A stretch of DNA of 35,855 nt. Origin: an uncultured Agathobaculum sp. Its GTDB lineage: Bacteria; Bacillota; Clostridia; Oscillospirales; Butyricicoccaceae. Below, piece by piece: positions 1-35,855 of this stretch. Below the pieces are notes generated by a model, which was not told the DNA's origin, did not search any database, and saw nothing but the letters and a program-made list of their open reading frames with translations. Location of the stretch: positions 1-35,855 of the forward strand of contig NZ_CALWUQ010000016.1 in the NCBI RefSeq assembly GCF_944384695.1, given 5' to 3'. A program made the position numbers and the translations under genes. The first letter of the stretch is position 1. Each line of letters begins with the position of its first letter.

Positions 1-1
1 C

Positions 2-109
2 GGTTTGTTTGCATGGTCGCTGACCATTATTGCGCTCAGCCTGCTGCTGGAAAAGCTGCTGGTGCATGCCGCCGCAGTCTTGCAGGAGAAGTGGGGGGCC
101 GTCGCATGA
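2..109 (+). CDS. ABC transporter permease, C-terminal fragment
   Basis: The window opens inside this gene; only the last 35 codons are present. The residues (GLFAWSLTIIALSLLLEKLL, then a short polar tail) look like the last transmembrane helix of a SsuC/TauC/ThiX-type importer permease. The stop overlaps the ATG of the next gene (ATGA, positions 106-109), the usual arrangement of a permease followed by its ATPase. The substrate cannot be told from this piece. Confidence 0.65.
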   Translation, partial: GLFAWSLTIIALSLLLEKLLVHAAAVLQEKWGAVA

Positions 110-669
110 TTGAATTGCGCGGGGTGAGCAAGTCGTTTGACGGCAAGGCGGTGCTGCGCGGCCTTGACTGGCGTATCGCGGCGGGAGAGCAGTGGCAGGT
201 GCGCGGCGCGTCCGGCATCGGCAAAACGACGCTGCTGCGGCTGCTGATGGGACTGGAAATGCCGGATGCGGGCTGCATCACGGGCAGGGAAGGCCTGCGG
301 TTCTTGCCGGTGTTTCAGGAGGACCGTCTGGTTGAGCATTGGAGTGCGGTCGGCAATGTGTCGTTGGTGTGCGCGGATGCCGTGCGCGTGCGCACGCTCC
401 TATGCGCGCTGCTGCCCGAGGATGCGCTTGACCAGCCGGTGCGGACGCTGTCCGGTGGGATGCGCCGCCGCGTCGCGTTGGCGCGCGCATTGGCTGCTGA
501 GGGAGATGTGCTTGTGTTGGATGAACCGTTTGCAGGTCTGGATGCGCAGACTGAGCGGCAGGCGGCAGAGGTAATCGCCGCCCATCGGGCGGGAAGAACG
601 CTGATTCTGGTGTCGCATGGCAGCGATACGCTGCTGCAAGGCTTCCGCACGCTGTCGCTGAACGAATGA
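106..669 (+). CDS. ABC transporter ATP-binding protein (nitrate/sulfonate/thiamine-precursor importer type)
   Basis: A 187-residue ATPase subunit that would power import by the permease encoded just upstream. Visible motifs are Walker A GASGIGKT (about residues 34-41), a Q-loop FQED near 70, signature LSGGM near 115, and Walker B VLVLDEP near 135 followed by the D-loop and a switch histidine in LVSHG. I chose ATG 106 because it overlaps the permease stop and gives the normal family start MIELRGVSKSF; an upstream in-frame ATG at 13 would only add non-homologous residues. It is shorter than most ABC ATPases (about 240 residues), because the helical part and C-terminal tail are trimmed. The substrate is unknown. 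Confidence 0.88.
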   Translation: MIELRGVSKSFDGKAVLRGLDWRIAAGEQWQVRGASGIGKTTLLRLLMGLEMPDAGCITGREGLRFLPVFQEDRLVEHWSAVGNVSLVCADAVRVRTLLCALLPEDALDQPVRTLSGGMRRRVALARALAAEGDVLVLDEPFAGLDAQTERQAAEVIAAHRAGRTLILVSHGSDTLLQGFRTLSLNE

Positions 670-674
670 TAAGT

Positions 675-699
675 AAGGCCGCCCTTTATGGGCGGCCTT
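675..699 (+). terminator. Hairpin terminator after the ABC operon
   Basis: A perfect 10-bp stem AAGGCCGCCC/GGGCGGCCTT with a 5-base loop lies 6 bases after the ATPase stop. The T-run behind it is poor (TTGCTG), so termination may be leaky. Confidence 0.65.
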
Positions 700-710
700 G
701 CTGCATATGG

Positions 711-740
711 TTGCCAACAAAGGACAAAGTATGGTAAGAT
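711..740 (+). promoter_or_regulatory. Putative sigma-A promoter for the methyltransferase gene
   Basis: TTGCCA (711-716) and TAAGAT (735-740) are separated by 18 bases, 26 bases before the start codon and just after a terminator hairpin. Confidence 0.4.
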
Positions 741-766
741 AGTCTGCGTAAAGGTTGTGATATAAC

Positions 767-1969
767 ATGCAAAAGGGAGAAGCGGCAAAGCTCAAGCTGT
801 TGCTCAGCGGCATTTGTGCGCGACTGACCAAAAACCGGGATTTTTTTGTGCAGGCGGTCGGCGTATTTACTTCGGGGAAGAAAAAGTTTGAGGCGAAACT
901 CACGCGCGACGGTGAGGATTACCGCCTGCGCTTTCAGGGCGCGGAACGCACGGTGGATGCCGACGGATTCTGCGCGTTTTTTGCCGAACAGGCGGAGAAA
1001 TTTGACGAAGCGGTACTGACTTACACCGAGCGCGGTTCGGTGGTGACGCTTTCGGTGACGCCGCGCGGCGTGCAGATGAAGCAGGCCGAACGGCAGGCAA
1101 CGGCGGAAGAGAAAGCGGCGGCCGCCAACCCCTTGCTTGACCCGGCACGGCAGTATCTGATTCGCGTGGATCGCGCGGCGGCGCTGCTGCGCGAAATCGG
1201 CATCCTGACCGCGGATGGCAAGCTGAAAAATGACATGATCCGCAAGTACAACCAGATTGACCATTATGTAGAGTTGGTTGCGCCCATGTTCGAGCAGGAT
1301 GACAGCGAGGAAATCGTGCTGCTCGACTGCGCCTGCGGCAAGTCCTACCTCAGCTTTGTGATGAACTATTATCTGCATGAGGTGCTGCGCCGCCGCTGTC
1401 GCGTGATTGGCGTGGACATCAACGAGCATGTCATCGACGAGAGCCGCGCAATGGCCAAGCGGCTGGGGTATCATAATATGGTGTTTCAGTGCGCCGATTT
1501 ACGCACCTATCAGCCGCCCAAGGGCGTGACGGCCGTGATATCGCTGCACGCCTGCGATATTGCGACGGATTTGGCGCTGGCGACGGCGATTCGCGCCCGC
1601 GCGAAGTATATCGCGTGCGTACCCTGCTGCCACAAGGAGCTGCTCGACCAGTACACGCTGCCGGGACTCGAGCCGCTGACCAAATTCGGCGTGTTCAAGG
1701 CGCGGTTCAACGACGTGCTGACCGACAGCATGCGCGCGCTCAAACTGGAAGCGGAAGGATATAAGGTATCGGTGGTGGAGTACATCTCGCCGCTCGATAC
1801 GCCGAAAAATCTGCTCATCCGCGCGGTGCGCACCGGACGGGATAATCCGCGCGCCCGCAAGGAATACGACGCAGTGCGGCAGGTGGTCGGGACGACCTCG
1901 GAGCTGGATAGGCGCTGCGCCGAAATGGATGCGGAGTTCTTTGTCACGGACGAAGATTTGATTTTGTAA
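767..1969 (+). CDS. Class I SAM-dependent methyltransferase, Methyltransf_32 type
   Basis: A 400-residue protein. The C-terminal half carries a Rossmann methyltransferase: SAM-binding motif I LLDCACGKSYLSF near residues 184-196, the acidic end of strand 2 in VIGVDIN, then CADL and a PCCHKEL motif near 285. That PCCH motif is typical of the Methyltransf_32 group (GSTCD-like proteins), thought to act on RNA or other large substrates. The N-terminal 130 residues are basic and without recognisable motifs, and might bind the substrate. The gene stands alone between hairpins with its own likely promoter. The ribosome binding site is weak (AAGG about 12 bases upstream). The substrate is unknown. Confidence 0.8.
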   Translation: MQKGEAAKLKLLLSGICARLTKNRDFFVQAVGVFTSGKKKFEAKLTRDGEDYRLRFQGAERTVDADGFCAFFAEQAEKFDEAVLTYTERGSVVTLSVTPRGVQMKQAERQATAEEKAAAANPLLDPARQYLIRVDRAAALLREIGILTADGKLKNDMIRKYNQIDHYVELVAPMFEQDDSEEIVLLDCACGKSYLSFVMNYYLHEVLRRRCRVIGVDINEHVIDESRAMAKRLGYHNMVFQCADLRTYQPPKGVTAVISLHACDIATDLALATAIRARAKYIACVPCCHKELLDQYTLPGLEPLTKFGVFKARFNDVLTDSMRALKLEAEGYKVSVVEYISPLDTPKNLLIRAVRTGRDNPRARKEYDAVRQVVGTTSELDRRCAEMDAEFFVTDEDLIL

Positions 1970-2035
1970 CACCAAGATTGCCTCTGAATAAACTGGTAAT
2001 GAAGTCTCTTCAATCAATATTTGGAGGTAATCTAC

Positions 2036-2974
2036 ATGGCTGATAAAGTCTGCTGCCCCGGTCCGATCTGCGGCAGTAATAACAATAACGGCACCGCCGG
2101 CGGTTTCCGCGAGGCGGTCTGCGTTCACACCAAAAAGGTTTATGATTCCTGCCGCAGCAAGGAGTGCTTGCGCGACATCCGCGTGTATCTGTGCCGTGAT
2201 GCACAGGAGCTGCTCAACGCCGGCGGCATCGCTTCGGTCAAACCGCGTGCGGCAGAATTGCTGTGCGTGAAGATCGACGTGGAACACGTTCAGTTTAACC
2301 GTGGCTGCTATACGGTTGACATCCGCTTCTTCTATCGCATCGAGTGCGAGGTCAGCTGCGTGGTTGGCCGTCCGCGCATCATCGACGGTCTGGCCGTATT
2401 TGACAAGCGCGTAGTGCTGTTCGGCGGCGAAGGCGGCGCCCGCATCTTCTCCTCCCGCTATGTGGAGGATGGCATGGACGTTCAGCTGGCACCCGACAGC
2501 AACAAGCCGACCGCTGTGGTCGAAGTGGTTGACCCCATCGTGCTGGATGCGCGCGTGGTTGCGCCTGAGACTTCGTGCAACTGCTGCTGCTGCGCACTGC
2601 ACGAGGTACCGCGCCCGATTTGCTCCTGCTTCGGCGGCGATAATCTGGTGCTGGATAACGACGGCTATCAGCTGTTCGTTACGCTGGGCCAGTTCGCCAT
2701 CATCCGTCTGGAGCGCGATATCCAGCTGCTCATGCCGGCGTATGATATCTGCCTGCCGCGCCGCGATTGCTCGAACAGCGGCGTAGGCGGCGAACAGGAC
2801 CCCTGCGAGATTTTCGCAAACTTTGAATTCCCGATTGACGAATTCTTCCCGCCCAAGCAGGAATGCGGCGAGAATCTGTGCGGCACGCTGAGCGGCGGCT
2901 CGAACGGCTGCGGCTGCGGCAGCGGCAACAGCAATTCGGGTGGCTGCGGCTGCGGCGGTAAGTGCGGCGGCTGA
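2036..2974 (+). CDS. Cys-rich conserved hypothetical protein, possibly spore-associated
   Basis: 312 residues with about 30 cysteines, in clusters such as VCCPGPIC at the N terminus, CNCCCCALHE in the middle, and a C-terminal Gly-Cys-Ser tail of repeated GCGC/GGCGCGG units. The start is ATG 2036, since GGAGGT (2023-2028) sits 7 bases before it; an in-frame TTG at 2021 overlaps that site and is unlikely. No signal peptide or transmembrane segment is seen. The middle is rich in beta-type sequence (VVLFGG, LFVTLGQFAIIRLERDIQLLMP). Cys-rich proteins of this style occur in spore-forming Clostridia, and a structural, cross-linked or metal-binding role is possible. I do not recognise a named family, so the function is unassigned. 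Confidence 0.75.
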   Translation: MADKVCCPGPICGSNNNNGTAGGFREAVCVHTKKVYDSCRSKECLRDIRVYLCRDAQELLNAGGIASVKPRAAELLCVKIDVEHVQFNRGCYTVDIRFFYRIECEVSCVVGRPRIIDGLAVFDKRVVLFGGEGGARIFSSRYVEDGMDVQLAPDSNKPTAVVEVVDPIVLDARVVAPETSCNCCCCALHEVPRPICSCFGGDNLVLDNDGYQLFVTLGQFAIIRLERDIQLLMPAYDICLPRRDCSNSGVGGEQDPCEIFANFEFPIDEFFPPKQECGENLCGTLSGGSNGCGCGSGNSNSGGCGCGGKCGG

Positions 2975-2998
2975 GCCAAACGGTGACTGCACCAAATG

Positions 2999-3031
2999 AA
3001 AAGGGACGCTCCGAAAGGAGCGCCCCTTTTT
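2999..3031. terminator. Bidirectional terminator between convergent genes
   Basis: The stem AAAAGGG-CGCTCC / GGAGCG-CCCTTTT has one internal A/C mismatch and a GAAA loop. It has T-runs on both sides: TTTTT rightward, and TTTTCATTT read leftward. It serves the Cys-rich gene and the giant leftward gene. Confidence 0.85.
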
Positions 3032-3064
3032 GTGTGTCATGGATTGTACGGCATGCCGAAGCGC

Positions 3065-6000
3065 TTATCGGTACTGACCGCCCATCAGAGCGTCGTATAC
3101 GCCTTGTGCGGTTTCGCTGTCATACTGCCCGATGGCTTGCGTCTGTCCCAATACGGTCAACGTGGCGAGCGCCAGAATCCGCGTCGAGCCCTGCGGATTA
3201 TAGGGACCGGCACAGAACAGAAGCGAACGGACAATGTTCAAACCGACAAAGGAGGCCATCTCTGTGGTATCTTCAAAGCCTCTGGCCTGACGAATCAGCG
3301 ACAGGTCGTCCATCTTCGGCGACACTGTCAAACCGGCCTTCTCCAGCGTTTCACGCAGCTGTGCGCCTTCGTCGCGATGCGCATAATACTGCTGCACGCT
3401 TTTCTTGTCCTGGAACCAGTTACGCAGGAAATTGACCAGCTCTCCGGCTTCTTCAACCACTTTTGCAATCAGTCCGCTCTCGTCTCCCACTGCGTCGCCA
3501 ATCAGACCGCCAACCACACTGCTCATGGTTTGAACTATCTCGTCGATTTGGCGGCTTTCAGCTTTGCTTGCGCCTTGTTTCTGCAGATGTTGGTTGCGGT
3601 TACGGGCGCGGTCGCTGCGCGCTTTCTGCTCTTCGGTCTGGGGCGCGGTCGCGGCCGGTGCAGCCTGCTCTTGGTGTTTGGCACGTTCCGCCTCTTCTTG
3701 GGCGTCATTCAGGTCGCCTATTTTGGAGAGATTTTTTCCGACCGAAATACCCGCATTCAGATATCCCAGATGCGAGCTGGCCGTTTCCAGCTTTTCGCCC
3801 AGCACCGTGGAGGCTTTTTCTCCGATTACGCTGCTGACTTTGTCTTTATAATTTTTATGGAAATCCTTGACTGTGTTGGTGAAGCTCTCGGCGCCGACAC
3901 GCACCTTATCAAAGGACAGGCCGCCGCTCTCTTCGGCCCCCAGCACCCGATTGATGCGGTTGGAAACCTTGGTCGGCAGCAGCATCAGAGCCAAGCGTTT
4001 GGCCGGGCCGGGAATCTGTTCCTCGATGCGGGCACGCACGCGCCGTCCCATGAAGCGGGTGAAGCGGTTGCCGGAATTATGCAGGTTCTGCCGCAGAAAA
4101 CCGCCGTCAAAATGGAACGCACCGGTCAGGCTCAAATCGCCTTCGGAAACATAAAGCTCGCGGTCCTCCAGAAAGATGTTGCGCTCGTTGGTGGTGCGGT
4201 AAACCAATTGCAGCGCACGGCTGACCAGCTTCCAGTCGACCGCGGTTTTACGCTGGGAAAGCGTGTCCGTCGCGTTGACATGGATTCTGCGGTCGGTAAA
4301 GTCAATACTGTCGTCCACCTGAAAGGACAGTGCAGTAAGGATGGCGTTGCGGCAGTCCTCCGCTTTGAGCTGCAAGCCCTTCGTGCCCTGTGCATGGTGC
4401 AGGTGCTCGTCGATGAGCGAGAAACGCGCGCGCGGGTTGACATAATCCCGGCCCTGAATACCGAAGCGGCTGAACAGCGCGTCCTGTTTGGATACGTCCA
4501 GAATGTCGCGCTGCCCCAGCGCCTTGATGAACAGGGTGCGCTGGGATTCGTCCAGATTGAGCCAGCCGGCGTATACAGCCTGCTGGCCGTCGTGCTCCGC
4601 CTGCTCCCGCAGAAATTCATCCACATGCTCCGGCGTATCGAATGTTTTGGGCAGACTGCTTTGCTTTGCGTACTGCGCTTTGACCATTTCGTTGCTGCTT
4701 ACCATGACATTGTCCTTGGCGTTTTTCACAGCGGTCAAGCGCGTTTGCTCGCGTTCCATCTCCTGCAGGAAGTCCATCGCGTGATTCAGCAGCGCCCAGT
4801 CTACCGGGCTTTTGCGGTTGAGATCGACAAAGTCCTCCCGCCGCAGGCGGTGGTTCAGGTCCACATCGTCACGCAGCTGATAGCTGTACAGTGTGTCCAG
4901 CGCGCGCGCAAGGCTTTCGGCCGTAAACTGCGGGCACTGGCTGCTGTCGGCATAGCTGGTGAGCATATCCAGCCGCTTTTCTTCATTGACAACGCCGCGG
5001 ACAGCGCCGCCGCCGACGGCCCACAGGCTGACCCGCTGGGTATAGTCCAACACGGTGCGGTCCTGCAAAATCCAGACGAGCAGATTTTGATGCATGGGGC
5101 TGAGCGCTTCGAGCTTGTCCATCAAAGCGGTGTGGGACTCGCCGCCCTGCTTCTGAAGCACATCGGACAAATCGCGGAAGGTGGTGAGCGATTCGGGCTG
5201 AATCGGTTCGGGTATATTGCTGGTGCGCACACGCCGTGCTTCCGTGCGAGATTCATAGCTGTCTGTCAGACGGTCCAGCGCAAGGGGCTGATTTTCCTGC
5301 CGGCGGCTGATGCAGAGCAGGGTAAAGTCCAGCGCCTGCCGGAACGTGACCGGACCAAAGACACCGTTACTGCTTTTCAGCCGGTTGAGCGCAATGGTAT
5401 AGTTGATTGGCGCCGAAAATTCGCCCGTTTCCACGTAGGTTTGCAGCGCGTTCTGGATGAAGACTTGCCGGCTGCGGTTTGCCTGTTCGCTTTGCAGCAG
5501 TTGATTGCTGGGCAGCGCAAGACCGAACTTGCCGGGCGCTGTCAGCGTCAGGGCAAAGATTTGCCGCTGGTTGATATCCAGTGCGTTGTATTCGTTCAGC
5601 AGGGATTTGTCGGCATGCTCGGCCAGATAGGCTTCAAAGCCCTTACGGTCCACCATGGTGCAGGGGGTGACCTCCGAGCTGGTCAGGCCGTCATAGGAGA
5701 TATTCCCCAGCAGGGAGGAGGAGTCGATGAGATATTGCCGCGAAAGCTCGTCCTTCAGCAGCGTCTGCGCCTGCTCGCGAATCGACTGAATATCCAGCTG
5801 CGCAGTGCCTTCCAGCAAGTCGGCATGGAAGTAGTCGCGCAGACCCATGTACAGCGATTGCCGCTCCTTTTCTTCGTAGGGGGCGAGCAGCTCGGTCCAA
5901 ACGCTTTCCATCTGAATGACGGCGCGCAGATAAGACAGCCGCTTTTCGGCCATCGACTGGAATTCCTCCGGCGGCATGGTATACAGTCCGGCGGCCAGAC

Positions 6001-9000
6001 CGTCAACCACCTGCTGTCGTTCCGCATCCAGTGCAGGATTTTCGATTTCCAGCGCTGTGACTGCTGTAATCAGGCTGCGGGCATTGCGGAAGGTGGACAG
6101 CTGGTTGGGCAGGTCCTGATTGAGCGCACCGTTGCGATGCGTCAACAGGTAGGTCGTGAACGCCTCCGCTTCGGACTCCTCCAGATTTTCGCCAGTTACG
6201 CCCTGTTCGCAAAGGGCAGTCATCAGCGTGGTCAATTCGGTATTGAGTGCGTCCAGCGCTGCGGCATCATCGCGCGCGATGGCGCGCTCAATCAGGCAGC
6301 CCTGCACAAAGGGGGAAGCGGTGGGGTACTGCGTCTTGATGCGCTTTGTGGCGCTCTGAATGCTGCTCGTCAGCGGGTTTTTGATGTCCGTCATCGCCAG
6401 AATCGGCGACGGAATACCACTGAGCTCTTGCAGGCGCGCAGCATCGGTATCGGCCTGCCGGCCTGCGGCCTTCCGCTGCTCGATTTGCGTCATGACGGAT
6501 GCACGCTGGCTCATGATTTGCTTGCTCCGCTGCACATTGTCCGTCTCATCTGCGTCCAGCTGTTGATACTGCCGGAAGAGCCGGTCCAAATCGCCGGCAA
6601 ACTGATCCGCCGGGGTATAGAACAGCTTGGTGCGCAGATACTGACGAAAGCCCTCCTTCATGCGCGGTTCATGCGGGTGACTGCTCAGGAAGGTGTTGAG
6701 CGCTTCCATATTGGTCAGCAGCGGCTCGGAGTGGTCGGTCAAAAACTGGTCGATTGTTTTGTCGGAATGAAGCAGGAAAGAGGAGCTTACCTCCTGAATC
6801 AAATCATACAGATACGGCGCCATGGCTTTACGGATACCCTTTTTGGCGGTCAAGATTTTGTGGAGGTTGTCATCAATGGACGGCTGTCCTGCCTTATGCT
6901 CGGTGATTTGTCCGTAAAGTGTGTAAAATTCCTGCTCCCACGGCCAATCGTTGGGCTTTAAGGTGGAGAGCTTCTGCCAGCATTCCTCCACTATCTGGCC
7001 GATGAGGAAGGGGTCGTTAAAGTATCTTTCCTTCAGATGGCGCAGCGGCGCTTCGTATTGCGCCAACAGCGTCTGTGTCAGCTGCTCCATATCCACATTG
7101 CTGCCGGTGGATAGGGTGGTCCAGACGTCTGGCTGCTGCATCAGGCGGTCCACAATGGGCAGGAGCACCCCATCGCCTGCGGTGCGCAGTTCATGGATAC
7201 GCGCGTCGATTGCTTGGGAAAGTGCCTGTGCCTGCGTCAGTTGCTCCGGCTTGGCAAGGAGCGCGTCCAGCTTTTTCATGGTGTCCGCCCAGCTGGCGAC
7301 GCCAAAGCGCGTGAGGTTTTCCTCCTGCTCCTGCTCGTCCAGTCTGACAATCATCTGACGGAAGTTATCGGTCAGTTGCTGCACCTGTTCGGCAGGCAGA
7401 TTGGCCGCTTGCAGCTTTTGCGCCAGCTCGTTCCGGTGCGCTTGGATTCTTCTGTCCATAGTGCGCAGCTTTTTCTGGTAAGCGTCGCGCCCATCGTGGG
7501 TGAGGGAGCGAGCCATGTCCGATGTGGACAGAATGGCATCCTCATAGCCGGATACCAGCATTTCGTGCTCGCACGCCGCCTTGGTGATGCGGTCCCAATA
7601 GACGCGGAGCGGGTCTCTCGAAGAAGGCTCCACGAGGTCATGGTGGTACACTTGCTGCCGAATCAGATGGAGGGCCTTGCTATCCAAACTGTCTTTCCGC
7701 AGTTCGTCCAAAAGCTGTCCGGCTTGCTGGAATCGCTCGATACGACGTCCCGGACGGTTGCCCTTGGTGAAGAAATGTCCGCCACGGTGCGCATCCAGAT
7801 AGCGGTACTGCACCTGTCCCATCTCGGCATTTTCTTGGCCGACCTGTGTCAGGAACCGAAGCTCTACAGAAGTGGTTTCCTGTATCAGACGGTTTTGTAT
7901 CTGCTCGGCCGTTTGGCTGAAGTTTTCTGCTGTGGTGTCCCCCTTCAGGATGCCGGGCAGCATGCGGATGAGAATCTGCCGCGTCTGCGGGAAGGAAAGC
8001 TTGCTCCATGGCTCGGCTACCTGCGCCAAGGTGTTGCGCCATTGGAGGATGAGCGCGGCACTTTCGCTGCGGGGCAGGTTGTCCAAATCGTGCAGGCTGC
8101 GGACCGGCCCAAAGGTTTGCTGCGACAGAAGCTGGTCGAGCGCTTGGAGGATTTGTTCGGAATAGCTGTCATACATCCCGCCGAAGCCCGACCAGCGGCA
8201 AAGGGCTTCGCCTTCCAGCTGCTGCCGGATGATGCCTTTCTGTGTGTGCTGGGTAGGCTGCAGGAAATCGCCCTTTGCGCCATACAGGGCATGAGCGCGG
8301 TCTACGTGGGTTTCCGGAGCGCCGCGCTCCAGCGTTTTCAGCTTGTTGTCCAGAGCGGTTTGAAAAGCATCGGCCTCTTGGTCGAGTTGCTCCATAGCCC
8401 ATGCGTCCAGCTCCCGCCACGCCGCCGGACACATGGCAAGCTCAGCTTGCTGCGCGTCCAGCAGGTTCAGATTGTTGTCGATGCGATTTTTCAGTCCTGC
8501 AAGCGCGGCTTTCATTTTGTCCAGCGTATCTGCCTGCGCCTGCACAACCCGGCGGTCGGCCAGCTTGCCCCAGCGGTTTTCCAATCCGGCTTGGCGCATG
8601 GCGACCCGGAAGACGGCCTCAACACTGGCGGCTTCCGGCACGGATGCCTGTAAATTGCGCAGATACTGGTATACCGTGGCGGAAATCGCGCCGGGGGAAC
8701 CGGTCAGAAGCAGATAGCTTTCCTTTTCGAGCAGCTTGTTCATCACAATCTCACGGCTGGCGGTGGACAGGGAATCCTCGAGGATTTTCTGCACGTCAGC
8801 AAGGTTTTCCTCCGCCTGCTGGGACAAATGCGCAACCTGCTGCTGGAAGAGCGCATCGTCGCTTGGCGTGTGCAGGATGTTCTGTATCAGCCAGCTGTCC
8901 ATTGCGCCTTGCAACAGCTTGAGCTTGGGATGGTTGCGCAGGACCTCCAGTCTATCATGATACAGTTTGATATGCTCGGTCTGGCTTTCCAGTGCAGCGG

Positions 9001-10150
9001 TAATGGCCTGCTCCAATTCCTGAGACTGTTCTTCCAGATTATCGGTGAGCAAGCGTGTGCCGAGATTGGTCGTCAGGGTCTGTGCTACCGACTCACGGAG
9101 CATCTGCAACGCCGGTTCGCGGGTCTGGTAGGCGTCCAGTGCGCGCTCCAGAGCGGGCAGATTGCGCTCCAGCGCTTCATGCAGCCGTTCTACCGAAGCG
9201 GCAAATTGCTGCCACGGTTGCTGCATGTTTTCCGGACCGAGCACCTGCTCGGCTAACTCGGCATAAGGGCCGAGCAGCCATTTTTGCGGGATGCTGCCAT
9301 CAGCAGAAGCACCCGTGCGCAGATATGCCTGCTTGGCAAGCAGGTTTTCGGGGCGTTCCCTGTTTTGTTGTTCGGCTTGGCTTTGCTTGGCCACGTACTG
9401 GTCCCATTGCTGCTGGAAGGCCTGACTGCAGCATAGTTTGCTTGCTGCCATACCGGAGGAGGACGCGACGCCGTACAGTTTGGCAAAAACCGCCTGATTG
9501 ACCTGTTCGGGCGGCAGCTGCTCGACCATATGCTCAAGCGCGACGGAGACACAGTGATACAGCAGTACAAAACGGCTTTGTACGTCAAGCCCCGCCATTT
9601 CGTCCAGATAGCGGTGACTGGGTGCGGTGGCACCTAAGTTAAGCGACTGGTAGACTTTCACCAAGTCGGATAACTGTGTTTCGTCCATGGTGGAGGGGGT
9701 GTAGCTCTGCAGCTGTGTTAGCAGATGGGACAGCGTGGTAAATGCAGGCGTTTGCTCCTGTGTGGTCAGTTGGTCCAGCGACAGGGGGTCGCCTACTGTC
9801 TGCGTCAATGTCTGTGCGTAAACCTGTGTGGAGGCATCCTCTTCGACGGCTTTGAGCGCTTGCAGCATGCTGTCCTGCATCTGTTGGCCGGGCTGATAAA
9901 AGGCCTGTGCCGCCTGCGGAGATAGCGCTGCGTCAAGCGCCTTTTGCTTGGCCTGTAACTTCCGGCGTTCGTTCTTGCTCAGTTTTTTGATATTCCGCTG
10001 CGCCTCTTGCAGTTCCACCCCGGTGGTGGCGCGCAGATGCGCTGCCATTTGTGGAGAAACGGGAGCGAACTGCTGCATTTCCTGCTGGACAGTCTGTGTG
10101 GTTTCGATGTGCTGTTGCTGCTGTCGGTTCACCTGAAGTGTTTTACCCAT
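3065..10150 (-). CDS. Giant (2361 aa) repeat-containing protein of unknown function
   Basis: One intact frame of 2361 codons, about 265 kDa, Gln-, Leu- and Glu-rich and mostly predicted helical. There is no signal peptide, so it is probably cytoplasmic unless exported by a leaderless route. The first 130 residues are Gln-rich (MGKTLQVNRQQQQHIE) with a basic helix KNERRKLQAKQKAL. Between about residues 1516 and 1992 there are three degenerate repeats: each opens with a pattern like L..(D/S)..QR.LF...L..R.(I/V)LD and closes with (V/F)DW.L...A...L. A flexible Ala/Pro/Glu linker (near 2190) precedes a hydrophobic, Gly-rich C-terminal domain. The start overlaps the stop of the upstream GNAT gene by 8 bases; AAAGGA lies 11 bases before it. 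I recognise no family. A structural scaffold, a phage-defence protein and a secretion-system cargo are all possible and none is shown. Confidence 0.85.
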   Translation of the reverse strand: MGKTLQVNRQQQQHIETTQTVQQEMQQFAPVSPQMAAHLRATTGVELQEAQRNIKKLSKNERRKLQAKQKALDAALSPQAAQAFYQPGQQMQDSMLQALKAVEEDASTQVYAQTLTQTVGDPLSLDQLTTQEQTPAFTTLSHLLTQLQSYTPSTMDETQLSDLVKVYQSLNLGATAPSHRYLDEMAGLDVQSRFVLLYHCVSVALEHMVEQLPPEQVNQAVFAKLYGVASSSGMAASKLCCSQAFQQQWDQYVAKQSQAEQQNRERPENLLAKQAYLRTGASADGSIPQKWLLGPYAELAEQVLGPENMQQPWQQFAASVERLHEALERNLPALERALDAYQTREPALQMLRESVAQTLTTNLGTRLLTDNLEEQSQELEQAITAALESQTEHIKLYHDRLEVLRNHPKLKLLQGAMDSWLIQNILHTPSDDALFQQQVAHLSQQAEENLADVQKILEDSLSTASREIVMNKLLEKESYLLLTGSPGAISATVYQYLRNLQASVPEAASVEAVFRVAMRQAGLENRWGKLADRRVVQAQADTLDKMKAALAGLKNRIDNNLNLLDAQQAELAMCPAAWRELDAWAMEQLDQEADAFQTALDNKLKTLERGAPETHVDRAHALYGAKGDFLQPTQHTQKGIIRQQLEGEALCRWSGFGGMYDSYSEQILQALDQLLSQQTFGPVRSLHDLDNLPRSESAALILQWRNTLAQVAEPWSKLSFPQTRQILIRMLPGILKGDTTAENFSQTAEQIQNRLIQETTSVELRFLTQVGQENAEMGQVQYRYLDAHRGGHFFTKGNRPGRRIERFQQAGQLLDELRKDSLDSKALHLIRQQVYHHDLVEPSSRDPLRVYWDRITKAACEHEMLVSGYEDAILSTSDMARSLTHDGRDAYQKKLRTMDRRIQAHRNELAQKLQAANLPAEQVQQLTDNFRQMIVRLDEQEQEENLTRFGVASWADTMKKLDALLAKPEQLTQAQALSQAIDARIHELRTAGDGVLLPIVDRLMQQPDVWTTLSTGSNVDMEQLTQTLLAQYEAPLRHLKERYFNDPFLIGQIVEECWQKLSTLKPNDWPWEQEFYTLYGQITEHKAGQPSIDDNLHKILTAKKGIRKAMAPYLYDLIQEVSSSFLLHSDKTIDQFLTDHSEPLLTNMEALNTFLSSHPHEPRMKEGFRQYLRTKLFYTPADQFAGDLDRLFRQYQQLDADETDNVQRSKQIMSQRASVMTQIEQRKAAGRQADTDAARLQELSGIPSPILAMTDIKNPLTSSIQSATKRIKTQYPTASPFVQGCLIERAIARDDAAALDALNTELTTLMTALCEQGVTGENLEESEAEAFTTYLLTHRNGALNQDLPNQLSTFRNARSLITAVTALEIENPALDAERQQVVDGLAAGLYTMPPEEFQSMAEKRLSYLRAVIQMESVWTELLAPYEEKERQSLYMGLRDYFHADLLEGTAQLDIQSIREQAQTLLKDELSRQYLIDSSSLLGNISYDGLTSSEVTPCTMVDRKGFEAYLAEHADKSLLNEYNALDINQRQIFALTLTAPGKFGLALPSNQLLQSEQANRSRQVFIQNALQTYVETGEFSAPINYTIALNRLKSSNGVFGPVTFRQALDFTLLCISRRQENQPLALDRLTDSYESRTEARRVRTSNIPEPIQPESLTTFRDLSDVLQKQGGESHTALMDKLEALSPMHQNLLVWILQDRTVLDYTQRVSLWAVGGGAVRGVVNEEKRLDMLTSYADSSQCPQFTAESLARALDTLYSYQLRDDVDLNHRLRREDFVDLNRKSPVDWALLNHAMDFLQEMEREQTRLTAVKNAKDNVMVSSNEMVKAQYAKQSSLPKTFDTPEHVDEFLREQAEHDGQQAVYAGWLNLDESQRTLFIKALGQRDILDVSKQDALFSRFGIQGRDYVNPRARFSLIDEHLHHAQGTKGLQLKAEDCRNAILTALSFQVDDSIDFTDRRIHVNATDTLSQRKTAVDWKLVSRALQLVYRTTNERNIFLEDRELYVSEGDLSLTGAFHFDGGFLRQNLHNSGNRFTRFMGRRVRARIEEQIPGPAKRLALMLLPTKVSNRINRVLGAEESGGLSFDKVRVGAESFTNTVKDFHKNYKDKVSSVIGEKASTVLGEKLETASSHLGYLNAGISVGKNLSKIGDLNDAQEEAERAKHQEQAAPAATAPQTEEQKARSDRARNRNQHLQKQGASKAESRQIDEIVQTMSSVVGGLIGDAVGDESGLIAKVVEEAGELVNFLRNWFQDKKSVQQYYAHRDEGAQLRETLEKAGLTVSPKMDDLSLIRQARGFEDTTEMASFVGLNIVRSLLFCAGPYNPQGSTRILALATLTVLGQTQAIGQYDSETAQGVYDALMGGQYR

Positions 10151-11009
10151 GGTTCGTGCCGTCCTTTCTGTAAAATCCCTGCTGGAGCTGTCCCTGACAG
10201 AGCAGGGTGCGTTCGCCGCGCTGTTGCAGCAGGCGGTGGGCGAGACGGTCGGCGGACTCCTCCACGCAGTCGAACGAAAGCTCGGTCAGGCCGTTATCCA
10301 GCATGGCCTGTGCGGTGCAGCGCACAAGCGCAAGCCCGCCGGTCACGCAGCCTCCCCGGATGCTGAACAAATTCAGATAGAAAACGCTGGGCGCGGTGTT
10401 CTGCACCAGAGTCAGGCCGGCGGGACGGTCATGGATGAACAGGACATGGCTGGTCTCCGGATCGGCAGCGGCGTAGTCTGCCCGGCTGGCCTGATAATTG
10501 CCCTCCTGTTCATACTGCGCGCGGATTTCATTCCGCTGCGCCGTAGAAAGGGCGGACAGGGAAAGGATGCTGCCGCGCCAGTCAACATTGGCGCTGGGGG
10601 ACAAAAAAGGCGCGGATTCCAGCTCTTCCCGGGTCAAATGAAAGCGCTGCACCGCAAGGGCCTTGCTTAAAAAGCCCTCTCGGGATAGTATCAGCTCCAT
10701 TGCCGGCGCCCAATCGGCATCAAATGGATAGCTGATGGTGATGTTGGAAATAGGGCGGCGCATCTTTTCAAAAATGCGCACACATGCCTGATGAAGAAGC
10801 GCTTGGCCCACGCCACGCCGACGATAGTCCGGCGCTACCCAGAACCAGCAGATGCTGGCGCGGGTCCCCATGATATTCAGGGCAATCACGCCGCAGCCGA
10901 CGTCATCCCAGCTGGCGCCCAGCACAGCGGTGGAACGCGGGGAAAAGCCGTCCGGCAGCAGGGGGGAAAAGGCGGGGAGAAGCTCCTCGGTAACAGAAAA
11001 AATCTGCAT
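10143..11009 (-). CDS. GNAT family N-acetyltransferase (two GNAT halves)
   Basis: 288 residues. The N-terminal half has the acetyl-CoA binding motif A in WFWVAPDYRRRGVGQALL (near residues 55-72). The C-terminal half, after a central hydrophilic stretch, has weaker GNAT features (YLNLFSIRGG, then ALVRCTAQAMLDNGL), suggesting a tandem or degenerate double GNAT. The start is MQIFSVTEE at 11009, preceded by GGAGGT with 5-base spacing; the upstream in-frame extension has no ribosome binding site. The gene overlaps the start of the giant gene by 8 bases, so the two are translationally coupled. The acceptor could be the giant protein itself, which is inference from linkage only. Confidence 0.8.
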   Translation of the reverse strand: MQIFSVTEELLPAFSPLLPDGFSPRSTAVLGASWDDVGCGVIALNIMGTRASICWFWVAPDYRRRGVGQALLHQACVRIFEKMRRPISNITISYPFDADWAPAMELILSREGFLSKALAVQRFHLTREELESAPFLSPSANVDWRGSILSLSALSTAQRNEIRAQYEQEGNYQASRADYAAADPETSHVLFIHDRPAGLTLVQNTAPSVFYLNLFSIRGGCVTGGLALVRCTAQAMLDNGLTELSFDCVEESADRLAHRLLQQRGERTLLCQGQLQQGFYRKDGTNHG

Positions 11010-11109
11010 AAATGACCTCCGTGGGAAATTGAGAAAACTCTTGCATACGCGGGCGGATGCGGCGTGCCGCAGACTGCGGGCGTATGTCAAAACAAAACAT
11101 AAAATACTA

Positions 11110-11119
11110 ATTATAGCAT
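11110..11119 (-). promoter_or_regulatory. Extended -10 promoter for the GNAT-giant operon
   Basis: Read leftward, TGCTATAAT is a perfect extended -10 element about 100 bases before the GNAT start. No good -35 sits at the right distance (TTGAAC is 22 bases away). Confidence 0.5.
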
Positions 11120-11232
11120 AACATGGCGAAAAAAACGGTTCAACTGTTTTCGTGGATTTTGGGGGAATCAGGGCTGGGAGAAAGGCGGGGCATTCCGGAT
11201 TGCCGGTTTGTGTGCAAAAGCATGAGAAAAGG

Positions 11233-11266
11233 ATGCGCCGGCACATAAGTGCGGACACCGGCGCAT
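11233..11266. repeat. Inverted repeat in the divergent intergenic region
   Basis: A perfect 9-bp stem ATGCGCCGG/CCGGCGCAT with a 16-base loop lies between the leftward GNAT operon and the rightward gene at 11300. Read leftward it is followed by CCTTTTCTC, so it could terminate leftward transcripts, but no leftward gene ends here. The rest of 11010-11299 holds only the GNAT promoter and ribosome binding site. Confidence 0.5.
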
Positions 11267-11299
11267 AGAATGGGCGTGTAGGAAGGGGGCGGCACAGGG

Positions 11300-11863
11300 A
11301 TGCAGGAAGAAAAAAGCCCTGTCTATACCATTATTTTGGGCGTGTGTATGCTGCTGTGTCTGCTGATGATAGGCAGGATGCTGCTCGGCCATCCGGAGCA
11401 AGAGGTTTCACCGGAAGTGGGCCATCCGACTTTACCGGAGCAGGAGGAGACTGGAATGCAATTGCGGGAATCGTATTTGTGTGGGTTGATTGAGCAGGCA
11501 TTGCCGATACCGGTGCGCGAAATCACGGCGCAGATAGGCGCGGATGAAACGATTTCCGTTGTGGTATTGGTGCGCAGACAGGATTTGCAGGAAAGCGGAC
11601 TGGTGCCGGGCGGACTGCGTACCGCGCTGCTGTTCCTGCCGGAGGAATGTCGCATGTACGGTGCGTGGACGGCTTCTGTGGCGGAAGGGAAGGTTGCGCT
11701 GCAATGTGAAAGCGCGGAAATCGGCGGGGTGGCGGTACCGGCAGAGCTGGTCACAGAGCTGACCGAGCAGGTTGCCGCTGCTATCAACGAATATTTGGAA
11801 AAAGCAGGCATGACGCCACAAAAACTGGAATGGACGGACGGTGCACTACAGTTGACGGCATAA
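11300..11863 (+). CDS. Membrane-anchored protein of unknown function
   Basis: 187 residues. One N-terminal transmembrane helix (about residues 9-29, YTIILGVCMLLCLLMIGRMLL) is followed by an acidic linker and an extracytoplasmic domain of about 140 residues with the pattern ISVVVLVRRQDL and a final helix VAAAINEYLEKAG. The layout (anchor plus a lipid- or sugar-binding-like alpha/beta domain) recalls YpmS/DUF2140-type proteins, but I cannot confirm membership. GGAAGGGGG lies upstream with a somewhat long spacing. It converges on the NlpC/P60 gene across a shared hairpin, and a cell-envelope role fits that neighbourhood. Confidence 0.7.
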   Translation: MQEEKSPVYTIILGVCMLLCLLMIGRMLLGHPEQEVSPEVGHPTLPEQEETGMQLRESYLCGLIEQALPIPVREITAQIGADETISVVVLVRRQDLQESGLVPGGLRTALLFLPEECRMYGAWTASVAEGKVALQCESAEIGGVAVPAELVTELTEQVAAAINEYLEKAGMTPQKLEWTDGALQLTA

Positions 11864-11898
11864 AAACCGCGCATCTGCCTGTTTGTCCGCACAGCAAA

Positions 11899-11930
11899 AA
11901 ACGGCATGACCCAAAAGGGTCATGCCGTTT
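11899..11930. terminator. Bidirectional terminator between convergent genes
   Basis: A perfect 14-bp stem AAACGGCATGACCC/GGGTCATGCCGTTT with an AAAA loop. Read leftward it ends in TTTTTTGCT, a good U-tract for the NlpC/P60 gene; rightward the tract is short (TTTC). Confidence 0.85.
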
Positions 11931-11981
11931 CAAAGCATATTCTTGCTATGGATGAGACGCAGCTATAAAAGTGGTTGTCCC

Positions 11982-12926
11982 TTAATCAAAAATAACGCGG
12001 CCGCCGCCCTGAAAGCGACTCAGATAGCTGCCGGAAAGCGGCTCATACTTGACCACTTCGCCGGTGTGCGGAGAGTGGATAAACGTATCGTCACCGACAT
12101 AGATGCCTACGTGGCTGATGGAAGAGGGGCTGCTGCCAAAGAAGACAAGGTCGCCAGGCTCAAGGTCTTCGAGTGCTACGCGCGTGGTCGCATCAAACTG
12201 GGACTGCGCAACACGCGGGATGGTACCAACCGTGTTGGCAAATACGTAAGAGGTGAAACCGGAGCAGTCAAAGCCGCTCGGCGTGCTGCCGCCGTAAACA
12301 TACGGGGTTCCGAGGAACTGTGCAGCATATTCCAGCACTTCCGCGCGCTTTTCACTGGTGCCGGTGTAGGAAACCGCGTTGGTGGAAGGCACGATGGTTT
12401 CGGTGCTGTCTGTGCTGTTGGAAGCGGAGCTGTCCGCAGTGGTGGTGCTTTGCGTACCGGAGAAGCTAATATAATCCGGATGGACATAGCCGGTCTTGCC
12501 GTTATATGTAACCTTGTACCAATTGCTCTCGACACCGGTCACGTTGACGGCCGTGCCGTTTTTCAGGGATGCAAGCACGCTGGACGAGGTGCTCGGCTGC
12601 GAGCGGAAGTTGACCGTGGTATCGCAGACGATTTTTGCCGTGCCGAGCGAAAAATCCGTGACAGTGGTGCCGACCAGATATTCGCCGCTGACATAGCCTT
12701 CCTTGCCGTTGGCAACGACCTTATACCAGCTGCTGCTGTTGTTCAGAACGGCAACAACGGTGTCCTGCGACAGGGTAGCGATGACCTCGCCGCCGGGGGA
12801 CTGACGCAGATACAGCGCGTCCGCCTTTACCTTGGCCTGATACATGGCCAGAGAATTGGGGAGAAACATAGATAAGGCGAGCGCGCCGGTAACGGCGATG
12901 CGGAACAATTTCTTTGTTGATTTCAT
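11982..12926 (-). CDS. Secreted SH3b-SH3b-NlpC/P60 peptidoglycan hydrolase
   Basis: 314 residues. A signal peptide (MKSTKKLFRIAVTGALALSM) is followed by two bacterial SH3 domains (about residues 34-85, LYLRQSP...GYVSGEYL, and 98-150, VNFRSQP...GYVHPDYI). After a Ser/Thr-rich linker comes a C-terminal NlpC/P60 cysteine peptidase. Catalytic Cys is in DCSGF near residue 219, His in SHVGIYVG near 270, and the third polar residue is in HSPHTG near 283. Such enzymes cut the D-Glu/diamino-acid bond in stem peptides and act in cell separation or wall turnover. The start is ATG 12926 with GGAGG 7 bases upstream; the in-frame start 7 codons earlier overlaps that site. Confidence 0.93.
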   Translation of the reverse strand: MKSTKKLFRIAVTGALALSMFLPNSLAMYQAKVKADALYLRQSPGGEVIATLSQDTVVAVLNNSSSWYKVVANGKEGYVSGEYLVGTTVTDFSLGTAKIVCDTTVNFRSQPSTSSSVLASLKNGTAVNVTGVESNWYKVTYNGKTGYVHPDYISFSGTQSTTTADSSASNSTDSTETIVPSTNAVSYTGTSEKRAEVLEYAAQFLGTPYVYGGSTPSGFDCSGFTSYVFANTVGTIPRVAQSQFDATTRVALEDLEPGDLVFFGSSPSSISHVGIYVGDDTFIHSPHTGEVVKYEPLSGSYLSRFQGGGRVIFD

Positions 12927-12960
12927 GGATAAGCCTCCGTTTGTCAAAGCGAACTGTGGT

Positions 12961-13260
12961 TTACTTGTTGTGCAGTGCGCGGCCCAGCCAGATGGAGGCG
13001 ATGTCCATGGCGGCCCACAGGCTGTTTTTCTCAGTCTTTTTCACGATGCGATCCTTGGTTCGCACATTGGGATTGGTTTGCTGCAATTGAACGGAAACGC
13101 GCTTGGCGACCGGCAGGCCCTTGACTTCGCCGGCATCCAGAATCTGCATCATAATAATGTGGGAATCGCTCATCGAACCATAATAAATGATGTTTTCTTT
13201 GCGCATCAGCGGGTGACCTTTATATTCCAGAAGTTCTTTCTTCTTGGCGGTGGTAGGCAT
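12961..13260 (-). CDS. Conserved hypothetical protein (99 aa)
   Basis: A small basic protein (MPTTAKKKELLEYKGHPLMR, later KGLPVAKRVSVQL) with no transmembrane segment. It ends with an amphipathic helix SLWAAMDIASIWLGRAL. ATG 13260 is preferred over an upstream GTG because AAGGAG lies 8 bases before it. The gene has a near-consensus promoter and a repeated GTTACA motif in its leader, so it is probably well expressed and perhaps regulated. Read order puts it 34 bases upstream of the NlpC/P60 gene without a terminator, so the two may be co-transcribed. I do not know the family's function. Confidence 0.75.
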   Translation of the reverse strand: MPTTAKKKELLEYKGHPLMRKENIIYYGSMSDSHIIMMQILDAGEVKGLPVAKRVSVQLQQTNPNVRTKDRIVKKTEKNSLWAAMDIASIWLGRALHNK

Positions 13261-13277
13261 TTTGTGCACTCCTTATA

Positions 13278-13307
13278 GTTACAAAACGGTTACATTTGAA
13301 AGTTACA
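13278..13307. repeat. Three direct GTTACA repeats in the leader of the 99-aa gene
   Basis: GTTACA occurs at 13278-13283, 13289-13294 and 13302-13307, spaced 11 and 13 bases, close to one helical turn. The repeats lie between the leftward promoter and start codon, a plausible operator or leader element. Confidence 0.4.
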
Positions 13308-13317
13308 TTATGGAAAC

Positions 13318-13346
13318 AGTATAGCATGCCTATGGCCATTTGTCAA
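13318..13346 (-). promoter_or_regulatory. Strong sigma-A promoter for the 99-aa gene
   Basis: Read leftward, TTGACA and TATACT are separated by 17 bases, with TG one base before the -10 element. Confidence 0.8.
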
Positions 13347-13363
13347 ACGGGAATTAAAATTGG

Positions 13364-13392
13364 TTGGAAAAACCGTTATTTTGTGATACAAT
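13364..13392 (+). promoter_or_regulatory. Sigma-A promoter for mtaB
   Basis: TTGGAA (13364-13369) and TACAAT (13387-13392) are 17 bases apart, 36 bases before the mtaB start. The promoter is divergent from that of the 99-aa gene. Confidence 0.7.
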
Positions 13393-13427
13393 AGGGCAAC
13401 AAATACAACAATTTGGTAGGGGCTTTC

Positions 13428-14708
13428 ATGAAGTTTGCTTTTTTCACCTTGGGGTGCAAGGTCAATCTGTTCGAAACGCAGGCGCTTGAGCAGCTGGCGC
13501 AGGCGCGCGGACATGAAATCGTGGACAAGGATGCGGATGCGGTTGTCATCAACACCTGTACGGTCACGTCGGTGTCCGACCATAAGAATATCCGCGCGTT
13601 CCATCGGCTGCGCAAGGACAACCCACGGGCGGTGATTGCGGCCTGCGGCTGCTTTGCGCAGACCGACCCGGAGCGCGTGCGCGCAACGGGGGAAGTTGAC
13701 CTCATCTGCGGAACGGGCAACCGTGCGGAGGTGATTGCGCTGTGCGAAGCCGCCGTACAGGGTGAGGCTGCGCCATGCTGCGCATCAGAAGAGGAAAGAT
13801 ATGAAGTGCTGCCGGCCGGGGTTCCCAGAGGGCGGACGCGCGCGCTGCTGAAAATAGAGGATGGGTGCAACAACTTCTGTACCTATTGCATTATCCCATA
13901 TGCACGCGGTCGGGTGCGCTCACTGCCGCCCGCGCAAGCGGCGCAGCAAGCCGCGCGCCTGGAGCAGCAGGGCGTACACGAAATCGTGCTGACGGGCATT
14001 GAAATTGCGTCCTACGGACAGGATTTACAGCCCTCGGTTTCGCTGACGGACTTGCTGTGCGATTTGCTGCCGACGCATCCGTCGGTACGGTTTCGGCTTG
14101 GCTCGCTCGACCCGCGTGTGGTAGATGAGGGCTTTTGTGGACGCTTGGCAGCGTTACCCAATCTTGCGCGGCACTTTCATCTTTCCCTGCAAAGCGGCTG
14201 TGACAGCGTGCTGCAGCGGATGGGCCGCAAATACACAGCGGAAGAATATGCACAGGCGGTGGAGCGCATTCGCGCGGTACTGCCGGATGCGTCTATTACC
14301 ACGGATTTGATTGTAGGCTTTCCCGGAGAAACTGAGGAAGAGTTTGCGGCGACGCTGGCGTTTCTCGAGCGCTGCGCGTTTGCGGCGGTGCATGTGTTCC
14401 CGTTTTCCGTGCGGGAGGGTACACGAGCCGCCAAGCTGCCGGGGCAGCTTTGCCAGCAGGAGAAGGCGGCACGCGCGGAGCGGGCCAAAGCGGTGGCGCT
14501 GCGGCTGAGCGAAGCCTACCGCCGCGGTTTTGTGGGAAGGGAATTGACTGTGCTGCCTGAACACCGCACTGGCGGATTCTGGGCGGCGCACGGGACATAC
14601 GGTTTCCCTATATATATAGAGGAGAATGCGCGGGTGCGGAAAAACGGACCGGTTACCGTGCATCTGGAAGCATTGCACCGTGACGGGCTGCGTGGAAAAA
14701 TCCTTTAG
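13428..14708 (+). CDS. mtaB: tRNA (N6-threonylcarbamoyladenosine-37) methylthiotransferase MtaB
   Basis: 426 residues. This radical-SAM enzyme adds a methylthio group to t6A37 of ANN-decoding tRNAs. The N-terminal methylthiotransferase domain has three cluster cysteines (TLGCKVN near residue 10, NTCTV near 43, ACGCF near 76). The radical-SAM motif CNNFCTYC gives cysteines near 147, 151 and 154. A TRAM-like C-terminal domain covers roughly 360-426. The opening MKFAFFTLGCKVNLFETQ is characteristic of MtaB rather than MiaB or RimO. ATG 13428 has AGGGG upstream; an in-frame ATG 15 bases earlier is less likely. The gene is complete and is the last clear host gene before the prophage. Confidence 0.95.
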   Translation: MKFAFFTLGCKVNLFETQALEQLAQARGHEIVDKDADAVVINTCTVTSVSDHKNIRAFHRLRKDNPRAVIAACGCFAQTDPERVRATGEVDLICGTGNRAEVIALCEAAVQGEAAPCCASEEERYEVLPAGVPRGRTRALLKIEDGCNNFCTYCIIPYARGRVRSLPPAQAAQQAARLEQQGVHEIVLTGIEIASYGQDLQPSVSLTDLLCDLLPTHPSVRFRLGSLDPRVVDEGFCGRLAALPNLARHFHLSLQSGCDSVLQRMGRKYTAEEYAQAVERIRAVLPDASITTDLIVGFPGETEEEFAATLAFLERCAFAAVHVFPFSVREGTRAAKLPGQLCQQEKAARAERAKAVALRLSEAYRRGFVGRELTVLPEHRTGGFWAAHGTYGFPIYIEENARVRKNGPVTVHLEALHRDGLRGKIL

Positions 14709-14777
14709 CGCATCTGTCACCACATGAGGAGTTGCTCCATAGTATGAAGTGAAATCTTTGATAGGAGGAAATTCCTT

Positions 14778-14855
14778 ATGTGCTCTTCTAACTCTATCTT
14801 CAGCGAGAACAACTGGTGGTGGATCATTGCAAAAAGCGCGAAAGGCCAGACGTGA
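14778..14855 (+). pseudogene. Small host ORF, probably truncated by prophage insertion
   Basis: A 25-codon frame, with AGGAGG (14763-14768) 9 bases before its ATG. It begins MCSSNSIFSENNWWWII, then turns polar and stops. Small Firmicutes proteins with a Cys/Asn/Ser-rich head and a Trp-rich start of a membrane helix normally continue into a full hydrophobic stretch; here the helix breaks off after a few residues. The likely reading is that phage integration replaced the 3' part of the gene. The alternative is that it is an intact 25-residue peptide. Confidence 0.45.
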
Positions 14856-14905
14856 TGCGGCTTTTCGCGCTCTTGTTTTTTGTAATCGTACCAGAATCGT
14901 ACTGT
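14805..14905. other. Putative attL region of the prophage
   Basis: The host/phage junction should lie between the intact head of the small ORF and the integrase stop. Within it, AATCGTAC is directly repeated (14884-14891 and 14895-14902, separated by CAG), a candidate integrase binding site. The exact core cannot be fixed without attR. Confidence 0.4.
14835..14882. terminator. Hairpin terminator at the left prophage end
   Basis: AGCGCGAAA-GGCC pairs with GGC-TTTTCGCGCT. The T-run TTGTTTTTT follows rightward, and TTTTTGC follows leftward after the integrase gene. It overlaps the last codons of the small truncated ORF. Confidence 0.75.
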
Positions 14906-15957
14906 CAGGCGAGTGCGCTCAGCTTTGCGGCGACATCGGCCTGCTTGTTTGGGTACAGGTGGGAGTAGATGCGGAGAGTCGTGTCTACGCTGTCATGACC
15001 CAGCCGCTCGGCGATCAGGAGCGGCGAGAAGCCCAACTCGATCAGCATGGAGGCATGGCTATGCCGAAGATCGTGGACGCGGATACGCGGCACTCCTGCA
15101 CGTTCTGCGGCCTTGCCCAGCGAGGTCGAGACATTGCTGGGGGAGCGGCGGAACAGCAGATCGGTACGGGCGGGCTGGTAGAGCCGTTTGATGTATGTCT
15201 GCAGTTCGGCGCAAAGCTGGTCGGGTATGGTCACGGTACGCACGCTGTTTTCCGTCTTGGGCGGCGTGATGACATCCCGACCGCCGCGCCGGTCGCGGGT
15301 TTTGGTGATCGAAATGGTTTTGGAGGTGAAATCAACGTCTTCGATTGTCAGCGCAAGGCATTCACCGCGACGCATGCCGGTCCAGAACAGAATTTGATAG
15401 ATGGCGTGCAGTTCGGGATCCGTAACACATTCAATGACCTGCCGGTACTGGTCAACCGTCCAGAACTGCATGACTTTTGCGTCACGCTTGCCGATGCGGG
15501 GCTCGTTATGGCATGGATTACGGTCGAGGCCATAATACTTCTCTGCAAAATTAAATACAGCAGCAAGATCGTTGTTGATCGTCCGCAGATAGGTGGGGCT
15601 GTATTCAGTTTGCATCATTGCCGTCTGCCACTCGTGAATCATTAGCGGCGTGATCGAACTGACCGGAAGATCACCGAACGTCGGCAGGATCTTGTCGCGG
15701 AAAATATGCTGCTTTTTGCGGATCGTGCTGTCGCGCAGGCGGACAGCGCTGGACTGCATGTACTGTTCGTATAATGCCTGAAACGTCATGCTGCAGCTGC
15801 CGCTGTGCTGCTTAACGAAATTGTCCTCGAAGGCTTTTGCTTCCCGTCGGGTGGCAAAGCCTTCTTTCTTTTTACGGTGCGTGGTGCCAAAGCTGTCCTT
15901 GAAGTAGAAGGACGCGTACCAGCGACCACTGCCGTCGGTCATTTTGTGTACCGCCAT
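14905..15957 (-). CDS. int: Phage tyrosine integrase
   Basis: 350 residues. An N-terminal arm-binding domain (GRWYASFYFKDSFG, with RREAKAFE) is followed by a SAM-like core-binding domain (about residues 55-155) and the catalytic domain. Catalytic residues are visible: Arg in TGMRRGE near 195, HxxR in HDLRHSHAS near 294, LGH near 320 and the nucleophile Tyr in RIYSHLY near 330. The enzyme integrates and excises the phage at its attachment site next to its own 3' end. ATG 15957 has GGGAGGG 7 bases upstream; nine extra in-frame codons upstream overlap that site. The gene points outward toward the host junction. Confidence 0.95.
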   Translation of the reverse strand: MAVHKMTDGSGRWYASFYFKDSFGTTHRKKKEGFATRREAKAFEDNFVKQHSGSCSMTFQALYEQYMQSSAVRLRDSTIRKKQHIFRDKILPTFGDLPVSSITPLMIHEWQTAMMQTEYSPTYLRTINNDLAAVFNFAEKYYGLDRNPCHNEPRIGKRDAKVMQFWTVDQYRQVIECVTDPELHAIYQILFWTGMRRGECLALTIEDVDFTSKTISITKTRDRRGGRDVITPPKTENSVRTVTIPDQLCAELQTYIKRLYQPARTDLLFRRSPSNVSTSLGKAAERAGVPRIRVHDLRHSHASMLIELGFSPLLIAERLGHDSVDTTLRIYSHLYPNKQADVAAKLSALA

Positions 15958-15973
15958 TTGGTATCCCTCCCAT

Positions 15974-16002
15974 TTACAACACACAAAAATATATGCTATA
16001 AT
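15974..16002 (+). promoter_or_regulatory. Rightward promoter between integrase and the ImmA-like gene
   Basis: TTACAA (15974-15979) and TATAAT (15997-16002) are 17 bases apart, with TG one base before the -10. A transcript would begin near 16009 and meet the terminator at 16042-16078. Confidence 0.65.
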
Positions 16003-16005
16003 GAA

Positions 16006-16078
16006 AGGGCAGAATCCCGCTCAAAGTTTTCTGCCCTTGATCCCGCCCTGGTGCTCCAACACCGGGGCGGGGTTTTTA
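16006..16078 (+). ncRNA. Candidate small RNA or attenuator leader of two hairpins
   Basis: Just downstream of a good promoter is a 9-bp stem AGGGCAGAA/TTCTGCCCT (16006-16014 with 16029-16037). A terminator hairpin CCCGCCCTGGTG/CACCGGGGCGGG (16042-16071) with GTTTTTATT follows at once. The roughly 70-base transcript contains no ORF. It could be a free small RNA or a leader controlling read-through into the ImmA-like gene. On the opposite strand the same hairpins would fold in the integrase mRNA leader. Confidence 0.5.
16042..16078 (+). terminator. Intrinsic terminator before the ImmA-like gene
   Basis: A 12-bp GC-rich stem with one T-G wobble and a CTCCAA loop, followed by GTTTTTATT. Confidence 0.8.
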
Positions 16079-16101
16079 TTGTAACAGCCGCATTATGTCA
16101 A
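16073..16101 (-). promoter_or_regulatory. Candidate integrase promoter
   Basis: Read leftward, TTGACA (16096-16101) and TAAAAA (16073-16078) are 17 bases apart. The -10 falls on the T-run of the rightward terminator. The resulting integrase leader would be about 110 bases and structured. Confidence 0.45.
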
Positions 16102-16110
16102 GGCTATAAT
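16082..16110 (+). promoter_or_regulatory. Second rightward promoter for the ImmA-like gene
   Basis: A perfect TATAAT (16105-16110) lies 17 bases after TAACAG (16082-16087), downstream of the terminator. It could express the protease independently of the leader. Confidence 0.4.
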
Positions 16111-16177
16111 TACCAACATTTACTTGCAGACAAAACGCACAATGCATCTCTACAATTTTTTGTGGAGGTGTTTATTT

Positions 16178-16813
16178 GTGAGCTACAAAGACTATCAAAA
16201 CGCGAGAAATGCGTCGTGGAAAATCCTTTTGGATTGTGATATAGACCGTTTGCCGGTCGATCTGAATGTAATCCGCGATCTGATCGGTGTTCGCATAGTA
16301 TCATACAAGGATGCAAAAGCGCTCATACAAAAAAGAAATCTAAGTGCGCTCACTGTACAGACGGACGGCCTTACGTTTTATGCTGGAGCAGAGCCGGTCA
16401 TCCTGTACAGTGAAGTATGTTCACCGGAAAGAATCCGCTTTACGATTGCGCATGAGCTGGGACATATTGTACTCGGGCATGTTGCGCCGGGAAATATCAC
16501 GACAAAAAACCGTGAGCCTTTCCCGGGAGATAGCCCGCAGGAGACTGCGGCCAATCAATTTGCCGCCCGCTTACTGGCACCTGCCTGCGTATTGTGGGGG
16601 CTTGATCTACATACAGCAGATGAAATTGCGGAGGCGTGTCGCATTTCAAAGCAAGCCGCGCAATTCCGATCGGAAAGAATGAAAACCCTGTATGCCAGAA
16701 ATAAGTTTTTATCGTCGCCGTTAGAACGCAAACTATATCAGCGATTCATGCCGTTTATGGAAGCGGTGTGTTGTCGGGAAGTTCGTCCAGGTGAATCTCT
16801 TCAATCTGACTGA
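16178..16813 (+). CDS. ImmA/IrrE-family metallopeptidase
   Basis: 211 residues. The zinc-protease motif HELGH lies near residues 92-96, with the third ligand likely the Glu in ETAANQFAARLL near 125. Family members such as ImmA of ICEBs1 cut the cognate repressor to induce the element. GTG 16178 is chosen because GGAGGT lies 8 bases before it and the family start MSYKDYQNAR follows; the upstream in-frame ATG has no such site. It faces the repressor gene tail-to-tail and the two overlap by 59 bases, unlike the usual repressor-protease operon. The target is presumably the adjacent CI-like protein. Confidence 0.88.
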   Translation: MSYKDYQNARNASWKILLDCDIDRLPVDLNVIRDLIGVRIVSYKDAKALIQKRNLSALTVQTDGLTFYAGAEPVILYSEVCSPERIRFTIAHELGHIVLGHVAPGNITTKNREPFPGDSPQETAANQFAARLLAPACVLWGLDLHTADEIAEACRISKQAAQFRSERMKTLYARNKFLSSPLERKLYQRFMPFMEAVCCREVRPGESLQSD

Positions 16814-17207
16814 CGGCGCCGCTACGAGCTGCCGCCATGACCATCGGGCGGGGCGAATCTACTTGCTCAGCGCAACGCTTATGTTCTATATTTAAAATCG
16901 AATCCACAGCTGCTTTACCGTACTCGTCGAGAGTGCGGTATTTTTTTATGTGCTCACATTCTTCAGATGTCAAGGAGTGCAGAAGTGAATTTTCGAAGTT
17001 TGAACCAACATATCCGGTTTCTAAAAGGATGTCACCTGATGTATTAAGAATTTTTGCCAACTGTTTTATTTTTTCGACATCAGGTTGGCGCTTTCCTGTT
17101 TCGTAACCACAGTATGTGCTATTAGTTATACCCATTGCATCCGCTACTTGTTGTTGTGTCATTCCGGATGATAAACGAGCGGATTTAAGTTGTTCTGCGA
17201 ATGCCAT
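16755..17207 (-). CDS. CI-like repressor, XRE helix-turn-helix
   Basis: 150 residues. An N-terminal XRE domain (about residues 5-60) contains the helix-turn-helix MTQQQVADAMGITNSTYCGYE. A variable helical middle and a short acidic tail follow; the C terminus has AAARSG and then IEEIHLDELPD. There is no LexA-type peptidase domain, consistent with inactivation by a separate ImmA-like protease. GAGGTGAG precedes the ATG. It would hold the lysogenic state by binding the TTGGCG operators upstream. The last 59 bases overlap the convergent protease gene. Confidence 0.88.
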   Translation of the reverse strand: MAFAEQLKSARLSSGMTQQQVADAMGITNSTYCGYETGKRQPDVEKIKQLAKILNTSGDILLETGYVGSNFENSLLHSLTSEECEHIKKYRTLDEYGKAAVDSILNIEHKRCAEQVDSPRPMVMAAARSGAVSQIEEIHLDELPDNTPLP

Positions 17208-17232
17208 ATATTCTCACCTCATTTTCATAATT

Positions 17233-17261
17233 AACATAGCACGAACTTGGCGATACGTCAA
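17233..17261 (-). promoter_or_regulatory. Leftward promoter for the repressor
   Basis: Read leftward, TTGACG (17256-17261) and TATGTT (17233-17238) are 17 bases apart. Operator 1 covers the spacer and the -35, so the repressor probably regulates itself. Confidence 0.6.
17247..17261. promoter_or_regulatory. Operator 1 (TTGGCGATACGTCAA)
   Basis: A near-palindrome matching TTGGCG-N3-CGCCAA at 11 of 12 arm positions. It overlaps the leftward promoter. Confidence 0.7.
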
Positions 17262-17279
17262 TATTTTTTAAAAAATCTA

Positions 17280-17308
17280 TTGACATATTGGCGTAATGCT
17301 GATAACAT
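17280..17308 (+). promoter_or_regulatory. Rightward early promoter
   Basis: TTGACA (17280-17285) is followed after 17 bases by TAACAT (17303-17308), with TG at the extended -10 position. A perfect TATAAT at 17308-17313 is at an unfavourable 22-base spacing. Operator 2 lies in the spacer. Confidence 0.6.
17288..17302. promoter_or_regulatory. Operator 2 (TTGGCGTAATGCTGA)
   Basis: One intact TTGGCG half-site with a degenerate second half, between the -35 and -10 of the rightward promoter. It is probably the weaker site. Confidence 0.55.
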
Positions 17309-17319
17309 ATAATCACAAA

Positions 17320-17334
17320 TTGGCGTTACGCCAA
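17320..17334. promoter_or_regulatory. Operator 3, perfect palindrome TTGGCGTTACGCCAA
   Basis: A perfect 7-1-7 palindrome just downstream of the rightward promoter and 15 bases before the Cro-like start. It is the best copy of the three and likely the strongest binding site. Confidence 0.75.
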
Positions 17335-17349
17335 GAAAGGGGTGAAAAT

Positions 17350-17550
17350 ATGTACCCTAATCTGTTGGGGCAGAAAGCATATCACCATCTGACGGATGAG
17401 GATATGGCCAAAGTTATTGGCGTTTCTCGAAATGCCTATTCCGCAAAAATTAAAAGCGGGAGATTTACTCCACAAGAATGTGCTTTATATTGCAAGTATT
17501 TTAGGAAGCAATTTGAGTACCTATTCGCAACCGACGAAGAAATTGGATAA
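17350..17550 (+). CDS. Cro-like helix-turn-helix protein
   Basis: 66 residues. A helix-turn-helix of the XRE/Cro type is visible (LTDEDMAKVIGVSRNAYSAK, about residues 15-34), followed by a short helix QECALYCKYFRKQFEYLF. It is the first gene from the rightward promoter and sits right behind the perfect operator, the position of Cro. AAGGGGTG lies just before ATG 17350, and in-frame upstream codons would run through the operators. It probably competes with the repressor for the TTGGCG sites. Confidence 0.8.
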   Translation: MYPNLLGQKAYHHLTDEDMAKVIGVSRNAYSAKIKSGRFTPQECALYCKYFRKQFEYLFATDEEIG

Positions 17551-17564
17551 GGAGGGAAAATAAG

Positions 17565-17717
17565 GTGCAACTGCAAATTGCGATATTTATTTCTGGATTT
17601 GTCGTAGGCCTTGGAGTATATAGGCTGATCATAGCGCTCTTCATGGGTGAGTGGCCTGATACAAGATGCACCTTTTGCAAGTATTTTCTGGAAAAAGAAA
17701 GCCGCCACAAAAAGTGA
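17565..17717 (+). CDS. Small membrane protein with CxxC
   Basis: 50 residues starting at GTG 17565, with AAGGAGG 9 bases upstream. One hydrophobic segment (IAIFISGFVVGLGVYRLIIALF) is followed by a soluble tail with CTFCKYF. It sits 14 bases after the Cro-like gene and is likely co-transcribed. It resembles small accessory proteins of clostridial phages; the function is unknown. Confidence 0.55.
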   Translation: MQLQIAIFISGFVVGLGVYRLIIALFMGEWPDTRCTFCKYFLEKESRHKK

Positions 17718-17720
17718 CGG
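17701..17720 (-). terminator. Hairpin terminator for the leftward two-gene unit
   Basis: GCCGCCAC/GTGACGGC with one mismatch and an AAAAA loop. Read leftward it is followed by TTTCTTTTTCC. It overlaps the 3' end of the rightward CxxC gene. Confidence 0.55.
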
Positions 17721-17728
17721 CGAAAAAA

Positions 17729-17875
17729 CTACTTGCTATTTGATTTAGGTTGCGGTTGAGTTGTAGCCGAAGCAGGCTTCTGAGGTGCGGGAATTTTGAA
17801 GGACGGAGGAGGTACTGAATTTTTTTGAATATCTGAGCTTTGACCGTAGGTTGTGCGTTTAGAATTATTAGTCAT
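17729..17875 (-). CDS. Short proline-rich peptide
   Basis: 48 residues, hydrophilic, rich in Pro, Ser, Gln and Lys (PPPSFKIPAPQKP in the middle), probably disordered. The ATG at 17875 lies inside the last codons of the upstream membrane-protein gene (8-base overlap), so translation is coupled. Codon use is AT-richer than the host genes. It has no recognisable family. Such a tail could be a partner or regulator of the membrane protein, which is inference from coupling. Confidence 0.55.
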   Translation of the reverse strand: MTNNSKRTTYGQSSDIQKNSVPPPSFKIPAPQKPASATTQPQPKSNSK

Positions 17876-18383
17876 TATCGTTCACTTCCTTTACATCATA
17901 ATAGAGATTGAAGTAGTTTTTGCATTCTTGTTCGGCATTTTTAGAGCAGATACGGCTGGGGGGTAAATAAATATCGCCAACGTATGTATTTTCCAATTCG
18001 TTTAGCATTTTGCGATATTGAGTTAGAAGGGCTGTAATTTCGCTCTCTGAGTATTTTTCTGAATCTATTCTTGCCCAATCCTCCTCAATACCAATAAGCA
18101 TTTTGCTTATTGCTGGGATTATAAATTTGAATGCGATAAGCTGTTTCGATTGGGGGTATAAAGGTTTTGTTACACTAAATATTTGTGATACAGCTAAAAT
18201 GATCGCCCAAACGACTGGATACTGAGCCCAGATGCCCCATGCAGCAATAGATGATGCTGAAGATAACAGACAAACAGTATCTATTATGCCAATAATTCTT
18301 TTTGAATTTAGTTGATAATGCCAATAGTATCGTTCTTTATATTTCATTTCAACGAACATTGTCCAAAACTTCTCGCGCATCAT
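17868..18383 (-). CDS. Two-helix membrane protein, SLATT-like
   Basis: About 171 residues. An N-terminal amphipathic stretch (EKFWTMFVEMKYKERYYWHY) precedes two close transmembrane helices (about residues 30-52, IIGIIDTVCLLSSASSIAAW, and 57-77, VVWAIILAVSQIF), then a long soluble helical tail. This order matches SLATT-type two-helix proteins, which occur as effectors in nucleotide-signalling defence systems; membership is not proven. The start is one of two adjacent ATGs (18383 or 18380); a GTG at 18389 is also possible. It is transcribed against the early genes from its own promoter, as expected of a gene active in the lysogen. Confidence 0.65.
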   Translation of the reverse strand: MMREKFWTMFVEMKYKERYYWHYQLNSKRIIGIIDTVCLLSSASSIAAWGIWAQYPVVWAIILAVSQIFSVTKPLYPQSKQLIAFKFIIPAISKMLIGIEEDWARIDSEKYSESEITALLTQYRKMLNELENTYVGDIYLPPSRICSKNAEQECKNYFNLYYDVKEVNDND

Positions 18384-18397
18384 ATTCACCTAATGAA

Positions 18398-18426
18398 ATT
18401 TTATCATGATTTTATGTGAAAGGCAA
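18398..18426 (-). promoter_or_regulatory. Promoter of the leftward membrane-protein unit
   Basis: Read leftward, TTGCCT (18421-18426) and TAAAAT (18398-18403) are 17 bases apart, about 15 bases before the start codons. No TTGGCG operator is nearby, so the unit is probably on in lysogens. Confidence 0.6.
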
Positions 18427-18465
18427 TCGTGACGGTAGAAAAAACAGGAAGAAGGTGAAATAAGA

Positions 18466-18642
18466 TTGACTGAACTAAGCAAAAAGCTCATCCGTTTTGC
18501 AGTGGACGAGCTTCGAGACGAAACCAAAGGCGTACTGTTAGTTCAAGGCGTCATAGGTGCACTGGAGGACGCAGCCAAGGATTTGGAACGTTTTGTACTC
18601 CGATTGCCTATTGAGGATCATTTAACGACGTTGGAATCGTAA
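18466..18642 (+). CDS. Small helical phage protein
   Basis: 58 residues from TTG 18466, with GAAGGTG upstream. The sequence (MTELSKKLIRFAVDELRDE, then GVIGALEDAAKDLERFVLRLP) reads as two amphipathic helices and a short tail. It has no transmembrane segment and no known family. It is the first gene of the rightward early group after the leftward unit. Confidence 0.45.
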   Translation: MTELSKKLIRFAVDELRDETKGVLLVQGVIGALEDAAKDLERFVLRLPIEDHLTTLES

Positions 18643-18688
18643 TGTGTTTTGTCCCTGATAATGGCAATGAGGAGAGGTCAGAAAAGCA

Positions 18689-18901
18689 ATGGAGCAAAAG
18701 AAATCAAAAATCGAGATCATCACAAAAGATGACACTACAACAAACATCTTTCTAAATGGTCAGGACATTACCGAAAATGCCATGTCCGTTATGTTCAAGT
18801 GCACTTCTGGAGAAGTGCCAACTGTGACGATCGAGTATCTTGCAGTCGAATGCACGGTACGTACACTGGGCGAATTGAATATTAAAAAGCATAATCCTTG
18901 A
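18689..18901 (+). CDS. Hypothetical phage protein (70 aa)
   Basis: 70 residues opening with a Lys-rich segment (MEQKKSKIEIITKDDTTTN) and then a beta-rich part with FLNGQDI and VTIEYLAVECTV, which suggests a small beta-sandwich. GAGGAGAGG lies upstream. Short beta-type proteins of this kind are common in early regions of Firmicutes phages; the function is unknown. The 106 bases after it contain no ORF I can support. Confidence 0.6.
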   Translation: MEQKKSKIEIITKDDTTTNIFLNGQDITENAMSVMFKCTSGEVPTVTIEYLAVECTVRTLGELNIKKHNP

Positions 18902-19007
18902 TACTGTGCAGTTATTGGTAAGCTCCTAAGCCCACAGCATCACAAAACGTACAAGCGCACAGACAAGCTAAGACCGCATACCATGAAATGAGAAAGGCGG
19001 TGATGAA

Positions 19008-19172
19008 ATGGAGCTGATTGGTGTAGAAGAAGTCAAAAAGCTGTTGGGAGTAGGGGAAACCAAAGCGTACGGCATTATCAAACAGCTCAATGCAGAACTG
19101 AATAAAAAAGGGTATCTCACCATAAGAGGTAAGATCCCAAAGGAATACTTAGAGAAGCGTTTTTACCATTAA
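19008..19172 (+). CDS. Excisionase-like DNA-binding protein
   Basis: 54 residues. The N-terminal helix-turn-helix (VEEVKKLLGVGETKAYGIIK) is followed by LNAELNKKGYLTIRGKIPKEYLEKRFY, the pattern of small Xis/MerR-type winged-helix proteins of clostridial phages, in which the wing carries the TIRGKIP turn. AAAGGCGG lies 8 bases before the ATG. It would help the integrase excise the prophage or act as an early regulator. Confidence 0.7.
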   Translation: MELIGVEEVKKLLGVGETKAYGIIKQLNAELNKKGYLTIRGKIPKEYLEKRFYH

Positions 19173-19186
19173 AGAGGAAGTGAAAA

Positions 19187-19432
19187 ATGAAAAGGCTGCT
19201 TAAAATCGTGGCATTCAGCTGTGGCGGGTCCATGGGGCTGGCCGCAGCAGCGTGGGGCGACGGCTGGTGTAGCGGGATCTCATTTGTGATGATTCTGATC
19301 GGCTGCGGGTGCGGGCTGTTTGTGGCTCTGCATGAGTTGGCTGTCATTCGGGCATTCGAGCAGAAGGAGAAAGAGGCCATTCGGCACAGCGCGTGGAAGG
19401 CTGAGTTTTTCCGAGAGATTGATAAGCTGTGA
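19187..19432 (+). CDS. Small two-helix membrane protein
   Basis: 81 residues with two hydrophobic segments (LLKIVAFSCGGSMGLAAAAW and ISFVMILIGCGCGLFVALHEL) and a charged C-terminal helix (FEQKEKEAIRHSAWKAEFFREI). GAGGAAG lies upstream. It is 14 bases after the excisionase-like gene. Function unknown; it is a possible membrane modifier in the early operon. Confidence 0.6.
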   Translation: MKRLLKIVAFSCGGSMGLAAAAWGDGWCSGISFVMILIGCGCGLFVALHELAVIRAFEQKEKEAIRHSAWKAEFFREIDKL

Positions 19433-19533
19433 AACATACGAGTTGCAGGGAAAGGCGCTTGCGCCAGAGAGATGCACAGTTGGAGAAGCTTTTGCGCGAG
19501 AGATTGGAGGTGCGCCGTGCGAAAGCCAAATAA
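19429..19533 (+). CDS. Possible basic peptide overlapping both neighbours
   Basis: 34 codons from GTG 19429, which overlaps the preceding stop (GTGA), and ending 17 bases into the next gene. The peptide is very basic and helical (RERRLRQRDAQLEKLLRERL). The tight overlaps favour a real coupled gene, but there is no separate ribosome binding site and it has no homologue I know. Confidence 0.35.
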   Translation: MKHTSCRERRLRQRDAQLEKLLRERLEVRRAKAK

Positions 19534-19903
19534 CGCCGAACAGAAAATCGTATATCGGCATCCGCGCGGCCGGTTCGACGTGATCGAGTTTTACGGGAAA
19601 AGTCCATTCGGAACGCCGTTTAGCATTCGCGAAGCATTTTTGACGCCGGAGATGGATGTGCGAGGGCTATTCCATGTGGACAAACAGGCAGGCGGAAACC
19701 ACCATGTGCCAGTTCCTGAGGTTGAAAAGGTGCCCCGCAAGAGCAAGCCACGCAAGAAAGTGGTTGCATTGCTGTCCGAGCAAGAAAAGACCATGATTAT
19801 GGACATGCATGAGATCGGATGGCCGATACCGAAGATCGCAAGCAGTCTGCATAAGGCAGGGAGCGTTGTGTTTGACTACATCTATTGCGATCAGCAAAAA
19901 TGA
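19517..19903 (+). CDS. Hypothetical phage protein, possible helix-turn-helix C terminus
   Basis: 128 residues from GTG 19517, chosen because GGAGGT lies just upstream; the longer in-frame version begins with unrelated residues that overlap the preceding peptide. The N-terminal half is beta-rich (VYRHPRGRFDVIEFYGKSPFG), and the middle is a basic linker (KVPRKSKPRKKV). The end (LSEQEKTMIMDMHEIGWPIPKIASSLHKAGSVVFDYI) has the outline of a resolvase-type helix-turn-helix. A DNA-binding regulator is plausible. Confidence 0.6.
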   Translation: MRKPNNAEQKIVYRHPRGRFDVIEFYGKSPFGTPFSIREAFLTPEMDVRGLFHVDKQAGGNHHVPVPEVEKVPRKSKPRKKVVALLSEQEKTMIMDMHEIGWPIPKIASSLHKAGSVVFDYIYCDQQK

Positions 19904-19907
19904 AAAG

Positions 19908-19937
19908 CCGCCTCGGAACGGCAATTCCGAAAGCGGC
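19908..19937. other. Inverted repeat before the Rad50-like operon
   Basis: GCCGC and CGGAA on one side pair with TTCCG and GCGGC on the other. There is no T-run, so it is a weak terminator or a structured operon leader. Confidence 0.35.
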
Positions 19938-19991
19938 AGGCAAAAAATTATGAATTCATCTTTATAATACCCGCAAGGAGGCAGGAAGTCA

Positions 19992-21902
19992 ATGGAAATT
20001 TCAATTAAAAGTCTGGATATCAAAAATTTTAAGGGTATTCACAGTATACACTTGGTTTTCCACAACGGCGTAAACAGCTTATATGGCGAAAACGCCAGCG
20101 GCAAGACTTCGGTCTATGATGCGCTGACTTGGCTGCTGTTCGATAAGGATAGCCACGGCAACAGCCGTTTTTCGGTCAAGCCCACGGGCGCGACGGGCGG
20201 CGTGATGCCCGAAGTGACTGCGATTTTGTCTGTGAACGGTGAAGAGATCAAGCTGCGCAAGACGCTGCGCGAGAAGTGGGAAAAGCCGCGCGGCAGCAGT
20301 CAGGCTCGTTTCGCCGGTCATACCGTGGATTATACGGTGGACGATGTGCCGCGCAAGGAGGGCGAGTATAAGCGTATCATTGCGGGCTACATAGACGAAA
20401 ACCAGTTCCGCATGCTGACCGGTGTATATGCTTTCGCGCGTGATCTGCACTGGAAGGAACGCCGCCGCCTGCTGGCTGAGGTGTGCGGGCTGCCGGAGGA
20501 TGCCGAGCTACTTGCCGGGGCACCGCAGTTCGCGGAGTTGGCTGCTGTAGTTGGTCGTCGGACAGTAGATGACTACAAAGCGGCGCTGATGGCGCAGCGC
20601 AAGGGCGCAAACGCTACATTGGACACGCTGCCTGTGCGCATAGACGAATGTGAGCGCATGGTTGCAGAGCTTGCCGCGCAGCCTTTTAAACAGGCGCGCC
20701 TGACATCTGAGGCATTGCAAAAAGACCGAGAACGAGTGCAGGCCGATTTGGCTAAGCTGGACGGGGACGCGCTGCTGGCCAAAGCGGAAAATGAGCGGGA
20801 TGCACTGAACAATCAGCTGCGTGAGCTGGAAAACGAGAACCGGTCGCACCGGGATAGCCAGTATGTGCCGTGCGAGGATGAGACACCCGCTTTGCGGCAG
20901 GCCGTTCGGGATGCGCAGAACACATTGGACACGGCTATTAAGGAATGCAATGAGCTGCGTGCTCGAATCGACAGTGGTGAATCCCGTTTGAATGGCTATC
21001 GTACCCGCTGGACTTCCATCAACGAAGAACAGTTCACGGGCGGCACTTGCCCGACCTGTGGTCAGGCACTTCCGGCGGCAGAGTTGGAGGCAGCAAAGCA
21101 GCGGTTTGAGACCAGCAAGCAGGATCGCAAGAACGGCCTGCTCGAGGACAGTAAGCTGCTCAAGGCAGATATCGCCGCGCTGAAAGAGCGTTTGCAGCAG
21201 AAAGAGGACAGCTTACCCGGCCTGCGGGCGGCTTACACGACGGCTGAGCAGGCACTCAAGGAGTATGTTGTGCCCGCCGCGCCAGTGATTGAGGATTTAC
21301 CGGACTACAAGCGCCGTAAGGACGCGATCCAGAGATCCATAGACGATGTCTGCCGCCGCATTGAACGCTTGCGTACGGACAAGCAAGCCGAGCGCGATCG
21401 ACTGGAAAGCGAGTACCGAGAAATCACCGCAAAGATACTGGAGAATGATGCGGTGCTGGCCAAGGAACAGCAGCTGACCGATACGCGCCGCCGGGTGGCC
21501 GAGCTGCAAAAGGAGCAGCACAGATGTGCGGCACAGGTTGAAGAGATGGACCGCATGATTGAGATGTGCGAGGAGTTTGCACGGTATCGCGTGCAGTCCG
21601 TCGAGGATAGTGTGAACCGGCATTTCAAACTGGCGCGTTTTCGACTGTTTACCGAGCAGATCAACGGCGGTTTGGCAGACTGCTGTGATGTGGTGGTTGG
21701 CGGTGTGCCTTACGCAGACCTTAACAGCGCCATGCAGATCAATGTCGGCCTGGACATCATCAATACGCTGTCCGCGCATTACGGTGTACGTGTGCCGTTG
21801 TTTATCGACAATGCCGAAAGCGTGACCCATTTGCATGAGATTGATACCCAGATTGTCCGGTTGGTTGTGTCAGAGCAGGATAAGGAGTTGAGATTGGAGT
21901 GA
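19992..21902 (+). CDS. Rad50/SbcC-like AAA ATPase with zinc hook
   Basis: 636 residues. The N terminus has the SMC/Rad50 fold with Walker A GENASGKT (about residues 32-39). A long coiled coil is interrupted by the zinc-hook motif CPTCGQ (Cys 353 and 356). The C-terminal lobe has a Walker B-like LFIDNAESV near 603-611 with Asp-Asn where Asp-Glu is usual. It is shorter than SbcC (about 1000 residues), with a short coil. Such ATPases work with an Mre11-type nuclease on DNA ends, but no clear Mre11 gene is present here. It starts a packed replication operon; GGAGG lies 8 bases before the ATG. Confidence 0.88.
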   Translation: MEISIKSLDIKNFKGIHSIHLVFHNGVNSLYGENASGKTSVYDALTWLLFDKDSHGNSRFSVKPTGATGGVMPEVTAILSVNGEEIKLRKTLREKWEKPRGSSQARFAGHTVDYTVDDVPRKEGEYKRIIAGYIDENQFRMLTGVYAFARDLHWKERRRLLAEVCGLPEDAELLAGAPQFAELAAVVGRRTVDDYKAALMAQRKGANATLDTLPVRIDECERMVAELAAQPFKQARLTSEALQKDRERVQADLAKLDGDALLAKAENERDALNNQLRELENENRSHRDSQYVPCEDETPALRQAVRDAQNTLDTAIKECNELRARIDSGESRLNGYRTRWTSINEEQFTGGTCPTCGQALPAAELEAAKQRFETSKQDRKNGLLEDSKLLKADIAALKERLQQKEDSLPGLRAAYTTAEQALKEYVVPAAPVIEDLPDYKRRKDAIQRSIDDVCRRIERLRTDKQAERDRLESEYREITAKILENDAVLAKEQQLTDTRRRVAELQKEQHRCAAQVEEMDRMIEMCEEFARYRVQSVEDSVNRHFKLARFRLFTEQINGGLADCCDVVVGGVPYADLNSAMQINVGLDIINTLSAHYGVRVPLFIDNAESVTHLHEIDTQIVRLVVSEQDKELRLE

Positions 21903-22510
21903 AATTAAAGGATAAGGTAAAGCCCGCAATACCGCCGATGGAAGGCGGCGTTTATATGGCCGTCTGCGTCACTGTGGCAGATCTGGGCGATCAGTACAGC
22001 GAAAAATTCAAGAACACCCAGCGTAAGGTAGTGTTTTCGTTCGATATCCCATCAGAAACCGTGGAAGTGGATGGCGAGACCAGACCGCGGCAGCTTTCCA
22101 AGCGTTGTACTTTTTCGGTGAGTAAGCGTGGGACGTTAAATAAGATGCTCAACGCGTGGCTGAACGCCAATATGAGTGAGCAAGATCTATCTGAACTTGA
22201 TCTGTTCGATTTTGCCGGGAAGCCTTGTCAGATTCGCGTGACCGTATCCGAGGATGGCGCGCATAACAATGTCGAGGATGTGATGGCTCTGCCCAAGGGC
22301 ATGCCCGCCCCAATGACCGATACGCCGATCATTACTTATGACATTGATGAGGATGGTTTTTCGGGTGATAAGTGGGAGTCGCTGCCGGGATGGATGCGTG
22401 ACACCATTGAGAAATCCGAACAGTATCAGCAGAATCCGCCTGATAAGCCGCTGGACATGCCGGCAGATCAGGCGCAGCCCACAACCGGAAAGGATGACTG
22501 CCCGATATGA
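21899..22510 (+). CDS. NGO0469-type phage replication protein with SSB-like tail
   Basis: 203 residues. The N-terminal part (GGVYMAVCVTVADLGDQYSE, then RKVVFSFDIPSETVEVDGE and RPRQLSKR) matches the phage family named after NGO0469, annotated as replication initiation proteins and probably OB-like. The C terminus is Pro/Gln-rich and ends KDDCPI, like the acidic DDIPF tail through which SSB proteins recruit partners. GTG 21899 overlaps the upstream stop by 4 bases (GTGA). It probably binds single-stranded DNA in replication or recombination. Confidence 0.75.
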   Translation: MKLKDKVKPAIPPMEGGVYMAVCVTVADLGDQYSEKFKNTQRKVVFSFDIPSETVEVDGETRPRQLSKRCTFSVSKRGTLNKMLNAWLNANMSEQDLSELDLFDFAGKPCQIRVTVSEDGAHNNVEDVMALPKGMPAPMTDTPIITYDIDEDGFSGDKWESLPGWMRDTIEKSEQYQQNPPDKPLDMPADQAQPTTGKDDCPI

Positions 22511-23202
22511 TATTCCGGAGTTTGGCCAGCTCCAGCAAGGGGAATGCGTACATCGTGACAGATGGTGAGACGACGATCCTGCTGGAGTGTGGCCTGCCGT
22601 ATAAGAAGCTGGAGAAGCTGAGCGGACACACGCTGACAAGCGTTGCGGCATGCTTCATCACGCATGAGCACAAAGATCATAGTCAGGCAACCGGTCAGCT
22701 AATCCGGCGCGGCGTTCCAGTCTATATGTCGTACAAGACGGCGGTGGCGCTTGACCTGCCCGATGCGGAGATTATCATGCCCGGAGAGCCGGTGCGCATC
22801 GGTGCGCTTCTCGTGATGGCGTTTCCAGTGGTGCACGATGCGTCAGATCCGGTCGGGTATCTGATCGACGACACGCACACGGGAGAACGGCTGTTTTTCG
22901 CTGCCGATACCCGCGGGCTGAACTATGTGGTGGAACACCCTACATATATCGCGGTTGAGTGCAACTACGAAGAAAGCCTGCTGGAATCCAGCACCCAAAT
23001 GCCGGACAGCTTGAAAAACCGCATCCGGCACAGTCATTTTGAGCTGTCGGATGTAATCCGCTGGCTGCACAAACAGGATCTGAGTGGCGTGCTGACCATC
23101 TATCTGCTGCACCTGTCCGCAGGGCACAGCCGGGCGTCCGCCTGGGAGGCGCGCTTTCGGCAGGAGTTCCCGGGCATCAATATTGTGATTTGTAAGGAGT
23201 GA
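22507..23202 (+). CDS. Metallo-beta-lactamase-fold hydrolase
   Basis: 231 residues. The zinc site HEHKDH (residues 53-58) is followed by later ligands in VVHDASDP, FAADTRG and LLHLSAGHSR. The whole resembles YycJ-type MBL-fold proteins, a group that includes nucleases. The ATG overlaps the upstream stop by 4 bases (ATGA). Standing between a Rad50-like ATPase, an ssDNA-binding protein and replication genes, it may be a DNA exonuclease; that is inference. Confidence 0.82.
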   Translation: MIFRSLASSSKGNAYIVTDGETTILLECGLPYKKLEKLSGHTLTSVAACFITHEHKDHSQATGQLIRRGVPVYMSYKTAVALDLPDAEIIMPGEPVRIGALLVMAFPVVHDASDPVGYLIDDTHTGERLFFAADTRGLNYVVEHPTYIAVECNYEESLLESSTQMPDSLKNRIRHSHFELSDVIRWLHKQDLSGVLTIYLLHLSAGHSRASAWEARFRQEFPGINIVICKE

Positions 23203-23207
23203 ACAAC

Positions 23208-23597
23208 GTGAGCGATATCAACATGACCGGTGAGGTCAAGGAGATCAACCTGCTCGACATGATGGGCGGCGCGGTTGGTGAGCGCGTCAGCTATGAGCTG
23301 AGCAAGATCATGCGCAACTGCAAAGACCTGAACACCGAGCCGAAAAAAGCACGCACACTGACCGTTGAGTTTTCCATCACGCCGACCGAGACACGCGACA
23401 GCGCGGCGATCCGCGTATCGGTGAAGAGTAAGCTCGTACCGGTACGGGCGCTGGACAGCACGCTTCTGATCGGAGGCACGTCGGATGATCCTGTCGTGAT
23501 GGAGTACACGCCGCAGGTACCGGGCCAGCGCAATTTCTCCGGCGGCGAGCAGGAAGAACCCAAGCTGATTAAACTGGCAGACGCTAAGCAGGCATAA
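23208..23597 (+). CDS. Phage protein of the 'replication terminator' family
   Basis: 129 residues from GTG 23208, with AAGGAG 8 bases upstream. The sequence (LLDMMGGAVGERVSYELSKI, then NTEPKKARTLTVEFSITP) matches small phage proteins that databases often call replication terminator protein; that name has little experimental support. It consists of an N-terminal helix plus beta strands. It is always seen beside replication genes in this type of phage, as here. Confidence 0.7.
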   Translation: MSDINMTGEVKEINLLDMMGGAVGERVSYELSKIMRNCKDLNTEPKKARTLTVEFSITPTETRDSAAIRVSVKSKLVPVRALDSTLLIGGTSDDPVVMEYTPQVPGQRNFSGGEQEEPKLIKLADAKQA

Positions 23598-23610
23598 GGA
23601 GGACAAGAAC

Positions 23611-24351
23611 ATGATCAAGGAAGCATTGCAGTATATTGTGGATCTCGGCAAGGTTGCCGTATCAGAGATCAACGACAGCAAATATTCGACCGTACAGCTT
23701 TTCCGAATCCCGGAGGAGCTGACCGCGGCGCCGCTTTCTGTACATACCCTCTCGGTGATCATCAACTACATCACGAGCGGCACAGATGAGTGTGCGGAAA
23801 ACGATGACAGCATGGACCGCCGGTTCGTGATCCATGTAGAGGACTATGACCGCGTGTACCTGTACCGCGAGCTGAACAACGATAAGGCGCGCGAGTGCCT
23901 GATCGAAGCGGAACTGTCCGTGCCGTCGTTCCCGTTCGGCCGCTGGATGGACATGGAGACGTTCACTATCAATCTGCAGACGTGTTTCACACCGGATGGC
24001 GACCGGGACAAGCTGATCCAGCTTGCAGGCACTGTGCGGGCGGATCAGGGCGTCACGGTAGCAGACGACGGCATGACCCAGCAGGTGACCGCGCGCAGCG
24101 GCATTTCCCTGATCCAGCAGGTGTCTGTGCCGAATCCGGTGGAACTGGTGCCGTTCCGCACCTTCACGGAAATCGAGCAGCCCGCAAGCCCGTTTGTGTT
24201 CCGCATGCGGCGGGACGGCGATGCGATTATGGCGGCGCTGTTTGCGGCAGACGCGGACGCATGGAAAAACGAAGCGATCTGCCGTATCCGTGATTACTTC
24301 GACATGGAACTGCCGGACGAATATAAGGACGACGTAATCATTCTGGCGTAA
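23611..24351 (+). CDS. DUF2303 / YfdQ-like phage protein
   Basis: 246 residues. The central motif TVADDGMTQQVTARSGI and the later PNPVELVPFRTFTEIEQP, with FRMRR, are typical of DUF2303 proteins such as YfdQ of E. coli prophages. The biochemical function is unknown; the family is common in replication and early regions. AAGGAGG lies upstream and the gene follows the previous one by 13 bases. Confidence 0.75.
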   Translation: MIKEALQYIVDLGKVAVSEINDSKYSTVQLFRIPEELTAAPLSVHTLSVIINYITSGTDECAENDDSMDRRFVIHVEDYDRVYLYRELNNDKARECLIEAELSVPSFPFGRWMDMETFTINLQTCFTPDGDRDKLIQLAGTVRADQGVTVADDGMTQQVTARSGISLIQQVSVPNPVELVPFRTFTEIEQPASPFVFRMRRDGDAIMAALFAADADAWKNEAICRIRDYFDMELPDEYKDDVIILA

Positions 24352-24364
24352 GGCAATCTGGCGC

Positions 24365-24398
24365 GGGGCGGCACTGACCGCCCCAGCCTTGCCCGGCT
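24365..24398. other. Two adjacent GC-rich hairpins before the DnaD-like gene
   Basis: GGGGCGG/CCGCCCC (24365-24371 with 24378-24384) is followed at once by AGCC/GGCT. There is no T-run. They precede the GGAGGTG of the next gene by two bases, so they may modulate its translation or mRNA stability. Confidence 0.4.
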
Positions 24399-24410
24399 GG
24401 AGGTGATGCG

Positions 24411-25349
24411 GTGGGCAGGAATCGTAAGAAAGGGCTTGAATTTTGGATACGGGATATAGGATTATTCCGTGATCCGAAATTTCGCGTGATGCGTCAGGAA
24501 TTTGGCGTGCTCGGCCCCTATGTTTACGAGTGCTTACTTGATATTGCATACGGGGACAAGGGCTATTACATCAATTATTTAGGATCGGGACGCGATGATA
24601 CGCTATGGCTGCTATCCGAAATGACAGCCGGGCGTCATGCTCCGACAGTAGAAACATTGGCGAACGTAGTAGACCGCTTGGTGGCGTGTGGGCTATTCAG
24701 CAGCGACCTTTACAAGCGTGGATTTATTACGTCGAAAAGAATGCAGACGGACTATTTTACCGCCATATTGGGGCGTATCGCCGTTCAAATCAATTTTGAC
24801 ATTTGGCTTCTGACCGAAGAGGAAATGAGGGAAAAGAATCCGAGTGGCAAAAGCTTTGTGCTGCAATCTTTTATTTCTTGGCGAGAAAATAACATATCTG
24901 GACAAGAAATAGGGATTTCCTGTCAAGAAAGTACACAGAGAAGAGAACAGAACAGTAGAGAAGAGCACAGTAGAGAACAGCAGAGCAGAGAACGCGCCTC
25001 GGCGCTGACTGCTGATTTGGAACGGATGATTGGGACGCTAATCGATGATAATTTCCGGCTGGATATTGCCCGTCTGATGCAGGCGGGTATGCAGGAGGCG
25101 GTCATCATGGAGGCTGCCCGCCAAACCGGCCGCAAGCGGCCGCGCAATCCGGCGGCATATCTCAGGACGATCTTACAGGGCTATGAGCGGGACGGCATCC
25201 TAACCGCTGCTGATCTGGAGGCTACGCAGGGCAAAGAGCCGCGCCAGCAGCCGGTAGATGATGGATACTTGCATCCGGGTAACATGGATGAGGAGTGGCG
25301 CCAGCGCGTGTTGGCGTATCAGGAAGGAAAGAAGGGTGCACAAGAATGA
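24411..25349 (+). CDS. DnaD-like replication initiation protein (DUF4373 N-terminal domain)
   Basis: 312 residues from GTG 24411, preceded by GGAGGTG. The N-terminal 110 residues (FWIRDIGLFRDPKFRVMRQEFG, then LLDIAYGDKGYYI) match the DUF4373/Lin1244-type winged-helix domain of phage replication proteins. A charged linker of repeated Ser-Arg-Glu units follows (about residues 178-198), then a helical C-terminal half with ARQTGRKRPRNPAAYLRTILQGYE, the DnaD-like end motif. It probably opens the phage origin and brings in host helicase. The stop overlaps the next ATG. Confidence 0.8.
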   Translation: MGRNRKKGLEFWIRDIGLFRDPKFRVMRQEFGVLGPYVYECLLDIAYGDKGYYINYLGSGRDDTLWLLSEMTAGRHAPTVETLANVVDRLVACGLFSSDLYKRGFITSKRMQTDYFTAILGRIAVQINFDIWLLTEEEMREKNPSGKSFVLQSFISWRENNISGQEIGISCQESTQRREQNSREEHSREQQSRERASALTADLERMIGTLIDDNFRLDIARLMQAGMQEAVIMEAARQTGRKRPRNPAAYLRTILQGYERDGILTAADLEATQGKEPRQQPVDDGYLHPGNMDEEWRQRVLAYQEGKKGAQE

Positions 25350-25570
25350 TGCATTGCTTGTTGTCTACAGAATTGGGACGCCGCCGAATAAAAATATCCG
25401 AATTGTCGAGAAAGACAGGAATATCCAGAACGACTCTTACAGCATTGTATTATGACAGGGCGAAGGGTGCGGATTTCCACACAATCGAAAAAATATGCGC
25501 TGCGTTGTCTTGCGGATTAACGGATTTGTTTGTTTTGGGCGAGGAAGGAAAGAAGGGGGCACACGAATGA
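25346..25570 (+). CDS. Small XRE-family regulator
   Basis: 74 residues. It is a single Cro/CI-type helix-turn-helix (KISELSRKTGISRTTLTALYY, about residues 16-36), then ADFHTIEKICAALSCGLTDLF, the pattern of YozG-like small regulators. The ATGATG start overlaps the upstream stop (ATGA), and the end overlaps the next ATG, so it is embedded in the replication operon. It is distinct from the lysogeny switch pair and might time early transcription. Confidence 0.8.
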   Translation: MMHCLLSTELGRRRIKISELSRKTGISRTTLTALYYDRAKGADFHTIEKICAALSCGLTDLFVLGEEGKKGAHE

Positions 25571-25869
25571 CTGTTTATATTTGCTCTCCATTGCGCGGGG
25601 ACTATGAGAAGAATATTCAAAAGGCGATAGAGTATTGCCGCAAGGTTGCGAACGAAGGTTACACACCGATTGCGCCGCACATCTACTGCACGCAATTTTT
25701 GGACGACACTAAGCCGGACGAACGCAAACGCGGACTTGAGATTGCCATGGAGATGCTGGAACTGTGCGATTGTGTATGGGTCTTTGGTGACCATATTAGC
25801 GAAGGTATGAAACAAGAGATCGAAATGGCGAAAAAACTCGGCATTCCGGTGCGCGATGCGCAGTGGTGA
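25567..25869 (+). CDS. DUF4406-type nucleoside deoxyribosyltransferase-like protein
   Basis: 100 residues. The start MTVYICSPLRGDYEKNIQ, the middle APHIYCTQFL and CVWVFGDHISEGMKQEI match DUF4406, a Rossmann-like fold related to nucleoside 2-deoxyribosyltransferases. The Ser-Pro-x-Arg-Gly loop would bind a nucleotide. It may modify or salvage nucleotides; the activity is unproven. The ATG overlaps the previous stop. Confidence 0.75.
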   Translation: MTVYICSPLRGDYEKNIQKAIEYCRKVANEGYTPIAPHIYCTQFLDDTKPDERKRGLEIAMEMLELCDCVWVFGDHISEGMKQEIEMAKKLGIPVRDAQW

Positions 25870-25873
25870 GCAG

Positions 25874-28381
25874 ATGAAGTACATAGACTTTTTACGCAGT
25901 AAGATGGTGACCGCTCCGGAGACCGGCTTTGCTGTCCCGGAAAGCGAGGTCAACTCCGCACTCAAGCCACACCAAAGGGACGCGGTACGTTGGGCAGTGG
26001 CTGGCGGTCGCCGCGGGTTGTTCGAGCGGTTCGGTCTTGGAAAGACGGCGCAGGAGCTGGAATACTGCCGGCTCGTGACCGCTCATGAAGGCGGCAAGGC
26101 GTTGATTGTGCTGCCACTGGGCGTGCGGCAGGAGTTCATGCGCGACGCGGTGCAACTGCTTGGCATGGAGACACCACGCTATGTGCGCAACATGGAAGAA
26201 GCGAGGGCGGCAACCGAGAGCATCCTTTTGACCAACTATGAACGTGTGCGAGACGGCGACATTGACCCGGCCGGGTTTACGGCCTGCTGTCTGGACGAGG
26301 CGAGTGTGCTGCGCAGCTTTGGCAGCAAGACCTATCAGACGTTTCTGGACAAGTTCCGGGGCGTGCGCTTTAAGTTGGTAGCCACGGCGACACCCAGTCC
26401 GAACCGGTACAAGGAGCTGATCCACTACGCGGGCTTTCTCGAGATCATGGACACCGGGCAGGCACTGACGCGCTTTTTCCAGAGAGACAGTACCAAGGCA
26501 AACAACCTGACTCTGTACCCGCACAAGGAAGAAGAATTCTGGCTGTGGGTATCGACGTGGGGACTGTTCCTTTCCAAGCCGTCCGACCTCGGCTATGACG
26601 ATACCGGCTATGCGTTGCCACCGCTCGATGTGTGCACACATATCTTGCAAGACCATTACGGCGATGAGATCGAGCGTGACGGTCAGGTCAAGATGATGCG
26701 GGACGCGGCGGTCAGTCTGTCCGAGGCGGCACGCGAGAAGCGCGAGAGCATCGCGGTGCGGGTCGCCAAAGCAAAGGAGATCGTGGACAGTGACCCGGAT
26801 GCGCATTTCATTCTGTGGCATGATCTCGAAGCCGAGCGGCATGCAATTAAGGCAGCCATGCCTGAGACCGTGGACATCTACGGCAGCATGGACTACGACG
26901 AGCGCGAGCGGCGTGTGATTGCGTTCTCGGAGGGCGAGACGCGGCTGTTTGCCACCAAAAAGGAACTGTCCGGTTCGGGCTGCAACTTCCAGCGACACTG
27001 CCACCGGGCAATCTTTGTCGGCATTGACTATGAGTTCAACGATTTTATACAGGCCATCCACCGCATCTACCGCTTTTTGCAGACAGAGCAGGTGATCATC
27101 GACATCATTTGCACTGAGAGCGAGCAGGAGATTCTGCGCGTCCTGATGGAGAAGTGGCAGCGGTACGATGAGCTGGAGCAGAAGATGGGCGAGATCATTC
27201 GCAAGTACGGGCTGCACCAGAACGCGGCGGTGGCCATGGCCAGAAGCATAGGAGTGGAGCGAGTGGAAGTCAGAGGAGAACGATTTGTCGCGGTCAATAA
27301 TGACTGCGTGGAGGAAACGGCGCGCATGGAGACGAACAGCGTAGATCTGATTCACACATCCATCCCGTTTTCCAACCATTACGAGTACACGCCGAGCTAT
27401 AACGATTTCGGCCATAACGAGGACACCAAGCGGTTCTTTGAGCAGATGGATTTTTTGACGCCAAACCTGTTGCGCATCCTCAAGCCCGGCCGGGTGTTCG
27501 CCTGTCACGTCAAAGACCGCGTACTGTTCGGCAATGCGACTGGCATGGGTATGCCGACGATGGAGCCGTTCCACGCGATGTGCATTCGGCATTACATGAA
27601 GCATGGGTTTGCCTATTTCGGCATGATTACGGTCGTGACCGACGTTGTGCGCGAGAACAACCAGACCTACCGACTGGGCTGGACAGAACAGTGCAAGGAC
27701 GGCACTAAGATGGGTGTCGGATGTCCAGAGTACATTTTGCTGTTCCGCAAGCTGCCGACCGACCACAGCAAAGCCTATGCGGATGAGCCGGTGACCAAGA
27801 GGAAGGAGGAATACACACGGGCGCAGTGGCAGATTGATGCGCATGGCTATTGGCGCAGCTCGGGCGACCGACTGCCCACCAAGGCAGAGTTGCAGGCCGC
27901 GCCGGTGAAAAAACTGCAGGCACTGTACCGTAAATACAGCCGAGGAACGGTTTATGACTATGACGAACATGTAAGGCTTGCTGAGGAGCTCGACAAGGAC
28001 GGCCGACTGCCTGCGACATTCATGGTGGTAGCGCCCGGGTCGTGGAACATGGACGTGTGGGACGACATCAACCGCATGCGGACGCTTAACACGACGCAGA
28101 GCCGCCGGCGCGAGCAGCTGCACGTCTGTCCGCTGCAACTGGACATCGTTGACCGGATCATCAACCGGTACAGCAATCCGGGCGAAACGGTGTTTGACCC
28201 ATTTGGCGGGCTTGGCACGGTGCCGCTGGAGGCGCTGAAAGCCGGGCGGCGCGGGTATATGTGCGAGCTGAACCCGGACTACTTCCGCGATGCGGTGGGA
28301 TACCTCAAGGCAGAAGAGGACAAGCAGGACGCGCCGACGCTGTTTGATTTGTTGGGGGAGGGGCGTGATGAAGCAGAATAA
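25874..28381 (+). CDS. Fusion of SNF2-type helicase and DNA (adenine-N6/cytosine-N4) methyltransferase
   Basis: 835 residues. The N-terminal half is an SF2/SNF2 helicase: Walker A GLGKT (about residues 54-58), DEAS near 140, a SAT-like ATATPSPN, and a C-terminal lobe ending QAIHRIYRF. The second half is an amino-methyltransferase: catalytic motif IV TSIPF near 494 (in place of the usual (S/N/D)PP(F/Y)) comes before the SAM motif DPFGGLGT near 774, the permuted beta-class order. ATG 25874 is preferred; an in-frame ATG 18 bases earlier overlaps the previous gene. A helicase tied to a methylase could modify DNA while translocating. No endonuclease motif is seen. Confidence 0.85.
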   Translation: MKYIDFLRSKMVTAPETGFAVPESEVNSALKPHQRDAVRWAVAGGRRGLFERFGLGKTAQELEYCRLVTAHEGGKALIVLPLGVRQEFMRDAVQLLGMETPRYVRNMEEARAATESILLTNYERVRDGDIDPAGFTACCLDEASVLRSFGSKTYQTFLDKFRGVRFKLVATATPSPNRYKELIHYAGFLEIMDTGQALTRFFQRDSTKANNLTLYPHKEEEFWLWVSTWGLFLSKPSDLGYDDTGYALPPLDVCTHILQDHYGDEIERDGQVKMMRDAAVSLSEAAREKRESIAVRVAKAKEIVDSDPDAHFILWHDLEAERHAIKAAMPETVDIYGSMDYDERERRVIAFSEGETRLFATKKELSGSGCNFQRHCHRAIFVGIDYEFNDFIQAIHRIYRFLQTEQVIIDIICTESEQEILRVLMEKWQRYDELEQKMGEIIRKYGLHQNAAVAMARSIGVERVEVRGERFVAVNNDCVEETARMETNSVDLIHTSIPFSNHYEYTPSYNDFGHNEDTKRFFEQMDFLTPNLLRILKPGRVFACHVKDRVLFGNATGMGMPTMEPFHAMCIRHYMKHGFAYFGMITVVTDVVRENNQTYRLGWTEQCKDGTKMGVGCPEYILLFRKLPTDHSKAYADEPVTKRKEEYTRAQWQIDAHGYWRSSGDRLPTKAELQAAPVKKLQALYRKYSRGTVYDYDEHVRLAEELDKDGRLPATFMVVAPGSWNMDVWDDINRMRTLNTTQSRRREQLHVCPLQLDIVDRIINRYSNPGETVFDPFGGLGTVPLEALKAGRRGYMCELNPDYFRDAVGYLKAEEDKQDAPTLFDLLGEGRDEAE

Positions 28382-30194
28382 CCGAGCAAAGGCCCAGATA
28401 GATTTGTTCGATGAGATTATCGTGGACAACTTTGCCGGTGGTGGCGGTGCATCAACAGGTATTGAGCTTGCCGCCGGACGGCCGGTGACAATTGCCATCA
28501 ACCATGACCCGGACGCCATTCTCATGCACAAGACCAACCATCCATACACGACGCATTATCAGGCGAGCGTATGGGATATTGACCCGCGCGAAGTGTGCCG
28601 GGGACGACCGGTAGGCTTGGCATGGTTTTCACCTGACTGCAAGCATTTTTCCAAAGCGAAAGGCGGAAAACCGGTGGACAAGAATATCCGCGGATTGGCG
28701 TGGATTGTCCTGCGCTGGGCGGGAACTGTGGCGCCGCGTGTGATCATGCTGGAGAACGTCGAGGAATTTCAAACTTGGGGGCCGGTGCGGCGCGGCCGTC
28801 CGATCAAGTCCAAGGCGGGGCAGACCTTCCGGCGGTTTGTTGGACAACTGGAGGGACTGGGCTATGCCGTAGAGTGGCGGGAACTGGTGGCGGCCGACTA
28901 TGGCGCGCCCACCACGCGAAAGAGGTTTTTCCTGATTGCCAGACGGGACGGCCGTCCTATTGTGTGGCCGGAGCCGACCCACGCGCCGGCGGACAGTCCA
29001 GCGGTGCAAGCGGGAAAGAAGCTGCCTTGGCGGAGCGCGGCGGAGATCATAGATTGGAGCCTGCCCTGTCCCTCCATCTTCGACACGCGGGAAGCCATCC
29101 GGAAGAAATACGGGCTTTCTGCCCAGCGCCCCCTCCGCCCCAATACCATGCGGCGGGTGATCCGTGGGGTGGACAAGTTCTCCATCAAAGCGCCGGACCC
29201 GTTTCTTGTGGTGGTCAATCATGCGGGCGGATTCCGGGGGCAGGACGCGGCGGAACCGCTTCAAACGGTGACGGCAAAGCATGGGTATGGCGTCGCATCC
29301 CCCGTCATGGCCCCGCTGACCGTGACAAATACGACCAACAGCACGGGGGCAGACGTAAGCAACCCGGTGCACACTGTGACAACGGCAGGAAATCAAATGC
29401 TGATCACCCCGGCCATGATCCAGTATCACACCGAGCAAAGCGAGAAGGTGCGTGGGCAGGGCGTAACCGAGCCGATCATGACTGTTGACGCATCCAACCG
29501 TTATGGGCTGGCGGTGGCCAGTATGGTCAAATACTACGGAAATGATCAGCACGGGCAAAAAATCAATGTCCCGCTTCATACAGTGACTACAAAGGATCGT
29601 GAAGGCGTCACTCTGGCCAGCCTGTCCAAGTATTACGGCGGGGTAGTTGGCGCTAAGGCTTCGGACCCGCTGCCCACGGTGACAGCGGTAGACCACAATG
29701 CGCTTCAGACGTGCCACATGGTCAAGATGAAGGGGACCAATCTGGGCGGCCCTATGTCGGAGCCCGTGCAGACCATCACCGCCGGCGGCGGGCACTTCGG
29801 CATCGTCACCACTGTGGTAGCAAAGGCGGAGCGGGACGCGGATCTGAAACACTGGCCGGAGATCCGAGATCTGCTGAATGCCTACTGTGGGTATTGTCTG
29901 GGACCGGAGGATGTGATCCTGTTCGAGATCGGCGGTGTGGACTATTTCATGGCGGACATAGGATTGCGTATGCTGACGCCCCGGGAATTGTATATGGCCA
30001 ATGGTTTCCCGCCGGATTACAAGATCGATCGAGACTACACCGGGACAGTGTATCCGAAAACCAAGCAGGTGGCCAGATGCGGGAATGCGGTTCCGCCTCC
30101 CTTTGCCACGGCTCTGGTGAGGGCGAATCTGTCGGAGTGGTGCGGCAGTGAGATCGGCACTATGGCAGAACTCGAAAAGGTGGTGGCGGTATGA
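28368..30194 (+). CDS. C5-cytosine DNA methyltransferase with repeat-built specificity region
   Basis: 608 residues. C5-methylase motifs appear in order: motif I FAGGGGASTG (residues 22-31), catalytic Cys 91 in SPDCKHFS, ENV in LENVEEF near 129-131, RKRFFLIARR near 187, and the C-terminal RCGNAVPPPFA. The catalytic motif is Asp-Cys-Lys where Pro-Cys-Gln is usual. Between about residues 272 and 500 there are six repeats around a core P-(x)2-TVT, occupying the target-recognition region. The ATG lies 14 bases inside the upstream gene. With no nuclease nearby it is probably an orphan methylase that shields phage DNA from host restriction. Confidence 0.88.
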   Translation: MKQNNRAKAQIDLFDEIIVDNFAGGGGASTGIELAAGRPVTIAINHDPDAILMHKTNHPYTTHYQASVWDIDPREVCRGRPVGLAWFSPDCKHFSKAKGGKPVDKNIRGLAWIVLRWAGTVAPRVIMLENVEEFQTWGPVRRGRPIKSKAGQTFRRFVGQLEGLGYAVEWRELVAADYGAPTTRKRFFLIARRDGRPIVWPEPTHAPADSPAVQAGKKLPWRSAAEIIDWSLPCPSIFDTREAIRKKYGLSAQRPLRPNTMRRVIRGVDKFSIKAPDPFLVVVNHAGGFRGQDAAEPLQTVTAKHGYGVASPVMAPLTVTNTTNSTGADVSNPVHTVTTAGNQMLITPAMIQYHTEQSEKVRGQGVTEPIMTVDASNRYGLAVASMVKYYGNDQHGQKINVPLHTVTTKDREGVTLASLSKYYGGVVGAKASDPLPTVTAVDHNALQTCHMVKMKGTNLGGPMSEPVQTITAGGGHFGIVTTVVAKAERDADLKHWPEIRDLLNAYCGYCLGPEDVILFEIGGVDYFMADIGLRMLTPRELYMANGFPPDYKIDRDYTGTVYPKTKQVARCGNAVPPPFATALVRANLSEWCGSEIGTMAELEKVVAV

Positions 30195-30259
30195 AAAAAT
30201 ATATCGGCGTAGAGTGGCGGCAGAAGATGCTGGAGGGGTTTGATGAGATGAAAAGATAA
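30191..30259 (+). CDS. Possible 22-residue peptide or gene remnant
   Basis: The ATG overlaps the cytosine methylase stop (ATGA) and encodes MKKYIGVEWRQKMLEGFDEM plus two residues. The coupling looks deliberate, but it is very short. It may be the head of a gene lost by deletion. Confidence 0.3.
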   Translation: MKKYIGVEWRQKMLEGFDEMKR

Positions 30260-30281
30260 CTGCGTAAAGAGTCCGTGCTGC

Positions 30282-30306
30282 AATAATGGTAAATGATTTC
30301 ATTATT
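30282..30306 (+). terminator. Weak AT-rich terminator after the methylase operon
   Basis: The stem AATAATG/CATTATT contains a nested AATGA/TCATT and is followed by TTGT. It lies in the gap 30260-30417. Confidence 0.35.
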
Positions 30307-30417
30307 TTGTAACATATATTCACCACCCTGATCAATTGATATTATTATTTTAACAAAAAAACGAACAAAACCAAAGGAGGGAAAATAATAATAATAAAAA
30401 TTACGAGGAGGCAGAAC
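30282..30417. other. AT-rich intergenic segment with a 10-bp palindrome
   Basis: About 135 bases of strongly AT-rich DNA in a GC-rich phage. It contains ATCAATTGAT (30331-30340, perfect palindrome), runs of T and A, a ribosome-binding-like AAAGGAGGG (near 30375) with no start codon behind it, and the true GAGGAGG of the next gene. It could be a late promoter, a DNA-unwinding site or an import from elsewhere. Confidence 0.35.
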
Positions 30418-30699
30418 ATGCCAGTACAACATAGAATCGCCGCAATGCACATCATGTTCGGGAACTGTAACGACCACACTTGCGGCGAGTGCAACAACCT
30501 CATAACTGAAAAATATCATGGGAAGACACTGCGCAAGTGCAGGCTGTACGGCGTATCGCATAGTGAGACAACTGACTGGGCAATGCGTTGGCCTGCTTGT
30601 GGTAAGTTTAACTGCGACGATGAAAATGTTTGCGTTATCCGGCGCGTGATTGCACGGCAGCCACCTGAGGAGCCGATTGAGGGACAGATGGAATTGTGA
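30418..30699 (+). CDS. Cys-rich zinc-binding-like phage protein
   Basis: 93 residues. The pattern FGNCNDHTCGECNNL, later KTLRKCRLYGVS and WPACGKFNC, is a conserved Cys arrangement (C-x5-C-x2-C, then C and C) seen in many clostridial phage proteins, probably a zinc site. The motif (S/T)xxTDW before WxxC is also typical of this group. GAGGAGG lies 7 bases before the ATG. Function unknown; it starts the group of small accessory genes. Confidence 0.65.
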   Translation: MPVQHRIAAMHIMFGNCNDHTCGECNNLITEKYHGKTLRKCRLYGVSHSETTDWAMRWPACGKFNCDDENVCVIRRVIARQPPEEPIEGQMEL

Positions 30700-30712
30700 A
30701 AGAGGTGGACAT

Positions 30713-31174
30713 GTGAATTGCGAAAACTGCAAAAAGTATGAGGATTGCAAAAACGGCGCTGGCCTGACTTGGCCGTGTGGGGCTTATGTACCCAAAATAG
30801 TCACCAACGGCGATTTCATACGGGCGATGAGAGATAAGGAACTGGCCGAATATATTCAACAAGTGCAACTGGGAGCGGCTCGCGCCATAAAAGAGCAGGC
30901 TGGGTTGACAGCAAAATTGGCCTTTGCACAAACATTACCTGAATTGGTTAAATGGCTTGGACGACCCGCTTGCAGAGAGACAGACAATATCCTCGACTTT
31001 GACACCACCCGCCCGCGGCCTGATTTTGTTTTTCGCGCAGAAAAAGAACTGCAAAAAGCTGCGAACGATTTGGAACAAGCAGCAAGGCGCGGCGCGCCAC
31101 AGGCCGATATCTTCAATCTGCAGCGCAAGGTCGAGTATAAACAATATGTTCTGGGACTGCTGAAAGGAAGGTAA
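30713..31174 (+). CDS. Phage protein with N-terminal zinc ribbon and helical body
   Basis: 153 residues from GTG 30713, with AGAGGTGG just upstream. The first 30 residues have NCENCKKYEDC and WPCGAY, a four-Cys ribbon. The remainder is helical, ending in a coiled-coil-like segment (FRAEKELQKAANDLEQAARR). The in-frame upstream extension would overlap the previous gene and has no ribosome binding site. It may bind nucleic acid or protein; function unknown. Confidence 0.55.
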   Translation: MNCENCKKYEDCKNGAGLTWPCGAYVPKIVTNGDFIRAMRDKELAEYIQQVQLGAARAIKEQAGLTAKLAFAQTLPELVKWLGRPACRETDNILDFDTTRPRPDFVFRAEKELQKAANDLEQAARRGAPQADIFNLQRKVEYKQYVLGLLKGR

Positions 31175-31176
31175 TT

Positions 31177-31509
31177 ATGGCAACTGTTACGATTTACGGC
31201 GCAAGCGATGATTTGGTTGAGGTTGAAATCATTGGTAAGGACGGCCGGAACGGCTTCGAAGCAGACGCATATGATCGAGGACGGAGCATTTTTCTTCGCC
31301 TCGCAGACGGAACGGGAATGCGGGTATATGCCGAATACTCCCCGACAGATCTTGGCGGAGGCGTTTGGATGATCGGCGTTGCGCAGCTTGGTGAGGGTCA
31401 GCCTATCCCGGATTGGCCGATGAAATACCGCACAGCGGAGAATGGATACAGCCCGGAGCTGATAATTGAAGCACCGGAAGATGCGGAGGTTGGATATGAT
31501 GACTGGTGA
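31177..31509 (+). CDS. Hypothetical phage protein (110 aa)
   Basis: 110 residues, acidic, mostly beta (MATVTIYGASDDLVEVEI, then FLRLADGTGMRVYAEYS and VWMIGVAQLG). GGAAGG lies 6 bases before the ATG and only 2 bases separate it from the previous stop. It resembles small acidic proteins common before late genes in clostridial phages; the function is unknown. No Cys or transmembrane segments are present. Confidence 0.65.
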   Translation: MATVTIYGASDDLVEVEIIGKDGRNGFEADAYDRGRSIFLRLADGTGMRVYAEYSPTDLGGGVWMIGVAQLGEGQPIPDWPMKYRTAENGYSPELIIEAPEDAEVGYDDW

Positions 31510-31518
31510 GGCGGCCTG

Positions 31519-31671
31519 ATGCCTGAACTGTACACGTTGTATCTCGGCGATAAGCCGTACAAATACAGGTACGGCGAACCGTTTGAGGCTACGCGACTTT
31601 TGGTAGATGGCGGATATGATACGCCGGAGGAAGCACAAGAAGCATACCTGAAAGAGATGTTTCAGAAATAG
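31519..31671 (+). CDS. Small hypothetical phage protein (50 aa)
   Basis: 50 residues (MPELYTLYLGDKPYKYRY at the start, then LLVDGGYDTPEEAQEAYLKE). A short beta hairpin plus one helix is likely. A weak GAGGCGG lies upstream. It fits tightly between neighbours in the same direction, which supports it as a gene. Confidence 0.55.
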   Translation: MPELYTLYLGDKPYKYRYGEPFEATRLLVDGGYDTPEEAQEAYLKEMFQK

Positions 31672-31685
31672 AGGATGGTGACAAG

Positions 31686-31976
31686 ATGGACAAGCCTGAC
31701 GGCTACAAGGGATTTCTGTACCTACGGTGCGAGCACTGCGGCGAGGAACATGCGTTCAACATCAAGACACCAATCGGTGACTATGTTTGTAAAAAGTGCG
31801 GAGGTGTAATGCCGTTGCAGGATTTGCGCCGGGCGTGCTTCCGCTGCGAATGCGGTCGGGAATGGAAATACCATACCAATATCGACGCTCGGCTGCTGGA
31901 AACGACGTGTGTAAACTGCATGTCCCCGATGGTTGCGGAGCAAGACAAGAACGGCGACTATTGGCCATTGAGGTGA
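31686..31976 (+). CDS. Zinc-ribbon phage protein (96 aa)
   Basis: 96 residues with four Cys pairs: LRCEHCG near 14-18, YVCKKCGG near 33-38, FRCECGREW near 53 and TTCVNCMSP near 75. The protein would fold as two zinc ribbons. GGATGGTGA lies upstream. Such small double-ribbon proteins may bind nucleic acid or RNA polymerase; nothing more specific is visible. It sits in a run of Cys-rich small proteins with the genes at 30418 and 30713. Confidence 0.65.
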   Translation: MDKPDGYKGFLYLRCEHCGEEHAFNIKTPIGDYVCKKCGGVMPLQDLRRACFRCECGREWKYHTNIDARLLETTCVNCMSPMVAEQDKNGDYWPLR

Positions 31977-31980
31977 GGAT

Positions 31981-32679
31981 ATGAAGCCTATTCTTTTCAA
32001 TACGGGAATGGTACGTGCGATTCTCGAAGGCCGAAAGACGGTCACGCGGCGGGTGGTGAAGCCGCAGCCGGTTCTTGACGGCCACTTCTGGCGGCTCGGT
32101 GGTGCAGGATGGGGAGATAATATTTCGTCTTTTCATCCTGTGCCGTGCCATAGCCTGTACAATCACGCGCCTTATCATCCCGGCGACATCCTGTGGGTGC
32201 GGGAAACTTGGCAGTTTATCCCCTGTATAGACTGCCGCATGTACGAGCACGGAAGCTGCAACGATGTACCGGTTACATACGATGATGGCGACATCATGGG
32301 AGAAGGATGCTTCGTCTACCGTGCGGATTATCCAGAAACCGATCGTATCAGTTGGCGACCTTCAATCCACATGCCGCGCGAAGCCGCCCGCATCTTTCTG
32401 CGGGTGACCGATGTTCGGGTCGAACGGTTACAGGATATCACCGAGGCCGGAGCGAAAGCTGAGGGTGCGGTTAAGGCATACCCATATACAAACGCAGAAA
32501 CGGGAAAAACAGCCTATATGCAAAGTGAGGATGCTACTTATCGTGGTGGTTTCTCTTGCATTTGGGACAGCACTATCAAGTCCAAGGACCGCCCCGTCTA
32601 TGGTTGGGAGGCAAATCCATGGGTATGGGTGATCGAGTTTGAGCGGATCAGTAAGGAGGAGGCCATTAACGGTGCCTGA
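31981..32679 (+). CDS. ASCH-domain phage protein
   Basis: 232 residues. The start MKPILFNTGMVRAILEGRK, then TVTRRVVKPQP, LWVRETW in the middle and WVIEFERI at the end are the signature of phage ASCH/PUA-like proteins, sometimes called morphogenetic proteins without evidence. ASCH folds bind RNA or modified nucleotides. A loop with two pairs of Cys (CIDCRMYEHGSC) may hold a metal. It follows the zinc-ribbon gene by 4 bases. Confidence 0.8.
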   Translation: MKPILFNTGMVRAILEGRKTVTRRVVKPQPVLDGHFWRLGGAGWGDNISSFHPVPCHSLYNHAPYHPGDILWVRETWQFIPCIDCRMYEHGSCNDVPVTYDDGDIMGEGCFVYRADYPETDRISWRPSIHMPREAARIFLRVTDVRVERLQDITEAGAKAEGAVKAYPYTNAETGKTAYMQSEDATYRGGFSCIWDSTIKSKDRPVYGWEANPWVWVIEFERISKEEAINGA

Positions 32680-32723
32680 ATACGCGTCTCACATAAAACA
32701 GTACATGCATTGGAGGTATGGAG

Positions 32724-33158
32724 TTGACCAAAAAGGAACTGTCACAGCTGTATTGGCTCAACCGAGAGATTGCGGAAGAGAAACGAAAGCTGGCCGAGCT
32801 GGAAGTGGCAGCGGCCGGATCAACAGCAAAAATCACAGGTCTGCCACATGTGACGGGCGCGCATGATAAGGTTGGCGATCTGGCGATCCTGATTGCCGAA
32901 CAGCGCGATCTGATTGACCTAAAGGTGCGGCAGTCGGTTATCGAGTGCAACCGCCTAAATCGGTACATAAATGGCATTGAGGATGCGCAAATGCGCATGA
33001 TTCTGTCGCTGCGGTATGTTAATGGTCTGAGTTGGCAACAGGTGGCGTTTGCCATAGGGGAAAGCGATGAACAATATCCGCGACGGAAGCACAATAAATT
33101 TTTGCAAAGCCAACAACTTGACGAAAATGACGAACAAGAAATGGTAGAATTGTATTAG
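32724..33158 (+). CDS. ArpU/DUF1492-type late transcription regulator
   Basis: 144 residues. The start MTKKELSQLYWLNREI and the C-terminal sigma-region-4-like helix-turn-helix (QMRMILSLRYVNGLSWQQVA, then a short arginine pair) match the DUF1492/ArpU group, regulators of late phage genes placed just before the terminase. TTG 32724 is chosen because GGAGG (32712-32716) lies 7 bases before it; ATG 32718 would be only one base from that site. The N-terminal half is a coiled coil. Confidence 0.75.
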   Translation: MTKKELSQLYWLNREIAEEKRKLAELEVAAAGSTAKITGLPHVTGAHDKVGDLAILIAEQRDLIDLKVRQSVIECNRLNRYINGIEDAQMRMILSLRYVNGLSWQQVAFAIGESDEQYPRRKHNKFLQSQQLDENDEQEMVELY

Positions 33159-33224
33159 GCAAAGTCGAAAGGCGATGCCGAGACCAAACCTTTCTCTTTT
33201 TCTTTCCCCAATATACCCCCTATA

Positions 33225-33248
33225 TCCGCCCTGCAATCGTGGGGCGGA
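33225..33248. other. Hairpin ahead of the tRNA-like gene
   Basis: A 7-bp stem TCCGCCC/GGGCGGA with a 10-base loop, 5 bases before the tRNA-like element. There is no T-run. It belongs to a series of hairpins filling 33225-33403. Confidence 0.5.
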
Positions 33249-33252
33249 ACAC

Positions 33253-33327
33253 GCGCCGCTGATGTAGTCGGCAGCATACCAGCCCTCCAAGCTGGGCGGA
33301 CAGGTTCGAGACCCGTGCGGCGCTCCA
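33253..33327 (+). tRNA. tRNA-Gly(UCC)-like gene with C33
   Basis: A full cloverleaf fits: a 7-bp acceptor stem GCGCCGC/GCGGCGC, discriminator T, encoded CCA (33325-33327), D arm with GG in its loop, anticodon stem CCAGC/GCTGG with loop CCTCCAA, and T loop TTCGAGA. The anticodon in the standard place is TCC (glycine, GGA). Two oddities stand out: position 33 is C where U is almost universal, and the T stem has one A-C mismatch. It may be a working tRNA, a decayed one, or a tRNA-like structure with another job. Confidence 0.7.
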
Positions 33328-33370
33328 TCAGGTGAAAGCCTGAATATTCGTGCGGGTGAGAAGTTGCCCG
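33328..33370. other. Two short hairpins after the tRNA-like gene
   Basis: TCAGG/CCTGA (33328-33343) and CGGG/CCCG (33353-33370) follow directly on the CCA. Together with the tRNA-like fold and the terminator they make a continuous structured segment without coding potential. Confidence 0.4.
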
Positions 33371-33377
33371 AAAAAGA

Positions 33378-33403
33378 AAAGCCGGGGATTATTCCTCGGC
33401 TTT
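33378..33403. terminator. Bidirectional terminator after the tRNA-like region
   Basis: An 11-bp stem AAAGCCGGGGA/TCCTCGGCTTT with one wobble pair and a TTAT loop. T-runs are TTTGTCTTT rightward and TTTTCTTTTT leftward. It overlaps the stop of the leftward ribbon-helix-helix gene. Confidence 0.85.
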
Positions 33404-33577
33404 GTCTTTGCAGTATTCAGTAATAAATCGTTTGATTTCAGTCGTTGGGGTCGTTCCATTTGCAGTGCATTTGGCCTTGAATGCTTCCAGAACCTCCGGT
33501 TTTAGATCGAGTGGGAAGCGGACATAGGTGCGGCGGTTGTAGGCAGCCTGACGTGCATACTTACTTTTTTCTTCCAT
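33389..33577 (-). CDS. Ribbon-helix-helix (Arc-like) protein
   Basis: 62 residues. A basic N terminus (EKSKYARQAAYNRRTYVRFP) is followed by a ribbon strand and two helices (LDLKPEVLEAFKAKCTANG, PTTEIKRFITEYCKDK), the Arc/MetJ pattern of small DNA-binding dimers. AGGAGG lies 7 bases before ATG 33577. It is transcribed against the late genes and overlaps its upstream neighbour by 17 bases. It may repress a local promoter; no toxin gene is adjacent. Confidence 0.75.
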   Translation of the reverse strand: MEEKSKYARQAAYNRRTYVRFPLDLKPEVLEAFKAKCTANGTTPTTEIKRFITEYCKDKAEE

Positions 33578-33725
33578 GATAAACCTCCTCAATTACATCC
33601 CATAAGAGTACGGCGGCAGACAGCAGCAATGCAATGACGCTCAATGCACTGAACCCATATTGCATCGACAGGACAAGGTTAGATAAGAAAATGCAGAGAA
33701 TAGCTGCAGACTTTATCTTGACCAT
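33561..33725 (-). CDS. Small two-helix membrane protein upstream of the ribbon-helix-helix gene
   Basis: 54 residues with two hydrophobic segments (AAILCIFLSNLVLSM and FSALSVIALLLSAAVLLW) and a charged end. Its last codons contain the ribosome binding site and start of the ribbon-helix-helix gene (17-base overlap), so they form an operon. No good ribosome binding site precedes its ATG, so the start is uncertain. Confidence 0.45.
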   Translation of the reverse strand: MVKIKSAAILCIFLSNLVLSMQYGFSALSVIALLLSAAVLLWDVIEEVYHGRKK

Positions 33726-33747
33726 ACGTTTTCAAATGGGGTATACT
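33718..33747 (+). promoter_or_regulatory. Candidate rightward promoter toward the terminase genes
   Basis: TTGACC (33718-33723) and TATACT (33742-33747) are 18 bases apart. It would transcribe antisense to the small leftward unit and then reach terS at 34049. Confidence 0.4.
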
Positions 33748-33758
33748 GATAGAAAGGT

Positions 33759-33777
33759 GGGGGAGGTTTCCCTCCCC
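33759..33777. terminator. GC-rich hairpin at the end of the 27-residue peptide gene
   Basis: GGGGAGG/CCTCCCC with a TTTC loop. There is only a weak T-run when read leftward. It lies just beyond the stop of the leftward small peptide gene. Confidence 0.5.
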
Positions 33778-33783
33778 GCTCCC

Positions 33784-33867
33784 TTAGCCCTTAAGCATCG
33801 TGTAGATTGCTGAAATAATTCCTGTAATGAGTGCCAACCATTCGAGAAGTTCTTTCAGTTTTTTCAC
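33784..33867 (-). CDS. 27-residue hydrophobic peptide, possibly toxin-like
   Basis: A GTG-started frame encoding MKKLKELLEWLALITGIISA plus seven residues: a basic amphipathic head and one membrane helix. The GTG overlaps the stop (GTGA) of a 10-codon leader frame (MGRKKPESVA, ATG 33896) that has the perfect AAAGGAGG site. A consensus promoter drives the pair. Short membrane peptides with strong promoters are typical of type I toxins, but no antisense RNA is proven. Confidence 0.45.
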   Translation of the reverse strand: MKKLKELLEWLALITGIISAIYTMLKG

Positions 33868-33920
33868 GCGACGCTTTCGGGCTTTTTTCTACCCATTTGC
33901 TTGCCTCCTTTCTAAGATTT

Positions 33921-33949
33921 ATTATAACATAAGTACACGTACGTGTCAA
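33921..33949 (-). promoter_or_regulatory. Consensus sigma-A promoter of the leftward peptide unit
   Basis: Read leftward it is TTGACA, 17 bases, TATAAT: a perfect match to consensus and the best promoter in the window. Confidence 0.85.
33935..33946. promoter_or_regulatory. Palindromic operator ACACGTACGTGT
   Basis: A perfect 12-bp palindrome that overlaps the -35 and fills part of the spacer of the consensus promoter. A bound dimer there would block transcription; the nearby ribbon-helix-helix protein is a candidate ligand. Confidence 0.6.
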
Positions 33950-34048
33950 TAGAATGGTAAGAAAAGTTCGAAAAAATCTAAATATTTTGAAAAGCTGTCC
34001 GGAAATGGGCGGTTTTCTTTTGCTCAATAAAAGAATGGTGGTGAGATC

Positions 34049-34453
34049 ATGCCGAATCTGACAGCAAAACAAAAAGCGTGGATCGATTACTACAAGCAAG
34101 GCAATACGGCGGCAGAGGCGGCACGTCTCGCCGGGTATAAAGCAAAAAGCGATAAGGCATTCCAGAATATTGGCAGTGAAAACTTGGGGAAACTTGGGGA
34201 TTACATCGCAGACCGCGATGCCGTTCTCGAAACCCCGCGTATTGCTGATATGGAGGAAATCAATGAGTTCTGGACCAGTGTAATGCGCGATGAAGACGAG
34301 ATGACAAAGAACCGGCTGAAAGCGTCTGAGCTGCGGGCAAGGGCTTCCGGCGCTTTTGTCGAGAAGGTGCAGCATTCTGGCAGCGTGGACGTCAACCCGT
34401 ATGCGGGCCTGACGACCGAGGAGCTGCGCAAACTGGCGGGATCGGATGGTTGA
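34049..34453 (+). CDS. terS: Terminase small subunit
   Basis: 134 residues. The N-terminal helix-turn-helix (LTAKQKAWIDYYKQGNTAAE, then AARLAGY) and the middle ENLGKLGDYI are typical of small terminase subunits that bind the packaging site. Its C terminus (YAGLTTEELRKLAG) resembles the large-subunit contact region. GGTGGTGAG precedes the ATG. A tandem 10-base repeat AACTTGGGGA occurs at 34181-34200 within it without breaking the frame. It overlaps terL by 8 bases. Confidence 0.9.
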   Translation: MPNLTAKQKAWIDYYKQGNTAAEAARLAGYKAKSDKAFQNIGSENLGKLGDYIADRDAVLETPRIADMEEINEFWTSVMRDEDEMTKNRLKASELRARASGAFVEKVQHSGSVDVNPYAGLTTEELRKLAGSDG

Positions 34454-35855
34454 CCCCACGATCCGCCGCGGCGCCCGTCTGGAGCTGGCACGCCGGGAGT
34501 TCTGGGAATACTGCAAGCTGATGGCACCGGACTTCTACCGCGAGGACCGGCCGTACCTGAAGGAGCTGTGCACCCGCTTGCAGGCGTTCTGCGAGGGTGA
34601 CCGCAAGGTCATGGTGATCAACATGCCGCCGCGTCATGGCAAAAGCCGCACGGCGGTTTTGCTGTCCCAGTGGCTGTTCGGCCGCGACCCCAGCGAGCAG
34701 GTCATGTCCGGCAGCTACAACGAGACGCTGTCCACGACATTCGCCCGCTCGGTGCGGGACGGCATTGCGGAGGAGAAGTTCGACCCGAACCGCATCGTGT
34801 TCTCGGATATCTTTCCGGATACCCGCATCAAGTACGGCGAGGCGGCCGCGGGCAAGTGGGCGCTCGAAGGGCAGTACGCCAGCTATCTGGCGACTTCCCC
34901 CGGCGGCACGGCAACCGGCTTCGGTGCGAGCATCCTGATCATCGACGATCTGATCAAGAAGGCTGAGGAGGCTTTCAACGAGAATATCCTCGAAAAACAG
35001 TGGCAGTGGTTCACGGATACCATGTTTTCGCGTACCGAGACCGGCTACAAGATCATTATCATCATGACCCGCTGGGCGACGGGCGACCTTGCCGGCCGTG
35101 CGCTGCGTCACTGGCCGGATGCAGAGCACATCACGATGAAAGCCCTGCAGGACGATGGTACGATGTTATGTGACGCCGTACTGACCCACGCGGACTATGA
35201 CGAGAAGATACGCGCCATGTCCCCCGAGATCGCCTCCGCCAACTACCAGCAAGAGCCGATCGACCTCAAGGGACGGCTGTACAGCCGGTTCAAAACCTAC
35301 GATGACATTCCGCGGGATGCGCAGGGGCGGCCGCTGTTCACGGAGATCAGCAACTATACCGACACAGCGGACACCGGATCGGACTACCTGTGCTCGATCA
35401 CCTACGGCGCGTACAACCATGAGGCGTATGTGCTGGACGTGTACTACACCAAGTCCCCTATGGAGGTCACGGAACCGGAGACGGCAAAGCGGCTGGTCGA
35501 GACCGGCTGCGCCCATGCCCTGATCGAGAGCAACAACGGCGGCCGCGGCTTTGCCCGCAATGTCGGCCGCAAGCTGGACGCGCTGGGCTCCAACCGCTGC
35601 CGGATCGAATGGTTCCACCAGAGCGAGAACAAGACGGCCCGCATCATGACCAATGCGACCTGGGTGCAGGACCATATTTACTTCCCGGTCAACTGGCGCG
35701 ATCGCTGGCCGGAATACTTTGACGCGATGGTGAAATACCAGCGCGAGGGCAAAAACGCACACGATGACGCGCCGGACGCCACAACGGGCGTTGCGGAGCA
35801 GATGACCGGGAAACGGCAGCCGGTTATCCCAAAGACCACGATGCCGGCGCAAAAA
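34446..35855 (+). CDS. terL: Terminase large subunit (partial, cut by window end)
   Basis: 470 codons are present with no stop. The ATPase half has Walker A MPPRHGKS (about residues 61-68) and Walker B ILIIDDL near 163-169, with the coupling motif in IIIIMTRWATG. The nuclease half has acidic residues in YTDTADTGSDY, ALIESNNGG and HDDAPDA, the RNase H-like site. It is the DNA-packaging motor of a tailed phage. ATG 34446 overlaps the terS stop. The 3' end and the rest of the structural genes lie outside the window. Confidence 0.93.
   Translation, partial: MVDPTIRRGARLELARREFWEYCKLMAPDFYREDRPYLKELCTRLQAFCEGDRKVMVINMPPRHGKSRTAVLLSQWLFGRDPSEQVMSGSYNETLSTTFARSVRDGIAEEKFDPNRIVFSDIFPDTRIKYGEAAAGKWALEGQYASYLATSPGGTATGFGASILIIDDLIKKAEEAFNENILEKQWQWFTDTMFSRTETGYKIIIIMTRWATGDLAGRALRHWPDAEHITMKALQDDGTMLCDAVLTHADYDEKIRAMSPEIASANYQQEPIDLKGRLYSRFKTYDDIPRDAQGRPLFTEISNYTDTADTGSDYLCSITYGAYNHEAYVLDVYYTKSPMEVTEPETAKRLVETGCAHALIESNNGGRGFARNVGRKLDALGSNRCRIEWFHQSENKTARIMTNATWVQDHIYFPVNWRDRWPEYFDAMVKYQREGKNAHDDAPDATTGVAEQMTGKRQPVIPKTTMPAQK

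What the first reader, a model, noticed from the sequence alone, without database searches (positions are those of the whole stretch)
3065..10150. A 2361-residue intact protein of unknown function with three internal repeats
The frame is uninterrupted over 7.1 kb in a normal host region. Three degenerate units (nucleotides about 5605-5270, 5118-4738 and 4565-4170) share an opening L..(D/S)..QR.LF...L..R..LD and a closing DW.L...A..., separated by about 160-190 residues. A fourth, weaker copy may precede them (WTELLAPYEEKERQSLYMGL). No signal peptide or enzyme motif is visible. Cells rarely keep a protein this large without strong use.
Basis: partly seen in the sequence, partly recalled or inferred. 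Interest (0 to 1): 0.7.

Follow-up and report, generated by a model that had tools for sequence, protein, structure and literature searches.

The report
Giant cargo protein with acetyltransferase partner
A gut Agathobaculum carries, as a two-gene insertion, a 2361-residue protein paired with an acetyltransferase-like protein; relatives of this pair accompany one kind of phage-tail-like injection machine, so the giant protein is most likely cargo that the machine carries out of the cell.

Summary
The ORF is real and intact. Two internal repeats are solid (residues 1676-1805 and 1859-1991); the third is at most a weak partial copy and the fourth is not supported. The protein matches no family, but it is not an orphan: a genome from another order of the class encodes a 2447-aa homologue with both repeats. 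In both genomes a gene of one two-domain GNAT family lies directly upstream. In the window genus this GNAT+giant pair is a clean insertion between conserved neighbours. More than 30 further GNAT loci pair with other large proteins (a calpain-like protease, kinase-like proteins, one beside an ADP-ribosyltransferase); in the window genus nearly all begin with a glutamine-rich leader. GNAT genomes carry contractile-injection-system tubes far more often than expected (8 of 12 against 20 of 394, p=4e-9). The window genome and the homologue's genome carry the same subtype (sheath 64%, tube 68% identical). In two distant CIS loci a GNAT sits beside a Pvc15-like loader ATPase. Best reading: a giant cargo (effector) of that injection system, with the GNAT as loading or modifying partner. 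The activities of cargo and GNAT remain inferred; AlphaFold failed (pLDDT about 39).

The parts
3065..10150 (-). Giant protein, 2361 aa: proposed cargo of a contractile injection system
   Evidence: ORF and codon pattern; homologue of 2447 aa with the same upstream partner
9929..10150 (-). N-terminal leader: glutamine-rich hydrophilic residues 1-50, then a basic block 51-74 (QRNIKKLSKNERRKLQAKQKALDA); proposed loading signal
   Evidence: Q fraction of first 80 aa 0.20; the 13 highest of 334 ORFs are all GNAT-adjacent proteins; basic block in top 1.5% of background
4736..5125 (-). Internal repeat A, residues 1676-1805
   Evidence: conserved in the G653 homologue
4178..4576 (-). Internal repeat B, residues 1859-1991
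   Evidence: conserved in the G653 homologue
3086..3733 (-). Conserved C-terminal segment, residues 2140-2355
   Evidence: 27% identical to the G653 homologue; BLASTP E 4e-18 over 2079-2355
10143..11009 (-). Two-domain GNAT-family partner, 288 aa, AcCoA motif RRRGVG kept; overlaps the start of the giant gene by 8 bases
   Evidence: Pfam PF00583 E 1.4e-8; family alignments A1/A2; overlap and AAAGGA upstream of the ATG
3000..3031 (.). GC-rich hairpin with T run after the conserved gene 2033-2974, present also in the empty site; marks the left edge of the insertion
   Evidence: comparison with L041; by eye

Best explanation
The 2361-residue protein is cargo (an effector) of the contractile injection system (CIS) encoded on contig C25 of the same genome. 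Its N terminus, a hydrophilic glutamine-rich leader followed by a basic block, acts as the loading signal, and the AAA+ ATPase that such systems use as loader threads it into the tube lumen. The GNAT made from the overlapping upstream gene is a dedicated partner that binds the cargo before loading, as chaperone or adaptor, or acetylates it, perhaps in the lysine-rich block. The large helical body with two 130-residue repeats and the conserved C-terminal segment acts in the target cell. Shown by sequence: the pair, its insertion, the leader composition, the GNAT family and its partners, the homologous pair with the same CIS, and the co-occurrence. Inferred: loading, the role of the GNAT, and any effector activity.
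For: (1) The only homologue found (2447 aa) also has a GNAT-family gene directly upstream (hmm E 3e-10), and its contig carries a CIS whose sheath, tube and Pvc16 are 64, 68 and 69% identical to those of the window genome. (2) The window genome has that CIS: Pvc16_N, sheath, tube, spike, Tail_P2_I. (3) GNAT family against CIS tube: 8 of 12 against 20 of 394 genomes, p 4e-9, 5e-8 without the own genome; all six genomes with this tube subtype have the GNAT. (4) GNAT partners include a calpain-like protease (E 2e-20), a weak PI3/PI4-kinase match and, in one CIS locus, a neighbouring ADP-ribosyltransferase (E 9e-12). (5) In a search by kinase-like body alone, 31 of 35 loci not cut at the 5' end have the GNAT adjacent. 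(6) GNATs lie next to eCIS_core proteins and next to AAA+ ATPases with a winged-helix match in two distant loci. (7) CIS cargo leaders are hydrophilic and disordered without a conserved sequence (PMC11297309), and Pvc15 loads cargo by its leader (PMC11495950).
Against: The cassette is not linked to the CIS in the window genome (contigs C16 and C25). G003 and G163 carry GNAT cassettes with no sheath found, and G022, G023 and G257 only with sheaths of other lengths. The leader has no aromatic residue in its first eight positions, one of the published features. The homologue's leader is not Q-rich. No catalytic motif is seen in the body, and structure models failed. The co-occurrence test does not correct for phylogeny.
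Confidence: 0.64

Rival explanations
1. The giant protein is a secreted effector, but it leaves by another route, and the link to the CIS is only shared ecology of gut clostridia.
For: Several cassette genomes lack a detectable matching CIS (G003, G163; other sheaths only in G022, G023, G257); only two of the 40 kinase-type loci show CIS genes within the fetched flanks.
Against: Same-contig linkage to a CIS tube in G013, G161, G288, G079, G083, G216 and, for the homologue, to a CIS in G653; GNAT next to eCIS_core and loader ATPases; same CIS subtype in both genomes with the giant.
Confidence: 0.18
2. The GNAT is an immunity or antitoxin protein for the giant, not a loading partner: the pair is a toxin-antitoxin or polymorphic toxin unit.
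For: Adjacent overlapping genes, toxin-like partners, sporadic distribution.
Against: One GNAT family accompanies unrelated bodies and also eCIS_core proteins and loader ATPases, where there is no toxin to neutralise; immunity proteins normally match one toxin (inference).
Confidence: 0.1
3. Structural or tape-measure-like protein of a tail or CIS, given its length and helical content.
For: Length; all-helical though low-confidence models; CIS effectors related to tape-measure proteins have been reported (abstract of PMC13277306).
Against: Not in a structural operon, no phage family match, comes as a cassette like the enzyme-bearing partners, absent from most CIS genomes.
Confidence: 0.04

Closest known systems
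Effectors of the Photorhabdus virulence cassette and antifeeding prophage (eCIS cargo loaded by leader and Pvc15)
   Same: CIS in the genome, hydrophilic N-terminal leader, very large cargo possible (Afp18 of Yersinia ruckeri has at least 2123 residues, PMC4518317)
   Different: Cargo gene unlinked to the CIS here; leader Q-rich; a GNAT partner on nearly every cassette, for which a text search of the held library found no CIS paper
eCIS_core (DUF4157, PF13699) proteins, proposed as cargo chaperones in cis or trans (PMC11297309)
   Same: Found next to the same GNAT family inside CIS loci (L051, L143)
   Different: The giant protein has no DUF4157 match; here the partner is a GNAT
Toxin-activating acyltransferases (HlyC type, GNAT-like fold; from general knowledge)
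   Same: Acyltransferase-type gene directly upstream of a very large toxin-like gene
   Different: These GNATs have two domains, mostly a standard AcCoA motif (55 of 66), and pair with many unrelated bodies

Membership tests
eCIS cargo (effector) | Genome encodes a contractile injection system | tested here: met
   Pvc16_N, sheath, tube, spike, Tail_P2_I on contig C25
eCIS cargo (effector) | Hydrophilic, disordered N-terminal leader | tested here: met
   Mean hydropathy of first 50 aa -0.75, lowest 6% of background; Q-rich. Disorder itself not computed
eCIS cargo (effector) | Aromatic residues in the first eight positions and positive charge at 6-21 | tested here: not met
   None aromatic, net charge 0; a statistical feature of known cargo (PMC11297309), not a strict requirement
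eCIS cargo (effector) | Gene linked to the CIS locus (usual, not strict) | tested here: not met
   Different contigs in the window genome; same contig but about 400 kb apart for the homologue; within about 40 kb for six other GNAT loci
eCIS cargo (effector) | Loaded into and delivered by particles | not testable with these tools
   Needs purified particles
GNAT superfamily (upstream partner) | GNAT domain with AcCoA motif [RQK]xxGx[GA] | tested here: met
   PF00583 E 1.4e-8; RRRGVG
DUF4157/eCIS_core protein | PF13699 domain | tested here: not met
   No match in the giant protein

The most novel reading that the evidence does not exclude
A two-domain GNAT family is a general cargo partner of a clostridial injection system: it works with the Pvc15-like loader and prepares many unrelated, leader-bearing cargoes, among them giants of about 2400 residues, for loading.
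Probability: 0.4. Interest if true: 0.8.

Novelty: new variant of a known kind. Interest (0 to 1): 0.62.

Why it matters
Surveys of injection systems report them as depleted in human-associated microbes and, in the human gut, as almost only from Bacteroidota (PMC8213781; PMC12210884). A CIS subtype in Oscillospirales and in a relative from another order of the class, with a mobile set of partnered cargoes, would add a large, untested group. The GNAT marker makes the cargo findable by genome search, and it poses a testable question: does GNAT binding or acetylation control cargo loading?

Tried and rejected
tblastn of the giant in 87 family and 394 order genomes, phages, plasmids, viral contigs and species genomes found nothing; only the class sample gave the homologue. 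AlphaFold2 without alignment on residues 1640-2361 and 600-1010 gave pLDDT 39 and 38 and was not used for fold search. Weak matches of the giant (Sigma70_ner, Treslin_M, LmuB) lie below cut-off or lack support and were discarded. ORFs 1499-3040 and 686-1474 on the minus strand were rejected as genes: they are shadows of 2033-2974 and 767-1969 on the plus strand, which have congener orthologues; an operon idea based on them was dropped. A YbjN-like domain at the C terminus of the L050 GNAT was suspected by eye but not confirmed by Pfam; a stand-alone YbjN gene before the L090 GNAT was confirmed.

Full report
What is there. The window is contig C16 of a 1.97-Mb, 123-contig genome, 97.5% complete. 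Contigs of two congeners match records named Candidatus Agathobaculum merdavium and uncultured Agathobaculum, so the genus is Agathobaculum in GTDB terms. The minus-strand ORF 3065-10150 encodes 2361 residues without interruption. Its codon-position GC fits the true genes of the window; the 1321-aa ORF on the other strand is a shadow. No profile library or solved structure matches it credibly.

Repeats. Residues 1676-1805 and 1859-1991 are clearly related (score 108, z 13.4, 0 of 500 shuffles). The unit at about 1516-1628 scores z 2.7 and is not picked up by a profile; at most its opening LD..QR..F motif resembles the others. A fourth copy is not supported.

An accessory pair. The gene directly upstream, 10143-11009 minus, is a 288-aa protein with a GNAT domain; the two genes overlap by 8 bases, with AAAGGA ahead of the giant's ATG. 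The conserved neighbours on both sides (2033-2974 and 11300-11863) lie directly side by side in six congeners (L041, L043, L044, L046, L047, L048) without this pair. In L041 the terminator on the left and the sequence just before 11300 on the right are retained, so the insertion is clean. No relative of the giant was found in the 24 other genomes of the genus, the 86 others of the family or the 393 others of the order sample.

A GNAT family with variable large partners. Relatives of the GNAT in congeners sit next to large proteins that differ in their bodies but share a glutamine-rich N terminus. In 334 ORFs picked from 33 regions, the 13 highest N-terminal glutamine fractions (0.19-0.375) are exactly the GNAT-adjacent proteins, the giant among them; all others are at or below 0.15. 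The leader is followed by a basic block in most of them. One GNAT neighbour, in L087, is not Q-rich. The partner bodies fall into several unrelated groups: a calpain-type protease (PF00648, E 2e-20), kinase-like proteins (one weak PI3/PI4-kinase match), a protein with a GHSRGA motif seen by eye, and others without a match. In a termite-gut genome the pair lies beside a protein with an ADP-ribosyltransferase domain (E 9e-12). The pattern extends to other families of the order. A search by kinase-like body alone, which used neither the GNAT nor the leader, returned 40 named loci in Oscillospirales and Lachnospirales and a few other clostridial groups; 31 of the 35 not cut at the 5' end have the GNAT directly adjacent. 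In the Lachnospiraceae loci the leaders are less Q-rich.

Link to a contractile injection system. Members of the GNAT family also sit directly beside eCIS_core proteins in CIS loci (L051, L086 and L089 by position and sequence resemblance; PF13699 confirmed for L051 and L143). The window genome has a CIS on contig C25 with Pvc16_N, sheath, tube, spike and Tail_P2_I. In the order sample the GNAT is found in 12 genomes (14 with two partial matches) and the tube in 20 of 394; 8 genomes have both, where 0.6 are expected (p 4e-9; 5e-8 without the window genome), and all six genomes with this tube subtype have the GNAT. In the family sample the overlap is 7 of 10 (p 1.7e-4). Relatedness of the genomes is not corrected for.

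The homologue. A sample of 371 genomes of the class gave one true homologue: 2447 aa in genome G653, BLASTP E 2e-46 over residues 1519-2127 and 4e-18 over 2079-2355, with both repeats; the N-terminal halves are barely alike. A GNAT-family gene lies directly upstream (hmm E 3e-10), too divergent for Pfam and without a recognisable AcCoA motif by eye. About 400 kb away on the same contig is a complete CIS, with sheath 64%, tube 68% and Pvc16 69% identical to those of the window genome. At the end of that CIS locus another GNAT of the family follows about 14 bases after an AAA+ ATPase with a winged-helix match. In L143 the same neighbour pair occurs: winged-helix AAA+ ATPase, GNAT, then two proteins of which the one tested is eCIS_core. 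Pvc15, the AAA+ ATPase of the Photorhabdus system, is needed to load cargo through its leader (PMC11495950).

Interpretation. The simplest account of all this is cargo plus partner. The leader fits published descriptions of CIS cargo leaders (hydrophilic, no conserved sequence; PMC11297309), except for the aromatic residues and the positive charge. Size is no obstacle: Afp18 of Yersinia ruckeri has at least 2123 residues (PMC4518317). Because the GNAT accompanies unrelated bodies and the loader, its role is probably general, binding or modifying cargo, and not immunity. Most GNATs keep the AcCoA motif (55 of 66), so acetylation is possible; 11, and the homologue's own partner, do not, so binding alone may suffice. 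Loading, acetylation and the activity of the giant are not shown.

Weak points. The pair and the CIS are on different contigs here. Five cassette genomes lack a matching sheath. The body has no known motif, and models failed.

Noticed in passing
window 14905-33330: Prophage-like region: tyrosine integrase downstream of MtaB (14905-15984 -), phage-type genes, DNA methylases (25856-28381, 28290-30194), tRNA-Gly at 33253. A 71%-identical integrase follows MtaB in L048.
   Followed up: partly
window 2996-6961: 1321-aa open frame antisense to the giant gene, with mirror codon-position GC: a shadow ORF, not a gene.
   Followed up: yes
L038 2493-4094, L039 6525-8231, L050 6618-8258, L036 1-948: Serine-recombinase-like genes near several GNAT cassettes, judged by eye; they may explain how the cassettes move.
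   Followed up: no
L085 6614-8564: A cassette in G022 whose Q-rich partner looks broken into two frames, beside an intact GNAT.
   Followed up: no
L090 8360-8854: YbjN-family gene (PF10722) directly before a GNAT and its kinase-like partner; possibly a second chaperone.
   Followed up: partly
window 2033-2974: Conserved genus protein with a Gly/Cys/Asn-rich tail, no Pfam match.
   Followed up: no
L102 46-345 and 2768-3181: STAS-like and anti-sigma-like genes by eye just after the CIS locus of the window genome; possible regulators.
   Followed up: no
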